Positions 1-64,000 of a stretch of 64,000 bases of DNA are shown piece after piece. The translations under genes and the position numbers were made by a program. The notes beneath the pieces are model-generated. The model had not been told where the DNA came from. It made no database searches and saw only the letters and a program-made list of their open reading frames with translations. Every line of letters starts with the position of its first letter. Position 1 is the first letter of the stretch. This DNA is from Granulosicoccaceae bacterium (GTDB lineage Bacteria > Pseudomonadota > Gammaproteobacteria > Granulosicoccales > Granulosicoccaceae), in the NCBI GenBank assembly GCA_020629835.1, contig JAHDCO010000005.1:2357-66356 (forward strand). Reading direction: 5' to 3'.

Positions 1-723
1 CCAGTCGTGGTTGCCTGGTTAGTCAGGCTCTTTGTTTTGGCGATGCGCCTGCTGCCGTTAGTCATACAGGGATCTCATCACTCATTTGATTCTAACCACA
101 CGCATTTGAAAAGAACAGTGTTTTGGTACGAACAAAATTCGCAAATTTCATTGTTACTGGCTTAACGACTGCTGATTGCGTGCGCGGAATCAACTTATCA
201 AGCGTGCATGTAGACGAGTTATGAACCAACGCATAAAGAAAAAGAGCGGCGACGTGTTTACAGTCAGCGAACGTATGAATACTGTCCGTGGTTAATCATA
301 TTCACGAAGATGAAATTAAGTTCGATGAGCGTCGAGAACCGAGAAACAAGTAATTCGTTTACCTATTACATGCTTTAACGATGTAATGCGCGGTGATGAA
401 GTTGCATTACATAGACTGACGGCACGAATCGATCAAAGACTCAATGTGTAATTAGCCGATTTTCGGCGTGCAGGTTTTAGCCACCATCGCCATTTATGTC
501 AGCACCGGTTCGGTTACACCGACTGAAGAACATCATTCAATCGTTTATCACTGGCTTGCAAAACAGGTTCGATGATGCGCAAAGATGGACGCTGTTGATA
601 GACGCGGCGCCTCGAAAGACCAGATGGTTCGCCATAGGTCATTCGCACTAAACAACCGCCTTGAACAATCGCACCCGGGATATTGAACGGGTAGTTCTTA
701 GGGTATTTGGTCAACCAAATGAA
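1..723. other. Intergenic stretch, no gene recognised
   Basis: No reading frame here shows a recognisable protein on either strand, and I see no tRNA or other RNA gene. A 104-codon minus-strand frame (514-828) has no recognisable domain and runs over the promoter of the next gene, so I do not call it. The far left may be the 3' flank of a gene outside the window. Confidence 0.5.
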
Positions 724-745
724 AGCCAAAATGAGCATTTTGGCT
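724..745. repeat. 22-bp palindrome, 10-bp perfect arms
   Basis: The arms AGCCAAAATG (724-733) and CATTTTGGCT (736-745) are perfect reverse complements around a 2-bp spacer. It lies about 30 bp upstream of the -35 box of the GntR-type gene. It could be a second operator or an upstream activator site; no family consensus is recognised. Confidence 0.5.
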
Positions 746-766
746 CGGTCTATCGCATTATTGGAT

Positions 767-804
767 AAGTTGTCTTGACAACTTGACTGGTTGGTCGTTA
801 TTCT
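767..804 (+). promoter_or_regulatory. Sigma-70 promoter with overlapping HutC-type operator
   Basis: A perfect inverted repeat AAGTTGTC-TT-GACAACTT (767-784) overlaps a consensus -35 box TTGACA (776-781). A -10-like TATTCT (799-804) follows after a 17-bp spacer. TTGTC-N2-GACAA fits operators of HutC/UTRA GntR regulators, and the next gene at 837 encodes such a regulator, so autoregulation is likely. Transcription would start near 811, giving a short leader. Confidence 0.65.
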
Positions 805-836
805 CCGTACCGTCTTGACTCTATCCACGCTCTATC

Positions 837-1538
837 ATGCGTCTGAATACCGCTTCGCCCATTCCGTTGTACCGGCAGCTCGCCGACAGGTTGCTGGCGG
901 CCATCGATGCGGGTACTTATGAAGTGAACAGTAAGATCCCGAGCGAGCATGAGTTGGCCCAAGCCTTTTCCATCGGTCGGCCCACCGTCCGTCAGGCAAC
1001 GGATTTGCTGGTTCGACGCGGGCGCCTGGAACGCCGCCGTGGCTCTGGCACCTTTGTAAAGCCATCGTCGCCAACGATCGATGTGCTTTCGCTCGCAGGT
1101 ACCAGTGCTGCATTCCAAAACAGTGAATTCAGCGCTGACATTGAACTCATGAGCGGGGCCGTGTTAGGCGATGACAACTGCTACACCGTTCAACGACGGG
1201 TGGTGGTGGAAGGCGAACCGGTACTGCTTGAAACACTGCGTTTCGATGCGGACGTGTTTACGCAATTGGATACACAAAACCTTGAGAATCGATCGTTGTC
1301 CACGCTGGTGAAAGAGGTCTACTTCCTCGAACCTTTGTCAGCGGATCAGCGCTTTTCGGTGACGCTGGCCAATACGGCTATCTCCAAGGCATTGAACGTC
1401 ACGCGCAATACGCCGTTGTTACATGTTCACCGGGCCCTGAATTTTCCAAATCAACCTAACGCATTAAATGCAGACATTGTTTGCCGAACCGATCGATTTG
1501 ATTTTTCGCAAACACTGCACCCAACGCAGCCTGCATAA
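837..1538 (+). CDS. GntR family (HutC subfamily) transcriptional regulator
   Basis: The 233-residue protein has an N-terminal winged helix typical of GntR regulators (about residues 8-75: SPIPLYRQLADRL, then KIPSEHELAQAF and GRPTVRQATDLL). An effector-binding UTRA domain (about 95-230) follows, with the usual RxRxxxGEPVLLE-like stretch. It binds DNA and is released by a small molecule that cannot be read from the sequence. The gene sits behind its own palindromic promoter and 87 bp before trpBA in the same direction, so it may control trpBA as well as itself. The ribosome site is weak. Family assignment is firm; effector unknown. Confidence 0.9.
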   Translation: MRLNTASPIPLYRQLADRLLAAIDAGTYEVNSKIPSEHELAQAFSIGRPTVRQATDLLVRRGRLERRRGSGTFVKPSSPTIDVLSLAGTSAAFQNSEFSADIELMSGAVLGDDNCYTVQRRVVVEGEPVLLETLRFDADVFTQLDTQNLENRSLSTLVKEVYFLEPLSADQRFSVTLANTAISKALNVTRNTPLLHVHRALNFPNQPNALNADIVCRTDRFDFSQTLHPTQPA

Positions 1539-1625
1539 GTCACGAATTTACTGAACACAATTAAGACTCTTGAACACTTTTATATGTGCAGAACACCACT
1601 GCACCAAACAGCCAAGTAGAAAATT

Positions 1626-2867
1626 ATGAGAAACACCGGTTACTACAGTCAGTTTGGCGGGGCATTCATCCCTGAAATTCTGGTACCGACCTTTGATGAA
1701 CTTGAGTCGGCTTACCTGGAGGCAAAAGATGATCCTGAGTTTTGGGCCGAGTATCTGGAACTGATGTCCACGTACTCGTGTCGGGCAACACCCATTACAC
1801 GTCTGGACAACTTGTCAGAGCAATTGGGCGGCGCTTCAATTTATGTGAAACGGGAAGATTTGAATCACACCGGAGCACACAAAGCCAACAATGTTATGGG
1901 GCAGGGTTTGTTAACCAAGCGTATGGGTAAGACTCGCGTCATTGCCGAAACGGGTGCGGGCCAGCACGGTGTAGCTACCGCTACTATGGCAGCCAAGTTT
2001 GGTTTTGATTGCACCATTTATATGGGCGCACACGATGTCGCTCGCCAACGACCCAACGTGTTTTGGATGGAACAAATGGGCGCAGAGGTTATTGCGGTTA
2101 CCGAAGGTAGCCAGACGCTCAAGGACGCGATTAATGAAGCGTTCCGTGATTGGGTAACCAATATGGACAACACCCATTACGCGTTAGGTACGGCCTGCGG
2201 CCCGCATCCATTTCCTGAGATGGTGTCCTGGTTTCAATCGGTTATTGGTACCGAAGCTCGCGGACAAATGTTGGAGCGCACCGGCAAGTTGCCATCCAAG
2301 GTGTACGCCTGTGTAGGCGGTGGTTCCAATGCCATGGGGCTGTTCAGTGGCTTCATGGATGATGAAGACGTTGAACTGGTAGGTGTAGAGGCCGGTGGCC
2401 GTGGGCGTGGCACCGGTCAGCATGCGGCGCGCCTGGCCTATGACGATGCGACCATTGGTGTGGCACAGGGTTACAAAACGTTCTTTTTGCAGGATCGCGA
2501 TGGTCAAATGCAGGATACGCACAGTGTCTCAGCCGGTTTGGATTACGTCGGTGTATCGCCGATTTTGAGCCATTTGTTTGAATCCAAGCGCGTGCGGTTT
2601 GAAGCGGCAACCGATGACGAAGTGGTTGCTGCCATGCAGCGTACGGTACGGCATGAAGGATTAATTCCGGCATTGGAATCCTCACACGCGTTTGCTCAAG
2701 CCTACGCAGAAGCGCCGAACTTATCAAAAGACGAAGACATTTTGATTAACATGTCCGGGCGCGCCGATAAAGACATCTTCACCGTGGCGGATGCCATTGA
2801 CGATCCCAAATGGCGGGAATTTATCATTGATAAAGCAAAAGGCTACCAACAGGGGATGAACCAATGA
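1626..2867 (+). CDS. trpB: Tryptophan synthase beta chain
   Basis: PLP enzyme that joins indole and serine to give tryptophan in the alpha2-beta2 complex. The 413-residue length is normal for TrpB. The PLP-lysine motif HTGAHKANN (K86), the catalytic glutamate in AETGAGQHG (E108), the GGGSNA phosphate loop, the SAGLDY segment and the NMSGRADKD motif near the C terminus are all present. The last reads GRADKD where most TrpB have GRGDKD, and the segment after SAGLDY is also divergent, so this may be a paralogue. It overlaps trpA by 4 bp (ATGA). No trpE, D, C or F is nearby; the pair stands alone behind a GntR regulator. Confidence 0.93.
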   Translation: MRNTGYYSQFGGAFIPEILVPTFDELESAYLEAKDDPEFWAEYLELMSTYSCRATPITRLDNLSEQLGGASIYVKREDLNHTGAHKANNVMGQGLLTKRMGKTRVIAETGAGQHGVATATMAAKFGFDCTIYMGAHDVARQRPNVFWMEQMGAEVIAVTEGSQTLKDAINEAFRDWVTNMDNTHYALGTACGPHPFPEMVSWFQSVIGTEARGQMLERTGKLPSKVYACVGGGSNAMGLFSGFMDDEDVELVGVEAGGRGRGTGQHAARLAYDDATIGVAQGYKTFFLQDRDGQMQDTHSVSAGLDYVGVSPILSHLFESKRVRFEAATDDEVVAAMQRTVRHEGLIPALESSHAFAQAYAEAPNLSKDEDILINMSGRADKDIFTVADAIDDPKWREFIIDKAKGYQQGMNQ

Positions 2868-3646
2868 GCCATTACCCAACAAAACTTGAAGATTCAATCA
2901 GAGCAGCGCGTGAGAAAAAAGACTTGCTGCTGATGACGCACATTGTGCTGGGCTACCCGAACTTTGATGACTCGCTACGCGTCGTTGAGGATATGGTCAA
3001 GGCGGGTGTGGATTTGATGGAATTGCAAATTCCTTTCTCTGAGCCTATGGCTGACGGGCCGGTTATCTTAAAAGCCAACTCGGAAGCGCTCAAAGCAGGC
3101 GCCACGGTGGATAAAAGCTTTGAAATAGCAGAGCGCATTACCAATGAATTCGATATACCGTTTTTATTCATGACGTACTACAACATCCTGTTCTGCACCG
3201 GCGTTAAAGAATTTGTACAACGTTGCAGCGATATCAACATTCAAGGTTGCATCGTGCCTGATTTGCCGCCGGCAGAAGGTCAGGAATATTTGGATGCCAT
3301 GAAAGCGCATCAATTAGCACCGGTGCACATCTTCACACCCAATACGCCAGAACCACGAATGCGTTTTCTGAGTGACAACAGCGCAGGGTTTATCTACTCC
3401 GTTGCCCGAAAAGGTGTAACGGGAAAAGATACCTCATTCAGTGATGAAACATCGAAATACCTGGCTACCTGCAAAGCATCCACCGATCTGCCACTCGCGG
3501 TGGGTTTTGGCGTTAAATCCAAAGACGATGTGGATTTCTTGCGCGGTAAAGCCGACATTGCTGTCGTAGGGTCTGAAACCATCCGAGTGATGGAACAAAA
3601 AGGTGTAGAAGGCGTACGACCATTTATCGAAACGTTGGTGGCGTAA
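2864..3646 (+). CDS. trpA: Tryptophan synthase alpha chain
   Basis: TIM-barrel subunit that cleaves indole-3-glycerol phosphate to indole, which is channelled to TrpB. At 260 residues it is full length. The catalytic acids are kept: E53 in LMELQIPFSEP and D64 in MADGP. The phosphate-binding segments ARKGVTG, VGFGVKS and VVGSE are also present, though the last usually reads SGSA. The start codon overlaps the trpB stop by 4 bp, so translation is coupled. Divergent motif spelling suggests a lineage apart from the main biosynthetic TrpA, but an active enzyme is likely. Confidence 0.92.
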   Translation: MSHYPTKLEDSIRAAREKKDLLLMTHIVLGYPNFDDSLRVVEDMVKAGVDLMELQIPFSEPMADGPVILKANSEALKAGATVDKSFEIAERITNEFDIPFLFMTYYNILFCTGVKEFVQRCSDINIQGCIVPDLPPAEGQEYLDAMKAHQLAPVHIFTPNTPEPRMRFLSDNSAGFIYSVARKGVTGKDTSFSDETSKYLATCKASTDLPLAVGFGVKSKDDVDFLRGKADIAVVGSETIRVMEQKGVEGVRPFIETLVA

Positions 3647-3688
3647 AGGTTTTTGTTAACTGATGTAAATACGTTGAAGTAACGTAAA

Positions 3689-3740
3689 GGCCATTATTCG
3701 GTGCGTTGAAACGGTTTAATCAATGCTCCGGATAATGGCC
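3689..3740. terminator. Inverted repeat between convergent genes, possible bidirectional terminator
   Basis: The arms GGCCATTATTCGG (3689-3701) and CCGGATAATGGCC (3728-3740) pair over 13 bp with one G-U pair and enclose a 26-nt loop. The element lies between trpA (+) and the Lrp-type gene (-), where a terminator is expected. There is no good T-run, so the call is moderate. Confidence 0.45.
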
Positions 3741-3745
3741 ACGGT

Positions 3746-4204
3746 TTATTTGGGTAAGGGCAATTGGGTGCCGGTCTTAATGCCGTCCAAAACGATTGAC
3801 GACTTAACCGTTTGCACCACCTCACTGGCCAGTAGTACATCGTTTAGCACATACGCTAAACGCTTCAGGTCAGGTACGATCACCTTCAATAAGTAATCGG
3901 CATCCCCGGTCATGGCAAACGCCTCCTGAACGTCCGGAACGTCGGCGATGAAGGTGGCAAATTCCTCAGCCACACTGGACGCGTGGCGAGCCAGCGTAAC
4001 GTCAACAAACGCAATGACGTCCAGGCCCAATGCTTCACTGGATAAGTTAGCGCTATAGCCTGTGATGGTGTTGGAGGCTTCTAACGCCGTTCGTCGCCGC
4101 GAACACTGGGACGCCGACAATCCCACGGCCTCACCCAGCTCTTGATTGGTTAGTCGGCCGTTGCGTTGTAACGCGTCCAGCAGGCGAAAATCTAATCTAT
4201 CCAT
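3746..4204 (-). CDS. Lrp/AsnC family transcriptional regulator
   Basis: A 152-residue feast/famine regulator. The N-terminal helix-turn-helix begins LDFRLLDALQRNGRLTNQEL, and the recognition helix lies in LSASQCSRRRTAL (about residues 28-42). The C-terminal half is a RAM ligand domain, with VTLARHASSVAEEF and the MTGDADYLLKVIV strand. Such proteins usually sense an amino acid. The gene is divergent from the 4-hydroxyphenylpyruvate dioxygenase gene with 142 bp between starts, so an aromatic amino acid response is a reasonable inference. Confidence 0.93.
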   Translation of the reverse strand: MDRLDFRLLDALQRNGRLTNQELGEAVGLSASQCSRRRTALEASNTITGYSANLSSEALGLDVIAFVDVTLARHASSVAEEFATFIADVPDVQEAFAMTGDADYLLKVIVPDLKRLAYVLNDVLLASEVVQTVKSSIVLDGIKTGTQLPLPK

Positions 4205-4346
4205 ACGTATATCATGTATTATTTTCTAAATTGACGCACAAAGTGTGCAGATATGATCGAAATGATGTCGATTATGCACCCATCTCCCTCAATTTCCGCC
4301 GTAATCTGGTCGAAATTCTTACTCTACGGCTGTTGAAGGAACAATT

Positions 4347-5450
4347 ATGGGTCCCTATCCACATCACGCAGGCGCATCATCCATCAGTGACGAAAACCCA
4401 GCCGGTACCGACGGCTTTGAATTCGTTGAGTTTGCACACCCAAACCCTGCGGAATTAGAAGCGTTATTCGAACGCATGGGTTACACCGAAGTAGCCCGGC
4501 ACAAACACAAAGATATCTCGCTGTATCGACAGGGGGAAATCAACTATCTACTCAACCGCGAACCCGGTTCGCACGCCGCCCAGTTTGTCGAAGCCCACGG
4601 CCCTTGTGCACCGTCGATGGCGTGGCGCGTGGTGGACGCGGCTCATGCGTTAAACCGTGCTGTAGAACTCGGTGCAACTGAATATACCGGCTCGGGTAAA
4701 TCTATCGATGCACCGGCCGTTTTTGGCATTGGTGACTCGCTGCTGTATTTCATTGAAACCGATCAAAGTGACACGTCATGTTATGACAAAGACTTCCAAT
4801 GGGTCGGCGAACGGGACCCAAAACCAGAAGGGGTTGGGTTTTACTACATCGACCACTTAACCCATAACGTACAGCGCGGCAACATGGATACGTGGTATCG
4901 CTTTTACGCCGAGACGTTTAACTTTAAGGAAATTCGTTTCTTTGATATTGAAGGCAAAGTCACGGGGCTGTTCAGTCGCGCTTTAACCTCACCGTGCGGA
5001 AAAATTCGCATACCCATCAATGAAAGTGCGGATGAGCATAGCCAGATTGAAGAGTACCTGAACGAATACCGTGGTGAGGGCATACAGCACATTGCGGTGG
5101 GTTCAAATGATCTTTACGACGCAGCTGACGCGATTGCCCTGCGTGGATTGGAGTTTATGCCCGGGCCTCCGGATACGTATTATCAGCAATCAACGCATCG
5201 CGTGGCCAATCATGAAGAACCGATTGAGCGCATGAAAAAGCACGGCATATTAATCGATGGCGAAGGTGTGGTGGATGGTGGTACCACGCGTATCCTGCTG
5301 CAGATATTTTCGAAAACCGTGATTGGCCCGATCTTCTTTGAATTCATACAACGAAAGGGCGACGATGGCTTCGGTGAAGGTAACTTTAAAGCCCTGTTTG
5401 AATCGATAGAAGCCGATCAGATTGATCGAGGGGTTTTGAAGGCGAGCTAG
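4347..5450 (+). CDS. hpd: 4-hydroxyphenylpyruvate dioxygenase
   Basis: Non-haem iron enzyme converting 4-hydroxyphenylpyruvate to homogentisate in tyrosine breakdown. The 367-residue protein has two vicinal-oxygen-chelate halves. The iron ligands are visible in the second half: H170 (YYIDHLTHNV), H248 (GIQHIAVGS) and E332 (PIFFEFIQRKGD). The start ATG follows a GAAGGA ribosome site. It is transcribed divergently from the Lrp-type regulator and converges on the Rieske operon. Homogentisate dioxygenase and later steps are not in the window. A related VOC dioxygenase with another substrate cannot be fully excluded. Confidence 0.92.
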   Translation: MGPYPHHAGASSISDENPAGTDGFEFVEFAHPNPAELEALFERMGYTEVARHKHKDISLYRQGEINYLLNREPGSHAAQFVEAHGPCAPSMAWRVVDAAHALNRAVELGATEYTGSGKSIDAPAVFGIGDSLLYFIETDQSDTSCYDKDFQWVGERDPKPEGVGFYYIDHLTHNVQRGNMDTWYRFYAETFNFKEIRFFDIEGKVTGLFSRALTSPCGKIRIPINESADEHSQIEEYLNEYRGEGIQHIAVGSNDLYDAADAIALRGLEFMPGPPDTYYQQSTHRVANHEEPIERMKKHGILIDGEGVVDGGTTRILLQIFSKTVIGPIFFEFIQRKGDDGFGEGNFKALFESIEADQIDRGVLKAS

Positions 5451-5470
5451 CCTGAGTAGGTGGCTGTATC

Positions 5471-5499
5471 AACCAGCGCGGACAAAAGCCGCGCTGGTT
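5471..5499. terminator. Stem-loop between convergent genes
   Basis: A perfect 11-bp stem, AACCAGCGCGG (5471-5481) and CCGCGCTGGTT (5489-5499), with a 7-nt loop sits between the ends of hpd (+) and the Rieske gene (-). It is GC-rich and symmetrical but lacks a T-run. It probably serves as a bidirectional 3' end or stabiliser. Confidence 0.6.
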
Positions 5500-5518
5500 G
5501 GTGAATAACGACAGACAG

Positions 5519-6676
5519 TTAGGCTGTGTTTCGTTCGTGATTCGAACGATCGGTACCCGCGTCTCCCAATAAACGCTTACTCATGTAGTGATAAAAATCC
5601 CACACCGTACCTTCTAGGTCCGGTGGCGCTAAAAATCCGCGGTCCGCGTAGCGGGACGACAGTCCCTTTTGCACATCCATTAATCGCTCGCGGTCTTCTG
5701 CATTAAACGATACGGCAAAGTCAAAGCGATTTTTTGCTTCACCGGATTCAAACGTTTCTTGCCGAGCGATAACATCCCAGCGAACTTGAAGATCGGTTGG
5801 GCCGGTTGGGCTGATGCTCATGTAAACGGCAGAGTTAGGCGATAAGGCGACAACAAATCCTGGGTATACCCAAACCATCATCGATATACGCGCTTCTTCT
5901 TCGGTCATGTCCGGGTGGATTTCCGTTCGGCCGTCATAGTTCTCGTTGTAGTGGGCTTTATAACCGGTGTAGCCGTCGCCACCGGGGATTTTTTCGCACA
6001 AGCGTGTAGGGCACATCGGGTGAAGCGTTTTGAGATGCACCGGTGTGAGGTGATAACCCTCCATAAAATTCTCGGCTAAACACTTCCAGTTCAGCGGCCA
6101 ATGCTCGGTTGTGGGCTCAACCGAGCGCATCTCTTCGGCGTGGTAGTTTTTTACGTATTGATTTGCGCCTCGAATGGATTCTTCGAATTCGCCGGCTTTA
6201 CCGCTTAAATTAACAAACACCCAGCCAAACCAAACGTGTGTGCGGAAGTTAGGAAGTGCACAGCGTTTTCGGTCAAAGCCTTCCGTTTTATCAACTAAGG
6301 GCGCGGCCAGAAGTTTTCCATCAAAGTCATAAGACCAGCGATGGTACGGGCAGGTGATGCGTTTGTTGTTACCACGACCCGTCAGGAGCTGGCTACCACG
6401 ATGACGGCAAACGTTGGATAAAACCACCACCTGGTCTTCTTTGTTTCGAGTAACAATCAGTGGTTCACCCAGCAGCTCGAGTGTGTAGAAATCACCTTCT
6501 TCAGGTACTTCGTCGGCGCGGCCAACACACAACCAACCGTTCAAAAACACAGCTTCGGTTTCTTGTTCCAGCATTGCCTCGTCTTTGTAAAACGACGGCG
6601 GCATGCTCATGGGAACAGCATCCGGGTTGTGGTGCAACTCGTTCAACGCTTCGTAGGTATCGTTTGGTAGTGTCAT
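5519..6676 (-). CDS. Rieske 2Fe-2S oxygenase alpha subunit (second of tandem pair)
   Basis: A 385-residue ring-hydroxylating-type oxygenase alpha subunit. The Rieske cluster ligands are C90-x-H92 (NVCRHRGS) and C109-x2-H112 (CPYHRWSYDFDG). The mononuclear iron site is in NWKCLAENFMEGYHLTPVH (H209, H214). The residue between the two sites is glutamate (E206), as in the carnitine and glycine-betaine type oxygenases, rather than the aspartate of naphthalene-type enzymes. Its start overlaps the end of the upstream Rieske gene by 4 bp. No ferredoxin or reductase gene is adjacent. The substrate is unknown. Confidence 0.88.
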   Translation of the reverse strand: MTLPNDTYEALNELHHNPDAVPMSMPPSFYKDEAMLEQETEAVFLNGWLCVGRADEVPEEGDFYTLELLGEPLIVTRNKEDQVVVLSNVCRHRGSQLLTGRGNNKRITCPYHRWSYDFDGKLLAAPLVDKTEGFDRKRCALPNFRTHVWFGWVFVNLSGKAGEFEESIRGANQYVKNYHAEEMRSVEPTTEHWPLNWKCLAENFMEGYHLTPVHLKTLHPMCPTRLCEKIPGGDGYTGYKAHYNENYDGRTEIHPDMTEEEARISMMVWVYPGFVVALSPNSAVYMSISPTGPTDLQVRWDVIARQETFESGEAKNRFDFAVSFNAEDRERLMDVQKGLSSRYADRGFLAPPDLEGTVWDFYHYMSKRLLGDAGTDRSNHERNTA

Positions 6677-7824
6677 AGCCGTCTCTCGCTAAGATGCAAC
6701 GCGTGTGCAACGCGTGACGCCAGATATTGGGCGAAATCGTAGTTTGGTCGTTCTAAGTGTGAAAGGGGGCCGGGCGTTGCCATACTGGAACACAAACCTT
6801 TGTACACTTTTTGGGTACAGCCTTTGTCTTCAACGTTGACATCGTCCAACAAATTTTTCAGTGCATCAAAATGTTGTTGTGCGGACGGATCGTCCATGAA
6901 CTCCTTAGCCATCCCGCCGCCGTACTGGATATGAACTTCTCCCACACCGGCAGGATGTAAAGAGAGATACCAGAAGTAACCGGGAGTGAGCGTAATCATC
7001 AAACTGGGATAGATAGCAAATAGGTACGTGGTTCGTCGGCGCTCCCCTTGCATACGCGTGTTGTTTGGATGCGCTACCGCAATGGCCAGAGACTCATCCT
7101 TTAAAATTGTGTGGTAGTTAAAGGCATCGTGGCCGGGCGGACAAATCATATCTTCCAGCTTTGACAAACCACCCACCGTACTGCGGTGACACACCGGTAA
7201 GTGATAGCTTTCCATAAAGTTTTCAGCTAACACTTTCCAATTCGTGTTCCATTGGTGGGTTTCAAAAAAAGTCTGTTCGTAATCTGCCATGTTGTAGTCG
7301 GCCACCATGGCCTCCACCTCGGCCAACTGCTCAGAGACCGGTGGGGCTTCGGGGTTTAGCGTGATCATGATCCAACCTAACCACTCTTCACAACGAACCG
7401 CAGGCAGACGCATACCGTCTTTGCAAAATGCTTTGTTCTCTCCCATCGCTGGCGCGCCGCGTAAATTGCCATTAAGTTCATATGTCCACGCGTGATAGGG
7501 GCACACAATGGCGTTGGTTTTCCCGCGCCCTTCCAGCAGGGTGGACATGCGGTGAAGGCACACATTGGATTGAGCACGTAATACACCCGCTTTATCGCGA
7601 ATGACCATGATCGGTTGGCCGGCGAGTTCCAGAGTCAAATATTCACCGGGTTCTGCTAAGGACGACGCTCGGCCCGCGCAGAACCATTCTTTGGAGAAGA
7701 TGCTGTCAATTTCAGCTTTCAAAAACTCGTCTGACGTGTACACACTGCGTGGCATAGCGTGCGCTTCATCAAACGGCGTAGCCGCGTTGGCAAGCAGTTC
7801 CTGGACAGGATTCATCACCGTCAC
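6673..7824 (-). CDS. Rieske 2Fe-2S oxygenase alpha subunit (first of tandem pair)
   Basis: A 383-residue paralogue of the next gene. The Rieske ligands are C89-x-H91 (NVCLHRMS) and C108-x2-H111 (CPYHAWTYELNG). The catalytic iron motif is NWKVLAENFMESYHLPVCH, with E205 at the bridging position and H208 and H213 as ligands. Two alpha-type subunits translated in a coupled pair are unusual, since classical systems pair alpha with a small beta subunit. They may form a hetero-oligomer or act on successive groups of one substrate. The aminotransferase 131 bp upstream in the same direction suggests one transcription unit. Confidence 0.88.
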   Translation of the reverse strand: MTVMNPVQELLANAATPFDEAHAMPRSVYTSDEFLKAEIDSIFSKEWFCAGRASSLAEPGEYLTLELAGQPIMVIRDKAGVLRAQSNVCLHRMSTLLEGRGKTNAIVCPYHAWTYELNGNLRGAPAMGENKAFCKDGMRLPAVRCEEWLGWIMITLNPEAPPVSEQLAEVEAMVADYNMADYEQTFFETHQWNTNWKVLAENFMESYHLPVCHRSTVGGLSKLEDMICPPGHDAFNYHTILKDESLAIAVAHPNNTRMQGERRRTTYLFAIYPSLMITLTPGYFWYLSLHPAGVGEVHIQYGGGMAKEFMDDPSAQQHFDALKNLLDDVNVEDKGCTQKVYKGLCSSMATPGPLSHLERPNYDFAQYLASRVAHALHLSERRL

Positions 7825-7955
7825 TTACTCAGCTAATGTTGGGCACATAGTACCAACGAGAATTGCCTGACTTCTAGGGGTGGAACGTGAAATCAGCGAC
7901 TTTTCAAACCACGTTTAAGTCGTTTTTGAGACGGTCTTACCTTTGCTTACTTTGC

Positions 7956-9143
7956 CTAGCGTGAAAAGGCCACCGCTAAGCGCTCAAACGCGGTTTGCAG
8001 GATGTCTGTAGGTTGGGCATAACACAACCTCATATACCCTTGACCGGCCGGTCCAAAGGCATCCCCAGGTGCCAAACCTACACCGGTCTTGCGAAGGATT
8101 TCCTTGGCGGTGGCAACGCTATCAACCATCCCGTCCACCTTGAAAAAGGCGTAGAACGCACCGTCGGGCTCAATAAACTGCACGCTCGGGAACGCGCGAA
8201 GCGACTTCTCGGTCAGGGTGTAGGCATCTTGCAGACGCTGGTTTAACACATCAATTTCTGAGTCTCCCAGCGCTAGCGCAGCCACGCCGGCATCCTGCAC
8301 AAAGCCGGGGGTGCATGAGGTGTTGAATTCAGTGAGTTGAGCCAGTCGTCTTTCGCACTCAGGTGGTGACACCATCCACCCCAACCGCCAGCCGGTCATT
8401 GACCAGCTTTTGGAAAACGAATTAATGGATATAAACCGATCACGTTCATCGGTGATGGATAAAAACGCTGGCGCGTGAATGGCGTGCTTGTATAACCTGG
8501 AATACACATCGTCGCTGACGATCCAGATTCCGTGCTTCCGGCAATGTGCTAACACGGTCGCTTGCTCATCGAGTGACATCGTCCAACCTGTTGGATTGTT
8601 GGGCGAATTAACCACAAATACTTTGGTCAACGGAGTCAGCGCGTCGAGCAGGGTGTTCATGTCTAGTGACCATCGGCCCTCATTGGGCTGCAGTGTGACC
8701 CCGGTTACCGTCGCGCCCATGGCCTTGTAGCACTCCATTAGGTTGGGCCACAGCGGTTCAACGAACACAACCCGATCGCCGGGTGTTACCAATAACTCAG
8801 CACTCAACGTAACCGCTTGCATACCCGATGGCGTAACGGTTATGCGGTTTTTCGAAATTGCTGTGCCATACACCCGATAGTGATAATCGACTAAACCTTG
8901 GCGTAAAGAAGGCCTGCCGCTGTTCGCCTGATAAAAGTGAACGCCGGATTGCAGCGACCGAACGGCTGCGTCAACGATACTGGGGTGTGTTGGCCATGAG
9001 CCTTCACCGAACCACAGGGCGATAACATCCGGGTCTCCAATGGCTAAATTGGCCACCTCACGAATCTTCGAGCCGGTGAGTGTCTGCGCACGTTCAGACA
9101 GCGACTCCATGATGGGGTTAGCTTCCATTCGGTCAGGCGTCAT
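7956..9143 (-). CDS. Class I/II pyridoxal-phosphate aminotransferase
   Basis: A 395-residue fold-type I aminotransferase of the aspartate aminotransferase superfamily. The PLP lysine is K245 in SFSKSWSMTGWRLGW. NSPNNPTGW (about 179-187) and SDDVYSRL with the PLP-pyridine aspartate are also present. It moves an amino group between an amino acid and a 2-oxo acid; the exact pair cannot be read. Its start lies inside the end of the FCD-type regulator gene (11-bp overlap), so the two are co-transcribed. The position next to HPPD and oxygenases suits deamination of an aromatic amino acid, by inference. Confidence 0.88.
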   Translation of the reverse strand: MTPDRMEANPIMESLSERAQTLTGSKIREVANLAIGDPDVIALWFGEGSWPTHPSIVDAAVRSLQSGVHFYQANSGRPSLRQGLVDYHYRVYGTAISKNRITVTPSGMQAVTLSAELLVTPGDRVVFVEPLWPNLMECYKAMGATVTGVTLQPNEGRWSLDMNTLLDALTPLTKVFVVNSPNNPTGWTMSLDEQATVLAHCRKHGIWIVSDDVYSRLYKHAIHAPAFLSITDERDRFISINSFSKSWSMTGWRLGWMVSPPECERRLAQLTEFNTSCTPGFVQDAGVAALALGDSEIDVLNQRLQDAYTLTEKSLRAFPSVQFIEPDGAFYAFFKVDGMVDSVATAKEILRKTGVGLAPGDAFGPAGQGYMRLCYAQPTDILQTAFERLAVAFSR

Positions 9144-9855
9144 CTGCCACTACAACTCGAAGATACTCCCAGGCTGCATGCAAGTGTGTAGACAAGGCTG
9201 CCTCCGCGGCATCTGGGTCTCTATCCACAATGGCTTCGAATATGGACTCATGGCTTCGATAGTTGACGTAGTTTCTGTCCGGAGATCGAATCATTTTGTC
9301 CCAATGAGGTGCAAGCCAGCTTTGATAAGCGGAATTCAGTGCGGGGAAAATGGGGTTGTTTGGTATGTCATACAGTACGGAGTGAAACGCCATGTCGGAG
9401 GCGTAAAAAGACTGAGCGTCATCAATGCAGGCTTTGTTGTCTTTTAAGGCCGAAGCCAAGGCATCAATATCGGCTTTACGTGCCTGCGTCGCAGCATCAC
9501 GTACCAACATCCTTTCAACGAAGATACGAGTCTCGTACATCGATTTCACGCCCTGTGCCTCTTTCAGGAAGTGATCTGCAAGGCCATTGGTGGCGTCGAT
9601 GAAAGAGGATACCGTTGGCTTTCTAACCACCGGGCGAAACCGCGGGCGGTTCTCGATTAAGCCGCGACTGGTCAAGTGCGTGATGGCTTCCCTGACGACG
9701 GTACGGCTCGCACCGAACTGCGCCATCAATTCTCGTTCTGCCGGTAAGGGCTCCCCGTCAATCAGTTCCCCAGTACGAATCTTTTTCTCAAGGGATCGTA
9801 CGATCAGATCGGATGCTCTTACGCCAACGACGGGCTTATTTAGATCTAACGCCAT
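9133..9855 (-). CDS. GntR family (FadR/FCD subfamily) transcriptional regulator
   Basis: An N-terminal GntR winged helix (LPAERELMAQF and ASRTVVREAITHL) is followed by an all-helical FCD ligand domain, with metal-site-like residues in MAFHSVLYD and NYRSHESIFEAI. I choose the ATG at 9855 (240 residues). A GTG at 9924 would extend the protein by 23 residues without family resemblance and would cover the intergenic operator. The gene is divergent from the enolase-superfamily gene and overlaps the aminotransferase gene, so it probably controls both sides. FCD regulators commonly respond to organic or sugar acids. Confidence 0.9.
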   Translation of the reverse strand: MALDLNKPVVGVRASDLIVRSLEKKIRTGELIDGEPLPAERELMAQFGASRTVVREAITHLTSRGLIENRPRFRPVVRKPTVSSFIDATNGLADHFLKEAQGVKSMYETRIFVERMLVRDAATQARKADIDALASALKDNKACIDDAQSFYASDMAFHSVLYDIPNNPIFPALNSAYQSWLAPHWDKMIRSPDRNYVNYRSHESIFEAIVDRDPDAAEAALSTHLHAAWEYLRVVVADDA

Positions 9856-9902
9856 GTATTGTCGAAATCTACAGGGATTTTGATTGTGGGAATTTTCATT
9901 TG

Positions 9903-9914
9903 GTATAACAATAC
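9903..9914. promoter_or_regulatory. Possible GntR/FCD operator
   Basis: GTAT-AACA-ATAC is a short inverted repeat in the 98-bp region between the divergent regulator and enolase-type genes. GT...AC half sites are typical of GntR operators. The arms are only 4 bp, so this is a weak call that rests on position. Confidence 0.3.
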
Positions 9915-9953
9915 AGTAAGTCACCTGTCCATTCCAATCGGCTAAGTCACTGC

Positions 9954-11066
9954 ATGACCGTCATCACAAGCATCCGCACACAGCACTTCCTTTTGCCGTT
10001 AGCCGAAGTCCTAACCGACGCAAAGCACGGTGATCACACGCATTTTGAGCTCATCACGACCACGATCGAAACCGATTCTGGTATCACGGGGACGGGCTAT
10101 ACCTACACGGGAGGCCGCGGCGGACAGGCCATCGCCAATCTGATCGAGGTGGATTTGGCCCCAACTTTAGTCGGTCAAGACGCCAGTGAGATTGACCGTC
10201 TGTACGACGGCATGCAATGGCATGTGCACTATGTCGCTCGCGGTGGTATTGCATCATTTGCTATATCCGCGCTGGATATCGCGCTGTGGGATATCCGTGG
10301 GAAACAACGGAATCAACCCTTGCATCAAATGGCTGGCGCAGGTGGGGACAGGTGCAACGCCTATCGCGGCGGTATAGATTTGAATTTCCCGCTTCCGAAA
10401 TTATTGGCCTCCATTGAAGGTTACTTGGATGAAGGATTCAACGGCGTGAAAATCAAAGTCGGTCAAGCCGTGTTGGACGACGACATTAAACGAGTAAACG
10501 CGGTACGAGATTTAGTGGGGCCGAACACCGCATTTATGGTTGACGCAAATTACGCGTTTGATGTGCCCACGGCAATTAAAGCGGCGCAGGCGTTTTCAGA
10601 CGTTAACCCGCTGTGGTTTGAAGAGCCAATCATTCCAGACAACTACGCAGGATTTGCCCAAATTGCCGATGCGACCGGTTGCCCGTTAGCCATGGGTGAG
10701 AACCTGCATACCGAATACGAATTTGGCTACGCCGTTGAGCAAGCAAAACTCAGTTTCCTACAGCCGGATGCGTCCAATTGTGGTGGTATCACCGGTTGGC
10801 TTCGTGCGGCCGCTTTGTCATCAGCGGCTGGCATTCCCGTGTGCAGCCACGGTATGCAGGAACTGCATGTAAGCCTCGTCTCTGCACAGCCTTGCGATGG
10901 TTGGTTGGAAGTGCACGCATTTCCGATTGACACTTACACCCATCGACCCTTGGTCATTGAAAACCACCAGGCGGTTGCACCGAATACACCCGGCACCGGT
11001 GTTGAATTCGATTGGGAAAAGCTTGCGGCGTTTAGTGAGAGCCGTTATCAATCACCCATGGGTTAG
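9954..11066 (+). CDS. Mandelate racemase / muconate lactonizing enzyme family protein
   Basis: A 370-residue enolase-superfamily enzyme with the full set of residues of the mandelate racemase subgroup: the K-x-K motif K166/K168 (VKIKVG), metal ligands D197 (VDANYAF), E223 (WFEEP) and E249 (GEN), the catalytic His in SHGMQELH (H299), and E319 (LEVHAF). Such enzymes abstract the alpha proton of a carboxylate and usually dehydrate sugar acids or racemise. It is the divergent partner of the FCD regulator. The substrate cannot be named from sequence. Confidence 0.9.
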
Positions 11067-11104
11067 AGTTGCGATTTCCGTGCAAGTGTTCACCAAAATA
11101 ACTT

Positions 11105-11140
11105 GCTGACAACGCTGACAACGCTGACAACGCTGACAAC
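11105..11140. repeat. 9-bp tandem repeat, four copies
   Basis: Four exact copies of GCTGACAAC lie between the convergent enolase-type and DUF3291 genes, followed by a partial copy. It is probably a slippage-prone minisatellite; no function is evident. Confidence 0.9.
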
Positions 11141-11147
11141 GCTGGCG

Positions 11148-11669
11148 CTAAACAGCGTTTGAATTTTCCATCGGTGCGGGCCAGGGCTGAGCAAACGTAA
11201 AGGCATGTTCGCTGGGCCCGTGACTAATCAGATGTGCCAGGCGATCCGCTGCTTCACGTTCTGTGGGCTGAGTTCCTGCGGGCACCCACCACATAGCTAA
11301 ATGCGCTTCTGTGGGACGCTTAAACCAATCGGCTTTTTTTCGCATGAGTTCAAGGTGTGCCGTTTTAAACACGAAGTGTTTTAACGACTCAATGGAATCC
11401 CAGACACTAACGGTCACTATGGTTCGGGGGTTTGGAAATACCGGTTGTGGTGCGGGTGCAAGTGCGGCTGCAAGCGCGGCTGCCTGAGCGGCTTCCGCTA
11501 CGGCAACACTTTCATCCTGTTCACCGGTTAACCGCCACACAAAACCCGGCGCTTGTTCTGCCAGTGTATTGATTTCATCAATGCGGCTGACAAACTCTGC
11601 CAGGGTGTCTGAATCCAGCTCATCAATGGCTGTGGCAATGTTTATTTCAGCGAGTTGCATCGGCGCCAT
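11148..11669 (-). CDS. DUF3291 domain-containing protein
   Basis: The family pattern is clear: a MQLAEINIATA opening, PGFVWRLTGE, then VSVWDSIESLKHFVF and MWWVPAGTQPTEREAADRL. The fold is expected to be a ferredoxin-like dimeric alpha/beta barrel, with no known reaction. An alanine/proline-rich insert (AEAAQAAALAAALAPAPQP) lies between the first and second halves, probably an exposed loop. I start at the ATG 11669; an ATG at 11660 is equally possible, and a TTG at 11702 would add residues unlike the family. The gene stands alone. Confidence 0.8.
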   Translation of the reverse strand: MAPMQLAEINIATAIDELDSDTLAEFVSRIDEINTLAEQAPGFVWRLTGEQDESVAVAEAAQAAALAAALAPAPQPVFPNPRTIVTVSVWDSIESLKHFVFKTAHLELMRKKADWFKRPTEAHLAMWWVPAGTQPTEREAADRLAHLISHGPSEHAFTFAQPWPAPMENSNAV

Positions 11670-11917
11670 AGCAGTTGTCCCAGTATTTATGCGTTGTTTC
11701 AATCTTTAAATTAGCAGACGTTTTTAACCACGTTAGCTATCCAGCAGGCAAAAGGGGTGATCGGCTGTGTCAATGGCGCTAGACAGTTGGCGACGTTTAA
11801 TAGTCACTATTGGTTCTATTTCTGTCTACACTGTGAATTGGCACAACGGGCTTGGTTCAAACGCTGCATCAAGTGCCATTAACTGAATAACCGCGTAGGA
11901 CTGCGAGCGCATCTTCG

Positions 11918-13243
11918 ATGGACAAAGACATTACTCAACGTTTGGTGGTAGTAGGGGGCGGCGCAGGCGGATTGGAACTCACCGTACGCCTGGCGCGAAA
12001 GTATCGAAAAAACCCGGCGGTTACCGTAACGCTTGTGGATCGTAACCCCACCCACATTTGGAAGCCCTTGCTGCATGAAATTGCCACGGGATCCCTAAAC
12101 GGAAATCACGACGAAACCAGCTATCTGATGCTGGCAAAGAAATTCAAATTTTCGTTTGTGATGGGTTCGGTTGAGCATATCGATACCGACGCGAAGCAAT
12201 TGCGATTAGCCGCAGTAACAGAGGCCAATGGCGATTCACTGGTGAACGAACGCCAATTGGGTTACGACAAATTAGTGTTAAGCGTGGGCAGTATTTGTAA
12301 CGACTTCGGCACGCCAGGTGTCATGGAGCACAGCTTGTTGTTGGATACCCGCGTGCAAGCGGAACGTTTCCACACTCAGTTTGTTTCGCAATTGCATCGC
12401 ATCAATGCGCAATCAGGCGATGCAGATACGCAGGACAATTACGATGCATCGTTATCACTGATTATCGTTGGCGCGGGCGCAACCGGCGTTGAACTGGCTG
12501 CCGACTTACACAGCGTTGCCGAGCAACTGCCCAGTTATGGATTTAATACATTCTCACGAGACAAGTTACGCGTCCAGTTAATCGAGGCTGGCCCACGTAT
12601 TTTGCCCGCATTGCCCGAACGGGTTAGCGCATCGGTGCACACCGAGCTAACTGAGCTTGGCGTGGAAGTGCTTACCGACACACGCGTCAGCGCCATTGAA
12701 GCGCAGGCCATCAATACCGCCGATGGACGTGTGCTGGATGCGAATTTGGTGGTTTGGGCAGCGGGTGTACAAGCGCCCGCTTTTTTGGGCGACAGTGGTT
12801 TGCCGGTGGATCGCATTGGCCGAGTGCACGTTACCGACCAGCTATTGGTGCAAGGCCATAACGATATTTTCTCCATTGGTGATTGTTGCGCTTGTGAGAT
12901 GCCAGATGGCGGCTATGTGCCACCACGTGCGCAATCTGCTCATCAAATGGCAAGTGTTGCTTATAAAAACATCGTTCGCCAGCTCGATGGGAAGCCATTG
13001 AAGACGTTTTTATACAAAGACCTCGGCAGCCTGATCAGTTTGAGTAAGTTCTCTACCGTGGGCAACCTGATGGGTAATTTGATGCGTGGCACGGTATTCG
13101 TCGAAGGTTGGTTAGCCCGGTTGTTTTACTTATCCTTGTATCGCATGCACCAACTGGCCATACATGGTTGGTGGGCAACCTCACTAATTATGCTAAACGA
13201 TCGATTGTATAAGGCCACCCGAGCGGACATTAAACTGCATTGA
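11918..13243 (+). CDS. ndh: Type II NADH dehydrogenase (NAD(P)/FAD-dependent oxidoreductase)
   Basis: Single-subunit, non-proton-pumping NADH:quinone oxidoreductase of the inner membrane face. At 441 residues it matches Ndh. The FAD-binding motif VVVGGGAGGLE is at residues 9-19, and the NADH-binding GAGATGVELA is in the middle. FSIGDCCACEMPDG is the second FAD segment. The C-terminal part (about 390-441) is amphipathic, as in E. coli Ndh where it anchors the protein to the membrane. The gene is monocistronic and converges on the YaiI gene. Confidence 0.93.
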   Translation: MDKDITQRLVVVGGGAGGLELTVRLARKYRKNPAVTVTLVDRNPTHIWKPLLHEIATGSLNGNHDETSYLMLAKKFKFSFVMGSVEHIDTDAKQLRLAAVTEANGDSLVNERQLGYDKLVLSVGSICNDFGTPGVMEHSLLLDTRVQAERFHTQFVSQLHRINAQSGDADTQDNYDASLSLIIVGAGATGVELAADLHSVAEQLPSYGFNTFSRDKLRVQLIEAGPRILPALPERVSASVHTELTELGVEVLTDTRVSAIEAQAINTADGRVLDANLVVWAAGVQAPAFLGDSGLPVDRIGRVHVTDQLLVQGHNDIFSIGDCCACEMPDGGYVPPRAQSAHQMASVAYKNIVRQLDGKPLKTFLYKDLGSLISLSKFSTVGNLMGNLMRGTVFVEGWLARLFYLSLYRMHQLAIHGWWATSLIMLNDRLYKATRADIKLH

Positions 13244-13246
13244 TGT

Positions 13247-13714
13247 TTACTTCGCCCACTTTGCCAAATACCTGTCCAGGTGGTTGGCAAAGTTTTGCCG
13301 ATCACCTGCGTTCATCGGTGGTGGGCCACCGGTTTGTACGCCACTGCTTCGCATCGATTCCATAAAATCGCGCATATTTAATTTTTGTCGAATCGTATCT
13401 GATTGATACATCTCGCCACGTGGGTTTAGCGCCTGGGCGCCTTTTTCCATAACCTCAGCGGCTAATGGGATGTCACCGGTAATCACTAAATCGTTGGCAC
13501 TGACGCGTTTAACAATTTCGTTATCGGCCACATCAAATCCTTGCGGCACTTGAATGGCATTAATGTTTTTGTCTCTGGGTGTTTGCACGTATTGATTCGC
13601 GACCAACGTTAAGGCAACACCGGTACGTCTGGCGGCTTTAAATAATATTTCTCGAATCAAATTGGGGCAGGCATCGGCGTCCACCCAAATGGTAATTGGC
13701 TGGGAATCAGTCAT
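13247..13714 (-). CDS. YaiI/YqxD family protein (DUF188)
   Basis: A 155-residue conserved protein with the family opening [19 protein letters not shown], the NQYVQTPRD segment, [20 protein letters not shown], and the [20 protein letters not shown] tail. The acidic residues of DADACP and TGDIPLA suggest a PIN-like nuclease fold, but no activity is established. It is tail-to-tail with ndh (3 bp apart) and head-to-head with the DUF952 gene. Confidence 0.92.
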
Positions 13715-13817
13715 GGGTGGGGGCGGTGGTATGGGTCATGAGAACGTGAGGCAAGGAGCATAGGCAGGGCGGTATACTTTACTGCAACTCGCCCGTCTTA
13801 GAGCACCGTACCCTGAT

Positions 13818-14165
13818 ATGTCAAAGATCATCTACAAAATTCTAACGACCGATCAATGGAACGCCCTGCAATCTGCCGGGGAATTTGCCGGAGCTCCGAT
13901 CGACATACAGGATGGGTATGTTCATTTCTCCACTGAGGCGCAACTGCAGACCACCGCAGATAAGCACTTCCAAGGACAGACCGGTTTATTCATCCTGGCT
14001 GTCAGAGCAGAAGATGTGCAGGCGCATCTGAAATGGGAGCCTTCACGCGGAGGCGATTTGTTTCCCCATCTGTACACCGATATGAAGCTGGACCAGGTCG
14101 TGTGGGCACGTCCGGTACAGTCCAGCGGTCATCAGCACCAGTTACCAGACTTGACCGTGGCTTAA
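13818..14165 (+). CDS. DUF952 domain-containing protein
   Basis: A 115-residue protein with the family marks IYKILTTDQWNALQSAGEF, DGYVHFSTEAQLQTTADKHF and FPHLYTDMKLDQVVWARPV. The HFST motif and the conserved H in the FPHLY strand are typical. DUF952 proteins have an ADP-ribosyltransferase-like fold, but the function is not established. The gene is alone, divergent from the YaiI gene. Confidence 0.9.
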   Translation: MSKIIYKILTTDQWNALQSAGEFAGAPIDIQDGYVHFSTEAQLQTTADKHFQGQTGLFILAVRAEDVQAHLKWEPSRGGDLFPHLYTDMKLDQVVWARPVQSSGHQHQLPDLTVA

Positions 14166-14312
14166 GCCCGGGCTGAGGTAAGACAGGTGGCGTCGTTGCC
14201 GCGTATTGACACTCCGGCGACTGTCATGCAACAGTCCGAGGTCAATTGGCTATCCGGATTCGCAAGACCAGCCGGTCTGAAGCTGTCGTGAATAAATGAG
14301 CATGAAAACTCC

Positions 14313-15584
14313 ATGTTGAAAGAACGCGTTGACACGGTCGTCATTGGAGCGGGTCAAGCCGGTATCGCGATGAGCGAACATCTTGGTCAGCAAGGTATCG
14401 AGCATGTGGTTTTGGAACGTGCTCGAGTGGCAGAACGATGGCGCACAGAGCGCTGGGATTCCTTAGTAATGAACGGGCCTGCGTGGCACGATCGCTTTCC
14501 CACGCTGTCTTTTGAATCAGACCCGAATGGTTTTCCGTCCAAGGACGAAGTGGTAGCGTATTTTGAGCGCTACGCTGAACACATCAAGTCACCGTTGCAC
14601 TGCGGGGTTGAGGTTACCGAAGTCACCCATCAGGGTGGGCAAGCGCGCTTTTTGGTAAAAACCAGCCAGGGCAATGTGCAAGCTAACAATGTCGTAGCAG
14701 CCACCGGCGCGTTTCAACAACCGGTCATTCCTCCGGTTGTTCCCGAGTGGCCGTCGCTCACACAACTTCATTCAAACCATTACAAAAACCCGAAGCAGCT
14801 ACCAGAGGGTGCGGTGCTGGTGATTGGTGCCGGTTCGTCCGGTTCGCAGATTGCCGATGAGCTGAACCAACAGGGGCGTCAGGTGTATTTGTCGGTGGGC
14901 CCCCATGATAGGCCGCCGCGTTCCTATCGCGGTAGAGATTTTGTGTGGTGGCTGGGCGTATTAGGCAAATGGGATGCAGCAACGGTTGATCCTGGCACTG
15001 AACACGTCACCATCGCGGTCAGTGGGGCTGACGGTGGCAGAACGATTGATTTTCGTCGCCTCGCGCATGAGGGCATCACCTTACTCGGCATGACCCAAAC
15101 GTTTGACGATGGCACCTTAACGTTCGCCGATGATTTGAACAGCAACCTGGAGCGGGGCGACAGTAACTACTTATCGGTACTACAGGAAGCGGACGCTTAT
15201 GTTCAGCGGCAAGGTTTGGATTTGCCTGAAGAACCTGAAGCGCATGAGTTTTTAGAAAAGCCAAGTTGTGTCACTCAACCGATTCATCGGTTGAATCTAC
15301 AGCAAGCAAACATCAACAGCATCATCTGGGCAACCGGATACAAAAGCGATTACAGTTGGCTAAAACTTGATGCGTTTGATCAGAACAACCAACCCAAGCA
15401 TCAACGTGGTGTAACGGCCGAGACGGGATTTTATTTTTTGGGCCTACCGTGGCAATCGCGCCGAGGCTCCTCCTTCATTTGGGGCGTTTGGCATGACGCC
15501 AAATACATTGCGGATCAAATAGGCATTCAGCACCACTATCTGGCCTATCACGAAGCCATGTCCCAACCCAAAAACTCGGTATAA
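14313..15584 (+). CDS. Flavin-containing monooxygenase-like protein
   Basis: A 423-residue flavoprotein with two Rossmann motifs: FAD-binding VVIGAGQAGIAMSEH (residues 8-22) and NADPH-binding VLVIGAGSSGSQIAD (about 168-182). IIWATGYKSDYSWL near residue 345 is the usual class B flavin monooxygenase ATG motif. It belongs to the group often labelled CzcO-like flavoproteins. RidA and DUF1028 genes follow closely (43 and 15 bp gaps), so the three probably form an operon. Oxidation of an amine, with RidA clearing a reactive imine, is my inference. Confidence 0.85.
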   Translation: MLKERVDTVVIGAGQAGIAMSEHLGQQGIEHVVLERARVAERWRTERWDSLVMNGPAWHDRFPTLSFESDPNGFPSKDEVVAYFERYAEHIKSPLHCGVEVTEVTHQGGQARFLVKTSQGNVQANNVVAATGAFQQPVIPPVVPEWPSLTQLHSNHYKNPKQLPEGAVLVIGAGSSGSQIADELNQQGRQVYLSVGPHDRPPRSYRGRDFVWWLGVLGKWDAATVDPGTEHVTIAVSGADGGRTIDFRRLAHEGITLLGMTQTFDDGTLTFADDLNSNLERGDSNYLSVLQEADAYVQRQGLDLPEEPEAHEFLEKPSCVTQPIHRLNLQQANINSIIWATGYKSDYSWLKLDAFDQNNQPKHQRGVTAETGFYFLGLPWQSRRGSSFIWGVWHDAKYIADQIGIQHHYLAYHEAMSQPKNSV

Positions 15585-15627
15585 AACGCAAGAACGCCCT
15601 AGTCGATTTAAGCGAAACCATCAACTT

Positions 15628-16044
15628 ATGATTCATACACGAATTCGCACGTTCAATACTCAGGACACATACCCCGAACAAAATCTGGACAACGACCTAT
15701 GCCAGGCGGTTGTCACGCACGGGGGAAAAACGGTGTGGATGCGCGGCCAGTGCCCGCAAAGTTTGGATACAGCTGAATCCATAGACAGTCATGATCCGGT
15801 GGAGCAAACTCATAAAGTCATGCAGAACATTCAGCAGCTCATTGAAGAGGCGGGTGGCAACATGGAACACCTGGTTAAAGTTGTGGTGTACATAACGGAT
15901 GTGCGGCATCGGGAATCGGTGTATCGCACGATGGGTGAATACCTAAAAGGCGTTTATCCGGTGTCCACCGGTTTAGTCGTAAACGCGTTAGCACGGCCTG
16001 AGTGGTTGGTAGAAATAGACGCCACCGCCGTTATTCCCGATTAA
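15628..16044 (+). CDS. RidA family protein
   Basis: A 138-residue member of the YjgF/YER057c/UK114 family, small trimeric proteins that hydrolyse reactive enamines and imines in the cytosol. Family features are the QAVVTHGGKTVWMRGQ strand, THKVMQNIQQLIEEAGG, VVVYITDVRHRESVYRTM and the C-terminal ARPEWLVEIDATAVI. The arginine in NALARP is at the usual active-site position. It lies between the FMO-like and DUF1028 genes, an arrangement that suggests a dedicated amine or imine catabolic step. Confidence 0.92.
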   Translation: MIHTRIRTFNTQDTYPEQNLDNDLCQAVVTHGGKTVWMRGQCPQSLDTAESIDSHDPVEQTHKVMQNIQQLIEEAGGNMEHLVKVVVYITDVRHRESVYRTMGEYLKGVYPVSTGLVVNALARPEWLVEIDATAVIPD

Positions 16045-16059
16045 CAAAGAGACCAAGTC

Positions 16060-16737
16060 ATGACCTTCTCTGTGGTTGCGCGCTGCGCTGAAACCGGTGC
16101 CTTCGGCGTAGCCATTAGCTCGTCTTCACCGGCTGTGGCTGCACGCTGTTCATACGCCCAAGCGGGTATTGGCGCTGTCGCCAGTCAAAACGTCACGGAC
16201 CCGACGCTGGGGCCTGCGACTTTACGCGCCATGGCAGAAGGTAAAACCGCTACCAACGCGGTTGAGCATGTGCGTGATGGGCATGCGTTTATGGAGTACC
16301 GTCAATTGCTGGCGGTCGATAAACACGGTGGTACGGCCATCCATTCAGGCCCGAATTCATTGGGTATCTGGACACAAGCACAAAGCACCGATGTGGCCTG
16401 CGGGGGAAATTTGCTCGACAACCTGGATGTGCCGGAGGCTATGGTGGAAGCCTTTGTGGGTTCTGCAGGCTCATTAGGTGATCGATTGGTGCTGACGCTA
16501 AAAGCCGGCCTGGACGCGGGTGGTGAAGCAGGGCCTGTGCATTCCGCTGGTTTAAAGCTGGTGGATACGGTGGCCTGGCCAGTCGCTGATTTACGCATAG
16601 ACTGGAGCGATGACTGCCCAATTGAAGGTTTAGAGGCCTTGTGGCAGCGCTACAAGCCGCAGATGGATGATTATGTGCTGAGGGCTCTGGACCCCAGCCG
16701 GGCGCCTTCTTACGGGGTTGCCGGCGACGAAAATTGA
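16060..16737 (+). CDS. DUF1028 domain-containing protein
   Basis: A 225-residue protein with the DUF1028 opening TFSVVARCAETGAFGVAISS, then QAGIGAVASQNVTDPTLGP and NSLGIWTQAQSTDVACGGNLL. The family is predicted to have an Ntn-hydrolase-like fold and is often found with RidA proteins and amine or amino-acid catabolism genes, but its reaction is not known. It is the last gene of the FMO-RidA-DUF1028 cluster, 15 bp after RidA. Confidence 0.9.
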   Translation: MTFSVVARCAETGAFGVAISSSSPAVAARCSYAQAGIGAVASQNVTDPTLGPATLRAMAEGKTATNAVEHVRDGHAFMEYRQLLAVDKHGGTAIHSGPNSLGIWTQAQSTDVACGGNLLDNLDVPEAMVEAFVGSAGSLGDRLVLTLKAGLDAGGEAGPVHSAGLKLVDTVAWPVADLRIDWSDDCPIEGLEALWQRYKPQMDDYVLRALDPSRAPSYGVAGDEN

Positions 16738-16769
16738 ACCGATCGAGCTTTTTGTACTGTTTTTTGCTC

Positions 16770-16804
16770 GCGCTAAGTTTGCGCTAATTTTCGCTCCCTA
16801 TAGT
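16770..16804 (+). promoter_or_regulatory. 11-bp direct repeats and -10 box before the two-component operon
   Basis: GCGCTAAGTTT (16770-16780) and GCGCTAATTTT (16781-16791) are direct repeats at exactly 11-bp spacing. A partial third copy (CGCTCC) and a -10-like TATAGT (16799-16804) follow, and there is no convincing -35 box. This layout is typical of OmpR/PhoB-type activator sites and suggests the operon activates itself. Confidence 0.6.
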
Positions 16805-16854
16805 TCCCACATCAGCCAAGACGCTGAACCACACAAACCATAGGAACTAAGCAC

Positions 16855-17229
16855 ATGATCAAGAGCAACAACACAGTAAACATCGAAGGCACAGTCATCG
16901 ACCAGGAGCAATTGAATGAGTACCTGTCAATTGACCCCAACGACAAAAAGACCAAGTACATAGTAAAGCCTTTGCTGCTGGTCAGCGGCGCAGGCCTGGC
17001 CATGGCGGCAGTGTTCGCCAGCGTCTTCCTGGTGGCGGTATCCATCGTAGTCATTCCACTGATCGGGGTAGCGATGTGGGCTATGAAGCCTAAACAGCAA
17101 CGCGCTGCAGCGGCAGGTCAAACTGAACAGGCTCAAACTGCTTCAGCAACGCAAACCGCTGCGACAGATACAGAAGAACCAGCACCGATTAACAACGCTG
17201 CAAACAACGGCGAACCGAATCCAGCCTAG
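16855..17229 (+). CDS. Small membrane protein of unknown function in two-component operon
   Basis: Not recognised. The 124-residue protein has a short charged N-terminal part and a strongly hydrophobic stretch at about residues 41-77, enough for one long or two tight TM helices. The tail is rich in Ala, Gln and Thr (about 80-124) and looks disordered. It is 12 bp before the response regulator and behind the repeated activator site, so it is probably the first gene of the operon. It could be a regulated envelope target or a sensor accessory. Confidence 0.7.
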   Translation: MIKSNNTVNIEGTVIDQEQLNEYLSIDPNDKKTKYIVKPLLLVSGAGLAMAAVFASVFLVAVSIVVIPLIGVAMWAMKPKQQRAAAAGQTEQAQTASATQTAATDTEEPAPINNAANNGEPNPA

Positions 17230-17241
17230 AGTTATTTACCG

Positions 17242-17904
17242 ATGCGCATACTGCTAGTAGAGGACGATGAAAAGATCGGTGCGGCGATAAGCGAAGCCCT
17301 GCAGGATGCGGGGCTGACATCGGACTGGGTCAAAGATGGCAACGCGGCACTGGCCAGCATCGAGGCCGGTGCTTTTGAATTGATTCTTCTTGATCTGGGC
17401 TTACCCAAGCAGGACGGCATCTCAGTTATAAAAAAACTTCGTTCAAAGAAAAACAGTGTGCCGGTCATCATGATTACTGCACGCGATTCTGTTGAAGACC
17501 GCATCCTTGGTTTGGACTACGGGGCAGACGACTACCTGGTTAAGCCGTTTAAAATCGCTGAACTGATGGCGCGCATACGTGCTGTCGTTAGGCGTCATGC
17601 GGGAAGTGGGCAACCGCTGCTCAGTAACGCGGATTTCACTATCGAGCCCTCCACCAAGCTTGCAAAGTTCAACGGAGATGAGTTGGACCTGACCGGTAAA
17701 GAATATCGGCTATTGCATACCATGATGGTATCCCCTGGCAGAATTTATTCACGCGAGGAGCTGGAAGAAAAAGTGTACGGTTGGAATGAAGAAGTGAACA
17801 GTAACGCCATTGAATTTTTAATCCACAGCTTGCGAAAAAAATCCAGTAAAGCCGCTATTAAAAACGTACGCGGTTTGGGTTGGATGGTAAACCGAGACAA
17901 ATGA
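17242..17904 (+). CDS. OmpR/PhoB family response regulator
   Basis: A 220-residue regulator. The receiver domain (1-115) has the acidic pocket E7-D8-D9, phospho-acceptor D51 (LLDLGLPKQDG), T79 and K101 (VKPF). The C-terminal winged helix (about 125-220) has LTGKEYRLLHTMM and NAIEFLIHSLRKK. It is closest in style to the QseB/PmrA group. It overlaps the kinase gene by 4 bp, and the 11-bp direct repeats upstream are a likely binding site. Confidence 0.94.
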   Translation: MRILLVEDDEKIGAAISEALQDAGLTSDWVKDGNAALASIEAGAFELILLDLGLPKQDGISVIKKLRSKKNSVPVIMITARDSVEDRILGLDYGADDYLVKPFKIAELMARIRAVVRRHAGSGQPLLSNADFTIEPSTKLAKFNGDELDLTGKEYRLLHTMMVSPGRIYSREELEEKVYGWNEEVNSNAIEFLIHSLRKKSSKAAIKNVRGLGWMVNRDK

Positions 17905-19229
17905 GCCGTCAGGTCAAAAACCCGCGTTTAAGCAAGCGTTTATCCATTGTACTAGCGCTGACTCTGCTGTTGATGCTCATTATCGCCACGCTCAGCGCTG
18001 CCGCATCTGCGTACTTTGAAGCTCGCGACATGCAGGACGAGACTTTGTTGTCCGTAGGGTATTTGGTTAGCTCAGAACAGGTAAGCGTGGATTACAACGC
18101 TCGTGTTTTTCGTGATAACGATTTTGATGACGGTGTGCGCGTTTGGGAACTGGGCCGCGGCAACCAAGCGGGTTTTACTATCGATCCCGCCATCGAAACA
18201 GGATTTCACACGCTCGATGCTCGGCGTGACCGCTGGCGAGTCTTAATCGTTGATAATCACCATAATGAAACGCGATTTGCCGTTGTTCAGCAGCTCAGTT
18301 TAAGTACGGAACTGGCTGCGCGTAGTGCAAAGAACACGGCCATTCCCTTGTTGGGGCTGTTACTGCTAACGCCGATCTTGATTTATTTCAGTGTGCTTTA
18401 TAGCTTTAAACCCTTACGTAAGCTGCGTAAGCAAATTGATCAATCAGATAAACAGCTACAGCAATCGCTTCACCGTGAATCTATTCCGTTTGAAGTTGAG
18501 CCGTTTGTCCGATCCATAGAGAATCTACTCAGTAAAAACCATGAATACAATGAACGACAACGTCGCTTCATTGCCGATGCTGCCCATGAATTACGTACGC
18601 CAATCACCGCGCTTTCACTCGAGATAGAAAATCTTGAACAAGCCAAAGATGAGCACACGCGCGAACGTCGGCAAGCGCAATTGGCTGGAAGTGTTGACCG
18701 GCTGCAGCGACTAATCAGTCAACTACTGGATTTGGCCAGAAGTCAGGCCTCTGAATCAGCAGAGTTGCAAACGGTGTCTCTGAACGACTTAGTACGCGAT
18801 CAGCTATCGCAGTTATTTATGTTGGCCGATAGCAAGGAGTTGGAGTTATCCGTTATACGCAACGAACCGATTACGTGGACAAGCTCGCCCTCCCAACTTC
18901 GCCATTTGGTGCAGAACGGATTGTCAAACGCCATAAAGTTCACCCCGGAAGGTGGTCAGATTGAAATCCATTGCTTTCAAGACGGTGATCGCGGGGTATT
19001 CGCCGTATATGACAACGGCCCTGGTGTGCCGCCTGATCAGTTAAAGCGTCTGACTGAGCCGTTTTTCAGAAGTGAGGAGCATGCTACTGGGGTTGGTGCC
19101 GGGTTGGGTCTTGCTATTTGCCAGGAAATAGCCGATAGCTTGGACGGAGAACTGACTTTGAGGAACCGAGAGCGTGGTGGGTTTGAATTTCGTTACTCAC
19201 AGCCCTTGGCTGCCGAAGGGTTGGACTAA
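17901..19229 (+). CDS. Two-component sensor histidine kinase
   Basis: A 442-residue membrane kinase. TM1 is at about 13-38 and TM2 at about 147-168, with a short periplasmic domain (about 110 residues) between them. HAMP-like and dimerisation segments follow, with the phospho-acceptor H229 in DAAHELRTPI. The ATPase domain has an N-box (NGLSNAIKF), G1 (DNGPGVP), F (EPFFRS) and G2 (GAGLGLAI). The start ATG at 17901 overlaps the regulator stop (ATGA); a TTG 21 bp upstream is unlikely. The signal sensed is unknown. Confidence 0.93.
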   Translation: MSRQVKNPRLSKRLSIVLALTLLLMLIIATLSAAASAYFEARDMQDETLLSVGYLVSSEQVSVDYNARVFRDNDFDDGVRVWELGRGNQAGFTIDPAIETGFHTLDARRDRWRVLIVDNHHNETRFAVVQQLSLSTELAARSAKNTAIPLLGLLLLTPILIYFSVLYSFKPLRKLRKQIDQSDKQLQQSLHRESIPFEVEPFVRSIENLLSKNHEYNERQRRFIADAAHELRTPITALSLEIENLEQAKDEHTRERRQAQLAGSVDRLQRLISQLLDLARSQASESAELQTVSLNDLVRDQLSQLFMLADSKELELSVIRNEPITWTSSPSQLRHLVQNGLSNAIKFTPEGGQIEIHCFQDGDRGVFAVYDNGPGVPPDQLKRLTEPFFRSEEHATGVGAGLGLAICQEIADSLDGELTLRNRERGGFEFRYSQPLAAEGLD

Positions 19230-19241
19230 TACTCTAAAATT

Positions 19242-20234
19242 CTACTCTAGAGCCAAGGCACATTGACGCTGGATTGTGGAACCGGGCCCAATGATGTGAC
19301 CATCTTCCGGTGCATTTTTATCAAACCAAACATGCGCATTACCCGCTGCGTAACTGACAGCGGTTGCTAAACACAACATTGAATCGACTACGTCGTCTAG
19401 CATTTTTCCACCCGGGTAATAGTCTTCTTTTTTCCACGCAGGGTCACGAAGTATTTCTGCGAGCATGGTGTCTACAAGCTTCTGCCAGTCAAAATTACTG
19501 TGGATATAACGAAACGGGTAGAGCGTACTTGTAACCAACTCGATTACCTCTTGCTGGCTGAGTTGATTTCCTTGTTGTTTTTTATAAATTTTTGCCTCTA
19601 TTGATGTTGTGTTGTTGCTGTACCAGTTTTGACGTTTGGCGGCCCAGATCGCCTCTGCCGGGAAGCACTCAATCATTAAACTATCAGACGCCGTATTCTC
19701 AGGTGTCCATACATCGAACGCGTCCGTTAATTGTGCCAAGAGGGATACGACACGGGGCGCAAGTGGTGCGCCTGGCTGGACATTCGGCTGCCAACCTTGG
19801 GCGCCGCCGAGTAGTTTATCGATCGCAACCCTGTTTTTGCTGAGCGTTTCTTCGCACGCTCTACGATTCAGTGTGCCTCTTGCTGACAGCGGCTTGCGTG
19901 TTGGAAGATTAGGTCTGTGCATAGCTTGCAGCGGTGCATCAACGGCGAAGACAACTCGATCATAATCCCCTTGGTATGAATCGATTAAGGCGGTCAAAGA
20001 ATCGCACAATATTCGGGCGGTTGGATCTCTGTCTTTTAGCGCAACCCGTTCATACCTGAAGTTGTGATTAGGGTTGTTATCTGAAACCAGCGTCGATGCC
20101 AGGAAATCGAATTGGGATGCTTTGTTGCTGGCAGAACCGCCAAACCAAGCGATATCCAACCCGATACACAGAGTCGTGAGACTTGTGTTTATTCCCACTG
20201 TCATCGGAAAAAATTCTTGATTTTCTTGTTTCAC
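19242..20234 (-). CDS. DUF429 family protein
   Basis: A 330-residue protein with the pattern of DUF429: an early acidic CIGLDIAWFGG motif, VVFAVDAPL, an ECFPAEAIWAAKR motif, and a late DDVVDSMLCLATAV helix. DUF429 is predicted to have an RNase H-like nuclease fold, and the spaced acidic residues fit that, but activity is unproven. The upstream start is a GTG; an ATG at 20204 would remove 10 residues and still keep the first motif. It converges on the histidine kinase gene. Confidence 0.7.
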   Translation of the reverse strand: MKQENQEFFPMTVGINTSLTTLCIGLDIAWFGGSASNKASQFDFLASTLVSDNNPNHNFRYERVALKDRDPTARILCDSLTALIDSYQGDYDRVVFAVDAPLQAMHRPNLPTRKPLSARGTLNRRACEETLSKNRVAIDKLLGGAQGWQPNVQPGAPLAPRVVSLLAQLTDAFDVWTPENTASDSLMIECFPAEAIWAAKRQNWYSNNTTSIEAKIYKKQQGNQLSQQEVIELVTSTLYPFRYIHSNFDWQKLVDTMLAEILRDPAWKKEDYYPGGKMLDDVVDSMLCLATAVSYAAGNAHVWFDKNAPEDGHIIGPGSTIQRQCALALE

Positions 20235-20351
20235 TTTCTAATTTTTTGTTACTGACACGCCTTCAATTAAAGGGTCCCTTCTGTTTTTCCGAAACAACCG
20301 CTTCAAGATTGTCCGAGCGTTTTAGTAGCGGTAAAGTAGGGCGGTTTTAGC

Positions 20352-20383
20352 GATCACCGCTACAAAGAGCTGTAGCGGTGATC
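20352..20383. terminator. Perfect 13-bp stem-loop after the DUF937 gene
   Basis: GATCACCGCTACA (20352-20364) and TGTAGCGGTGATC (20371-20383) pair perfectly around a 6-nt loop, 52 bp beyond the stop of the minus-strand DUF937 gene. There is no T-run, so it may be a factor-dependent end, an RNA stabiliser or a protein site. Related GTAGCGGT words recur just to the left. Confidence 0.5.
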
Positions 20384-20434
20384 AAAGAGCCGGGTCAGTC
20401 CCCGATTCCTTTTGCGAAATGGTGGAATGCTTAA

Positions 20435-22948
20435 TTACAGTGCTTCACCAGCCATGTCGGACAGCTTATCCTGAATAGGCCCCAAGGCCGGTTGGATAAT
20501 CTCGCCTACCCCTGGAATAGCCGTTACCTTTTCGATGATTGGGTTCAAACCCTCTGAGCCTTTTGACACAATCTCGGTGAGCGTGCCACGCGCACCATCG
20601 GGTACGTTGTTCATCATGTCGCCAAGGCCACTAAGGCTACCGCCCAGTTCTCCTAATTTTGGCAACGCAGCGGTTGCACCTGCGGTATCGGTGATACTGC
20701 CTAACGTATCACCTGCGTCGCTAAAAAAACCGCTCAACTGATCGGCAACTGCTTGAGCCTCCACACTGTCTACTGCAGTAGCAGTTGCTGTGGACTCTGC
20801 CGCTTCGTCGCCTCCGTTGCTTAGCGCTTTGAAACCCAGCCAGCCTAATAACAGTAAAACAAGCAGAGGCAGAAGGATCTTAAGCAAACTGCTGCTGCTT
20901 TTTTGTGGGTCTTTTGCGTCCGAAGCCGGGTTCGCTGTGTCAGTCGAGTTTGAAGCCTCTACCGCGTCACCGCCGTTGGCGGTTGTAATGGAGTGGTCCA
21001 CGTTCGTGTCGACGAACTCCGTGTCCTTCTCGACTCGCGTTTGCACAATTTCTTTTGCATCACCGTCTATTGCATCGCCGACACGATCCGAGGCGTTTTC
21101 GACGATTCCGGATACCGAATCCTTGGTGGATTGATAAGCATCTCGGGTTGTCGATTCGATCCCACCCAGTCTTTCAGTAGCACCGTTGGCCATATCCTGA
21201 ACCGTATCGGTAGCCGCGTTAAGTGAATCACCTGCAGCGTCAAGTGCGTGACTTGTTTTGTCACTGACAGCCGAAGCTGCATCACTTGCATAATCTGATG
21301 CACTTCTGGCAACGTCAGACGCGGCCTCAGAGCCGGACTCGAGGGAGCTTGTCACAGCATCAGATGCCGAATCGTAAGCGTCGCCAGTGGCATCGGTAAC
21401 TGAGTCAGATACATTCACGAGACCGTCCTTGAGATTGCCCACAGCTTCGCCAGCATCATCAACGCGAGCTGACATCGTATCGGTTGCAGATTGAAATGCA
21501 GAATCAGCGCTGTCCACTGTGCTGGAAACCACGCCCGCTACATCGTCTTTTATTCCGCTAAACCCTTCACTGATACCAGAAACCGTACTACCCGCGGTCT
21601 CTTTAGCATTGGTAAGCCCGTCAGTGATGTCAGAAACCGAATCACCAGAAGTCTCTTTGACCTTACCAAGCACATCGGGAATTTCTAAAACGTCATCGCT
21701 TGAGGCATCGTAAACATTTCTAAGGCCATTGCTCGTGTCAGAAAACGCTTCTTTAGTACTGCCGGTAATAGAATCCACAACACCGTTAGCGCTGGCAGCT
21801 GCTCCCGCGGTCAATCCGTTTGAGACGTCAGCGATGCCACTGACAGAGCTTTCCACGGAATCAGACGCTGAGGCAAAAGAAGAACTGGCAAATTCTGACG
21901 TGTTATCTGCTAACTCATCAACGTTGCTTGCCGCACCATCAATCGTATTCGATGTAACTTCTTCGACTGAATCGTATGTAGAACTTGCTGTATCGCTAAC
22001 GTTACTGAGTTCGTTGGCGACACCGTCAAACCTGTCATCCACTGATTCAGATAAAGGTTCATAAGTTGAAGGTGCAGAATCGTTGTGGGCGTTGACATCA
22101 CCGATAGACAGATCGCTATCGTCTGAGATAACCTGAAAATTATCAGTCACGTCGGGGTGTAGTTGACGCACGGAATCATCTCGATCTTCAATACTGGCTG
22201 AAGCAGTTGCCGCAATCTTTTCAACGCCAGTCTCTGCAGAGGATGTAGCCTCAGAAGTGCGGCTACTGGTAGCTGCAGCTAAACCCGCTGCACCTATCAC
22301 AGCGCCTGCGCTTGCACCCGCGGCTGCACCTGTTACCGCACCAGTACTTGCACCCGCAACTGCACCCGCACTTGTTGGCATGCCGGTCATGCCACCAGGA
22401 AAGTTCGATAAAAATCCAGAGGAGGCGAACTGATTCGACAGGCCGGCAGGCATGGCACTGGCGATGTTGTCTTTCTGATTCATTAACAAGTTGGCAACGC
22501 CACCCGCGTCGAGCCGATTGCCAAAAATTTTACGTTTTATTACCCCTAGTACAATTGGAGTAAGTATCCCTAGAAGGGAACCAGAACCACTTTTGTTGAT
22601 ACCTGAAACGGTTGAGATCATGTCCTGAAGATTGGACATCCCATTGCCGCCAAGTAGAGAAGTCATTAGTCCTGTTCCCTTGTCGGCTAGCGCGGCACCC
22701 TGGCCACCATTCATCAGCCCGCCCAAATTATCGAGTAAACCATCCTGTTGCTCATGGATAGCGACGAATAGTTTCCCAGCGTTTTCTTTGGTGGTTGTGC
22801 TGTTCCGCAAACCCTCTAGTAGTGCAGGAATCGCGTTATCTATACCTGCGGACACCTTGGATGAGTCATCGCCTAACAATCCGCCGATTTGGCCCTGAAG
22901 AGATTCGCCTATCTGGCTTCTAACCAGATCTACCAGGTTAAATAACAT
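20435..22948 (-). CDS. Long DUF937 protein with low-complexity repeats and C-terminal TM anchor
   Basis: 837 residues in four parts. Residues 1-180 are a DUF937 domain (MLFNLVDLVRSQIGESLQGQ, GLLGDDSSKVSAGIDNAIPALLEGL). A short Ala/Gly/Thr-rich hinge follows. Residues about 235-680 form a long acidic Ser/Ala/Asp/Thr-rich stretch with degenerate repeats such as SVSDITDGL, YASDAASAVSDKTSHALDAAG and DSVSGIVENASDRVGDAI, reminiscent of LEA-type helical proteins. A TM helix is at about 688-709 (LLKILLPLLVLLLLGWLGF). A 128-residue C-terminal domain follows, rich in Gly, Leu and Asp. No classical signal peptide is seen. The role is unknown; stress protection or envelope association is possible. Confidence 0.8.
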   Translation of the reverse strand: MLFNLVDLVRSQIGESLQGQIGGLLGDDSSKVSAGIDNAIPALLEGLRNSTTTKENAGKLFVAIHEQQDGLLDNLGGLMNGGQGAALADKGTGLMTSLLGGNGMSNLQDMISTVSGINKSGSGSLLGILTPIVLGVIKRKIFGNRLDAGGVANLLMNQKDNIASAMPAGLSNQFASSGFLSNFPGGMTGMPTSAGAVAGASTGAVTGAAAGASAGAVIGAAGLAAATSSRTSEATSSAETGVEKIAATASASIEDRDDSVRQLHPDVTDNFQVISDDSDLSIGDVNAHNDSAPSTYEPLSESVDDRFDGVANELSNVSDTASSTYDSVEEVTSNTIDGAASNVDELADNTSEFASSSFASASDSVESSVSGIADVSNGLTAGAAASANGVVDSITGSTKEAFSDTSNGLRNVYDASSDDVLEIPDVLGKVKETSGDSVSDITDGLTNAKETAGSTVSGISEGFSGIKDDVAGVVSSTVDSADSAFQSATDTMSARVDDAGEAVGNLKDGLVNVSDSVTDATGDAYDSASDAVTSSLESGSEAASDVARSASDYASDAASAVSDKTSHALDAAGDSLNAATDTVQDMANGATERLGGIESTTRDAYQSTKDSVSGIVENASDRVGDAIDGDAKEIVQTRVEKDTEFVDTNVDHSITTANGGDAVEASNSTDTANPASDAKDPQKSSSSLLKILLPLLVLLLLGWLGFKALSNGGDEAAESTATATAVDSVEAQAVADQLSGFFSDAGDTLGSITDTAGATAALPKLGELGGSLSGLGDMMNNVPDGARGTLTEIVSKGSEGLNPIIEKVTAIPGVGEIIQPALGPIQDKLSDMAGEAL

Positions 22949-23198
22949 GTGGAGTACTCCCTTTAGTTAAATGTGGCAGTGATGGAGAAATGAAATTCTG
23001 CCGCTTGCAATGAAGTAGGGACCTTGGATCTTTGGCCCATCAAGTAGGCTTTGCTCTCACTGGAGTATCGTCGCCTGACTTTGAACATCATGTTACGCGT
23101 TTGAATCGGAGTGCTTAATCGCCAAAAATGAAGTTATGTAAAAACTGGTGTTGACTGGATGCACCATGTTTATACATCGAGAGTGTTTGGGCGTACGC

Positions 23199-23220
23199 CG
23201 TTTGTTTATTTAAACAAACG
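23199..23220. repeat. 22-bp palindrome CGTTTGTTTA-TT-TAAACAAACG
   Basis: The 10-bp arms at 23199-23208 and 23211-23220 are perfect reverse complements. It lies about 250 bp upstream of the DUF937 gene and could be a protein-binding site. Confidence 0.6.
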
Positions 23221-23288
23221 TGTCTAATACGGTGAGATAGTGCTTAATTTTTACTTGCTTATTGCGCAGGCTTATAGCGAAAATTCAT

Positions 23289-23379
23289 AGCGCGGTTTCG
23301 CAGCGCGGTTTCGCAGCGCGGTTTCGCAGCGCGGTTTCGCAGCGCAATTTCGCAGCGCAATTTCGCAGCGCAATTTCGC
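23289..23379. repeat. 13-bp tandem repeat, seven copies in two versions
   Basis: Seven contiguous 13-bp units. The first four read AGCGCGGTTTCGC and the last three AGCGCAATTTCGC, followed by a partial unit. All GG units come first and all AA units last, which points to two successive local expansions. The array lies just beyond the 3' end of the glyoxalase-like gene. Confidence 0.95.
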
Positions 23380-23415
23380 AGCGTAAGAGAAATCCAGTCG
23401 ATATGTTCTGACTTT

Positions 23416-24051
23416 TTAGTTTAGCTCAACAACACCATTGGGCGTATCGATCACCGCTGTCAACGAAACTGTATCACTGGGGGTGTAAACCACTCGACTA
23501 TCGTTTAGTTTTTCTTCAAAACTCTCTCGTATCAATTGCGCATCTGGGTGCCAGATGTGTAATTGCAATAACTGGCATCCAACATCGTCCAGTGTCTGGG
23601 TCGGGTGAATGTCCACAGGCCACTGCAGTAATGTGGGGCACGCGCCTTCCATTAACATTTTTCCGTTGCGTGGTAACCCAATCTCCCATTGCAACTCACC
23701 TCGTGATACAGGTACCGCTTCGCAATCACGTAAGGGTGACGCTTCGAATGATGCCGTCAGGTTAGTGGTGTTTACCGCCCAGGTAGCGAGTCGTGGTAAG
23801 CGTGCACTCAAATCGTCCATTCCATACCAACGTGCACGCTGAGGTGGCTTCGCTGCTGGGTTGATGGCGATGACTTCTAAAAATACATGGTCAGCAATTT
23901 TTAGTAGTTGATTATGAGTGCCCATTAAGGGGTGTTCGCCCCCAGCTTGCATTCGAACACCCAGTAATGACTCTGCATAATCCACACCTTGCGCCAGTGT
24001 TTCGCCAATGACGACAAGGTGATCTAACTGATGCTTTGGGTGATGTTGCAT
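23416..24051 (-). CDS. Glyoxalase-like domain (VOC family) protein
   Basis: A 211-residue protein starting LDHLVVIGETLAQGVDYAESLLGV, the usual opening of glyoxalase-like proteins. It continues with GEHPLMGTHNQLLKI and FLEVIAINP; H10 and the glutamate in FLEV are the likely metal ligands. Substrate unknown. An ArsR-type gene lies 69 bp upstream in the same direction. Family call good, function open. Confidence 0.82.
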   Translation of the reverse strand: MQHHPKHQLDHLVVIGETLAQGVDYAESLLGVRMQAGGEHPLMGTHNQLLKIADHVFLEVIAINPAAKPPQRARWYGMDDLSARLPRLATWAVNTTNLTASFEASPLRDCEAVPVSRGELQWEIGLPRNGKMLMEGACPTLLQWPVDIHPTQTLDDVGCQLLQLHIWHPDAQLIRESFEEKLNDSRVVYTPSDTVSLTAVIDTPNGVVELN

Positions 24052-24120
24052 ACGCTATCTGGCCTGATACAGCTGCTGGCAATAGACGTTGAAAACGCGT
24101 AACACTTTTACCGCAGAGTT

Positions 24121-24426
24121 TTAGAGGGAATTTTGTATCCACTGTTTGTAGTCGGCAATGGCTTCTTCGTTTCGGCTGAAGTAAGACCAACGCCCCACCT
24201 TTGATACTTTAACAAACCCTGCACGACGTAGCACATCTAAGTGTTTGCTGACGGTGGGCTGAGCCAGTTCAAGCTTTTCAGAAAAGTAAGTCACGCATAC
24301 ACCGTGCTCGGAAGGCCTATCCATAATCCGATGCGGGAAGTGTTTATCTGGATCTGATAACCACAGCAGAATGGATAAACGCGCTTCGTTTGCCAGAGCT
24401 TTTGATTGGTCTATGGGATTTATCAA
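24121..24426 (-). CDS. ArsR family transcriptional regulator
   Basis: A 101-residue winged-helix repressor: SKALANEARLSILLWL, the recognition helix in LAQPTVSKHLDVLRRAG (about residues 55-71), and the wing VSKVGRWSYFSRNEEAI. Two cysteines are not arranged as a CxC metal site (a single C44 in GVCVTYF), so metal sensing is not evident. It probably controls the glyoxalase-like gene downstream. Confidence 0.92.
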   Translation of the reverse strand: MINPIDQSKALANEARLSILLWLSDPDKHFPHRIMDRPSEHGVCVTYFSEKLELAQPTVSKHLDVLRRAGFVKVSKVGRWSYFSRNEEAIADYKQWIQNSL

Positions 24427-24500
24427 AGTGCTACCGTTATGTAAATTAAAGAAATAGAACGAGTGAACGCATGACGTTATTGATGATTCAATAGCCTTGC

Positions 24501-25127
24501 TTAGCCGTACTTACCGCTCAGTAGAATGTCGTACTGTTGTATCTCGTAACTCTGAGCCGTTACCTGGGATTTCGCTAAGCGAATCACTTTTTCAGAGGAG
24601 GCAAGCGTTATGGCCTCGCTGGCCATGGTGACGCCGCCTTCGTGATGGGCTCGCATCAATTCAAGCCAGCGCTTTCCAGCGCGTAAACCTTCCAGCCGCG
24701 AAAGTTCTGCCATGGCTTCGGCACTGGCGTAACCCGGCATGCTGGAAAGTGGCATACCTCGCTGGTCGGTCGTGCACAACATCCAACTCATCACATATTC
24801 TGGCGGTACGGTGGATTCACCCCAGTCCGTTAACCAGGCTCGCATTTGTCCCACTTCCATCGCTTGAAATTGCAACACTTCCGCCGCTGCCGCTTGTACA
24901 GATCCACCGGTTTGTCGGCCAAGTACGCGCAAACACATGTCAATCGCCTGCAGATGGTGCACGCACATGTCCTGGCAAAAACCGATATCAGCAGGTGTCG
25001 GAACCGTTGTGTTTTTCGATAGGGCTCGATCGCTTTTTCCCGTGCTGCTTTTCGCAGAAGATGCACTCAGTGCCAATGCCAGCGGGGATGCAGCAATCCC
25101 AGCCAGGCAACGTCGTCGAGCGATCAT
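24501..25127 (-). CDS. DUF305 domain-containing exported protein
   Basis: A 208-residue protein with a Tat- or Sec-like signal (RRRCLAGIAASPLALALSASS). Two DUF305 repeats follow: FCQDMCVHHLQAIDMCLRVL and LMRAHHEGGVTMASEAI. The M-x2-HH...AI-M pattern is the family signature, a ferritin-like four-helix bundle often tied to copper handling. Extra cysteines sit close to the first HH motif. The start overlaps the end of the YHYH gene by 4 bp (ATGA), so the two are translationally coupled. Confidence 0.88.
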   Translation of the reverse strand: MIARRRCLAGIAASPLALALSASSAKSSTGKSDRALSKNTTVPTPADIGFCQDMCVHHLQAIDMCLRVLGRQTGGSVQAAAAEVLQFQAMEVGQMRAWLTDWGESTVPPEYVMSWMLCTTDQRGMPLSSMPGYASAEAMAELSRLEGLRAGKRWLELMRAHHEGGVTMASEAITLASSEKVIRLAKSQVTAQSYEIQQYDILLSGKYG

Positions 25128-26032
25128 TGATTGCCCGGTCCACCACCAGGCGCACCGCCACCCGGGCCAGTAGGCGCAGCGACTTCAACAACGCCTCGAT
25201 AACAGGCGAGCGTGTAAGGGAAGCCTTCCGTGGTGTAGTAGGCGTAGTTGCCATTGCTGTCGATGCGACCGTTGCATTCATCTAAATCACCCGAGCCTTC
25301 CGCGTAGGTATGTGCCGCGAATGTGTCGGTGGCAAAAAGGCTTTCGTCGCTCAGATAATACGATGATCGAAACTGGTAGTTGCCGGAGTAGATCGGGTAG
25401 CCATCCAGTGCATAACCAAACAGCACGGGCGACGCTTGCGCGTCACTTTCACTGAATCGGCACTCATCGCTGCCGTTGGGGTCGAATAAGTGATAGTGAT
25501 AACCGGTGGGGCCGTTGTGCCCGCCGCATTCAACAAAGCCACCGGGTCGAGCTTTAACGTCTCCGCCTGGCCCCTCAGTGGCTGCGTAAATGGGTACGCC
25601 GTTGATCGCGACAGCAATGGATCCGATCAGGCTGACTTGAGTGGTGGCCTCCGCCATGAGTGGCGTGGCGGGAATGTTGTACGTTAATTCAAATTCGCCC
25701 GGTGTACCTGGAGACGTGGCGATGTAGGGAAAATCCGGAATGGAATTTGAGGTGACGATCAGTTCGTCATCGACACACGAGGCACTGACGTAAGGGTCAG
25801 CCAAATCTGGATTTGCCGAACCGTTGGTGACGAAACTTGCAGCGGCTTGTTCGCAGCTCAGAACGTCGTAGGCGAAATTGCTTCCGCCATCAACGACCGT
25901 GTTGTCGGTCGGTTCGGTAATGTCAGTGCCATCAATTTCCGCTGTACTGGAATCGTTCGAACTGCAGCTAACAACGACTAACGTACCCGTGAGGGCCAGC
26001 GCCGCGAAAGCGACAGTTTGTGTGATTTGCAT
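25124..26032 (-). CDS. YHYH domain-containing lipoprotein
   Basis: The ATG at 26032 gives a lipoprotein signal, MQITQTVAFAALALTGTLVV followed by SC, with the lipid cysteine in the VVSCSS box; a longer reading from 26104 adds residues with no signal-like character. About 302 residues. The mature domain holds GPTGYHYHLFDPNG, the signature of the YHYH family, with cysteines nearby (VECGGHNG, DECRFS). The function is unknown; a metal site built from the YHYH histidines is plausible. It forms an operon with the DUF305 gene. Confidence 0.85.
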   Translation of the reverse strand: MQITQTVAFAALALTGTLVVVSCSSNDSSTAEIDGTDITEPTDNTVVDGGSNFAYDVLSCEQAAASFVTNGSANPDLADPYVSASCVDDELIVTSNSIPDFPYIATSPGTPGEFELTYNIPATPLMAEATTQVSLIGSIAVAINGVPIYAATEGPGGDVKARPGGFVECGGHNGPTGYHYHLFDPNGSDECRFSESDAQASPVLFGYALDGYPIYSGNYQFRSSYYLSDESLFATDTFAAHTYAEGSGDLDECNGRIDSNGNYAYYTTEGFPYTLACYRGVVEVAAPTGPGGGAPGGGPGNQ

Positions 26033-26143
26033 GAGGTGTGCGGTGTCTTGTTGATAGATGCAAAGGACACTAGCACTTGGGTTCTGAGGGAAATATGGAA
26101 ACAATGTGCAAATCCGTATGCACGCAAACCATAGGTTTTTTAT

Positions 26144-27226
26144 TTAGACCACGATAACCCCGTCGCGCGGCAGTTCAGACAGAATCTCAGGTCCATCCGA
26201 TCGCAGGATGACAATATCTTCTAATCGAATACCAAACCGGTCAGGCAAGTAAATGCCGGGTTCAATCGAAAACACCATACCTTCCTCAAGTACCGTTTGC
26301 GAGGCAGCCGTAAGATAGGGCGGCTCGTGCACTTCAATACCGAGCCCATGTCCAAGTCGGTGCATGAAGTATTCGCCATAGCCAGCCGCCTCAATAACCG
26401 AACGCGCTGCTTGGTCTACATCGCAGGCCTTAACGCCTGGTTTTGCAGCAGCGAGCGCCGCTTGCACCGCGTTTTCAACTAAGGCATGAATCTCGTCATA
26501 ACCTTCAGGTTTATGCCCTATGACGGCACTGCGAGTGATGTCGCTGGGATACCCGTGATAGCGGGCCCCGATGTCCATGACCACGGCCTGCCCGGATTCA
26601 AGTTGGGTGTCTCCGGTTTGATGATGCGGGAAAGCGCCATTTGCGCCAGCGCCGACAATAGTAAACAGCGTCTGCGCACCATGATCACCGAAAGTCTGTT
26701 GAATGATGGCGGCCACCTCTAACTCGGTCATACCTGGCTTCATACCGGCCCAGGCTTTTTGCATAGCCTGGTCTGCTACCTGCGCGCTTTGTTTTAGCAA
26801 GGCGTACTCATCGTCGCCTTTTTGTAGCCGTAAAGCCCCTACGGTGGATGCACAAAATTGTCGTGACGCTTGCGGCAGTGCGTCTTGAACTAACGCGGCA
26901 AAATCGGCGCGCATGGTTTCATCCAGCACGATTGACGAGGCGTTCTCGACAGATGCAGCCGTCAAGAGCTCGCGCAAGGCATGAACAGGCCCATCATTAT
27001 CGGACCATAAATGGAACGGCAAGGACGTGTGCTGGCGAACGCTCTCAGCCTCCAAAGATGGCATCAGCAACGCGGCATAACTGGGTGAGATACACAGTAG
27101 AAGCGGGCGTTCATCACTGTGGGGATGAATGCCTGCGAGCCAGGCCATGTGCGCGCCAGCGCCTACGGCGACAAAATCCACCTGTTCAGCCGCCATTTGC
27201 TGGCGTAATCGATTAATTCTGTCCAT
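26144..27226 (-). CDS. M24 family metallopeptidase (Xaa-Pro aminopeptidase type)
   Basis: A 360-residue creatinase/prolidase-fold enzyme. The N-terminal part (1-125) is the creatinase-like domain. The catalytic pita-bread domain has all five metal ligands: the two Asp in MDIGARYHGYPSDITRS, the His in HRLGHGLGIEVHE, the Glu in VFSIEPGIYLP and the Glu in IRLEDIVIL. It removes N-terminal residues before proline or splits X-Pro dipeptides; the exact preference is not readable. The gene stands alone. Confidence 0.92.
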   Translation of the reverse strand: MDRINRLRQQMAAEQVDFVAVGAGAHMAWLAGIHPHSDERPLLLCISPSYAALLMPSLEAESVRQHTSLPFHLWSDNDGPVHALRELLTAASVENASSIVLDETMRADFAALVQDALPQASRQFCASTVGALRLQKGDDEYALLKQSAQVADQAMQKAWAGMKPGMTELEVAAIIQQTFGDHGAQTLFTIVGAGANGAFPHHQTGDTQLESGQAVVMDIGARYHGYPSDITRSAVIGHKPEGYDEIHALVENAVQAALAAAKPGVKACDVDQAARSVIEAAGYGEYFMHRLGHGLGIEVHEPPYLTAASQTVLEEGMVFSIEPGIYLPDRFGIRLEDIVILRSDGPEILSELPRDGVIVV

Positions 27227-27323
27227 CAGCCCGCCTCACGTTCATTCATAAGTTACTAAACCACAAATGCAAGCTCACTGCATTATGATGAAAGGATAAA
27301 TACCAAGACGGACTGCCCAACCT

Positions 27324-28088
27324 TTGGATCTCATCGCCTCCTCGTATATTCCCTTAGTGGTGGCGGCGTTTTGCATAGGTTTATCGAAAGGCGGATTGCC
27401 CGGTATCGCGATGATTGCAGTACCGCTTCTGGCGTTGTCATTTTCGCCAATACAAGCGGCTGCGCTATTGCTTCCGATATTTATCCTGTCCGATGCGGTG
27501 GCGGTGTACCTTTATCGCCATGAGTTTGATCGCACAAACCTTAAAACGCTCATACCAGCAGGGCTACTGGGCGTCCTTATCGGTAGCTTGACCGCATCGC
27601 TGGTATCTGATTCCGTGGTGGCGTTACTAATCGGGTTGTTGGGCGTGTGTTTTTGTCTTAACGTCTGGTTGCGTAAGCCTAAACACGACAAAGCCAAGCC
27701 TCCCACGGTAGCGGGCGGATGGTTCTGGGGGACGTTCTCCGGGTTCACAAGTTTCGTGGCACACGCCGGTGCGCCACCGTATCAAATTTACACGCTGCCA
27801 CAAAAAATGCCGCGAGTGGTGTTTGCTGGCACCACGACAATACTGTTTGCGTGCGTCAATTTGGCCAAAGTCGTGCCCTACGCGTTGATAGAACCGTTCA
27901 CCAAAAGCGCGTTGATCACGTCAATGATGGTGCTACCCGTGGCGCTGATCGGCACCGTAGTAGGTAAATTCGGCGTGCATAAACTCAGCGATGTCTGGTT
28001 TTATCGCTGTGTGCAGATAGCGCTGTTTGTGATTTGTTTGAAACTGACGATTCAATCGGTGCCATCGGTGTTTGCCGACTGGGTTTGA
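27324..28088 (+). CDS. Sulfite exporter TauE/SafE family protein
   Basis: A 254-residue polytopic membrane protein with the family motif GLSKGGLPGIAMIAVPLLAL near the N terminus. The second-repeat motif GTFSGFTSFVAHAGAPPYQIY is in the middle. About seven to eight TM helices are visible. It probably exports an organic or sulfur anion. The start is a TTG at 27324; no ATG in frame lies close, and the SKGGLPG motif then falls at the usual distance from the N terminus. Confidence 0.9.
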   Translation: MDLIASSYIPLVVAAFCIGLSKGGLPGIAMIAVPLLALSFSPIQAAALLLPIFILSDAVAVYLYRHEFDRTNLKTLIPAGLLGVLIGSLTASLVSDSVVALLIGLLGVCFCLNVWLRKPKHDKAKPPTVAGGWFWGTFSGFTSFVAHAGAPPYQIYTLPQKMPRVVFAGTTTILFACVNLAKVVPYALIEPFTKSALITSMMVLPVALIGTVVGKFGVHKLSDVWFYRCVQIALFVICLKLTIQSVPSVFADWV

Positions 28089-28201
28089 AACCTCTTGCAT
28101 GCATCGGTTGTCCAAATTCTTGCGTTTTCGAACGTTGTTACTCGAAACGCTGCAAAACGTGCCGTTAAGGCACCCGTAATGATCAAAAGGCTAAGAAACG
28201 T

Positions 28202-29641
28202 ATGAACTACGACATCGCTGTGATTGGTTTGGCTGTGATGGGTCAAAACCTGATATTGAACATGAATGACCACGGTCACAATGTGGTGGCGTATAACCGC
28301 ACAACAGCGCGAACACACGAGTTTCTGGACGGGCCAGCAAAAGACACCAACATCAAAGGCGCAGAATCGCTGGAAGAGATGGTTGAGGCATTAGCTGTGC
28401 CCAGAAAAATCATGCTGATGGTTAAAGCCGGGCAACCGGTAGACGACACGATCGATGCCTTGCTCCCACTGTTAGACAAAGGGGATGTCATCATTGATGG
28501 GGGTAATTCAAATTACACCGATACCGAGCGACGGGTCAAAACGCTGGGGGAGGCCGGACTACTGTTTGTAGGCACTGGGGTGTCCGGAGGTGAAGAGGGT
28601 GCGCGCAATGGGCCGTCCTTGATGCCAGGTGGGCATGCGGATGCCTGGCCACTAATTCAATCACTGTTTCAATCGATAGCGGCTAAGACTGACAGCGGTG
28701 AGCCCTGCTGTGATTGGGTTGGAGATGGTGGCGCTGGGCACTACGTCAAGATGGTGCATAACGGAATCGAATACGGTGACATGCAGCTTATCTGTGAGGC
28801 TTACCAGTTTATGAAAGACATCCTGGGTATGGATAACCCGACGATGAGCTCCGTATTTGCCCGTTGGAACGAAAACGAATTAGAAAGTTATTTAATTGAA
28901 ATCACGGCAGAGATTCTTGCGTTTGAGGAAAACGGCGAATACGTGGTAGACCATGTGCTTGATAAAGCCGGGCAGAAAGGCACGGGTAAATGGACAGGCA
29001 TTAGCGCTTTGGATTTAGGCGTACCGTTAACGCTAATTGGTGAAGCGGTATTCGCCCGTTGTTTATCCGCATTGAAAGACGAACGTTTGGTTGCGGCAAC
29101 TGTGCTCAGCGGTCCGACACCCTCGCACTTGGCACAAGAAGAGTGGGTACCTCGATTAGGCAAAGCGTTATACGCGGCCAAAATCGTTTCGTACACGCAA
29201 GGTTATATGTTAATGAGAGCCGCGGCTGAAGAGTACGATTGGTCACTGAATTACGGTGCGATCGCACAGATGTGGCGTGGCGGCTGCATTATCCGTTCGG
29301 CTTTTCTAGACGATATCAAAGCCGCGTTTGATCGCGTGCCCGAATTGAATAACCTGTTGCTGGACTCCTTTTTTCAACAAGCCATCGATGAAGCGCAGGA
29401 AGCCTGGCGAAACGTGTTGGCCATTGGCATCACGCAAGGCATTTCCATGCCAGCGATGGGCGCTGGCCTAACGTTCTACGACAACTATCGAAACCCCACA
29501 ATGCCGCATAACTTGCTGCAGGCGCAACGCGATTATTTCGGTGCCCACACCTACCAGCGCGTGGGTGGTGGAGATGCACGCCACCACACGAATTGGACGG
29601 GCGAGGGCGGCGACGTATCCAGTAGCAGCTACGACGCATAA
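28202..29641 (+). CDS. gnd: 6-phosphogluconate dehydrogenase, decarboxylating
   Basis: Pentose phosphate pathway enzyme: 6-phosphogluconate + NADP+ to ribulose 5-phosphate + CO2. At 479 residues it is the long, dimeric type. It has the Rossmann motif GLAVMGQNLILNM, a DGGNSNYTDTERR segment, the catalytic-lysine motif GAGHYVKMVHNGIEYG, and the C-terminal HHTNWTGEGGDVSSSSY tail that closes over the partner active site. It stands alone between the TauE/SafE gene and the sortase pair. Confidence 0.96.
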   Translation: MNYDIAVIGLAVMGQNLILNMNDHGHNVVAYNRTTARTHEFLDGPAKDTNIKGAESLEEMVEALAVPRKIMLMVKAGQPVDDTIDALLPLLDKGDVIIDGGNSNYTDTERRVKTLGEAGLLFVGTGVSGGEEGARNGPSLMPGGHADAWPLIQSLFQSIAAKTDSGEPCCDWVGDGGAGHYVKMVHNGIEYGDMQLICEAYQFMKDILGMDNPTMSSVFARWNENELESYLIEITAEILAFEENGEYVVDHVLDKAGQKGTGKWTGISALDLGVPLTLIGEAVFARCLSALKDERLVAATVLSGPTPSHLAQEEWVPRLGKALYAAKIVSYTQGYMLMRAAAEEYDWSLNYGAIAQMWRGGCIIRSAFLDDIKAAFDRVPELNNLLLDSFFQQAIDEAQEAWRNVLAIGITQGISMPAMGAGLTFYDNYRNPTMPHNLLQAQRDYFGAHTYQRVGGGDARHHTNWTGEGGDVSSSSYDA

Positions 29642-29739
29642 TTCATCCGAATTGGGCTTAAGGCGTCTGAAAGGGCGCCTCGGTTGTGTCATGTTTTCTT
29701 GGTGTAGTGCGTGATAGTTGCCACTACACGAGAAGACGC

Positions 29740-31833
29740 ATGTCGAGAAATGCTGTTTTGCCCATTATCGCCGTATTGCTCACTAGCCTACTGGTTACTG
29801 CAGCGGTACAGGCGCAATCAACGTCCACAGCCACAGACGCAGAATCCGTCAAACAGGATTTTCAACCAGCGTTGGAAGCGCCGTCTTCACTGGATGACGT
29901 CACAAGCGGGCAGTTATTGCTAACGCACAATGGTAGAACCGTCGCGGCTCCCATTCAAACGGCTGTGGTTGAGATCGACATCACTGGCGTCGTTTCCAAG
30001 GTTCGATTCACCCAAACATTCCAAAACACGAGTGACAACTGGGTCGAAGGCCTGTACCGGTTTCCGTTGCCCGACGAAGCTGCAGTTCGTTCTATGGTCA
30101 TTCACGTAGGAGACCGGCGTGTAGTGGGCAAAATAGAAGAGAAAGCGGTTGCCGAGGGGCAATACGAAGAAGCCAAAAAAGCCGGGCAGGTCGCCAGTTT
30201 GGTCAGCCAGCATCGACCCAATCTGTTTAGCTCAAAAGTTGCCAATATCGGGCCGCGGCAAACCGTATCCATTGAACTGGAATACCTGCAAACGCTGTCT
30301 CTAGAGAACCAGCGTTATCGCTTACGGATACCCACAACGCTAACCCCACGATACCGAAATGGAGTAAGCGGAAACGCCCTTGAGTTAGAGCCTAACTTTG
30401 TTACAGCCAACGCCGTATCGGCAGAAAAACCTGCGTTCTCAGTTTCGATAATTGGGCGATTACACGGTGCCATCACAACCGGATCCTTGGTCAGCCCCAC
30501 GCATGCGTTAGCGATCAACCAACAGTCGGGTGTCACCCAGTTTGAACTTGCGCATGCTGCGCGGTTGGACAGAGATTTCATTATGCACTGGCAGCAAGGC
30601 GTAGACGATGCAGCGCAATTAAACGCCTGGCGAGAAACGGTAGAGGGCGACGACTATGTATTGGCCGTAATCGCCCCACCGAATCAGCAACACGAACTGC
30701 CTGCTATTCCACGTGAATTGGTAATCGTCGTTGATACATCAGGATCCATGGCTGGGCAACCCATGCAGGCTGCAAAGGCCGCATTGGTTGATGCGTTAAT
30801 GGGTTTGAAACCTGACGATACGTTTAACGTAATCGAATTCAACAGTTCGTACTCAGCGTTGTTTAATCAACCCTTACCTGCAACGGGAACCAATATAGAA
30901 CGCGGCTTACGCTTCGCTCGGCAACTGCAAGCTGACGGGGGAACCGAGATGCGCCCCGCATTGCAATACGCGTTGTCGCACAGCAATCGTCAGGAAGCGT
31001 TACAGCAGGTGGTCTTTATTACTGACGGTGCGGTCGGCTTTGAAGATGACATCATCAAACTGGTTACTGGCCAGTTGCGAAGTGCGCGTTTGTTTACTGT
31101 CGGTATAGGCAGTGCACCGAACACCTGGTTCATGAAAAAAGTTGCGGAAGCGGGGCGAGGGACCGCAAGTTTTATCACAGACGTCAGTGATACACAGCGG
31201 GTAATGGAAGAGTTGTTTTTCACGCTGGAATCACCGGCGTTGACGGATGTGTCGTTAACGTTTGATGACGCGGCCGTGGAGTACTTTCCGCGTCCTGTGC
31301 CTGACTTGTATGCAGCTTCCCCGGTCGTTGTTGCGGCCAAAATTACGCCGAACACAAAAACACTGAAATTAACCGGTCGTATGGGAGATTCGGCTTGGTC
31401 TCAAGAACTGGATCTAACCGATTTGCCGCGCGTTGAATCGGGTTTATCAACCGTGTGGGCACGCAAAAAAATAGCGGGGTTAGAAGATGAGCAGCGGCTG
31501 TTGAACGATGTTGATTACTACGAAAGTTTGATCACCAGCATCGCTCTGGAACACCAGTTATTGACTCGGTATACAAGTTTTGTCGCTGTTGAAGATTCCC
31601 CAAGCCGGCCGATTCACGAAAATCTGGAAACCGCGAGCATCCCAAATCTGATACCACACGGTTCGACGATGCAAGCCGTTCAGTTTCCTAATGGTTCAGC
31701 CGGTACCGACACGGCGTTGTGGTTAGCCTGGTGCTTACTACTACTTGCGGCACTGAGTGCAGCGATCCATCGGCATCGCATGCATCAGCGCCGTACTCAT
31801 CAGTTCCGTATTCAGCGACTGGCTGCGCCATGA
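29740..31833 (+). CDS. VIT/vWA domain sortase target protein
   Basis: About 697 residues from the ATG at 29740. A signal peptide (MSRNAVLPIIAVLLTSLLVT) is followed by a VIT domain (about 45-190) and a vWA domain with the MIDAS motif VVDTSGSMAGQ (about 325). The tail has a hydrophobic helix (LWLAWCLLLLAALSAA) and a basic end (HRHRMHQRR), the layout of a sorting signal. Such proteins pair with GN-class sortases in marine Proteobacteria. The motif before the TM helix reads FPNGSAGTD rather than a clean LPxTG-like box. It overlaps the sortase gene by 4 bp. Confidence 0.9.
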   Translation: MSRNAVLPIIAVLLTSLLVTAAVQAQSTSTATDAESVKQDFQPALEAPSSLDDVTSGQLLLTHNGRTVAAPIQTAVVEIDITGVVSKVRFTQTFQNTSDNWVEGLYRFPLPDEAAVRSMVIHVGDRRVVGKIEEKAVAEGQYEEAKKAGQVASLVSQHRPNLFSSKVANIGPRQTVSIELEYLQTLSLENQRYRLRIPTTLTPRYRNGVSGNALELEPNFVTANAVSAEKPAFSVSIIGRLHGAITTGSLVSPTHALAINQQSGVTQFELAHAARLDRDFIMHWQQGVDDAAQLNAWRETVEGDDYVLAVIAPPNQQHELPAIPRELVIVVDTSGSMAGQPMQAAKAALVDALMGLKPDDTFNVIEFNSSYSALFNQPLPATGTNIERGLRFARQLQADGGTEMRPALQYALSHSNRQEALQQVVFITDGAVGFEDDIIKLVTGQLRSARLFTVGIGSAPNTWFMKKVAEAGRGTASFITDVSDTQRVMEELFFTLESPALTDVSLTFDDAAVEYFPRPVPDLYAASPVVVAAKITPNTKTLKLTGRMGDSAWSQELDLTDLPRVESGLSTVWARKKIAGLEDEQRLLNDVDYYESLITSIALEHQLLTRYTSFVAVEDSPSRPIHENLETASIPNLIPHGSTMQAVQFPNGSAGTDTALWLAWCLLLLAALSAAIHRHRMHQRRTHQFRIQRLAAP

Positions 31834-32405
31834 GTCGCTATGGTGCTTTGTGTGCTGGATTAGTGTTTATTTCGCTGAGTCTGTTTGGCTACGCGTATTG
31901 GATACAGTCAAAGGCCTGGTTGGGGCAGGTACTGTTGAATCGCGCGTGGCAGGGCGCACAACAAACCCAAGCCATGGTTAAGCCGTGGCCATGGGCAGAC
32001 AGCTGGCCTGTGGCCCAGTTGCATGTGCCACGGCTAGACGAAACACTCATCGTATTGGAAGGGGTTTCCGGAGAGGCCATGGCGTTCGGACCGGGGCGGG
32101 TGAGCGAGTTATCACGAAGTGCCGGCGCGGGTGTGTTTGCCGTAGGTGGGCACCGTGATAGCCATTTGGCGTTTGCTCAGCACCTGAAAGCCGGTGATTT
32201 GCTTCGGTTAAGCACCGTGGATCAGGCCATGGCTAGCTACCATGTCACGAAAACCTTCGTGGCGGACGCCTCGGGCCAGTCATTGTTTATTGACCCGCAT
32301 CAACACGCGCTGGTGCTGATCACTTGTTTTCCGTTTAATGCAACCCAAACTGGTGGTAGCCAGCGCTTTGTCGTCGTTGCAGAAGCGGTTTCTGTCGGCG
32401 CTTAG
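31830..32405 (+). CDS. Class GN sortase
   Basis: A transpeptidase of the proteobacterial GN sortase class that processes its neighbouring target at the outer face of the inner membrane. The ATG at 31830 overlaps the target gene stop and gives 191 residues. An N-terminal TM anchor is at about 8-24. The catalytic His is H108 in AVGGHRDSHLAF, the Cys is C166 in LITCFPF, and the Arg is R179 in GGSQRFVVV. A longer reading from 31719 adds residues inside the previous gene and is unlikely. Confidence 0.93.
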   Translation: MSRYGALCAGLVFISLSLFGYAYWIQSKAWLGQVLLNRAWQGAQQTQAMVKPWPWADSWPVAQLHVPRLDETLIVLEGVSGEAMAFGPGRVSELSRSAGAGVFAVGGHRDSHLAFAQHLKAGDLLRLSTVDQAMASYHVTKTFVADASGQSLFIDPHQHALVLITCFPFNATQTGGSQRFVVVAEAVSVGA

Positions 32406-32534
32406 CCCCGTTTACACAGCTCTGTGGCCGCGCTTATGTGGATTGCTGAGGGGGTGCGCGGTAACATGCACGGCAACCCGGTTGGTAACTTGTCAGCCGC
32501 TTGCCCCAACAATATTGATATAAGGAATACACAG

Positions 32535-33194
32535 ATGGCTCTGCGCATCAACGACGAAGCTCCCAACTTTACTGCGAGTACCACCGATGGCGAAATCACG
32601 TTCCACGACTGGCTGGGCGGTGATTGGGCGGTACTGTTCTCACACCCAAAAGACTTCACCCCGGTGTGCACCACCGAGCTGGGCTACATGGCGGGCATGA
32701 TGGACGAGTTTGAGAAGCGCAACTGCAAAGTACTGGGCATCTCAGTAGACCCGGTTGAAAGTCATCTGAAGTGGAAAGAAGACATTAAGGACGTTACCGG
32801 CAATGAAGTGACGTACCCGTTGATTGGCGACACCGACATGAAAGTGGCCAAGTTATTCGATATGTTACCGGCGGAAACCGCGGGTTCCTCAGAAGGGCGC
32901 ACCCCGGCAGACAACGCAACGGTTCGTTCGGTGTTTGTTATTGGTCCGGACAAAAAAGTGAAATTGATCCTGACCTACCCAATGACCACGGGGCGTAACT
33001 TCGACGAGATCCTGCGTGCGCTGGATTCCATGCAATTAACGGCTAAGCATCAGGTCGCGACGCCTGCTCAGTGGAAGCAGGGCGAAGAAGTGATTATCAC
33101 GGCTGCGGTTTCTGATGATGATGCCAAAGAGCGATTTGGTGAATTCAAGCAGCCTAAGCCGTATTTACGTTACACCGCACAACCAAAGGACTGA
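32535..33194 (+). CDS. Peroxiredoxin, 1-Cys (Prx6) type
   Basis: A 219-residue thiol peroxidase. The peroxidatic C45 is in HPKDFTPVCTTELG, and the Prx6-specific long C-terminal part ends in KPYLRYTAQPKD. It reduces peroxides in the cytosol. The ATG at 32535 follows an AAGGAA ribosome site; an upstream in-frame start at 32424 adds residues unlike the family. A strong terminator follows. It is one of three peroxiredoxin-like genes in the window. Confidence 0.94.
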   Translation: MALRINDEAPNFTASTTDGEITFHDWLGGDWAVLFSHPKDFTPVCTTELGYMAGMMDEFEKRNCKVLGISVDPVESHLKWKEDIKDVTGNEVTYPLIGDTDMKVAKLFDMLPAETAGSSEGRTPADNATVRSVFVIGPDKKVKLILTYPMTTGRNFDEILRALDSMQLTAKHQVATPAQWKQGEEVIITAAVSDDDAKERFGEFKQPKPYLRYTAQPKD

Positions 33195-33233
33195 TTGCGT
33201 GGGCTAACGTTTACAGCCCAGCAACGCCCAGGC

Positions 33234-33277
33234 AAAGCCCCTGCTTTTTCGCATCTGATGCGGGCAGGGGCTTTTTT
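33234..33277 (+). terminator. Rho-independent terminator after the peroxiredoxin
   Basis: AAAGCCCCTGC (33234-33244) pairs with GCAGGGGCTTT (33264-33274), and T residues run to 33277. This is a classic intrinsic terminator 40 bp after the stop codon. Confidence 0.92.
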
Positions 33278-33428
33278 GTGTCTGGAGTCGTCTTGCCAGC
33301 GCCTGTCTGGCCGCTCATTTGGCATTTTCTGCCTCAATCGCTTCGGGAATTGAAGCTTCTCGGTATAAAATCAAGCCAGAAGGCTGACCGCGACGCGGTG
33401 TGGCCGATCACCGCTTTGAGGAGAAACC

Positions 33429-34565
33429 ATGAAAAAATTAGGCATTGCCTTGCTGGTATCGGGCTTAACGGCCCTATCATCCGTGGCACAGGCTGAGGTA
33501 AAAGTCGGCATGATCACCACCTTATCCGGTGGCGGCGCTGGCCTTGGCATCGATGTTCGGGATGGATTTATGTTGGCGATCAACCAGTCCGGCCGCGATG
33601 ACATCACTGTGGTCATCGAAGATGATCAGCGCAAACCCGATATCGCCGTGCAGCTCGCCGACAAGATGGTTCAGTCAGAAAAGGTTGATGTGCTGACGGG
33701 GATTATCTGGTCTAACCTGGCCATGGCAGTCGTGCCTTCGGTTACCGCTCAAGGTAAATTCTATTTATCACCGAATGCAGGCCCATCCGCGCTTGCTGGC
33801 AAAGGTTGCCATCCCAACTACTTTAATGTGGCCTGGCAGAACGATAACCTGCACGAAGCCGCCGGTGCCTACGCCAACGGAGCCGAATACAAGAACAGTT
33901 TCATTCTCGCTCCCAACTACCCGGCGGGAAAAGACGCATTAACCGGCTACAAGCGGTTTTTTGAAGGCGACTTAGCGGGTGAACTCTACACCCAGCTTGG
34001 ACAAACAGACTACGCCGCTGAAATTGCACAAATTCGTGCATCGGATGCCGACAGCGTGTTCTTCTTCCTTCCGGGTGGAATGGGTATCGCGTTCTTAAAG
34101 CAATTAGCCGATTCAGGTATCGACCTGCCGGTCATAGGGCCTGCGTTTTCGTTCGATCAGGGCATCTTACAAGCGGTGGGTGCAGCGGCTCTGGGTGTCG
34201 TCAATACCTCGCAGTGGAATAAAGACATCGAAAACGATACCAACGCAGCATTCGTTGAAAGCTTCCAGGCTGAGTACGGTCGCTTACCGTCACTGTACGC
34301 CAGCCAAGGCTTTGATACGGCCAACTTGCTGATCTCAGCGATAGACTCTGCCGATGTCGCCGATGCCGATGCGTTCCGGGCGGCGCTAAAAGCGGCTGAT
34401 TTCTCCAGTACGCGTGGTGACTTTGCATTTGGTAGTAACCACCATCCGGTACAGACTATTTACGCACGCAAAGTCATACAAGAAGGTGATGTGTTTACGA
34501 ACGAAATCATAGCGCCCGCTTTGGAAAACCACTCGGATGCGTACGCTGCTGAATGCAGCATGTAA
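33429..34565 (+). CDS. ABC transporter substrate-binding protein (branched-chain amino acid type)
   Basis: A 378-residue periplasmic protein with a signal peptide ending LSSVAQA (cleavage after residue 22). A type I periplasmic-binding fold follows: VGMITTLSGGGAGLGIDVRDG, then KPDIAVQLADKMV and TGIIWSNLAMAV. It is the first gene of a five-gene LIV-type transporter. The ligand is not readable; amino acids, amides or aromatic acids are all seen in this family. The start has a GAGGAGA ribosome site. A stem-loop follows it before the permease genes. Confidence 0.92.
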   Translation: MKKLGIALLVSGLTALSSVAQAEVKVGMITTLSGGGAGLGIDVRDGFMLAINQSGRDDITVVIEDDQRKPDIAVQLADKMVQSEKVDVLTGIIWSNLAMAVVPSVTAQGKFYLSPNAGPSALAGKGCHPNYFNVAWQNDNLHEAAGAYANGAEYKNSFILAPNYPAGKDALTGYKRFFEGDLAGELYTQLGQTDYAAEIAQIRASDADSVFFFLPGGMGIAFLKQLADSGIDLPVIGPAFSFDQGILQAVGAAALGVVNTSQWNKDIENDTNAAFVESFQAEYGRLPSLYASQGFDTANLLISAIDSADVADADAFRAALKAADFSSTRGDFAFGSNHHPVQTIYARKVIQEGDVFTNEIIAPALENHSDAYAAECSM

Positions 34566-34586
34566 CTCGCTAAGTATCTTAAGTGC

Positions 34587-34616
34587 AGAGGCCGTCTTCG
34601 GACGGCCTCTTGTGGT
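34587..34616 (+). terminator. UUCG-loop hairpin between binding protein and permeases
   Basis: AGAGGCCGTC (34587-34596), loop TTCG, then GACGGCCTCT (34601-34610), followed by TGTGGTTTTT. The perfect 10-bp stem with a UUCG tetraloop suits partial termination or 3'-end protection, leaving the binding protein in excess over the membrane subunits. Confidence 0.8.
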
Positions 34617-34655
34617 TTTTGAACCCGTACAAAACGGGTTTGCCAGGGCAGGGTT

Positions 34656-35576
34656 ATGTCGTTTGTTCTGATTGCCGAACAAGTACTCAATGGCTTGCAA
34701 TTCGGCATCATGTTATTTCTGATGGCCGCTGGACTAACGTTAATTTTTGGCGTTATGGGCCTGATCAACTTAGCGCATGGTTCGCTCTACATGGTCGGTG
34801 CCTTCGCGGCTGCAGCAACCGCTGCGGCCACAGGTTCCTATATGGCCGCGCTCATCGCTGCCTTAGCGGCGGCAGCCATCGCAGGCGCTTTGGTCGAGAT
34901 TCTCATCATCCGCAGGCTCTATGACAAGGATCATCTGGATCAAGTACTCGCAACGTTCGCCTTGATCCTGATTTTCTCTGAAGGTACCCGCTGGGTATTC
35001 GGTTCGTTCCCTCTGTACTTGAACATACCGAGTTATTGGTCGGGTCCGGTTACTCTCCCCGGTGATATTCAATACCCGCTTTATCGTCTGGTGTTGATTG
35101 CTATTGGCTTAGCGGTGGCTGCCGGCTTGGGTTTGCTGATTCATAAGACTCGTCTCGGTGTGCAGATTCGTGCCGGTGAGAACGATCGGGAAATGATTGC
35201 GGCACTGGGTGTGGATATTTCCAAGCTCTACACGATTGTCTTTGCCTTAGGTGCAGCTTTAGCCGGGTTGGCCGGTGCCTTGGTGGGCGCGATTCAATCG
35301 GTGCAGGTGGGCATGGGAGAGCCGGTGTTGATATTAGCCTTCGTGGTTATTGTTATCGGCGGTATCGGCTCGATCAAAGGGGCCCTGGTGGGCGGATTGT
35401 TGGTTGGCCTCACCGATAAGTTAGGCGGTGTGTTCTTGCCCAAGCTGCTGACGCTCTTCACCGACACGGCTACGGCATCTACGCTGGGCTCATCGCTGGC
35501 ATCCGTCGCGATTTACGTTCTTATGGGATGCGTTCTGATCTGGAGGCCTACCGGCCTTTTCGGTGCGAAGGCATGA
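34656..35576 (+). CDS. Branched-chain amino acid ABC transporter permease (LivH-like)
   Basis: A 306-residue polytopic permease with LNGLQFGIMLFLMAAGLTL, the family N-terminal segment, then FGVMGLINLAHGSLYMVGA. The cytoplasmic coupling region is IRAGENDREMIAALGVDISKLY. About eight TM helices. It is 90 bp after the binding-protein gene and overlaps the LivM-like gene by 4 bp. Confidence 0.93.
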   Translation: MSFVLIAEQVLNGLQFGIMLFLMAAGLTLIFGVMGLINLAHGSLYMVGAFAAAATAAATGSYMAALIAALAAAAIAGALVEILIIRRLYDKDHLDQVLATFALILIFSEGTRWVFGSFPLYLNIPSYWSGPVTLPGDIQYPLYRLVLIAIGLAVAAGLGLLIHKTRLGVQIRAGENDREMIAALGVDISKLYTIVFALGAALAGLAGALVGAIQSVQVGMGEPVLILAFVVIVIGGIGSIKGALVGGLLVGLTDKLGGVFLPKLLTLFTDTATASTLGSSLASVAIYVLMGCVLIWRPTGLFGAKA

Positions 35577-36556
35577 TCCAAGAACGCTACGTCAACGCAT
35601 TCTTGATGCTGCTGTTGCTGGCCATCCCAGCATGGGCGGTGATAGCAGACGAACCTTTTACCATCACGCTCATGACGCGCGCTGTCATTTTGGCGTTAGC
35701 GGCTGTGGGCTTAAACATCGCGTTGGGTATAGGCGGCTTAGTGAGTCTGGGGCATGCCGTGTTTTTTGGCATCGGCGGTTACGCGATGGGTATCCTCGCC
35801 TATCACGCACAGAGCTATACAGCCTTTGCCGAATGGCCGCTCGTCATTGAAGGCACGAAGTCGATGCCGATAATCTGGTTAACGGCCGTTGTGATTTCAT
35901 CACTCGCGGCTTGGCTGATTGGCGTTTTATCCCTTCGCACCTCTGGCGTGTACTTCATCATGATCACATTGGCCTTCGGGCAAATGTTTTATTACTGCTT
36001 TATCAGCTGGTCCACGTACGGGGGAGAGGATGGTTTATCGATATATGTGCGAAACAGTTTCCCCGGTTTGAATACCCTGGTGCCCATACAGTTTTATGGT
36101 GTGTGTTTTGTGCTGCTATGTTTGGTGTTGTTGCTGTGTTCAAGACTTATGCATTCGCCGTTTGGGTTGGCATTGAGCGCAGCACGACAACAGCCTGCGC
36201 GTGTTTTAACTGTTGGGCTCAATCCCAATCGATTAAAGCTCCTGGCCTTTGTTCTGTCCGGTGCCATAACCGGACTAGCCGGTGCTTTGTTTGCAGACCT
36301 TAATCGCTTTGTCAGCCCATCGATGTTCAGCTGGCAATTGAGCGGAGAGATCATCGTGTTTGTGATTCTGGGCGGTGTGGGCAGGCTATATGGTCCGGTA
36401 GCCGGTGCGTTGATATTTGTTGGGTTAGAGCACTTTTTAGGCGGTTTAAGTGAGTACTGGCATATCTATCTTGGCCTGCTTTTGCTTGTGATTGTTCTCT
36501 TTGGTAACGGCGGTGTGGTTGGCATGTTATCCGGGCGGCAGAAAGTCAATGACTGA
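35573..36556 (+). CDS. Branched-chain amino acid ABC transporter permease (LivM-like)
   Basis: The ATG at 35573 overlaps the previous stop and gives 327 residues; an upstream in-frame start would lie inside the LivH-like gene. It shows the LivM motif LGIGGLVSLGHAVFFGIGGY, then YFIMITLAFGQMFYY and the coupling helix region preceding NRLKLLAFVLSGAITGLAG. It partners the LivH-like subunit in the membrane channel. Confidence 0.93.
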   Translation: MIQERYVNAFLMLLLLAIPAWAVIADEPFTITLMTRAVILALAAVGLNIALGIGGLVSLGHAVFFGIGGYAMGILAYHAQSYTAFAEWPLVIEGTKSMPIIWLTAVVISSLAAWLIGVLSLRTSGVYFIMITLAFGQMFYYCFISWSTYGGEDGLSIYVRNSFPGLNTLVPIQFYGVCFVLLCLVLLLCSRLMHSPFGLALSAARQQPARVLTVGLNPNRLKLLAFVLSGAITGLAGALFADLNRFVSPSMFSWQLSGEIIVFVILGGVGRLYGPVAGALIFVGLEHFLGGLSEYWHIYLGLLLLVIVLFGNGGVVGMLSGRQKVND

Positions 36557-37310
36557 AGCCATCCTCGCCACCCGAAACATCACGAAACGCTTTGGCGCTG
36601 TGCCGGCCAATGAAGCGGTAACCCTTGACTTAAACCCAGGTGAAGTACACGCCATCATCGGACCCAACGGTGCGGGTAAAAGCACGCTGATTGCCCAGAT
36701 TTGTGGTTCGCTTACCCCCGATGAAGGGTCGATTGAATTACTGGGTAAAGACGTCACCCGCCTGCCTACGCACAAACGAGCACAGCTTGGGTTGGCCCGA
36801 ACGTTTCAGGTATCGGCGCTGGTGATGGAAGCCAGCGTATTGCAAAACGCCATGTTGGGAGCGCTGGGCGCGTCGGGTAACCCGTGGCGGTTCATTAAGC
36901 CTGTGTTATCGGATAAAAACTTAAAGGATAAAGCGGTGAACGCCTTGGCCACCGTCGGTTTAGATACGTACCTGGACGTACGAGCCGGTGAGTTAAGCCA
37001 TGGGCAGCGCAGGCAACTGGAAGTAGGCATTGCGTTAACGCTAAATCCCAAAGCGTTCGTGATGGATGAGCCGATGGCGGGCTTAGGCGTGGAAGGCTCA
37101 AAACTGTTAACAGCCATTCTGGCCGAACTTAAACGTCAGGCACCCATTCTATTGGTGGAACATGACATGGATGCCGTGTTTGCACTGGCTGACAGAATCA
37201 GTGTGCTGGTTTACGGAAAAGTCATTGCCACGGGCACCGTTGAAGCCATACGCAACAACCCAGACGTTCAAAACGCTTACTTAGGTAGCGATTGGGAGAA
37301 CAACACGTGA
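36549..37310 (+). CDS. ABC transporter ATP-binding protein (LivG-like)
   Basis: A 253-residue nucleotide-binding subunit with Walker A GPNGAGKST, signature LSHGQRRQLEVG, Walker B AFVMDEPMAGLG and the switch histidine in LLVEHDMDAV. The ATG at 36549 overlaps the LivM-like gene by 8 bp. The longer reading from 36492 lies in the previous gene. It energises uptake with the LivF-like partner. Confidence 0.94.
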   Translation: MTEAILATRNITKRFGAVPANEAVTLDLNPGEVHAIIGPNGAGKSTLIAQICGSLTPDEGSIELLGKDVTRLPTHKRAQLGLARTFQVSALVMEASVLQNAMLGALGASGNPWRFIKPVLSDKNLKDKAVNALATVGLDTYLDVRAGELSHGQRRQLEVGIALTLNPKAFVMDEPMAGLGVEGSKLLTAILAELKRQAPILLVEHDMDAVFALADRISVLVYGKVIATGTVEAIRNNPDVQNAYLGSDWENNT

Positions 37311-37993
37311 GCCTGCTGAACGTTGTGGGTTTATCCGCTTCATACGGCACCAGTCAGGCGCTGTATGACGTGAATCTAAGCATTGACGAGGGGGAAGTCG
37401 TCGCCCTGATGGGCCGCAATGGCATGGGCAAAAGCACAACAGTGAGTTGCATTTGCCGCTTACTTCCATCGGCTGGAACGCTCGAATTCAATCATCAGAA
37501 CTTACATAAATTGCGAAGCTTTCAGTCCGCTCGTCTGGGCATTGGCTTAGTACCCGAAGGTCGCCGATGCTTTGCCGATTTAACCGTTTCCGAAAACCTC
37601 ATCGCATCGGCGCGTCCGGGTCACTGGACGCTAAATTCGGTGACTGAATTGTTCCCACGCTTGGGCGAAAGGGAAAACCAGTTAGCAGCGTCCTTGTCTG
37701 GCGGCGAGCAGCAAATGCTGTCGATAGCGCGGGCATTAATGACTAACCCTCGTTTACTTATTTTGGACGAAGCCACAGAAGGCCTGGCACCATTGGTACG
37801 CCAGGAAATTTGGGCGGCGATTTCATCACTTAAATCAAAATCCGGCTTGTCGATTTTAGTGATAGATAAAACCTTAAAAGAACTGAGTGTGGTGTGCGAT
37901 AAGCTCAGCATATTAGAGCGTGGTAGTACCGTATGGTCTGGCAAGTTTGATGAACTATCGGCTGAGGTGACTGCGGACTATCTGTGTATTTGA
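37307..37993 (+). CDS. ABC transporter ATP-binding protein (LivF-like)
   Basis: A 228-residue second ATPase subunit of the LIV-type transporter. Walker A is GRNGMGKST, the LivF-typical VPEGRRCFADLTVSENL follows, then signature LSGGEQQMLSIARAL and Walker B LLILDEATEGLAP. The switch histidine of most LivF (LVEQN/H) is replaced by DKTLKEL, which is slightly unusual. The start GTG at 37307 overlaps the previous stop. This ends the operon. Confidence 0.93.
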   Translation: MSLLNVVGLSASYGTSQALYDVNLSIDEGEVVALMGRNGMGKSTTVSCICRLLPSAGTLEFNHQNLHKLRSFQSARLGIGLVPEGRRCFADLTVSENLIASARPGHWTLNSVTELFPRLGERENQLAASLSGGEQQMLSIARALMTNPRLLILDEATEGLAPLVRQEIWAAISSLKSKSGLSILVIDKTLKELSVVCDKLSILERGSTVWSGKFDELSAEVTADYLCI

Positions 37994-38135
37994 TGCCTAC
38001 TTTTTTGTTAGCCGCAGCAATCGCTGACATTGACATATAAAGTAAAGTCATCCATCACTCTCATCGTTTGGGGTAAATGTTGTGCTTATTACCACCATTC
38101 GGCACTGCTCAAATACTCTAGCAAGTGGATACCTT

Positions 38136-38807
38136 ATGGTTACTCAATCTTCAAATAATGATTTCGCACTGGTTGCACTTGACAAGGAATACACAACTGT
38201 AGTGACAATGGTGCAAGCCACGCCCCCATACCAGGCAAGAGTAGCGATTCATGATGACAATTTCCCACCGGGTAAGAAGATTAATGTAAAGCTTCCACAG
38301 CTCGAAAAAGAACTGATCCTTCTTCGCGGATTTTGTCTTGATTATGTAAGTGATATTGAAGAGTCTTTAGACAAAACACTATTAAAATATTTCTCAACAT
38401 TTCCTGATCGCGTTACCTACATTGAGACAACGTTATCTGTAGCATTGAATGGCGAACCCTTAGGACCCATGATAAATAATTGGAACTTCATGGAATGCAA
38501 AAAAGTACTCAGTGAAATACTAAAGAGAGACAAACGGATGGGCGGTAAAAAAGGATTCACAAAATTACTGAATACCGCCATTGGGGAACGAAACAAATAT
38601 GCTCATGGAAGATTCTTTTATCTTTATCCTGAGTACCAGCCATTACTTCAATGGACTGATTCTAGCAACAAAAGTAAGTTTGCTGAAGTTAATAAGCAGA
38701 GAATCCAAGGGTTTGTCGATGCTTGCCTTGCGTTGTACTCATGGCTGTCTTCGCTACAAAATAAAATTGACGAAATAAATAAAAATAAGTCTGGAAGGTT
38801 AGTATAG
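38136..38807 (+). CDS. Hypothetical protein with HEPN-like R-x4-H motif
   Basis: Not matched to a named family. The 223-residue, mostly helical, charged protein has GERNKYAHGRFFY near residues 150-162. R152-N-x3-H157 fits the R-N-x-x-x-H motif of HEPN ribonuclease domains, which are common in toxins and phage-defence proteins. Its base composition looks more AT-rich than the transporter operon before it. I choose the ATG at 38136; a GTG at 38082 is possible. It lies in the cassette-like accessory region upstream of the TIR genes. The HEPN reading rests on one motif only. Confidence 0.55.
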   Translation: MVTQSSNNDFALVALDKEYTTVVTMVQATPPYQARVAIHDDNFPPGKKINVKLPQLEKELILLRGFCLDYVSDIEESLDKTLLKYFSTFPDRVTYIETTLSVALNGEPLGPMINNWNFMECKKVLSEILKRDKRMGGKKGFTKLLNTAIGERNKYAHGRFFYLYPEYQPLLQWTDSSNKSKFAEVNKQRIQGFVDACLALYSWLSSLQNKIDEINKNKSGRLV

Positions 38808-39300
38808 GGTTAGAACGCGAGGCAACTATTGCCCTATCCGCAGCTCTGGCACTAGCGCAGGAGACACAATGCTCAGAGGGCTCGAGGGTGGAACATGCAC
38901 GATCTATCCAAGAATTTGCTGGTGATGCACATCGTTGACAGACACACTAAATACAATCAGCGTACACACCTACTAGGATGATTTTAAATTAGCTATAACT
39001 GCACTACCAATCCAGAGAATGTCGAATTCTGTGAAAAAAATGACGGCTAACGGAGCTTTGAACTCGACAGATTGACTTTTCAATCTCTACGCTGCCGCTT
39101 CTGTCCCGAAAACTCAACTGCAAGTTACGGCAGGTGTTAGTCCTACGGCAGAAATTTCTGATAGCCTGAAGAAAGTCTATAGCGTTTTTTTGTGAAGTAA
39201 ACTGGTAGTCGCTCTATATAGATCGACGGCGGTCGACATATGGACATATGTAATTACAGAGATCAGAATCCGATAGGATTGATTAATGCTGGGTGGAAAT
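38808..39300. other. Intergenic region containing an attC-like site
   Basis: About 490 bp without a recognisable gene. The first 237 bp hold nothing I can name. An attC-like inverted repeat (39045-39142) follows, listed separately. About 140 bp with short AT-rich promoter-like words (TATATA near 39215) lead into the 2-TM gene. Confidence 0.5.
39045..39142. repeat. attC-like recombination site 1
   Basis: A 98-bp imperfect inverted repeat. The outer boxes are GGCTAAC (39045-39051) and GTTAGTC (39136-39142). After an 8-nt unpaired spacer on each side come inner boxes GAACTCG (39060-39066) and CAAGTTA (39121-39127). The stem then continues (AGATTGACTTTT against AAAACTCAACTG) with two unpaired bases on the left arm only. 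This is the R''-L''...L'-R' layout of integron attC sites. The outer boxes each differ by one base from RYYYAAC/GTTRRRY. Confidence 0.6.
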
Positions 39301-39714
39301 ATGGACGCAAAAATTAAACACCTCGAATTTATACAATCAGTAATTTCGAGGATGGCCAACAATTCCTTTTTATTAAAAAGTTGGAGTGTTGTTTTGGTAT
39401 CTGCGTTGTTTGTATTGTCCGCTAAGGATGCGGAGAAAACATACGCATTACTCGCATTATTGCCAATATTGGTATTTTGGGGTTTGGATGCGTATTATCT
39501 TTGGCTTGAGCGCTTGTTTAGAAAATTGTATCGGTCTGTCAGCGATAGAAATACCGATCAGATAGACTTTTCAATGGACTTGTCTCATTACAAGGGATCA
39601 GTTCAGACGCAAATTTGTAGTTGGCTCGACGCCGTAATATCTCACTCGGTGTGCATTTTCCATCTGAGTCTGTTAATCGCGACGTTTATAGTCTCGTATA
39701 CTGGGAATAATTGA
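39301..39714 (+). CDS. Two-TM membrane protein, partner of TIR protein
   Basis: 137 residues from the ATG at 39301; an ATG 15 bp upstream is possible. It opens MDAKIKHLEFIQSVISRM, and two hydrophobic segments follow (about 24-42 and 50-68), then a charged middle and a third hydrophobic stretch near the C terminus (about 108-133). I remember similar small proteins next to TIR or other effector genes but cannot name a family. The stop overlaps the start of the TIR gene (TTGA), so the two form one coupled unit. Confidence 0.65.
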   Translation: MDAKIKHLEFIQSVISRMANNSFLLKSWSVVLVSALFVLSAKDAEKTYALLALLPILVFWGLDAYYLWLERLFRKLYRSVSDRNTDQIDFSMDLSHYKGSVQTQICSWLDAVISHSVCIFHLSLLIATFIVSYTGNN

Positions 39715-40307
39715 TAAGCGTGAAATTTACAAGAAAATCGGATGTAATCAGAAGTTATGAGGAGCGCAAACCAACATTTCTCGGAGATGATTACAGCCGA
39801 TCTACAGCGTCAGCGTTTTTAAAAGAGCGGGCAAAGGAGTTTGATTTTCATCAAAGGTTCGACATATTCCTTTCGCATGCTTTTACTGACTCTAGAGTTG
39901 TACGGCAAGTAAGACGGCGATTAATAGATAGTGGGTTAACCGTTTATGTTGACTGGATCGAAGACAAGCAGTTAGATAGATCTAATGTCAGCTCTCATAC
40001 CGCGCTCATCCTGAGAAATCGAATGGACAAATGTGATTCATTAATCTATTTGACATCAAAAGCTGCTGAAAAATCAGTTTGGATGCCTTGGGAGCTCGGA
40101 TACATGGATTCTCTCACGAAAAAAGTGGCCATTGCACCAATAGTCGAGGACGATGATGAAGAGTTTCCCGGGAGGGAATACCTTGGAATATATCCCTACA
40201 TTCAAATTGGTGAGGGTCACCCCTTTGCGTACCAGTTTGACGGTAAATTTAAATCGATCGAAGCATGGGTAAGAAACACTTATGATTGGCTGGGTCCGAT
40301 TTCATGA
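39711..40307 (+). CDS. TIR domain-containing protein
   Basis: 198 residues. The TIR-like domain runs from about residue 48 to 145: RFDIFLSHAFTDSRVVRQV, DSGLTVYVDWIEDKQLD, CDSLIYLTSKAAEKS and WMPWELGYMD. E128 in PWELGY is at the place of the catalytic glutamate of NAD-consuming TIR domains. The C-terminal part (IYPYIQIGEGH...WVRNTYDWL) is typical of this bacterial TIR subtype. The start is a TTG overlapping the previous stop, or a GTG at 39720. It probably acts as a NADase or nucleotide-signal effector together with the 2-TM protein. Confidence 0.8.
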   Translation: MISVKFTRKSDVIRSYEERKPTFLGDDYSRSTASAFLKERAKEFDFHQRFDIFLSHAFTDSRVVRQVRRRLIDSGLTVYVDWIEDKQLDRSNVSSHTALILRNRMDKCDSLIYLTSKAAEKSVWMPWELGYMDSLTKKVAIAPIVEDDDEEFPGREYLGIYPYIQIGEGHPFAYQFDGKFKSIEAWVRNTYDWLGPIS

Positions 40308-40370
40308 GATGTTCTCGTCCTGAAGTCTAGTAGTATTTCATACTAGGTTGTTCGGTTTCTATGTTCGCAG

Positions 40371-40472
40371 GTCTAACTGTGCCGTGACCTCGATAGCTGC
40401 ACCGCGGCCGGAACCGATGAGTACCTCAGAACCCGACCGTGGCGCGACTACAAGTTGCGCTGGATGTTAGGC
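40371..40472. repeat. attC-like recombination site 2
   Basis: A 102-bp imperfect inverted repeat 64 bp after the TIR gene. The outer boxes GTCTAAC (40371-40377) and GTTAGGC (40466-40472) both match the RYYYAAC / GTTRRRY consensus. After 8-nt spacers come GACCTCG and CAAGTTG, then a stem of about 18 bp whose mismatches are all transitions, with one unpaired base on the left arm. Its right end shares CAAGTT-N-CG-N6-GTTAG-N-C with site 1. The two sites are clearly related. Confidence 0.7.
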
Positions 40473-40724
40473 ATACTCGCACCATTCTACGATTTAACAT
40501 ATGCTTAAGTCGGGTTTCGGCCAGTTCCGAACATTCGCTGGGTTTTTCATGAACTTATTCGCTCTAGCGCAATACAGCGTTAAAGGTAAGCAAGGAGTTC
40601 TATTGCGCAATACACCCCTTGGCTAGAGTACCAGGGAGTTTTTATAGTACGTACACAATGACTTTGATGCGATTCCAACTTACGCCTTTTCAATAATATT
40701 TTGACTGATGGGCTCTAAATCTAT
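40473..40724. other. Non-coding leader of the third cassette
   Basis: No gene seen. GCGCAATAC occurs twice (40567-40575 and 40605-40613). GCGCAATA (40567) can also pair with TATTGCGC (40601-40608), inside an outer CTCTAGC/GCTAGAG pair, giving a possible hairpin. It may carry the promoter of the next gene. Confidence 0.4.
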
Positions 40725-41672
40725 ATGAATATTCAGCTCGCGCCGTGGAAAAATTCCAATGATTGGATGGTTAAAAATTGGGCTAGCCCGTATGAGGAGG
40801 GTTCAAAACTCGACGACACTGAAAAAGCAGGTGCGTTATTGAAAGACTATCTCGTTTCGCTTGGTCACGATGTGACAGTGACATTAGATTTACCGCCGCA
40901 CAATGAAAGATTTTATAGTGCGAATGATCTCGATCTATTTCTTGGTGTTGGAGCGGGCGATCCAGTGTCACCGGGCTTTGGTAATGGAAGGGATCGGCGT
41001 GCTTTAGGAGTGGAAACGGCTTATCCAGTTGCTTGGATTGGGCCTTCTGTAATAACGTCGCACCCCTTTTCGGCGTTTTACCGTGCATATGCCCGTGATT
41101 TGACAGGTGATCTGATTTTATTGAACCAAGGGCTAAATCCTGAGCCAGTAGCTCTAGATGATCGAGAGCGTCGAGACACCGTTATAAGACTTTTAGCTGA
41201 CAAAATTTTGGAATGGCGCGATTCGCTGACAATACCAGTGAAGTCCAATGATTTTCGCAGCGTAGATGAACAATTTGAGTATGACATCTTTCTATGCTTT
41301 AACTCAGCGGATCGAGACCAGATCAATGCAATTTATAAAAAACTGACTGATAGTGGCTTGAGGATATTTATCGATTCAGAGGAGGTAAAGCCTGGACAAC
41401 GTCATCAACAGCAAGTCGGGAATGCGCTTAAAAGTAGTAAATCTGTTGCGGTATGCTTTGGCGCTTCGGGTATCGGACCATGGCAAAGCCATGAGGTCGA
41501 AGAAGCCATTGCAGAACACAATGCTAGACAGCTCCCGGTAATCCCTGTCTTGCTACAAGGATGTCCCGACCAACCGAATTTGCCCTTTGCGCTCGGAAAT
41601 TTTAGCTGGATTGATGTTCGCCAAGATAGTGCAAGTGAGATTGATCGACTTATTGAATCGGTAGCTGATTAA
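40725..41672 (+). CDS. TIR domain-containing protein with unknown N-terminal domain
   Basis: 315 residues. The C-terminal TIR domain (about 185-310) shows YDIFLCFNSADRDQINAIY, GLRIFIDSEEVKPGQ, SVAVCFGASGIGPWQSHEVE and LPVIPVLLQGC. E257 in WQSHEVEEAI fits the catalytic glutamate position. The N-terminal 180 residues (for example DLDLFLGVGAGDPVSPGFG and AYPVAWIGPSVITSH) are not recognised and could be a sensor or nucleotide-binding domain. It is a separate transcription unit downstream of attC-like site 2, with a weak ribosome site. Confidence 0.8.
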   Translation: MNIQLAPWKNSNDWMVKNWASPYEEGSKLDDTEKAGALLKDYLVSLGHDVTVTLDLPPHNERFYSANDLDLFLGVGAGDPVSPGFGNGRDRRALGVETAYPVAWIGPSVITSHPFSAFYRAYARDLTGDLILLNQGLNPEPVALDDRERRDTVIRLLADKILEWRDSLTIPVKSNDFRSVDEQFEYDIFLCFNSADRDQINAIYKKLTDSGLRIFIDSEEVKPGQRHQQQVGNALKSSKSVAVCFGASGIGPWQSHEVEEAIAEHNARQLPVIPVLLQGCPDQPNLPFALGNFSWIDVRQDSASEIDRLIESVAD

Positions 41673-41799
41673 TAGTCGCCTTTAGGACATAACGGGCGTA
41701 CATTATTTTAATTCTCTGATGCCCTGCATGCCTATTTAAGTGCTCTTTCCAAAGTAGGCTTAAGTAATTTGGTAGCGTACACATTGTTTCGTACATTTT

Positions 41800-42430
41800 G
41801 AGGTAGTGGCCCCAGGTTGATAAGATTTAGTTACCAAGCTGAATCGAATTAACCAAGAGACCACTACCATGAACGATGATATCAAAGAGCTGAATAAGGT
41901 CGTTAGTATTGACGATAGTCGGATCAAGAATCACTTGGACGGATTAGTCCGAGATAGCGTTGAGCAGACATTAAATTCGTTGCTAGATGCAGGAGCTAAT
42001 GCTATGTGTGGCGCCCAGCGCTACGAACGAAGTCCCGATCGAATCGATACGCGTGCTGGCAGCTAAGACCGTCAATTGCACACCAAGGCTGGAGAGGTAA
42101 CTCTCAAAGTGCAAAAGCTACGCACACAGACATTTGAAACAGGGACTATCGAGTGCTACAAGCGCCGTGAAGCCTCGATCGAAGAGTCACTAATAGAAAT
42201 GTACTTGGCGGGAGTTGCGGTTCGCCGTGTGGAAGATATCACTGAGGCGCTGCGGGGTACGCGAGTTTCCCCAACCACCGTCAGCAACTTAAACAAGAAA
42301 ATCTACAAGAAGTTAGAAGCTTGGCGAAAACAGCCTATTGAAGGCGAATATCCATACGTTTATCTCAATGGCATCGTGCTTCATTATCAAGCAGGTCGAG
42401 TAACTCTTACCAACGCGCTGCTGTAATTCA
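41800..42430 (+). mobile_element. Remnant of an IS256-family insertion sequence
   Basis: The left part of an IS256-family element is recognisable from its transposase; the right two-thirds and right inverted repeat are missing. The exact left end is not defined; the conserved-looking stretch around 41809-41868 may include it. It ends the accessory region. Confidence 0.7.
41869..42426 (+). pseudogene. Broken IS256-family transposase
   Basis: The N-terminal part is clear: SRIKNHLDGLVRDSVEQTL, then CGAQRYERSPDRIDTRAGS. An in-frame TAA (42064-42066) follows where the family has a tyrosine, and the same frame continues with DRQLHTKAGEVTLKVQKL, EMYLAGVAVRRVEDITEAL, TRVSPTTVSNLNKKIY and YVYLNGIVL. 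After about 42380 the frame leaves the family sequence and stops. It has only the N-terminal and early catalytic part (first Asp changed to Asn in YLNG), so it cannot be active. Confidence 0.9.
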
Positions 42431-42524
42431 AAGTGATCAAAATCACTTTTAATCTATCGCTGCGGTCTCTATCGGATCAAGCGTCGATTTATAAGGTGTC
42501 TGATCTTGCAGCATGTCTCTCCTA

Positions 42525-42956
42525 TCACTCTTCGAACAAGGTGCCGCGAATGGAACGGGAACAACCTCTAAAAGCAGCGATCACACCGCCGTCTTGATTG
42601 GTGACTTCGACATCGTAGATGCCATTTCGGCCTGTGAGTGAAACTTCTTTAGCCCGTGCGATCAGTTGATCACCCAGATTGGCTGGTGCAACATACGTCA
42701 TCGTATTGTGTTGTGCGACACATGTCTGGTTGCGGCTATTGCAGGCAAACGCAAAAGCGCTGTCTGCAAGAGCGTAGGTCACGCCTCCGTGACAGATGCC
42801 ATGACCATTCGTGTGATGTGACTCGACCTTCAAGGACAGGCAAGCAAATCCTTCGTCGACTACTTCAATCTGCATTCCTAACCAACGACTGGCTTTGTCA
42901 TTGGACCACAAGGCTTCGGCCGATTTTTCTGCTCTTTGCTTCGGCGTCATCTTCAC
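42525..42956 (-). CDS. paaI: PaaI-like hydroxyphenylacetyl-CoA thioesterase
   Basis: A 143-residue hotdog-fold thioesterase. The motif NGHGICHGGVTYALADSAFAFACN (about 48-71) with the catalytic aspartate is the PaaI hallmark, followed by THNTMTYVAPANLGDQL-like sequence. PaaI clears dead-end CoA esters in phenylacetate breakdown, but no other paa gene is in the window, so it may be a general thioesterase or a relic of a larger locus cut by the IS256 remnant 98 bp downstream. The start is a GTG (42956) or an ATG two codons later. Confidence 0.88.
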   Translation of the reverse strand: MKMTPKQRAEKSAEALWSNDKASRWLGMQIEVVDEGFACLSLKVESHHTNGHGICHGGVTYALADSAFAFACNSRNQTCVAQHNTMTYVAPANLGDQLIARAKEVSLTGRNGIYDVEVTNQDGGVIAAFRGCSRSIRGTLFEE

Positions 42957-43326
42957 GATTAAATTCCCTTAAAGCCTAGCGATTGTTTCCCCAGTAATGA
43001 CGAGACGCCTTCCGAAAAAATCTGACTTTCCCCGTATCTTTTCCTAGACCTTTCCTCCATCAATCCCTCCTGTTGTAGTTCATCACTCTCCTAGTCAGTT
43101 TTTCATAGACAAGCCAGTTGGTCAATTCATACCCCACAGGGATTTTCAACTTTTGCCAACGCCAGCTTGTCCTTGCGTTCTAAGCGCTCGTACAAAACCT
43201 CTATGGCCGTTACCTGGCGAACCAATAAATCCGAGTCCGATCTGAACTTCAAGTCACTGTTACTGCGGCAGCTGTGATAAAAGAACTCTCAAAACAAAAA
43301 ACCACGATAACGACGAGACCCATCGA
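42957..43326. other. Intergenic region, no gene called
   Basis: 370 bp between the divergent PaaI and M19 genes. A minus-strand frame (about 43110-43300) could encode the helical-looking tail VRQVTAIEVLYERLERKDKL, but it lacks an ATG and I cannot match it. I see no other feature. Confidence 0.4.
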
Positions 43327-44319
43327 ATGCGCATCGACGGACTGCAGTACGCGAACTGGTCAGAAAAAGTATTTAAGCAATTTCGTACGGGTGGTCTTGA
43401 TGCAGTGCACGTCACCATCGCGTACCACGAGAACTTTCGCGAAACGGTCTTAAATTTCGAACAGTGGAACCGGTGGTTTGAGCAGTACCCGGATTTGATT
43501 CTTAAAGGCACCACGGCGCGTGATGTGGACGAGGCTCGTAACACCAATCGCACAGCGATTTTTTTTGGGTTTCAAAACCCGAGTCCCATTGAAGATGACA
43601 TTGGGTTAGTTGAGATTGTGCACACCTTAGGCGCACGATTTATGCAGCTGACCTATAACAATCAATCGCTGTTGGCGACCGGTTGTTATGAAAACGAAGA
43701 TACCGGCCTTACCCGCATGGGAAAACAAGTTGTCAAGGAAATGAATCGTGTGGGTTTGGTGGTTGACATGAGTCATTCGGCCGATCGATCAACCATCGAA
43801 GCCGCTGAATACTCCACAAGACCCATAGCCATTACTCATGCCAATCCACACACATGGTCTCCGGCGCTGAGAAACAAAAAAGATTCCGTTATCCAGGCTG
43901 TGGTGGACAACGGCGGCATGCTGGGGTTCTCATTGTATCCGCACCACTTAAAAGATAAATCGAACTGCACCTTAACTGGCTTTTGCGAAATGGTAGCGGC
44001 GACCGCAGAACGTTTTGGGCTCAAGCATTTAGGCATCGGCTCTGACTTATGTCAGGACCAGCCGGATAGTGTGGTGGAGTGGATGCGAGTCGGGCGATGG
44101 TCTAAAACCGTGGACTATGGTGAAGGTTCGGCCAGTGCCCCCGGGTTTCCACCCATGCCAACCTGGTTCAGGGATAACCGTGACTTTGGTAACCTGGCTA
44201 CCGGACTGCAGTCTGTTGGGTTTACCACCGACGAGATTGACGATGTGTTGGGGTTAAACTGGTATCGTTTCTTTGAAGAAAATTTTGGGCCGCAAACCAC
44301 CAAAGATCACGGTGCGTAA
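43327..44319 (+). CDS. M19 (renal dipeptidase) family protein with altered metal site
   Basis: A 330-residue TIM-barrel protein of the membrane dipeptidase family. The second-metal histidines remain (H150 in VVDMSHSAD, H171 in ITHANPH), as do R182 (LRNKKD) and D240 (IGSDLCQD). The usual HxD of the first strand is lost (IDGLQYANW where the family has IDGHNDLPW). The bridging glutamate is replaced by Q83 (FGFQNP). A binuclear zinc dipeptidase is therefore unlikely; a mononuclear hydrolase with another substrate is possible. From memory, M19 homologues occur in dimethylglycine operons of Pseudomonas. Confidence 0.85.
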   Translation: MRIDGLQYANWSEKVFKQFRTGGLDAVHVTIAYHENFRETVLNFEQWNRWFEQYPDLILKGTTARDVDEARNTNRTAIFFGFQNPSPIEDDIGLVEIVHTLGARFMQLTYNNQSLLATGCYENEDTGLTRMGKQVVKEMNRVGLVVDMSHSADRSTIEAAEYSTRPIAITHANPHTWSPALRNKKDSVIQAVVDNGGMLGFSLYPHHLKDKSNCTLTGFCEMVAATAERFGLKHLGIGSDLCQDQPDSVVEWMRVGRWSKTVDYGEGSASAPGFPPMPTWFRDNRDFGNLATGLQSVGFTTDEIDDVLGLNWYRFFEENFGPQTTKDHGA

Positions 44320-44345
44320 CTCTCAGGCAACCCAACACGTATGTT

Positions 44346-44813
44346 ATGGCGATTGAAATTGAGCGAAAGTTTCTGGTAGTTGGCGACAGCTGGAAGCACG
44401 TGGCGGCTACCCATTATTGCCAGGGTTATTTAAATCGTGACAAACAACGTACCGTTCGTATTCGAATTGCCGGTGCAGACGGTTTCATCACCATAAAAGG
44501 CAAGACCACCGGCTTAACTCGAATGGAGTACGAATACCCTTTACCGATTGAAGACGCTCGAGCCTTACTGGAATTGTGTGAAGGCCCCGTGATTGAAAAA
44601 TATCGTCGGGTGTTAGACCTTGAGGGGACAACTTGGGAAGTGGATGAATTTATCGGTCTTAACCAGGGTTTGGTTGTGGCAGAGGTAGAGCTAACCCATG
44701 AGGACGAACCGTTCTATAAACCAGAATGGTTGGGTAAAGAAGTCACCGGGGATACGCGTTACTACAATTCCAGTTTGTCGAAACTACCGTTCACTCAATG
44801 GCCGCAAGCCTGA
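44346..44813 (+). CDS. CYTH domain protein
   Basis: A 155-residue triphosphate tunnel metalloenzyme. The ExExK signature opens the protein (IEIERKFLV). Alternating charged strands follow (TVRIRIAGADGFITIKGK, RMEYEYPLPIEDAR, VEVELTHEDEPFYKPEWLG-like). It probably hydrolyses inorganic triphosphate or another organic triphosphate. It follows the M19 gene by 26 bp and precedes the YciI gene by 21 bp, so these may share a transcript. Confidence 0.9.
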   Translation: MAIEIERKFLVVGDSWKHVAATHYCQGYLNRDKQRTVRIRIAGADGFITIKGKTTGLTRMEYEYPLPIEDARALLELCEGPVIEKYRRVLDLEGTTWEVDEFIGLNQGLVVAEVELTHEDEPFYKPEWLGKEVTGDTRYYNSSLSKLPFTQWPQA

Positions 44814-44834
44814 CAACACCGAAAAGGGATAACT

Positions 44835-45134
44835 GTGTTTATTATTTCGTTAACCTACATTGCTGATTTGACCGAGATAGATCAGTACATTGACGCACAT
44901 ATGGCCTACCTCCAATCTCACTACGACAGCGGATCATTCTTGATGTCGGGCCGTAAGGAACCAAGAGTCGGTGGCGTCATCCTCGCAACCGCCGAGAACC
45001 TAGCTGCAATTACCGACATTGCCGAATCCGACCCGTTCGTTCAACACGGAGTGGCGCGTTACGACATTATCGAATTTCATGCCACGATGACCTCCGAAGC
45101 CTTAGCGCAGCTTCGGGAAACTCCAACAAGCTAA
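44835..45134 (+). CDS. YciI family protein
   Basis: A 99-residue ferredoxin-like fold protein: FIISLTYIADLTEIDQYIDAH, YDSGSFLMSGRKEPRVGG, then SDPFVQHGVARYDIIEFHAT. The conserved His (HMAYLQ) and Asp (SDPF) of the family's proposed active site are both present. Function unknown. The start is a GTG; no better start is in frame. Confidence 0.88.
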   Translation: MFIISLTYIADLTEIDQYIDAHMAYLQSHYDSGSFLMSGRKEPRVGGVILATAENLAAITDIAESDPFVQHGVARYDIIEFHATMTSEALAQLRETPTS

Positions 45135-45181
45135 ATCGCCCTTTTTGGCAATACATTCAACACAGCGAAAACGATTAGCAC

Positions 45182-45745
45182 ATGAAAGACCTTCATAGCG
45201 TTGATTGGGCCTCACTACCGCAGCCTGAAGATGATGGTGGAGCAAAGCATTTGCCCGGAACGAGGCTTCAGTCAGTTCAACTTCCATCAACCCGGGGCGG
45301 TACGGTTGATTTAAGTCTGTGTGCCGGCCGTACCGTCGTGTATGCCTATCCAAAGACCGGGCAACCAGGAACGGCTTTACCGGAAGGTTGGGACGCGATT
45401 CCGGGCGCGCGTGGCTGTACACCACAATCCTGCGCTTTTCGAGACCACGCAAACGAACTTGCCGAATTGGGTGTTCAACAGTTGTTTGGCCTGTCAACGC
45501 AGAGTACGTCGTACCAACAAGAAGCGGCAACGCGGTTGCATTTGCCGTTTGCGTTGTTGTCGGATGCGCAGTTGTCATTGCAACGTCAGTTGAATCTACC
45601 CACCATGGAAGTGGAGGGTGATGTTCTACTTAAGCGCATTACGTTGATCATTGATGATGGGGTTATCAGTCGTATCTTTTATCCCGTTTTTCCACCGGAT
45701 GAAAGTGCTGAAACGGTTATCCGTTGGCTAAAACAGTCTGATTAA
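45182..45745 (+). CDS. Peroxiredoxin (AhpC/TSA, redoxin domain)
   Basis: A 187-residue thioredoxin-fold peroxidase. GARGCTPQSCAFRDHANEL holds the peroxidatic cysteine of GCTPQ, with a second cysteine five residues later, as in BCP/PrxQ-type enzymes. The opening strand is VVYAYPKTGQPG and the protein ends DESAETVIRWLKQ. It reduces peroxides using thioredoxin-type donors. It is 47 bp after the YciI gene. Confidence 0.87.
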   Translation: MKDLHSVDWASLPQPEDDGGAKHLPGTRLQSVQLPSTRGGTVDLSLCAGRTVVYAYPKTGQPGTALPEGWDAIPGARGCTPQSCAFRDHANELAELGVQQLFGLSTQSTSYQQEAATRLHLPFALLSDAQLSLQRQLNLPTMEVEGDVLLKRITLIIDDGVISRIFYPVFPPDESAETVIRWLKQSD

Positions 45746-45874
45746 TTGCTGTCAGTGTTGGTGTAAGTGTACGTGTCAATGTCACAGTCATAGGCAGAAA
45801 TTGATTATCTGATTTCAACGGGCCAGACGCCATACGTGTCCTTTGCCTTATCTTGCTTTGTTTTGGAGAACCAC

Positions 45875-47212
45875 ATGAATTTGTTTGCAGGCTTACAACA
45901 ACGAGCCTCTGCTGGAAAGCCTATCACTGTGGGTCTGATTGGCGCCGGTAAGTTTGGCAGCATGTATTTGTCTCAGGTTCGAAAAACGGCAGGCGTGCAT
46001 CTCGCGGCGATTGCAGACTTAAACCCTGCGCGTGTTAAAGACAACCTGGTTCGAGTAGGATGGCCGGTCGAACAAATGCAGGCCGCGGATGTTCACAGCG
46101 CGGTAGCAAAAGGCACAACGTGGGTAACCGACGATACGCACGCCATTATTTCAGCACCGGGTATCGACATAATTATTGATGCCACGGGGAATCCGGAAGC
46201 GGGTGTGCACCACGTGCTGCTGTGCTGCGAACATCAAAAACACATTGTCATGGTCAATGTGGAGGCGGATGCACTTGCCGGGCCTTATTTGGCGAACAAA
46301 GCACAGCAAGCCGGGGTGGTGTACTCGCTTGCATATGGGGATCAGCCAGCGCTGATTGCTGAAATGGTGGATTGGGCACGCACCGCGGGCTTTGAAGTGA
46401 TCGCTGCAGGCAAAGGCACCAAATACCTAGCGAACTACCATCAAAGCACACCGGCTACCGTGTGGGATCACTACGGTATTACCGCCGAGGCTGCAGCGTT
46501 AGGCGGCATGAACCCACAAATGTTCAATTCCTTTTTGGACGGCACCAAGTCTGCGATTGAAATGGCTGCGGTAGCCAATGCGTGTCAGTTAAACGCACCT
46601 GAGCGTGGGCTGGCGTTCCCAAGTTGTGGTGTGGATGCGTTGGCCGATGTACTAAAGCCTGAGTGCGACGGTGGCGTTCTCAGCGGTCGCGGTGAAGTGG
46701 AGGTGGTGTCATCGTTGGAACCTGATGGTACGGCGGTGTATCGTGATTTACGCTGGGGTGTGTATGTAACCTTTGCCGCCGATTCTGACTACGTCAGACG
46801 CTGCTTTTCAGAATACGGATTAAAGACTGATGACTCAGGTAATTACAGCTCGATGTATAAACCGTTTCATTTGATCGGGTTGGAACTGGGTGTCTCGGTG
46901 GCGTCCATTGGCATAAGACGCGAGCCGACAGGGGCACCGGTAGCCTGGAACGCCGATGCCGTTTGTAGAGCGAAGCGTTCGCTGGTGCCCGGCGAAGTAC
47001 TCGATGGAGAAGGCGGTTATTGTGTGTATAGCCAGCTGTTACCAGCAAACGTATCGGTGCAACGCAATGCCTTACCGATTGGCTTAGCCGACCAGGTAGC
47101 GGTCACTAAACCGGTGGCGGCTGGAGATATCGTGACGTGGGACGACGTTGCTATAGATGAATCGAAGCTAGCCGTACGGATTCGCCGCGACATGATGGCC
47201 AACGTTCAGTAA
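45875..47212 (+). CDS. SAF domain-containing NAD(P)-dependent oxidoreductase
   Basis: 445 residues from the ATG at 45875 (TTGGAGA ribosome site). The N-terminal Rossmann domain has VGLIGAGKFGSMYLSQV and VNVEADALAGPYLANKA, resembling homoserine dehydrogenase. The C-terminal part (about 370-440) is a SAF-type beta-clip domain: NALPIGLADQVAVTKPVAAGDIVTWDDV. Such fusions are common in marine alpha- and gammaproteobacteria, but the reaction is not known to me. The gene converges on cobO (4 bp). Confidence 0.82.
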   Translation: MNLFAGLQQRASAGKPITVGLIGAGKFGSMYLSQVRKTAGVHLAAIADLNPARVKDNLVRVGWPVEQMQAADVHSAVAKGTTWVTDDTHAIISAPGIDIIIDATGNPEAGVHHVLLCCEHQKHIVMVNVEADALAGPYLANKAQQAGVVYSLAYGDQPALIAEMVDWARTAGFEVIAAGKGTKYLANYHQSTPATVWDHYGITAEAAALGGMNPQMFNSFLDGTKSAIEMAAVANACQLNAPERGLAFPSCGVDALADVLKPECDGGVLSGRGEVEVVSSLEPDGTAVYRDLRWGVYVTFAADSDYVRRCFSEYGLKTDDSGNYSSMYKPFHLIGLELGVSVASIGIRREPTGAPVAWNADAVCRAKRSLVPGEVLDGEGGYCVYSQLLPANVSVQRNALPIGLADQVAVTKPVAAGDIVTWDDVAIDESKLAVRIRRDMMANVQ

Positions 47213-47216
47213 GCGT

Positions 47217-47822
47217 CTAAAGATCGATTCCTGGCTGCGCTTTTATGCCCGCTCGAAATGCGTGCTTTATATCGTCCACGCTACTGACAGTATCAGCTGC
47301 TTCAACGAGAGCGTCAGGCGCACCACGTCCAGTCACAATCACATGTTGCATTGCTGGTCGATTAGCAATGGCTTTTAGCACAGTATCTGTATCTAACCAG
47401 CCGTATTTCAATGGGTAAGTCAGTTCATCCATGACCACCAGATCAATCGAATCATCTTGTAGAAATGGCGACGCTCTCTCCCAACCGGCCGCAGCACGCG
47501 CTTGATCTTCGGCCAGGTCTTGCACTTTCCAACTAAACCCACCGCCTAACACCAACCAGGTACAGCCAGCTTGTTTTGAAAAGAAGGCCTCTTCACCGGT
47601 ATCGGTTCTGCCTTTGATGAACTGAGCCACACCGACGTTCATGTTGTGACCCAAGGCTCTGGCTACCATGCCAAACGCTGAACTGGATTTGCCTTTACCG
47701 TTGCCGGTAAGCACAAGCAGCAAGCCTTTTTCCTGATCAGCTTTTTCAATTGACGCATCGACTATTTTTTCTTTTCGCTGCATCCGCTTTTTATAACGCT
47801 CAGCTTTATCTTGTTCGGTCAT
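47217..47822 (-). CDS. cobO: Cob(I)yrinic acid a,c-diamide adenosyltransferase
   Basis: A 201-residue CobA/CobO/BtuR-type enzyme that transfers the adenosyl group of ATP to the cobalt of corrinoids. The P-loop is GNGKGKSSSAF (residues 40-50), followed by GMVARALGHNMNVGVAQFIKG, the VVMDELTYPLKYGWL segment and VIVTGRGAPDALVEAADTVS. A basic N-terminal stretch (KRMQRKEK) is typical. No other cobalamin gene is nearby, so corrinoid salvage is the likely role. Confidence 0.94.
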   Translation of the reverse strand: MTEQDKAERYKKRMQRKEKIVDASIEKADQEKGLLLVLTGNGKGKSSSAFGMVARALGHNMNVGVAQFIKGRTDTGEEAFFSKQAGCTWLVLGGGFSWKVQDLAEDQARAAAGWERASPFLQDDSIDLVVMDELTYPLKYGWLDTDTVLKAIANRPAMQHVIVTGRGAPDALVEAADTVSSVDDIKHAFRAGIKAQPGIDL

Positions 47823-47916
47823 TTCTTAAGCAATGGGTGTGAATGAGGGTTACGCTATTTTAGTCGAAATACAACCTAAAAATTTCGTACTGATTGTTGT
47901 AGGAAATGCGTTTGCT

Positions 47917-48561
47917 TCAGTAGGAGATCTGTAGTGGTAATTCAGGTCTTGCATCAAACGAGGCATTTTCTCTACGGTTGTTAAACGTCAGATGCATGTG
48001 GTGTGCTTGACGGTGATGGAACCGGATTTTTTCGATAGCACCGAACTCCATTAGCACCGTGGACGGGGCCGACGTTGGAAGGTACAGGTCCAGTTGCGTA
48101 AGCTCCCAGTCAGGATTTGCGTACTCGGCTGGAACCGCTTTCGCCTTGGGTAGCGCAGGTGGCATACAAATACACAAGGGTTCCAGGCGTTCGGTGGAAT
48201 TGCTTCCCACATAGAAGAACCACTCGTCTTTGAAGTAGGCGGGGTGATACTCCCAACTGGAGAAACCAGGTACGGTTTCGGGGTCTTTGACTCGAACAAC
48301 CAAGCCGTAGGGGCAGGCCATGGGTTCTTTAAACCGAGCCAGGATGCCAAGGTCACGACCTGGGCCGGTCAGCGCCTCTTGCTCATCGCATACGTACAAC
48401 AGTTCTACGGTAAATCCGTTCAGAAAAAAGCGGCGGTTCGTGGTGCCTTGACCTGGGTGTGCGTTGGCATTGCCTTCTGACCAACCAAGCTCTAGTAATT
48501 TATCAGCGTTGGCTGCGCCGGGTTCGGTAATGATAAAAATATGATCGAGGTAAAGAGACAT
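47917..48561 (-). CDS. VOC/glyoxalase-like protein
   Basis: A 214-residue protein opening MSLYLDHIFIITEPGAANAD, with RRFFLNGFTVELLYVCDEQ later. The His near the start and the Glu in FTVELL are the usual metal-ligand positions of vicinal oxygen chelate proteins. The second half (for example AHHMHLTFNNRRENASFD) is less clear. Substrate unknown. It is transcribed in the same direction as bhcR, 62 bp downstream of it, so read-through from bhcR is possible. Confidence 0.7.
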   Translation of the reverse strand: MSLYLDHIFIITEPGAANADKLLELGWSEGNANAHPGQGTTNRRFFLNGFTVELLYVCDEQEALTGPGRDLGILARFKEPMACPYGLVVRVKDPETVPGFSSWEYHPAYFKDEWFFYVGSNSTERLEPLCICMPPALPKAKAVPAEYANPDWELTQLDLYLPTSAPSTVLMEFGAIEKIRFHHRQAHHMHLTFNNRRENASFDARPELPLQISY

Positions 48562-48623
48562 AACATTCTCTGCGTTTCGGATGGATTAGTTCCAGCCGTG
48601 GGAATTTACGATCTTAAAATCTC

Positions 48624-49469
48624 TTACGTAAAGTCAGACGTTTCGGGAACAACACCGCCGATTTTCTCAGTAATTGTCGCTGCACAGCGCTGTATTTTCG
48701 GACCCATTTCGTAAACCGAGGCATCCGGTAAGCGTACGGTAGGACCAGAAATCGACACACCCGCGACAGGTTCACCATACGAATTAAAGATGGCAGATGC
48801 AACGCAACGCATGCCGAGATAGCGTTCCTCATCATCGAAAGACCATCCGCGAGCCCGCGTAATGGTTAGATCGTCAAACAGTTTACGTGGGGTACTTAAT
48901 GTGCGGGGTGTGAATTCTTCCAGCCCCTTAAGCTGCAGGATGGTTTCCACATCGTTTCGCGTCATACACGATAACAGCATCTTACCGATGCCTGAGGCGT
49001 GCATCGGGCCGCGTGTGCCGGGCCGAAAAAACGCACGAATGGCGTTGTGTGATTCCACCTGACTGATAAACACCACATCGCCGTTATCCGTGATCGCCAA
49101 GTTTGCCGTCTCGCCTGTAGTGGCTGTGAGTTCGCGCATCGGTTGCCGCGCGGCATCCACCAGGTTCGTTCGTTCCAGGTACGCACTGCCAACACGAAAC
49201 GCTTCAATACCTACGGTCCATTGCTGCGTGTTTTCCTCGTGTTCCACAAATTGATATTTTTGCAGGGTGATAAGGATGCGATGTGCTGTGGATGCTGGCA
49301 TACCCACTTGCAGAGCGACATCAGACAAGGTCATTCCATTGGACTTACTGAGAGCGCGCAGCACGGTAAGACCCCGATCCAAAGCCTGCACCACTTGACC
49401 CGAAGACTCGGATTTTTGAATTCTCGGGCGACCACGTTTTCGCGGTGTTTTGTCGTTCGCGTTGTTCAT
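48624..49469 (-). CDS. bhcR: IclR family regulator of the beta-hydroxyaspartate cycle (BhcR)
   Basis: A 281-residue IclR-type regulator. A basic N-terminal extension (KTPRKRGRPRIQK) precedes the winged helix ALDRGLTVLRALSKSNGMTL and GMPASTAHRILITLQKYQF. The GAF-like effector domain follows, with ATTGETANLAITDNGDVVF and GVSISGPTVRLPD. The gene is divergent from bhcABCD, the place of bhcR in known loci, where the regulator binds the shared promoter region and responds to glyoxylate (established for Paracoccus). The name rests on family plus position. Confidence 0.88.
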   Translation of the reverse strand: MNNANDKTPRKRGRPRIQKSESSGQVVQALDRGLTVLRALSKSNGMTLSDVALQVGMPASTAHRILITLQKYQFVEHEENTQQWTVGIEAFRVGSAYLERTNLVDAARQPMRELTATTGETANLAITDNGDVVFISQVESHNAIRAFFRPGTRGPMHASGIGKMLLSCMTRNDVETILQLKGLEEFTPRTLSTPRKLFDDLTITRARGWSFDDEERYLGMRCVASAIFNSYGEPVAGVSISGPTVRLPDASVYEMGPKIQRCAATITEKIGGVVPETSDFT

Positions 49470-49665
49470 ATTTCACGGATTTTCAATAAAATTAAATGCA
49501 ATTTTTATTTTCAATTTCTAATTAAAAATAAAATTGAAAAACTATAAACTTATATAAAACAGTGGTTTATATTTTTCATTATATAATGAGAATATTTTTC
49601 AAAATAATTGCATAAAAAATTTGATCGCGCAAGAATACCGGTAAGCCAGTCAGCCGAGACACTCC
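49470..49665. other. AT-rich bhcR-bhcA intergenic region
   Basis: 196 bp of strikingly AT-rich sequence between the divergent bhcR and bhcA. Apart from the -10 palindrome listed next, AATTTTTATTTT (near 49500) and AAAAATAAAATT (near 49525) form a near-palindrome that could be a second regulator site. Confidence 0.6.
49576..49589 (+). promoter_or_regulatory. Palindrome TCATTATATAATGA over a consensus -10 box
   Basis: A perfect 14-bp palindrome contains TATAAT (49582-49587), a perfect -10 box for bhcA, about 80 bp before its start codon. No good -35 box is seen, as expected for an activator-dependent promoter. A regulator bound here would meet RNA polymerase directly. It is a good candidate BhcR site. 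Confidence 0.5.
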
Positions 49666-50856
49666 ATGCCCGATCAAAATCCGGTTTTTATCCCAGGCCC
49701 CACGAACATCCCTGATCAGTTACGTGCGGCGATGAATATTCAAACCCGCGATCACCGGGCGCCGGATTTTGTGGAAACGCTGGCACCCTTACTGCGCGAT
49801 CTCAAAAAAGTCTTTAAGACCAGCGACGGTACGGTTTTAACGTTTCCTGCTAGTGGCACCGGTGGTTGGGAGGCCGCTATCACCAATACACTGTCTCCTG
49901 GTGACAAAGTGCTCGTGGCGCGTTACGGCATGTTTTCTCACCGCTGGATAGACCTTTGCGAACGCCACGGCCTGAACGTGCATACGGTCGATATTGAGTG
50001 GGGGCGGGGTGCACCTGCTGAACACTTCGAGCAGCTACTGACTGAAGACGAAGCGCAGGAGTTTAAGGCCGTATTAGTGACGCACAACGAAACGGCCACC
50101 GGTGTGAAGAGTGATATCGCTGCAGTGCGAGCGGCGCTAAACAAGGCACAACACCCTGCCATGCTGTACGTAGATTGCGTGAGCTCATTAGCGTGCATGG
50201 ACTTTCGCATGGACGAGTGGGAGGTAGACCTCGCGGTATCCGGTTCTCAAAAGGGATTCATGTTGGCCACCGGTATGGCGATTGTTGGTGTCAGCACAAA
50301 AGCCATGCAAGCGATGGATACGGCAACCTGCTCGCGCTGCTTCTTTGACTTTCGAGATATGGCTAACGCCAACACGAATGGGTCTTATCCCTATACCCCG
50401 CCTATACAGTTGTTATCTGGCTTGAAGGCCAGCCTGGACATGTTGTTAACCGAAGGGTTGGATGCGGTATTCGCTCGCCACTACCGTTTGGCTGAAGGGG
50501 TGCGTTGTGCGGTAGCCGCCTGGGGCATGGACTTATGCGCAAAGTCTCCCGAACTGTACTCAGATTCAGTTACTACCATTCTGACGCCAGAGGGTTTTAA
50601 CGCCGATGAATTGGTTCAACATGCGTACGACGCCTATCACGTGTCATTTGGTGTGGGTTTAGGGCAAATGGCGGGCAAGGCATTTCGGATTGGTCACTTA
50701 GGCTCTTTAACCGATGTTATGACCTTGTCGGGGATCGCCACGGCGGAGATGGCGATGAAAGACTTGAACTACCCGATTCAGCTTGGCGCAGGCGTCGCGG
50801 CTGCCCAGGAGTATTACAGAAACACCCTTACGTTAACCACTCAACAAGCGGCTTAA
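49666..50856 (+). CDS. bhcA: Aspartate-glyoxylate aminotransferase (BhcA)
   Basis: First enzyme of the beta-hydroxyaspartate cycle: glyoxylate + aspartate to glycine + oxaloacetate. The 396-residue class V aminotransferase opens FIPGPTNIPDQLRAAMNIQT. SGTGGWEAA binds the PLP phosphate, VTHNETATGV precedes the pyridine Asp (YVDCVSSLAC), and K196 in VSGSQKGFM carries PLP. On its own it could be read as a serine-glyoxylate aminotransferase; the following bhcB, C and D genes settle the call. The gap to bhcB is 10 bp. Confidence 0.93.
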   Translation: MPDQNPVFIPGPTNIPDQLRAAMNIQTRDHRAPDFVETLAPLLRDLKKVFKTSDGTVLTFPASGTGGWEAAITNTLSPGDKVLVARYGMFSHRWIDLCERHGLNVHTVDIEWGRGAPAEHFEQLLTEDEAQEFKAVLVTHNETATGVKSDIAAVRAALNKAQHPAMLYVDCVSSLACMDFRMDEWEVDLAVSGSQKGFMLATGMAIVGVSTKAMQAMDTATCSRCFFDFRDMANANTNGSYPYTPPIQLLSGLKASLDMLLTEGLDAVFARHYRLAEGVRCAVAAWGMDLCAKSPELYSDSVTTILTPEGFNADELVQHAYDAYHVSFGVGLGQMAGKAFRIGHLGSLTDVMTLSGIATAEMAMKDLNYPIQLGAGVAAAQEYYRNTLTLTTQQAA

Positions 50857-50866
50857 GCAATCGATC

Positions 50867-51850
50867 ATGACGACAGCAATAGAGAATTCGAACGATACGG
50901 TGCCGTCCATACAGGATGTGTACGCAGCGCACGAACGCATCAAACCGTACATTCACCAAACGCCGATATTAACGTCATCGTATTTAAACGAACTGACGGG
51001 GGCTGAACTGTTTTTTAAGTGTGAAAACTTCCAAAAGGCAGGTGCGTTCAAAGTTCGAGGCGCGTCCAATGCGGTGTTCAGTTTATCGGACGAAAAGGCT
51101 CGCTTGGGTGTGGCAACACACTCTTCGGGTAACCATGCGTTATCGCTAAGTTATGCTGCTGGACGACGTGGTATTCCGTGTACCGTGGTCATGCCACGAA
51201 CAGCGCCAAAAGCCAAGAAAGACGCGGTTATCGGTTATGGCGGTGTCATTGTGGAGTGTGAACCCTCTACCAGCAGCCGCGAAGAAACCATAGCCAGGGT
51301 CTTAGCCGATACCGGCGCAGAGTTTGTTCACCCATACAACGACATACGCGTGATCACCGGTCAAGCAACGTGTTCCATGGAGTTGCGAGATCAAGTGCCT
51401 GATCTAGATGCGGTCGTAGCGCCGATCGGCGGTGGTGGGATGATTTCGGGAACGTGTTTAACCCTGAGCCGGTTAGCACCCAATGTCCGTATTTACGCCG
51501 CGGAACCCGAGCAGGCCGATGATGCCTATCGCAGTTTTAAAGCCGGTTACATCATTGCAGATGATGCACCGAAAACTATTGCTGATGGTTTGAAAGTACC
51601 GCTGAAAGAGAACACCTGGCACTTTGTTTCTAATCACGTAACCGACATTCAAACCGCCAGTGAAGACGAGATTGTTGCGGCCATGAAACTGACGTGGCAG
51701 CGCATGAAAATTGTCATTGAGGCGAGCTGTGCTGTTCCGCTCGCCGTCATTCTAAAGAATCCAGATGTTTATCGTAACCAGCGAGTGGGTGTAGTTATTA
51801 CCGGCGGCAACGTTGATATGGACACACTCCCCTGGATAACCAACGCGTAA
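50867..51850 (+). CDS. bhcB: Beta-hydroxyaspartate dehydratase (BhcB)
   Basis: PLP fold-type II dehydratase that converts beta-hydroxyaspartate to iminosuccinate. At 327 residues it resembles serine/threonine dehydratases. K62 in KCENFQKAGAFKVRGA binds PLP, SSGNHALSLS is the substrate loop, and GGGGMISG grips the phosphate. It sits between bhcA and bhcC in the order known for the cycle operon, 12 bp before bhcC. Confidence 0.93.
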   Translation: MTTAIENSNDTVPSIQDVYAAHERIKPYIHQTPILTSSYLNELTGAELFFKCENFQKAGAFKVRGASNAVFSLSDEKARLGVATHSSGNHALSLSYAAGRRGIPCTVVMPRTAPKAKKDAVIGYGGVIVECEPSTSSREETIARVLADTGAEFVHPYNDIRVITGQATCSMELRDQVPDLDAVVAPIGGGGMISGTCLTLSRLAPNVRIYAAEPEQADDAYRSFKAGYIIADDAPKTIADGLKVPLKENTWHFVSNHVTDIQTASEDEIVAAMKLTWQRMKIVIEASCAVPLAVILKNPDVYRNQRVGVVITGGNVDMDTLPWITNA

Positions 51851-51862
51851 AGGAATTGAATC

Positions 51863-53026
51863 ATGAATACTGCAGTCAACGTTAACGAACTTGAAGTGGG
51901 CTACGACATTCCTGCCGTCGTTGGTATGGATGAAGCGGACATTCAAACGCCTAGCTTAGTGGTGGATCTTGATGCGCTGGAGCGCAACATAAAAAAGATG
52001 GGTGACTTTGCTAAAGCTAACGGTGTTCGGCATCGAGTCCACGGCAAGATGCATAAATCGGTTGACGTGGCCAAGTTACAGGCGGAACTGGGCGGTTCGT
52101 GCGGCGTTTGCTGTCAAAAGGTCAGTGAAGCTGAAGTGTTTGCGCGCGGTGGTATTAACGATGTCCTGGTCAGTAATCAAGTGCGTGACCCACGAAAAAT
52201 TGATCGCTTAGCACGAATCCCTAAGCTGGGTGCTCGAACCATTTGCTGTGTGGATGATATCGATAATGTGGCTGACTTATCTGTGGGTGCCGTTCGACAT
52301 GGCACCGTCATTGAGTGTTTGGTGGAAATCGATTGTGGTGCTGGACGCTGTGGGGTTACCACCACACCGGACGTGGTTGCTATAGCCAAAGCCATTGATG
52401 CCGCAGAGGGGTTAAAGTTCTCTGGCATACAGGCCTATCAAGGGGCGATGCAGCACCTGGATGACTACGATGCACGCAAAGAAAAAATTGCTGTTGCGGT
52501 AGAGATGGTGCGCGACGCGGTAGACGCTCTAAACGTTGAAGGTCTGACGTGCGACATCGTGGGCGGTGGCGGTACAGGGTCATACTATTTTGAAGGCACG
52601 TCTGGCGTCTATAACGAACTGCAATGCGGGTCTTATGCGTTTATGGACGCTGACTACGGCCGTATTTTGGATAACAACGGCAATCGCATTGACGAGGGTG
52701 AATGGGAAAACGCGTTGTTTATTATGACCAGTGTCATGAGCCATGCGAAAAAAGACAAAGCTATTTGTGATGCCGGCTTGAAAGCTCAATCGGTAGACAG
52801 TGGTTTACCATTCATCTTCGGTCGGGACGATGTGGAGTACGTGAAATGTTCTGATGAACACGGTGTGATAGCCGATCCTGACGGTGTATTGAAAGTCAAC
52901 GATAAGCTCAAACTCGTACCCGGCCATTGCGATCCCACTTGTAATGTGCACGATTGGTACGTGGGCGTGCGTAACGGCAAAGTCGAAACCTTATGGCCGG
53001 TTTCCGCTCGCGGTAAAGCGTACTAG
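51863..53026 (+). CDS. bhcC: Beta-hydroxyaspartate aldolase (BhcC)
   Basis: PLP fold-type III aldolase joining glycine and glyoxylate to beta-hydroxyaspartate. The 387-residue protein belongs to the D-threonine aldolase / alanine racemase N-terminal family. TPSLVVDLDALERNIKKM opens the barrel, RVHGKMHKS holds the PLP lysine (K62), and the C-terminal DSD1-like domain ends with the metal-site segment VPGHCDPTCNVHDWYV. In the operon order bhcABCD it precedes the reductase by 9 bp. Confidence 0.93.
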   Translation: MNTAVNVNELEVGYDIPAVVGMDEADIQTPSLVVDLDALERNIKKMGDFAKANGVRHRVHGKMHKSVDVAKLQAELGGSCGVCCQKVSEAEVFARGGINDVLVSNQVRDPRKIDRLARIPKLGARTICCVDDIDNVADLSVGAVRHGTVIECLVEIDCGAGRCGVTTTPDVVAIAKAIDAAEGLKFSGIQAYQGAMQHLDDYDARKEKIAVAVEMVRDAVDALNVEGLTCDIVGGGGTGSYYFEGTSGVYNELQCGSYAFMDADYGRILDNNGNRIDEGEWENALFIMTSVMSHAKKDKAICDAGLKAQSVDSGLPFIFGRDDVEYVKCSDEHGVIADPDGVLKVNDKLKLVPGHCDPTCNVHDWYVGVRNGKVETLWPVSARGKAY

Positions 53027-53035
53027 GGGCTCGTT

Positions 53036-54001
53036 ATGTTTGTTATTACAGAAGCCACGTGTCAACAAGTAGTGGGGCAGCAAGATGCTTTTTCAGCGGT
53101 GGAGGCAGTATTTGCGGCCATGGCGTCAGGGGATGCAAACAACTTCCCGGTTGTGCGTGAAGCGATTGGTTACGCGGATGCATTGTATGGGTTTAAATCG
53201 GGTTTTGATAAAGCGGGACGGGTGCTCGGTGTCAAATCAGGAGGGTACTGGCCTGGGAACGCGTCAAAGGGTTTAACCAATCATCAGTCTACCGTTTTTC
53301 TATTTGATGCGGATACGGGGCAGTTGGATGCGCTGGTTGGCGGTAACTATCTCACCGCTGTCCGCACGGCAGCAGCGAGCGCTGTCTCTATTGCGCATTT
53401 AGCCAGGGAAGACTCAGAAGTTTTAGGGATGATCGGCGCAGGTCATCAGTCGGCCTTCCAGTTAAGAGCCGCTGCAGAACAACGTGCGTTTAAGAAAGTG
53501 GTGGCCTGGAATCATCATCCGGATATGCTACCTGCGTTAGAAAAGGTAGCGAACGATGTCGGGTTGCCGTTTGAAGCCGTGACCCAAGAAGCCGTAGGTG
53601 CACAAGCTGACGTGATCATTTCTATCACATCGGCACACCAACCGCTTCTGATGAAAGACTGGATAAAACCGGGAACGCATCTGGCGTGTATGGGTACGGA
53701 TACGAAAGGAAAACAAGAAGTTGATCCTGCCATTCTTGTCAGCGCGGCCGTGTTCACCGATGAGGTGGCGCAGTCGATCAGCATTGGAGAAGCTCAACAC
53801 GCCGTAAACGCTGGTGATTTGAACGAAGATGCCATCACGCCCATAGGCGCGGTAATCAATAAGAGCCACCAAGGCCGCAGAACCGCAGATGACATCACGG
53901 TGTTCGACGGTACCGGCGTCGGTTTACAAGATCTAGCGGTAGCGGCGGTAGCTAAACGACTCGCTATTGAAACGGGGCTGGCACAGGTGATCGAGCTTTG
54001 A
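53036..54001 (+). CDS. bhcD: Iminosuccinate reductase (BhcD)
   Basis: Last enzyme of the cycle; reduces iminosuccinate to aspartate with NAD(P)H, regenerating the amino donor for BhcA. The 321-residue protein is of the ornithine cyclodeaminase/mu-crystallin family, with VLGVKSGGYWPGN, NYLTAVRTAAASAVS and the Rossmann motif LGMIGAGHQSAFQ. It closes the operon; the redoxin gene beyond is on the other strand. Confidence 0.93.
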   Translation: MFVITEATCQQVVGQQDAFSAVEAVFAAMASGDANNFPVVREAIGYADALYGFKSGFDKAGRVLGVKSGGYWPGNASKGLTNHQSTVFLFDADTGQLDALVGGNYLTAVRTAAASAVSIAHLAREDSEVLGMIGAGHQSAFQLRAAAEQRAFKKVVAWNHHPDMLPALEKVANDVGLPFEAVTQEAVGAQADVIISITSAHQPLLMKDWIKPGTHLACMGTDTKGKQEVDPAILVSAAVFTDEVAQSISIGEAQHAVNAGDLNEDAITPIGAVINKSHQGRRTADDITVFDGTGVGLQDLAVAAVAKRLAIETGLAQVIEL

Positions 54002-54072
54002 TTTGATCAACCAATATGATCAAGCATCACGACGCGTAACGACACACGATCACTTAATTAAACCGTGTTTGA

Positions 54073-54600
54073 CTAGGTGACATCGATTACCTGACCACGC
54101 GCTGGCTTGTCATTCTCAATCGTGAATATCATGCCGTCCAATAACGCTTCTAAGTCGGGCCTTGCTGAAGGTCCGTTGGAGATAGCCGCAATTTGTACGG
54201 TGCCGTCGGGGCGAAGGCAAAACACCGCTGGCTCTGCAAACCGCCGGTCCGTCTCTGTGGGTGTGAGCGGGTCACTGATGTAGAGCCCGAGGGAATGCAT
54301 GTCCGCTTCCATCAAGGAACACCCTACGGGAAATGTCCAACCGTACTCTTCGATGTCAGCGGTTGCTTTCTCGGGTGTATCTGCAGAGACGGCCATGACA
54401 TCAAAGCCTGCGTCATTCCAGCGCGTTAGCATGGACTGCAGTTGATTTAAATAAGGCTTACAACGGCCGCAGTGTTTTCCTCGATACACCACAACCAACT
54501 GCCAGCGACCCGTAGCTTCGCCTATCGTTAACGGTGGCCCGTTTGGTGTTGGAACCAAAACCGTGGGAAGTGGCTGTCCTGCGTTGGGTTTGTGTGACAT
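54073..54600 (-). CDS. Peroxiredoxin-like (AhpC/TSA) redoxin
   Basis: A 175-residue thioredoxin-fold protein with VVVYRGKHCGRCKPYLNQL, a CxxC pair (C44, C47) like that of thioredoxins. Peroxiredoxin-style sequences follow (VMAVSADTPEKA, AEPAVFCLRPDGTV). It could reduce peroxides or exchange disulfides. It faces bhcD tail to tail. Confidence 0.85.
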   Translation of the reverse strand: MSHKPNAGQPLPTVLVPTPNGPPLTIGEATGRWQLVVVYRGKHCGRCKPYLNQLQSMLTRWNDAGFDVMAVSADTPEKATADIEEYGWTFPVGCSLMEADMHSLGLYISDPLTPTETDRRFAEPAVFCLRPDGTVQIAAISNGPSARPDLEALLDGMIFTIENDKPARGQVIDVT

Positions 54601-54778
54601 GACGAGTAAACGACTCCCTTGCGAGTATGGATAATTCGGTGTCAGCGTGACGCGTGTGCAAGCCAGTATAAGTCAATACTTGGCGGTAATTGTTGTATAT
54701 GGATATTGATTGGCACGTATGTATGGATAAAACTCTATGACACCCAATGGTTTTTTCACCAGGGGTTCGTGCTGGTTA

Positions 54779-56260
54779 TCAGCCCAACAGTATTTTTTCA
54801 GATGGATAGCGTACGCGTGAAGTGGCGTGCGTGGCCAGAAAAAATCCGAAAATCAACGGGCCAACCCTACCTAAGAACATCAAGGTGCAGATGACTCCAC
54901 GACCAAAGCCGTCGAGCTGCCCCGTTAGCCCCTGACTCAAGCCAACAGTTCCAAATGCTGAAGCCACTTCAAATAAAATATCGAGAAAGTCTGCCGTTTG
55001 CGTAAGTACCAACGCAAAAAGCGCGATAATGATAAGCATCAAGCTGGTGGTAACCAACGCTAAAACCTTTATCATTTCTCTAAACGATATCGATCGGCCA
55101 AAGGCCTGAATTTCACTTTGCCTTTTAAAGAATGCGCGTGTGGCTAAGAGTAGTAGTACGAAGGTGGTAACTTTAATTCCACCGGCTGTTGACGTCGTGC
55201 CACCACCGATAACCATGAGTACGACCGTGAGTAAACTAGCCGCGTCTGTCATCGCGGCGGTGTCCAGTGTATTGAATCCAGCGGTGCGCGTCGTTAGTAC
55301 TTGAAACCAGCCTACCAGTAGCCGATCAGCGGTACTGTCTAATTGGCCAAGTGTATTCGGATTGCCCCATTCGGCTGGCAGCCATATCGCGAGCGGTAAC
55401 GTTATTAACCCAATGGTGCCAAGTAGCATGAGTTTTGTGTGTAATGACCACACTCGCCATTGGCGATTATTAAAAATATCGTGTACCACCACAAACCCAA
55501 GGCCTCCGATCATAAACAGCGTGATGACAACTCCGTTGATAAAGGGGTCGGTTGCGTAGCTTACTAAGCTGTTTGGGAACGTAGAGAACCCCGCATTATT
55601 AAACGCAGAGATAGAGTGGAAAACGGCGTGCCACGCCCCTTGCAACCAGCCATGATCAGGAATAAACACCCACGCCATAATGATTGCGCCTGCGCTTTCG
55701 CAGACCACCACCAGCTTAACTATCGTTTTGACCAGACTCATTAAATCCGATAACGATGTTTGGCCCAGGTCATCCTGTAAGACCAGTTTCTCGCTCATTC
55801 CGATAGATGCGCTGAGTGACAGTAAAATCAGTACAGCAAATGTCATCAGTCCGAGGCCCCCAAGTTGAATAAGAATCGCCACGACCAACTGCCCCATGAA
55901 GGTCAGTTCCGTTGCCGTGTCTACGACAATAAGGCCTGTTACAGTGACTGCGGAAGTGGCCATAAAAAACGCATCGGACAGGCTCATTGAAACATTGGAA
56001 GCGCTGGCAGATGGCAGCAGCAACCCACAGGTACCTAACAGAATAAAAGCCAAATACGACAGCACCAGCAGTGCGGTCGGTGCGATATTAATTGTGCGTC
56101 TGGAGGCAACTCGTCTTACACCTTTCGCGGAGTCACCAGGACGACTATCTTCGGTTATTGAATTGCGATCGCGGCCCGAAGACGTCTTACTCTTGGATGA
56201 TGACTTTAAGTCTGCTTGCGCTGAGTGTTTTGGCTTAACCCCTTTTGATTTTTTAGCCAA
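54779..56260 (-). CDS. ktrB: TrkH/KtrB family potassium uptake protein
   Basis: A 493-residue K+ channel-like transporter with four M1-P-M2 repeats: MATSAVTVTGLIVVDTATEL and TRTAGFNTLDTAAM are selectivity-filter loops, and GGGTTSTAGGIKVTTF is the well-known gating-loop region. The first about 50 residues are Lys/Ser-rich and unusual (KKSKGVKPKHS, SSSKSKTSSGRDRN), probably a cytosolic tail. It follows the RCK subunit gene by 11 bp. It imports K+ under the control of KtrA. Confidence 0.92.
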   Translation of the reverse strand: MAKKSKGVKPKHSAQADLKSSSKSKTSSGRDRNSITEDSRPGDSAKGVRRVASRRTINIAPTALLVLSYLAFILLGTCGLLLPSASASNVSMSLSDAFFMATSAVTVTGLIVVDTATELTFMGQLVVAILIQLGGLGLMTFAVLILLSLSASIGMSEKLVLQDDLGQTSLSDLMSLVKTIVKLVVVCESAGAIIMAWVFIPDHGWLQGAWHAVFHSISAFNNAGFSTFPNSLVSYATDPFINGVVITLFMIGGLGFVVVHDIFNNRQWRVWSLHTKLMLLGTIGLITLPLAIWLPAEWGNPNTLGQLDSTADRLLVGWFQVLTTRTAGFNTLDTAAMTDAASLLTVVLMVIGGGTTSTAGGIKVTTFVLLLLATRAFFKRQSEIQAFGRSISFREMIKVLALVTTSLMLIIIALFALVLTQTADFLDILFEVASAFGTVGLSQGLTGQLDGFGRGVICTLMFLGRVGPLIFGFFLATHATSRVRYPSEKILLG

Positions 56261-56271
56261 GTTATTTCGCC

Positions 56272-56931
56272 TTAGAGTTCTGAGACGAACTGGTGTATGT
56301 TTTCTCGCGAACCAATTACGAGTAACGTATCACCAGGAATTAATGGCTTTTCAGGTTTGTAGTCAGTCCTCTTTCCGCCACTTATTCGGCCCACACACGA
56401 TAGATCAAACCGCTGATCAAGTTTCAGAGATTCGATGGTGTCGCCATCATGAATATCTGTGATGCAAATCTGGGCAAGATAAAGGTCATCACTGAGCCGA
56501 GCATAGGAGCGTACTGCTGGATTGTGTAGCGTGTGGGCAATGTGGCTCCCGTACTCACGTTCCGGATGCACCACTTGATGAACGCCCAAACGCTCCAGGA
56601 TACGTGCGTGTGTATCATTTGCGGCTTTCGCACAGATGTGTTCAATTTCGAGGCTTTGCACCGCCATAACCGCAAGAATGCTGCCCTCCAAGCTGTCTGC
56701 CAAAGCAACGACAACAGCGTCATAATCAGCGATACCCGCCTCGCGCAGTGCACGTTCATCTCGTGCATCGGCGATGATGGCTTCGGAGAGTACATCCGAC
56801 CAGTTGCCGACTCTGGATTCGTTAATGTCTATACCCAGTACATGATCACCAAAACTGGCTAATTCTTCGGCGATAGACCCACCAAAGCTGCCAAGCCCAA
56901 GAACCGCAATGTTTCTAGAATTTCCAGCCAT
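56272..56931 (-). CDS. ktrA: TrkA/KtrA family potassium uptake regulatory protein
   Basis: A 219-residue cytosolic RCK protein. The N-terminal Rossmann domain (IAVLGLGSFGGSIAEEL, then VLGIDINESRV) binds nucleotides, and the C-terminal TrkA_C domain runs from about 140 to 219. A single RCK unit, half the size of TrkA, favours the Ktr type. It is first gene of the ktrAB operon. Confidence 0.92.
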   Translation of the reverse strand: MAGNSRNIAVLGLGSFGGSIAEELASFGDHVLGIDINESRVGNWSDVLSEAIIADARDERALREAGIADYDAVVVALADSLEGSILAVMAVQSLEIEHICAKAANDTHARILERLGVHQVVHPEREYGSHIAHTLHNPAVRSYARLSDDLYLAQICITDIHDGDTIESLKLDQRFDLSCVGRISGGKRTDYKPEKPLIPGDTLLVIGSRENIHQFVSEL

Positions 56932-57187
56932 GTGAATGTTAAAGCGTGAATCGTGTTAACCGTCGGTGAGCAGGACGGGCGATGAAAAACCTACATGACT
57001 GCGTAGTATGGAGTGTGAAATCGGGTGTATGGGCGAGATTGAAAATTATTCCTATTGGTCTTCTTTACTCGCTTTGGGACAGGGCGTGCAACCGTTCCGA
57101 TCGTGCGTCGATCCGGAGCACGGCTGATTTCGGTCCGGAGCGACACGGAACTCTGGTCAGTTGGCTTTGTGGAATGCAGTGGAGGAA

Positions 57188-57643
57188 TTAACTGTAGGAA
57201 ATACCGAACCAGCCAGTGGCTAACGACAATAAAGCGCCACTGGTTAATATTATTCGTAGCGTAAGAAACCAGGCAGGTGTCAGACCGCGGCGTGTTGATT
57301 GCGCGTCAATAGACACTTGTAATACAAAACCCAGACCCAACAGCGGTAACCCAATAAGCGCTGGCATCAGCAAAGCAAACCAACCGACCAGGCTGGGCAC
57401 CATAGCCCAGGCCACCACCGCCCAGTCATTCATCATGGTGTTTGTCTGCATGGCAACACCCCAGCGGATGCCACCCAGGAAACTCAAAATTACTGCACCG
57501 TAGGCGCTGAGTAGAAACGGTCCATTCATGCCAAACGCGGCAACGGATTCAGGCATGCTCACCCAACACAACAGGGCACCGAAGACAAATGGCAGAAGGC
57601 CAGCTAAACCAAAAAAACGAGCGGGGGCGGGGATTGCGTTCAT
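57188..57643 (-). CDS. DUF3429 domain-containing membrane protein
   Basis: 151 residues from the ATG at 57643 (MNAIPAPARFFGLAGLLPF); a longer frame from 57769 adds a basic, unrelated stretch and would overlap the next gene. Five hydrophobic helices are visible, with the family-like FLGGIRWGVAM between helices two and three. Function unknown. It is divergent from the HpcH/HpaI aldolase gene. Confidence 0.85.
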   Translation of the reverse strand: MNAIPAPARFFGLAGLLPFVFGALLCWVSMPESVAAFGMNGPFLLSAYGAVILSFLGGIRWGVAMQTNTMMNDWAVVAWAMVPSLVGWFALLMPALIGLPLLGLGFVLQVSIDAQSTRRGLTPAWFLTLRIILTSGALLSLATGWFGISYS

Positions 57644-57756
57644 GGGGCTTGTACGAAACCGTTTTGGAAATGGGCGATACGCCCATCGATGCGATTTAAA
57701 AATTCGGAAAGACGTGAGACCATGGAAGCGTACCGCGAAAACCTTGGAAAACCACC

Positions 57757-58536
57757 ATGCCTGCGCCACATAACCCGTTCAAAGCTGCCATTAAAGCAGG
57801 GCAATTGCAAATCGGTTGTTGGCTGGGATTAACATCACCGTATGTGGCGGAAATCAGCGCCAGTGCAGGCTTTGATTGGTTAACCGTGGACGGCGAGCAC
57901 GCACCGAACGATTTGCAATCCATCATTGGCCATTTACAGGTCATTGAGCCCTCCAACAGCCACGCGGTCGTTCGTCCACCGGTAGGTGATGTGCATTTGA
58001 TCAAGCAGTTACTCGATACCGGCGCGCAAACCTTATTAATACCGATGGTTGAAAGCGGGGAACAAGCCCAGTTAATGGTTGATGCGGTTACCTATCCACC
58101 GCACGGCATTCGTGGGGTAGGCTCAGCATTAGCCCGGGCATCGGCGTTTTCTGCCATCGACGACTATCTTGAAACGGCGGGTAGTGAAATTTGTTTGTTA
58201 GTTCAGGTAGAGAACCGCAAAGGCTTAGAGGCGCTGGACGACATACTGGCCGTGGATGGTGTAGACGGTGTGTTTATCGGCCCGGCCGATTTAGCCGCGG
58301 ATATGGGTTATATCGGCAATGCGAACGCCCCCGAAGTTATTGAAACGGTTTTGAACACCACAAAACGCATCGTGGCAGCAGGAAAAGCTGCCGGCATACT
58401 GACGTTGAATGTGGATCTGCAGCGTCAGTGTCGTGAGCTTGGTGCAACGTTTATTGCCACTGAGATTGATGTGACGCTCTATGCGCGAGCAATCAGGACA
58501 GCGGCTAAAGCCAGCGCCGATCATTTAAATCGCTAG
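57757..58536 (+). CDS. HpcH/HpaI aldolase family protein
   Basis: A 259-residue class II (metal-dependent) aldolase. GFDWLTVDGEHAPNDLQ, VRPPVGDVHLIKQLLDTGAQ, LVQVENRKGLEALDDI and GVFIGPADLAADMGY are the family segments; the Glu of VQVE and the Asp of GPADL are the metal ligands. Members split 2-oxo-4-hydroxy acids such as 4-hydroxy-2-oxoheptanedioate to pyruvate and an aldehyde. No homoprotocatechuate genes accompany it here, so the substrate is open. Confidence 0.91.
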   Translation: MPAPHNPFKAAIKAGQLQIGCWLGLTSPYVAEISASAGFDWLTVDGEHAPNDLQSIIGHLQVIEPSNSHAVVRPPVGDVHLIKQLLDTGAQTLLIPMVESGEQAQLMVDAVTYPPHGIRGVGSALARASAFSAIDDYLETAGSEICLLVQVENRKGLEALDDILAVDGVDGVFIGPADLAADMGYIGNANAPEVIETVLNTTKRIVAAGKAAGILTLNVDLQRQCRELGATFIATEIDVTLYARAIRTAAKASADHLNR

Positions 58537-58552
58537 CTGTTTACCGCAGTCA

Positions 58553-59479
58553 CTAGCGAAGGCGTGCGTCTCGTAGTGCGCGAATTTCCAGTTTCACGGT
58601 TATAAAATCATCAGCCAGGCGTTTAAAGTCATCCTGTGCGGGTGAGCCTTGGCGCCAGTGCAATGCAATATCATGTACCGCGTCTGGATGATCGATGCGT
58701 CGCACTACGAAGTCAGGATCCCGAACCGCTTCAGCCAACGCGTACAGCGATGGCAGCACGGCAACGCCGGCTCCCATCACCGCCATCTGTCGTACCGCAT
58801 CAAGACTTGACCCTCGATAGTCTCGGCTGACGAACGTACCCGCTTTCTCTGCCAACCCTTCAACGATGCGGGTCAGTGTGAAATCGGGGCCTAACGAAAT
58901 CAGTGGTTTGTCTGAGAGATCGCTTAACGAAACCGGTTCGTTGGAATTCGATAGCGGATCTTCGCTGGCTGCACAAACCCATAGGGTTTCTGTGAACAGT
59001 GGAATGCTGTCGAACGCCGGGTCGCGCGTCGGTGTTGCAATGACGGTATCCAGCACGCCCTCGCGCAGCAATTCGAGCAGGGTGCTGGTCGCACCTTCTT
59101 GTACCTGCAGGCGTAGGTCAGGGTATACGGTGTGCAATCGGCGGTTGGCGATGGGCATGAAGTACGCGCCCACGGAAGGCAGCACACCAATCGACAAACG
59201 ATCACCAAATACACCCAATGAACCACGTGCCACCGCACGAAATTCCGCTACCTCTTGAAGAATTCGCCGAGCACGGTCCAAAAGCGTTCGACCCAACGGT
59301 GTGAGCACAACGCGTCTTGAGGTGCGCTCGAACAAAGGCCCGCCTAGCTCGTCTTCCATGGTGGCAATTTGCTTCGATAAGCCGGGCTGACTGACCGCCA
59401 GGGCGTGCGCAGCAGCGCCAAATGCCTTGTTATCGGCTACAGCGACAAAGTATTCGATTTGGCGAAGCGTGGGGCGCAT
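58553..59479 (-). CDS. LysR family transcriptional regulator
   Basis: 308 residues: an N-terminal winged helix (TLRQIEYFVAVADNKAFGAAA, LAVSQPGLSKQIATME) and an effector domain of periplasmic-binding type (about 90-300) with LSIGVLPSVGAYFMPI and AVMGAGVAVLPSL. It resembles OxyR/CatR-like members in length and layout. It converges on the aldolase gene (16 bp) and is divergent from the secreted SnoaL-like gene, either of which could be its target. Confidence 0.93.
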   Translation of the reverse strand: MRPTLRQIEYFVAVADNKAFGAAAHALAVSQPGLSKQIATMEDELGGPLFERTSRRVVLTPLGRTLLDRARRILQEVAEFRAVARGSLGVFGDRLSIGVLPSVGAYFMPIANRRLHTVYPDLRLQVQEGATSTLLELLREGVLDTVIATPTRDPAFDSIPLFTETLWVCAASEDPLSNSNEPVSLSDLSDKPLISLGPDFTLTRIVEGLAEKAGTFVSRDYRGSSLDAVRQMAVMGAGVAVLPSLYALAEAVRDPDFVVRRIDHPDAVHDIALHWRQGSPAQDDFKRLADDFITVKLEIRALRDARLR

Positions 59480-59615
59480 AGAAAACTTTTATCAATAATA
59501 TAAGGTTATGAATCATAGAATAAATAACCATTGGAGTTATTGAAAGCGGTTCCCTAACATCAAAACCGTCAAAACCATTCAGACATTAACCATTACAACT
59601 CACAGGGAACACAAC

Positions 59616-60155
59616 ATGAAAAAGACCACATTAGTCACCGCCGCTTTAGCTCTGACGGCCGCCGGGGGTATCGCCAACGCAGGATCGTATTCGAAAGGGT
59701 TAACTGAAGCTGACGTCACCGCGTTGAAGAAAGCGTGGGGAGAGGGTATCGTTGAGATCGGTGCCGTGCACACCGAGGGCGGCGACTATGAAGCCGCCGC
59801 GCGAGAGCACATCGAGAACTTCTACGCTTACGGCGAAAAAGACGTCTTGTTCAAGCCGACACTGGCCAGTGACGATCAATTCCGCGGCACGTTCGACGAA
59901 GCGTTATCGTACTTCGTTGGCGGTGACATTGCCGAAGACGGCGGATTTGCTATCGCACCTTATGAGAACGTACGATGGGAGAACGAAGGTACGGTGATTG
60001 ACGGCGACACCGCTATGAGCATGGGCAACTACTTCTTCAAAACAACGGATGGTTCGGAAGTAAAGGTTGAATACACCTTCGGTATTGCGATGATGGACGA
60101 TGGCACTCCAAAGATCGTACTGCACCATTCATCGCTGCCGTACAGCCCAAGCTAA
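59616..60155 (+). CDS. Secreted SnoaL-like (NTF2 fold) protein
   Basis: A 179-residue protein with a signal peptide (MKKTTLVTAALALTAAGGIA, cleavage after ANA). The mature part fits an NTF2-like cone: LKKAWGEGIVEIGAVHTEGG, EHIENFYAYGEKDVLFKPTL, AMSMGNYFFKTTDGSEV and KIVLHHSSLPYSP. Close relatives are often labelled phosphoribosyl-AMP cyclohydrolase in databases, which the sequence does not support. Role unknown; periplasmic. A strong terminator follows. Confidence 0.75.
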   Translation: MKKTTLVTAALALTAAGGIANAGSYSKGLTEADVTALKKAWGEGIVEIGAVHTEGGDYEAAAREHIENFYAYGEKDVLFKPTLASDDQFRGTFDEALSYFVGGDIAEDGGFAIAPYENVRWENEGTVIDGDTAMSMGNYFFKTTDGSEVKVEYTFGIAMMDDGTPKIVLHHSSLPYSPS

Positions 60156-60188
60156 TCAGCCGTTGGCAATGAAGCGAAAGATGTAAAT

Positions 60189-60223
60189 GCGGGGCCCAAC
60201 AATGGTTGGGCCTCGCTTTTTTT
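60189..60223 (+). terminator. Rho-independent terminator after the SnoaL-like gene
   Basis: GCGGGGCCCAAC (60189-60200) pairs with GTTGGGCCTCGC (60205-60216) around AATG, with one G-U pair, and seven T residues follow. Confidence 0.93.
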
Positions 60224-60298
60224 GCTTGCGAATCCATGCTGGAAACCAAAGCACACAGTCCGCGACCTTGAAACGTTTCCAGGATGTCTAACGGGCCG

Positions 60299-60823
60299 TT
60301 AAGTACCGCTGTCTAGTGCTTTGATAAGCGTTGCGTAAAACGTTTCGTACTCTTTAAGCCGGCTACGAATTTCTCGTTTATCTTTGGGCACCGCATCCCG
60401 TGTCTCTTGTATCGTTTTGTGGGCGCGCTCTGCTCGGTTTCTGGCTCGGGCAAAAAACGTGGTGTAAGGGTCTTCACTCAGACGAAAATAATCTTGTCTG
60501 TCGCCTGGTTTTGCCGTGCGTTCGATCACGCCCATTGCGGTCAACAAAGAAACGCTTGAACTCACGCTGCCACGACTGATCTGCAGCTCTTCTGCGATCT
60601 CACTAAACGAGTAATCCTTACCGTCGAATACCATCAGCCCCAGGATTCTGCCTGCAATGCGCGGTAGCGCTTCGGCCTGGGCGATGAGCCCACATTGTTC
60701 GATAAATTGCTCTCGCACGGCGGCGATTGAACGACTCAAAAGATGGTCCCAGCTCTCGGTGATACCTCGTATTAGACCAAAATCTGCGCAAGTTAGGTCA
60801 AAAAGCCCACGCTCTGTTGACAT
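60299..60823 (-). CDS. GbsR/MarR family transcriptional regulator
   Basis: About 174 residues from the ATG at 60823; a GTG two codons earlier is possible. The winged helix is ILGLMVFDGKDYSFSEIAEE followed by ISRGSVSSSVSLLTAMGVIE, with the wing in AKPGDRQDYFRLSED. The long helical C terminus is typical of GbsR-like proteins. It is divergent from the acyl-CoA dehydrogenase and fadB genes, with a clear palindrome between them, so it probably represses these fatty-acid oxidation genes. Confidence 0.88.
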   Translation of the reverse strand: MSTERGLFDLTCADFGLIRGITESWDHLLSRSIAAVREQFIEQCGLIAQAEALPRIAGRILGLMVFDGKDYSFSEIAEELQISRGSVSSSVSLLTAMGVIERTAKPGDRQDYFRLSEDPYTTFFARARNRAERAHKTIQETRDAVPKDKREIRSRLKEYETFYATLIKALDSGT

Positions 60824-60849
60824 CGTCACAGCACCGCCCTATCCTGTGT

Positions 60850-60867
60850 GTTCAGTTTAGACTGAAC
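60850..60867. promoter_or_regulatory. Palindromic operator GTTCAGT-TTAG-ACTGAAC
   Basis: A perfect 7-bp inverted repeat with a 4-bp spacer lies 27 bp upstream of the GbsR/MarR-type gene and about 150 bp before the acyl-CoA dehydrogenase gene. A second pair, GTTTAG (60855) and CTAAAC (60870), overlaps it. It is probably the regulator's own site. Confidence 0.65.
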
Positions 60868-61013
60868 GTACTAAACAATTTGATTGGATGTGGCTGATCG
60901 CACAGTTATGGCCCGCCAAATCAGACGCATTTTTTGAACTTAACCGAAGTCGCGCCGATATATTGAGTGGATTGGATCGCCTTCAGCCTAATTTCACTGT
61001 GGAGAGTTAGCCC

Positions 61014-62816
61014 ATGGCCGACGTAAAAGTGCCCTTACGAGATATGCATTTCAGCTTGCAGGAGGTGCTCAACTACACCTCGCGAAGCGCCGAGCTGGGT
61101 GGATTTGAAGCGGTGGATGAAGACACACTGAGCGCAGTGTTGGAAGAGGCGGCGAAGTTTGTTGAGCAGGAGCTTGCGCCCATCAATCAAAGCGGCGATC
61201 AGCAAGGCTGTCAATGGAATGACACCGTAGTGACCACACCGGATGGTTTCAAAGAGGCCTATGCTGCTTTTGTTGAAGGCGGTTGGGCCAGCTTATCGGC
61301 CGACACCGAATACGGTGGTCAGGGGTTACCCCCATCCATGGCTACCTTGCTGAGCGAAATGGCGGGAACGGCCAACTGGGCCTGGGCCATGTACCCGGGC
61401 TTAAGCCACGGCGCACATGCCACCATCACGGCGCACGGAAGTGAAGAACAGAAAGCCACGTATCTTGGCAAGTTAACCTCGGGTGAGTGGACAGGCACCA
61501 TGTGTTTGACTGAGTCTCACTGCGGCACAGACCTTGGCATGTTACGAACGCGCGCTGAGCCCAATGAAGACGGCAGCTATTCACTGCACGGCACCAAGAT
61601 TTTTATCTCAGCCGGTGAACACGATATGACGGACAACATCGTGCACATTGTGCTGGCTCGGCTACCGGATGCGCCTAAAGGCACAAAAGGCATCTCGTTA
61701 TTCATCGTGCCGAAATGCTTACCGGATGAAAACGGCGAAGCCGGAGAAAGGAACGGCGTGAGTTGTGGCTCAATTGAGCACAAGATGGGTATTCACGGCA
61801 ACGCGACGTGCTTATTGAATTTCGACGGTGCGAAAGGCTTTTTAATCGGCCCACCCAATCGCGGTTTAAATTGCATGTTCACGTTTATGAATGCAGCGCG
61901 CTTAGGTACTGCGCTGCAAGGCGTTGCACACGCAGAATTCGGTTATCAAAAATCGCTGGATTACGCTCGCGATCGGTTGCAGATGCGATCCTTATCGGGT
62001 CAGAAAAATCCGGATAAAAACGCTGACCCCATCATCGTTCACCCCGATGTGCGGCGTATGCTTTTAACGCAGAAAGCGTTTGCTGAGGGAGGGCGCTTGT
62101 TTGTGCATTCCTTAGCGATGGATGTTGACGTAACCGAGTCCGACGCTTCCCCTCAAGAGATTGGTAAAGCCGATGCGCGTCTGGCACTGCTAACACCGAT
62201 TGCCAAAGCGTTCTTAACTGAAACCGGTTTTGAGTCGGCCAACCTGGGATTACAGATCTTCGGTGGTCACGGATTTATTCAAGAGTGGGGCATGGAACAA
62301 AACGTCAGAGACTGCAGAATCTCTACGTTGTATGAGGGCACCACCGGCATCCAGGCGCTGGATTTATTAGGGCGCAAGATTGTTGGTTCACAGGGTGGCT
62401 TGCTGCGGCCGTTTTTAGCTGAAATCGCTGAGTTCTGCGATGCCCATGAGAATACCCGTGAAATGGCCAATGTGGTAGCAACGCTTCGAACGCATTGCGA
62501 CGAATGGGAAACCATCACAACCGACATCACCATGCGAGCGATGTCGAATGCGGATGAAATCGGCGCTGCTTCCGTGGATTACCTAATGTACGCGGGTTAT
62601 GTGGTACTGGCGTATTTCTGGGCACAATCACGAGCCACAGCGTTAAACGCTTTGGCGCAACCGACGTGCACTGAACACGATTTTTATCAGGCGAAATTAA
62701 CGACCTGTGACTACTATTTTGAAAAGTTGCTGCCGCGCACGCGTTCTTTGGTTGCCACCATGGATGCAGGTGCTGATCCGCTAATGGCACTCAACGCTGA
62801 CCACTTCCGCTTCTAA
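61014..62816 (+). CDS. Acyl-CoA dehydrogenase (FadE-like, long form)
   Basis: A 600-residue FAD enzyme making the first double bond in fatty-acid beta-oxidation. The usual core is present: LTSGEWTGTMCLTESHCGTD, KIFISAGEHD, and QIFGGHGFIQEWGMEQN followed by LYEGTTGIQALDLLGRKI. The catalytic glutamate is the E of YEGTTG. An extra C-terminal helical domain (about 470-600) is that of the long bacterial acyl-CoA dehydrogenases. fadB follows after 12 bp. Chain-length preference is unknown. Confidence 0.94.
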   Translation: MADVKVPLRDMHFSLQEVLNYTSRSAELGGFEAVDEDTLSAVLEEAAKFVEQELAPINQSGDQQGCQWNDTVVTTPDGFKEAYAAFVEGGWASLSADTEYGGQGLPPSMATLLSEMAGTANWAWAMYPGLSHGAHATITAHGSEEQKATYLGKLTSGEWTGTMCLTESHCGTDLGMLRTRAEPNEDGSYSLHGTKIFISAGEHDMTDNIVHIVLARLPDAPKGTKGISLFIVPKCLPDENGEAGERNGVSCGSIEHKMGIHGNATCLLNFDGAKGFLIGPPNRGLNCMFTFMNAARLGTALQGVAHAEFGYQKSLDYARDRLQMRSLSGQKNPDKNADPIIVHPDVRRMLLTQKAFAEGGRLFVHSLAMDVDVTESDASPQEIGKADARLALLTPIAKAFLTETGFESANLGLQIFGGHGFIQEWGMEQNVRDCRISTLYEGTTGIQALDLLGRKIVGSQGGLLRPFLAEIAEFCDAHENTREMANVVATLRTHCDEWETITTDITMRAMSNADEIGAASVDYLMYAGYVVLAYFWAQSRATALNALAQPTCTEHDFYQAKLTTCDYYFEKLLPRTRSLVATMDAGADPLMALNADHFRF

Positions 62817-62828
62817 AGGACACACGTT

Positions 62829-64000
62829 ATGGTATTTGAAGGCCAGTCACTCACGGTAGCTGAAGTTAAATCGGGGCTGTACAACATGTGCTTCGATCTG
62901 CAAGGATCGAGCGTGAACAAGTTTGACCAGGCAACGGTTAAGGAGCTCAAAAACGCGATAACCGCGTTGCAACGTCACGACGGCGTAAAGGGTTTGATGC
63001 TGACAAGCGCAAAGAGCAGCTTCTTCGTCGGTGCGGACATCTCTGAATTCGGTGAGTTGTTCAAAGCGCCTGAGAATGAAATTGTCGCCGAGCTCCTGGA
63101 GATCGATGCGTTATTCTCATCGCTAGAAGACTTACCGTACCCCACCGTTGCCGCAATAAACGGTGAAGCACTGGGCGGCGGGTTAGAAATTTGTTTAGCG
63201 TGTGATTACCGCATCATGACGCAGAAAGCCAAGATCGGTTTACCCGAAGTGAAGCTTGGCATATTGCCCGGTTGGGGCGGTACCGTACGCCTGCCCAGAA
63301 TCATTGGTGTCGATAACGCCATCGAATGGGTAGCCACCGGATCTAACAAACGTTCAGCCGCCGCACTCAAAGACGGCGCGGTAGACGCCGTTGTTGCAGA
63401 GGATCATCTGCGTGATGCGGCCATGCAATTATTGGAAGACTGCATCGCCGGCAAATTCGATCACTCGAAGCGGCGCGAAGAAAAACGTCAGCCGATCCCG
63501 CTATCCACGATTGAACGTACTATGGCGTTTACCAGTGCTCGTGGGGTCGTAGGCGCGAAAGCCGGGCCACATTACCCAGCGCCGATGAGCATCATCAGCG
63601 TCATGGAAAAGCACGCAAGCCTGGATAGGGATAACGCTTTCAAAGTGGAAGCCGCGGCCTTTGCAAAGCTCACAAAGTCTCCCGTGACGGCTGCGCTGAT
63701 TGGTATCTTTCTTAAAGACCAATACTTGAAGAAGCAAAGTAAGCACTTATCCAAAGGCGCTATTGATGTAAATAAAACGGCCGTTTTGGGTGCAGGCATC
63801 ATGGGGGGCGGGATCGCTTATCAATCCGCGTCCAGCGGTGTGCCGATCGTCATGAAAGACATCAATCAAAAAGCCATAGATGATGGCATTGCCGAATCAG
63901 ATAAGTTGTTTTTCAAACAAATTCAACGCGGGCGTTTGGATCAAAAAGCCGCCACAGCCGCGATGCATCGTATTCAACCGAGTTTAAGTTACGGTGAGTT
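62829..64000 (+). CDS. fadB: Fatty acid oxidation complex alpha subunit FadB, 5' part (cut by window end)
   Basis: Only the first about 390 codons are in the window. The enoyl-CoA hydratase half is complete: GADISEFGELF, AAINGEALGGGLEICLACDYR with the two catalytic glutamates' region, and GLPEVKLGILPGWGGTVRLP. The 3-hydroxyacyl-CoA dehydrogenase half begins with the NAD-binding motif VLGAGIMGGGIAYQSA near residue 320. The frame stays open to base 64000. The partner thiolase gene (fadA) is expected beyond the edge. Confidence 0.94.
   Translation, partial: MVFEGQSLTVAEVKSGLYNMCFDLQGSSVNKFDQATVKELKNAITALQRHDGVKGLMLTSAKSSFFVGADISEFGELFKAPENEIVAELLEIDALFSSLEDLPYPTVAAINGEALGGGLEICLACDYRIMTQKAKIGLPEVKLGILPGWGGTVRLPRIIGVDNAIEWVATGSNKRSAAALKDGAVDAVVAEDHLRDAAMQLLEDCIAGKFDHSKRREEKRQPIPLSTIERTMAFTSARGVVGAKAGPHYPAPMSIISVMEKHASLDRDNAFKVEAAAFAKLTKSPVTAALIGIFLKDQYLKKQSKHLSKGAIDVNKTAVLGAGIMGGGIAYQSASSGVPIVMKDINQKAIDDGIAESDKLFFKQIQRGRLDQKAATAAMHRIQPSLSYGE

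Follow-up and report, generated by a model that had tools for sequence, protein, structure and literature searches.

The Rieske oxygenases that most resemble the gene pair described here are the carnitine monooxygenase CntA/YeaW, of group Va, and the stachydrine demethylase Stc2 and its GbcA-like relatives, of group Vb. Both have a glutamate at the bridging position, and changing this residue to aspartate is reported to kill CntA. Clade Va is characterised by an aromatic residue two positions ahead of this glutamate, i.e., Tyr203 in CntA, whereas Stc2 has an asparagine there, and a Cys-X-X-Cys motif near the iron is a feature of some group V members only. The methylxanthine demethylases NdmA and NdmB are two alpha-type Rieske oxygenases that are used jointly, have their own dedicated reductase, NdmD, and are reported to form an alpha3-alpha'3 hexamer. 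For marine bacteria, a conserved homarine catabolic pathway, in which N-methylglutamate dehydrogenase is reported to participate, was recently published (Ferrer-Gonzalez et al. 2026, Nat Microbiol, doi 10.1038/s41564-026-02313-7).

Here, we describe a tandem pair of Rieske oxygenase genes in a genome of the Granulosicoccaceae, within a window of 64,000 nucleotides, i.e., the whole stretch of DNA that was analysed. Gene A (6673-7824, minus strand, GTG start, 383 aa) is followed by gene B (5519-6676, minus strand, ATG start, 385 aa) with an overlap of 4 bp, ATGA, in which the start codon of B overlaps the stop codon of A (junction ...CGGCTATGACACTA). Both products match PF00355 (Rieske) and PF00848 (Ring_hydroxyl_A) with scores well above the Pfam cut-offs, and both contain the C-x-H and C-x-x-H pairs and a catalytic domain with two histidines and a carboxylate, as expected of Rieske alpha subunits. 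An alignment of 30 A-family and 24 B-family sequences shows no variation in the Rieske Cys/His pairs, the two Fe-binding histidines or the Glu-Asp of the third ligand. Judged by these residues, A and B are complete Rieske oxygenase alpha subunits with intact metal sites, and the ORF coordinates and Pfam matches bear out a preliminary description of two alpha-type subunits overlapping by 4 bp. As an overall explanation we propose, at about even chances, that A and B are coupled beta-less terminal oxygenases serving one pathway for an N-methylated quaternary nitrogen compound.

The bridging residue aligned with CntA E205 is a glutamate in both proteins, as the preliminary description had stated, namely E205 in A (...AENFMESYH; codon 7210-7212, minus strand) and E206 in B (...AENFMEGYH; codon 6059-6061, minus strand). 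It is invariant in the 30 aligned A-family sequences and in 78/78 distinct A-type genes of at least 58% identity, and nearly so in B, with 29 of 31 distinct B-type genes (at least 36% identity) having glutamate and the remaining two relatives aspartate. Three proven arene enzymes, NdoB, HcaE and the benzoate/toluate enzyme of pWW0, have aspartate in this column. The same description had read the glutamate as a mark of the carnitine/betaine group, which holds for its presence and not for its diagnostic value: remote, functionally uncharacterised relatives (L080 and L149) also have a glutamate here, so that by itself it is no proof of group V. The aromatic signature of clade Va is likewise present, as phenylalanine, in all 78 A-type and all 31 B-type genes, yet it does not discriminate, since NdoB and HcaE also align a phenylalanine there, across a one-residue gap.

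By sequence (3e-37 for A) and by predicted fold, CntA is the best match in the PDB. The predicted structure of A (pLDDT 92.5) matches CntA with a Z score of 39.4 against 36.7 for the top arene dioxygenase, and that of B (pLDDT 87.6) with 37.6 against 36.0; Stc2 scores 37.4-37.5 (37.4 for B), and for both proteins CntA and the stachydrine demethylase come on top with arene dioxygenases close behind. On the GbcA model NF058607, A and B (148.5 and 138.1 bits) fall below the curated cut-off of 670 bits, compared with 498 bits for Stc2, 154.3 for proven CntA and 108-122 for three proven arene dioxygenases. No match to the beta subunit (PF00866, Ring_hydroxyl_B) was found in the genome, which is 97% complete, and CntA also has no beta subunit. 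The bridging glutamate, the predicted folds, the GbcA-model scores and the lack of a beta-subunit match link A and B to CntA, GbcA and Stc2, and the term "quaternary-ammonium-like" is supported for both. They differ from CntA in being a tandem pair, in an identity of 24-27% in the CntA fold alignments and in having no Cys-X-X-Cys: the alignment places S/L in A and G/L in B where CntA and Stc2 have the two cysteines.

Two features absent from the preliminary description, the partners of A at 14313-16737 and the conserved pairing of A with B, are new here. The partners lie 6.5 kb from the pair on the plus strand and comprise a flavin-dependent monooxygenase-like protein (14313-15584), a RidA-family protein (15628-16044; PF01042, above cut-off) and a DUF1028 protein (16060-16737; PF06267). 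The first is TIGR04046-like (395 bits against a cut-off of 498), has flavin monooxygenases as its nearest solved structures and is 62% identical to a protein adjoining A on a Caballeronia plasmid; with NCBIfam, RidA reaches 61 bits against 106, and DUF1028 has no model. None of the papers searched mentions DUF1028. In Rhodobacterales and Burkholderiales, genes for a flavin monooxygenase, RidA, DUF1028, ArgE and a LysR regulator are frequent neighbours of A orthologues. Among 60 GTDB contigs with A at 58% identity or more, locus genes labelled by tblastn included DUF1028 in 29, LysR in 28, RidA in 27, ArgE in 22 and the flavin monooxygenase in 16 of the stretches examined; the scan of genome contigs kept the best 80 of 588, and its counts are not a census. 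Each of the five occurred in 6/7 annotated plasmids with A, which were taken from 22 listed with A at 57% or more and of which two had supplied search queries. Around ten distant A paralogues (34-38%) and seven B-like genes without A neither DUF1028 nor RidA was found, and for DUF1028 the comparison is 35/67 against 0/17 (Fisher p 4e-5, relatedness ignored). A monooxygenase of at least 60% identity was present in 12/12 genus genomes with A against 7/15 without (Fisher p 0.003, 27 genomes, relatedness ignored).

The monooxygenase and DUF1028 occur also in genus genomes without A, so that A is not the only gene to which the module is tied. Of the 60 A contigs, 23 have no core partner, and in several of these the full 10-kb flanks were present. 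In this genome ArgE is not beside the pair, the best ArgE-like gene being on another contig, and the 20 kb examined yielded no LysR label. Separately, a protein first labelled "DMGDH-like" near A in 8/60 contigs was not used as evidence, because the query was a 163-aa piece of an FAD-dependent oxidoreductase that matched no NCBIfam model.

The gene set suggests that an N-methylated ring or betaine is opened by oxidation, and the widespread, little-studied cluster of A probably degrades a natural compound that carries an N-methyl group. We envisage that A and B are translated, coupled, from one transcript, and that electrons would pass from the [2Fe-2S] cluster of one subunit through the bridging glutamate to the non-haem iron of its neighbour, as in the build of CntA and Stc2. 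Both would oxidise the same kind of compound in one pathway, with A making the first O2-dependent attack; its product may then be opened or trimmed by the flavin monooxygenase, RidA, DUF1028 and an amidohydrolase of the ArgE type, giving an intermediate at the level of an amino acid. That ArgE works on an N-formyl or N-acyl intermediate is guesswork, because the cluster ArgE scores above the cut-off for plain acetylornithine deacetylase. B could carry out a second oxidation, i.e., N-demethylation or a second hydroxylation, or widen the substrate range. Homarine (N-methylpicolinate), a marine metabolite that would be converted to N-methylglutamate, is the favoured substrate, taken alone a tentative choice. 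The homarine operon, homABCDER, comprises five enzymes and one regulator. Its gene number equals that of a Rieske oxygenase, monooxygenase, RidA, DUF1028, ArgE and LysR, a likeness in number, and B would be an extra; none of the papers searched mentions homABCDER. At locus L211 of this genome there is a sarcosine-oxidase-type/N-methylglutamate-dehydrogenase-like alpha chain (46% over 999 aa) with a delta chain (38% over 84 aa), approximately 5 kb from the dimethylamine-type genes; these chains could be those of a sarcosine oxidase. A is also found on Burkholderiales plasmids, some from soil, where a homarine niche is not obvious.

The strongest competing account, which we consider unlikely though still a contender, is that the two enzymes demethylate an amino-acid betaine one after the other (a compound like histidine betaine or hydroxyproline betaine), each taking off a different N-methyl group, which leaves as formaldehyde, in the way that NdmA and NdmB, with their reported hexamer, act on caffeine. 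Genes of the hut pathway lie near A in 4/60 loci (HutI alone in L028), as would fit if the substrate were an imidazole or histidine betaine. Moreover, a plasmid relative of B (L086) lies beside hut genes and S-(hydroxymethyl)glutathione dehydrogenase, and another (L085) beside an FAD oxidoreductase, an aldehyde dehydrogenase, a dihydrodipicolinate-synthase-family protein and GntR, read as hydroxyproline breakdown. However, the B-like genes of these plasmid examples have no A with them in the stretch shown, NdmA has a fold distant from that of A (Z 20.7), and plain demethylation needs neither a flavin monooxygenase nor an ArgE-type amidohydrolase, yet both recur beside A.

The pairing is real and its partner exchangeable, because a second Rieske gene directly follows A in 10/12 genus genomes and these B partners fall into two different lineages in the tree. 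Among the 60 contigs, 13 have a second Rieske gene within 4.4 kb of A, and these 13 include one genus genome (L001). It is improbable, in our view, that the two genes share an operon while their products act on different substrates, the overlap serving co-regulation only. Such an arrangement would fit the 47/60 A contigs that have no B-family gene in the stretch examined, most A genes being alone, the filling of the B slot by different lineages, and the B-family genes found without A in the stretches shown; against it, the second Rieske gene is retained behind A in those ten genomes despite changing surroundings, and the ATGA overlap is kept in 6/8 pairs of the window's type. We give similarly little weight to the more specific form of our own proposal, in which A and B would build an alpha3-alpha'3 hexamer of a CntA-like kind that oxidises an N-methylated pyridinium (e.g., homarine) in two successive steps with the intermediate kept, the B lineages having been recruited separately and one of them having a bridging aspartate. 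We are not aware of a hexamer of this kind among the enzymes of the CntA-like branch.

The immediate neighbours of the pair are genes for HPPD, an aminotransferase, a GntR regulator and an enolase-superfamily protein, and there is no reductase gene beside it, in agreement with the preliminary description. This separates the pair from CntA with its CntB-type reductase and from the stc2 locus, where a GbcB-like reductase lies directly downstream. A dedicated adjacent reductase was rejected, given that among the loci searched an FNR-type reductase occurs at one A locus only (L084), by another Rieske gene. The one CntB-like reductase found in the genome (43% identical to YeaX/CntB) belongs to a dimethylamine-monooxygenase-like operon in the C57 region, where it lies at about 83.7-84.7 kb, and is the leading candidate for a reductase that would be encoded elsewhere and probably shared. 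Upstream of A, after a gap of 131 bp, is a PLP aminotransferase (7956-9143, minus strand; PRK06108, above cut-off), whose gene is overlapped by that of a GntR/FCD protein (9133-9924, minus strand), a candidate regulator. The aminotransferase is possibly co-transcribed with A; homologues of 58-61% identity lie 4-5 kb from A in two further genomes (G376 and G387) and not in the other labelled genus loci. A part for A and B in aromatic amino acid breakdown is very improbable: HPPD (4347-5450, above cut-off) lies 68 bp from B and an aminotransferase is ahead of A, but HPPD is convergent with B and the link was rejected because none of the nine other A-B loci of the genus (L111-L119) has an HPPD label.

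In the sequence tree A and B fall outside the arene clade, so that the placement which the preliminary description had named as its refutation did not occur. Its assignment to a carnitine/betaine-type group keeps the support set out above, and the evidence falls short of proving that they belong to group V: besides the missing Cys-X-X-Cys, the free tree joined the CntA and Stc2 rows with the arene rows and left A and B apart (93/96), and AU tests rejected neither A and B with CntA and Stc2 (p 0.47) nor A and B with arene dioxygenases (p 0.32). That A and B are ring-hydroxylating dioxygenases of arenes is scarcely credible, even though the AU test leaves that grouping standing and biphenyl and toluene dioxygenase score just 1.6-2.8 Z below CntA; this identity was rejected on the bridging glutamate and the beta subunit not found in the genome, and the tree position, the shorter chains and the lack of an adjacent ferredoxin or reductase also argue against it.

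A represents a lineage of beta-less Rieske oxygenases that extends across marine Rhodobacterales, Granulosicoccaceae-type gammaproteobacteria and Burkholderiales, with recurrent partners that include DUF1028. Its paired arrangement is a test of cooperation between two CntA-type alpha chains, and the relatives with a natural aspartate at the bridge test the rule reported from CntA. Once known, the substrate of A would put a name to a route that dissolved organic nitrogen takes.

The two Rieske oxygenase genes of the window (G000:C63:2357-66356 in a 4.34 Mb genome), A (6673-7824) and B (5519-6676), both lie on the minus strand, encode full-length alpha subunits and meet in a shared ATGA; with Glu at the bridging position (E205 in A, E206 in B), the overlapping pair was correctly read in the preliminary description. 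Upstream of A on the same strand come a GntR/FCD regulator (9133-9924) and then an aminotransferase (7956-9143), while an enolase-superfamily gene (9954-11066) is divergent. An HPPD gene (4347-5450), convergent with B, adjoins an Lrp/AsnC regulator, and its label was absent from the nine other genus A-B loci labelled. Elsewhere in the window lie a trpB-trpA pair that follows a GntR/UTRA regulator (1626-3646; both trp genes above NCBIfam cut-offs), a group also found beside the A-B pair of G376, a branched-chain-amino-acid-type ABC transporter with a binding protein, two permeases and two ATPases (33429-37993), and an 837 aa protein (20435-22948) that has DUF937 at its N-terminus and an apolipoprotein-like part, weak and below cut-off.

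A and B form a conserved pair in which the partner is exchangeable, the A half belonging to a widespread catabolic cluster. Within the genus, A (at least 73%) occurs in 12 of 27 genomes, with remote A-like genes (42-45%) in two more, and a second Rieske gene follows A in 10 of the 12. Eight of these are window-type (the window and seven at 67-79%), overlapping A by ATGA in six and separated by 12 and 14 bp in the other two, while two (G375 and G385; 40-41%) fall outside the window-type clade and carry Asp. No second Rieske gene was found within 5.7 kb downstream of A in G390, and the contig of G391 ends within A. Genes around the pair vary between genus genomes. B is rare beyond the genus, with matches at E 1e-80 only in the window genome and G190 (43%) among the 369 class genomes searched. 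A B-family gene lies -8 to 4396 bp from A in 13 of the 60 listed GTDB contigs with A at 58% or more, including L001, an uncultured Granulosicoccaceae MAG taken as one genome with G380 and the nearest named relative of A among the best 80 of 588 contig matches. In a tree of 70 rows picked from 139 sequences, plus references, the window's B stands outside the clade (98/100) made by the seven Rhodobacterales-type partners used, and a Zavarzinia partner groups with other B relatives (99/98). That the pairing recurs with B partners of separate lineages is an argument for a functional link. In a different proteobacterium (L078 4353-6699), two further Rieske alpha-type genes (30-32% to B) also stand in tandem.

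The kinship with quaternary-ammonium oxygenases proposed in the preliminary description was partly supported for A and B. CntA was the best solved-structure sequence match for both (E 3e-37 for A, 1e-38 for B), all arene dioxygenases listed ranking lower. Predicted folds (pLDDT 92.5 and 87.6) agreed, A matching CntA best (Z 39.4, rmsd 2.1, 347 aligned), then Stc2 (37.5) and biphenyl dioxygenase (36.7), and B matching CntA (Z 37.6, rmsd 2.2, 346 aligned), Stc2 (37.4) and biphenyl and toluene dioxygenases (36.0); Foldseek ranked CntA, 3n0q and Stc2 highest for A. Scores against the GbcA model (148.5 bits for A, 138.1 for B) resembled that of proven CntA (YeaW; 154.3), with Stc2 at 498.5 and three proven arene dioxygenases at 107.8, 117.3 and 122.0; as the cut-off is 670 bits, neither protein is called GbcA. 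In the 70-row tree, winA sits in a nine-row genus clade (99/97) nested in a 20-row A clade (100/100) and winB in a six-row genus clade (100/100), while NdoB, HcaE and the pWW0 enzyme (annotated benA, which we take to be XylX) form a clade of their own (100/100), outside which A and B fall. The free tree joins the arene rows to the CntA/Stc2 rows (93/96) with A and B apart, which counts against group V membership, albeit with long branches in play. AU tests gave p 0.472 for A/B with the CntA/Stc2 rows, 0.32 with the arene rows and 0.472 for A/B alone, rejecting none of these. The placement among arene dioxygenases that would have contradicted the preliminary description did not appear, but the trees do not establish group V membership.

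CntA E205, described as the electron carrier between subunits, aligns with A E205 and B E206; in the CntA study no E205 mutant was active, and E205D and E205Q are likewise given as inactive (PMC7948474). Alignments of 30 A-family and 24 B-family sequences show no variation in the Rieske ligands, the two Fe-binding His or the third ligand's Glu-Asp. The bridging motif is FMES in all 78 distinct A-type genes and FMEG in 28, FMDG in two and FMEA in one of 31 B-type genes. FMDG belongs to the proteins in the B slot of G375 and G385 (L132, L133), whose natural Asp (ENFMDGYH) in otherwise complete proteins contrasts with the reported inactivation of CntA by Glu-to-Asp exchange (PMC7948474). The Cys pair described for CntA and Stc2 (PMC10952381) is absent from A and B in the alignment. 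Two further Rieske oxygenases of the window genome (L138, L139; G000:C57 and C7) have Glu and a Cys-X-X-Cys pair, like CntA and Stc2.

The genome, which is 97% complete, yielded no match to a beta subunit. A hetero-oligomer of A and B, here predicted as monomers only, would have a precedent in NdmA/NdmB, given as alpha3-alpha'3 (PMC12445004, PMC10380055); CntA and Stc2 have been tabulated as alpha3. Three FNR-type reductases (PF00175) and 11 Fer2 matches, five in frames of 113-160 aa, occur in the genome. From their own sequences and neighbours, the first reductase is read as PaaE, and the third is assigned by gene order to a dimethylamine-monooxygenase-like operon; the second is, at a guess from frame length, NqrF. 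The third shares 43% identity with E. coli YeaX across 303 aa (PaaE 25%); no other CntB-like reductase was found, and it is predicted to be the partner of the oxygenases. When comparison loci were searched with three reductases by tblastn, L084 was the only matching A locus, and the match adjoins another Rieske gene. The operon of the CntB-like reductase lies at 81-88 kb of G000:C57 (L137); about 5 kb beyond it are alpha and delta chains (L211) resembling sarcosine oxidase or N-methylglutamate dehydrogenase.

On annotated plasmids of Rhodobacterales and Caballeronia, A occurs with a NAD(P)/FAD-dependent oxidoreductase, RidA, DUF1028, LysR and an acetylornithine-deacetylase-like ArgE; a Parasedimentitalea plasmid has A without this set. 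Each partner was present in six of the seven plasmids examined (from 22 listed records with A at 57% or more), two of which supplied the tblastn queries used as labels. The 60 listed GTDB contigs carried DUF1028 in 29, LysR in 28, RidA in 27, ArgE in 22 and the monooxygenase in 16, with at least three partners in 25 and none in 23. By the same labels, RidA and DUF1028 were found in none of 10 loci of 34-38% A paralogues and none of seven B-like loci without A, and together in four of 11 loci of 41-48% paralogues. In the window the flavin-monooxygenase-type oxidoreductase (14313-15584), RidA (15628-16044) and DUF1028 (16060-16737) are encoded on the strand opposite A, 6.5 kb away; in this genome ArgE is on other contigs only. 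The monooxygenase (at least 60%) occurs in 12/12 genus genomes with A versus 7/15 without (Fisher p 0.003, relatedness ignored). Those seven genomes, the 23 partnerless contigs and the location of ArgE argue against a strict tie between A and the cluster. L120 and L121 (G371, G372) each have a remote A paralogue (42-45%) flanked by DUF1028 and RidA, with no flavin monooxygenase label. Near A, hut genes occur in four of the 60 contigs (L028, with HutI alone, L045, L050 and L058), and L086 has histidine-utilisation genes and S-(hydroxymethyl)glutathione dehydrogenase near a B-like gene.

The cluster oxidoreductase resembles single-component flavin monooxygenases, and RidA is an imine/enamine hydrolase. 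A set of Rieske oxygenase, flavin monooxygenase, amidohydrolase and RidA would be consistent with an N-methylated ring being opened oxidatively, after which an N-acyl or N-formyl group may be lost; the cluster's ArgE also scores above the ordinary acetylornithine deacetylase cut-off. An N-methyl amino acid product would suit the window genome's sarcosine-oxidase/N-methylglutamate-dehydrogenase-like alpha chain (46% over 999 aa). On a Rhodobacteraceae plasmid (L085 8917-14573), a B-family Rieske gene adjoining a set read as hydroxyproline-type is a candidate hydroxyproline-betaine demethylase. The homarine operon is reportedly called homABCDER, with N-methylglutamate as product. A conserved homarine pathway in which N-methylglutamate dehydrogenase takes a part is attributed to Ferrer-Gonzalez et al. 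2026 (as cited in PMC13390433), and homarine uptake by Ruegeria pomeroyi is described as quick (PMC12817926). Homarine is our leading guess for the substrate of the A/B cluster.
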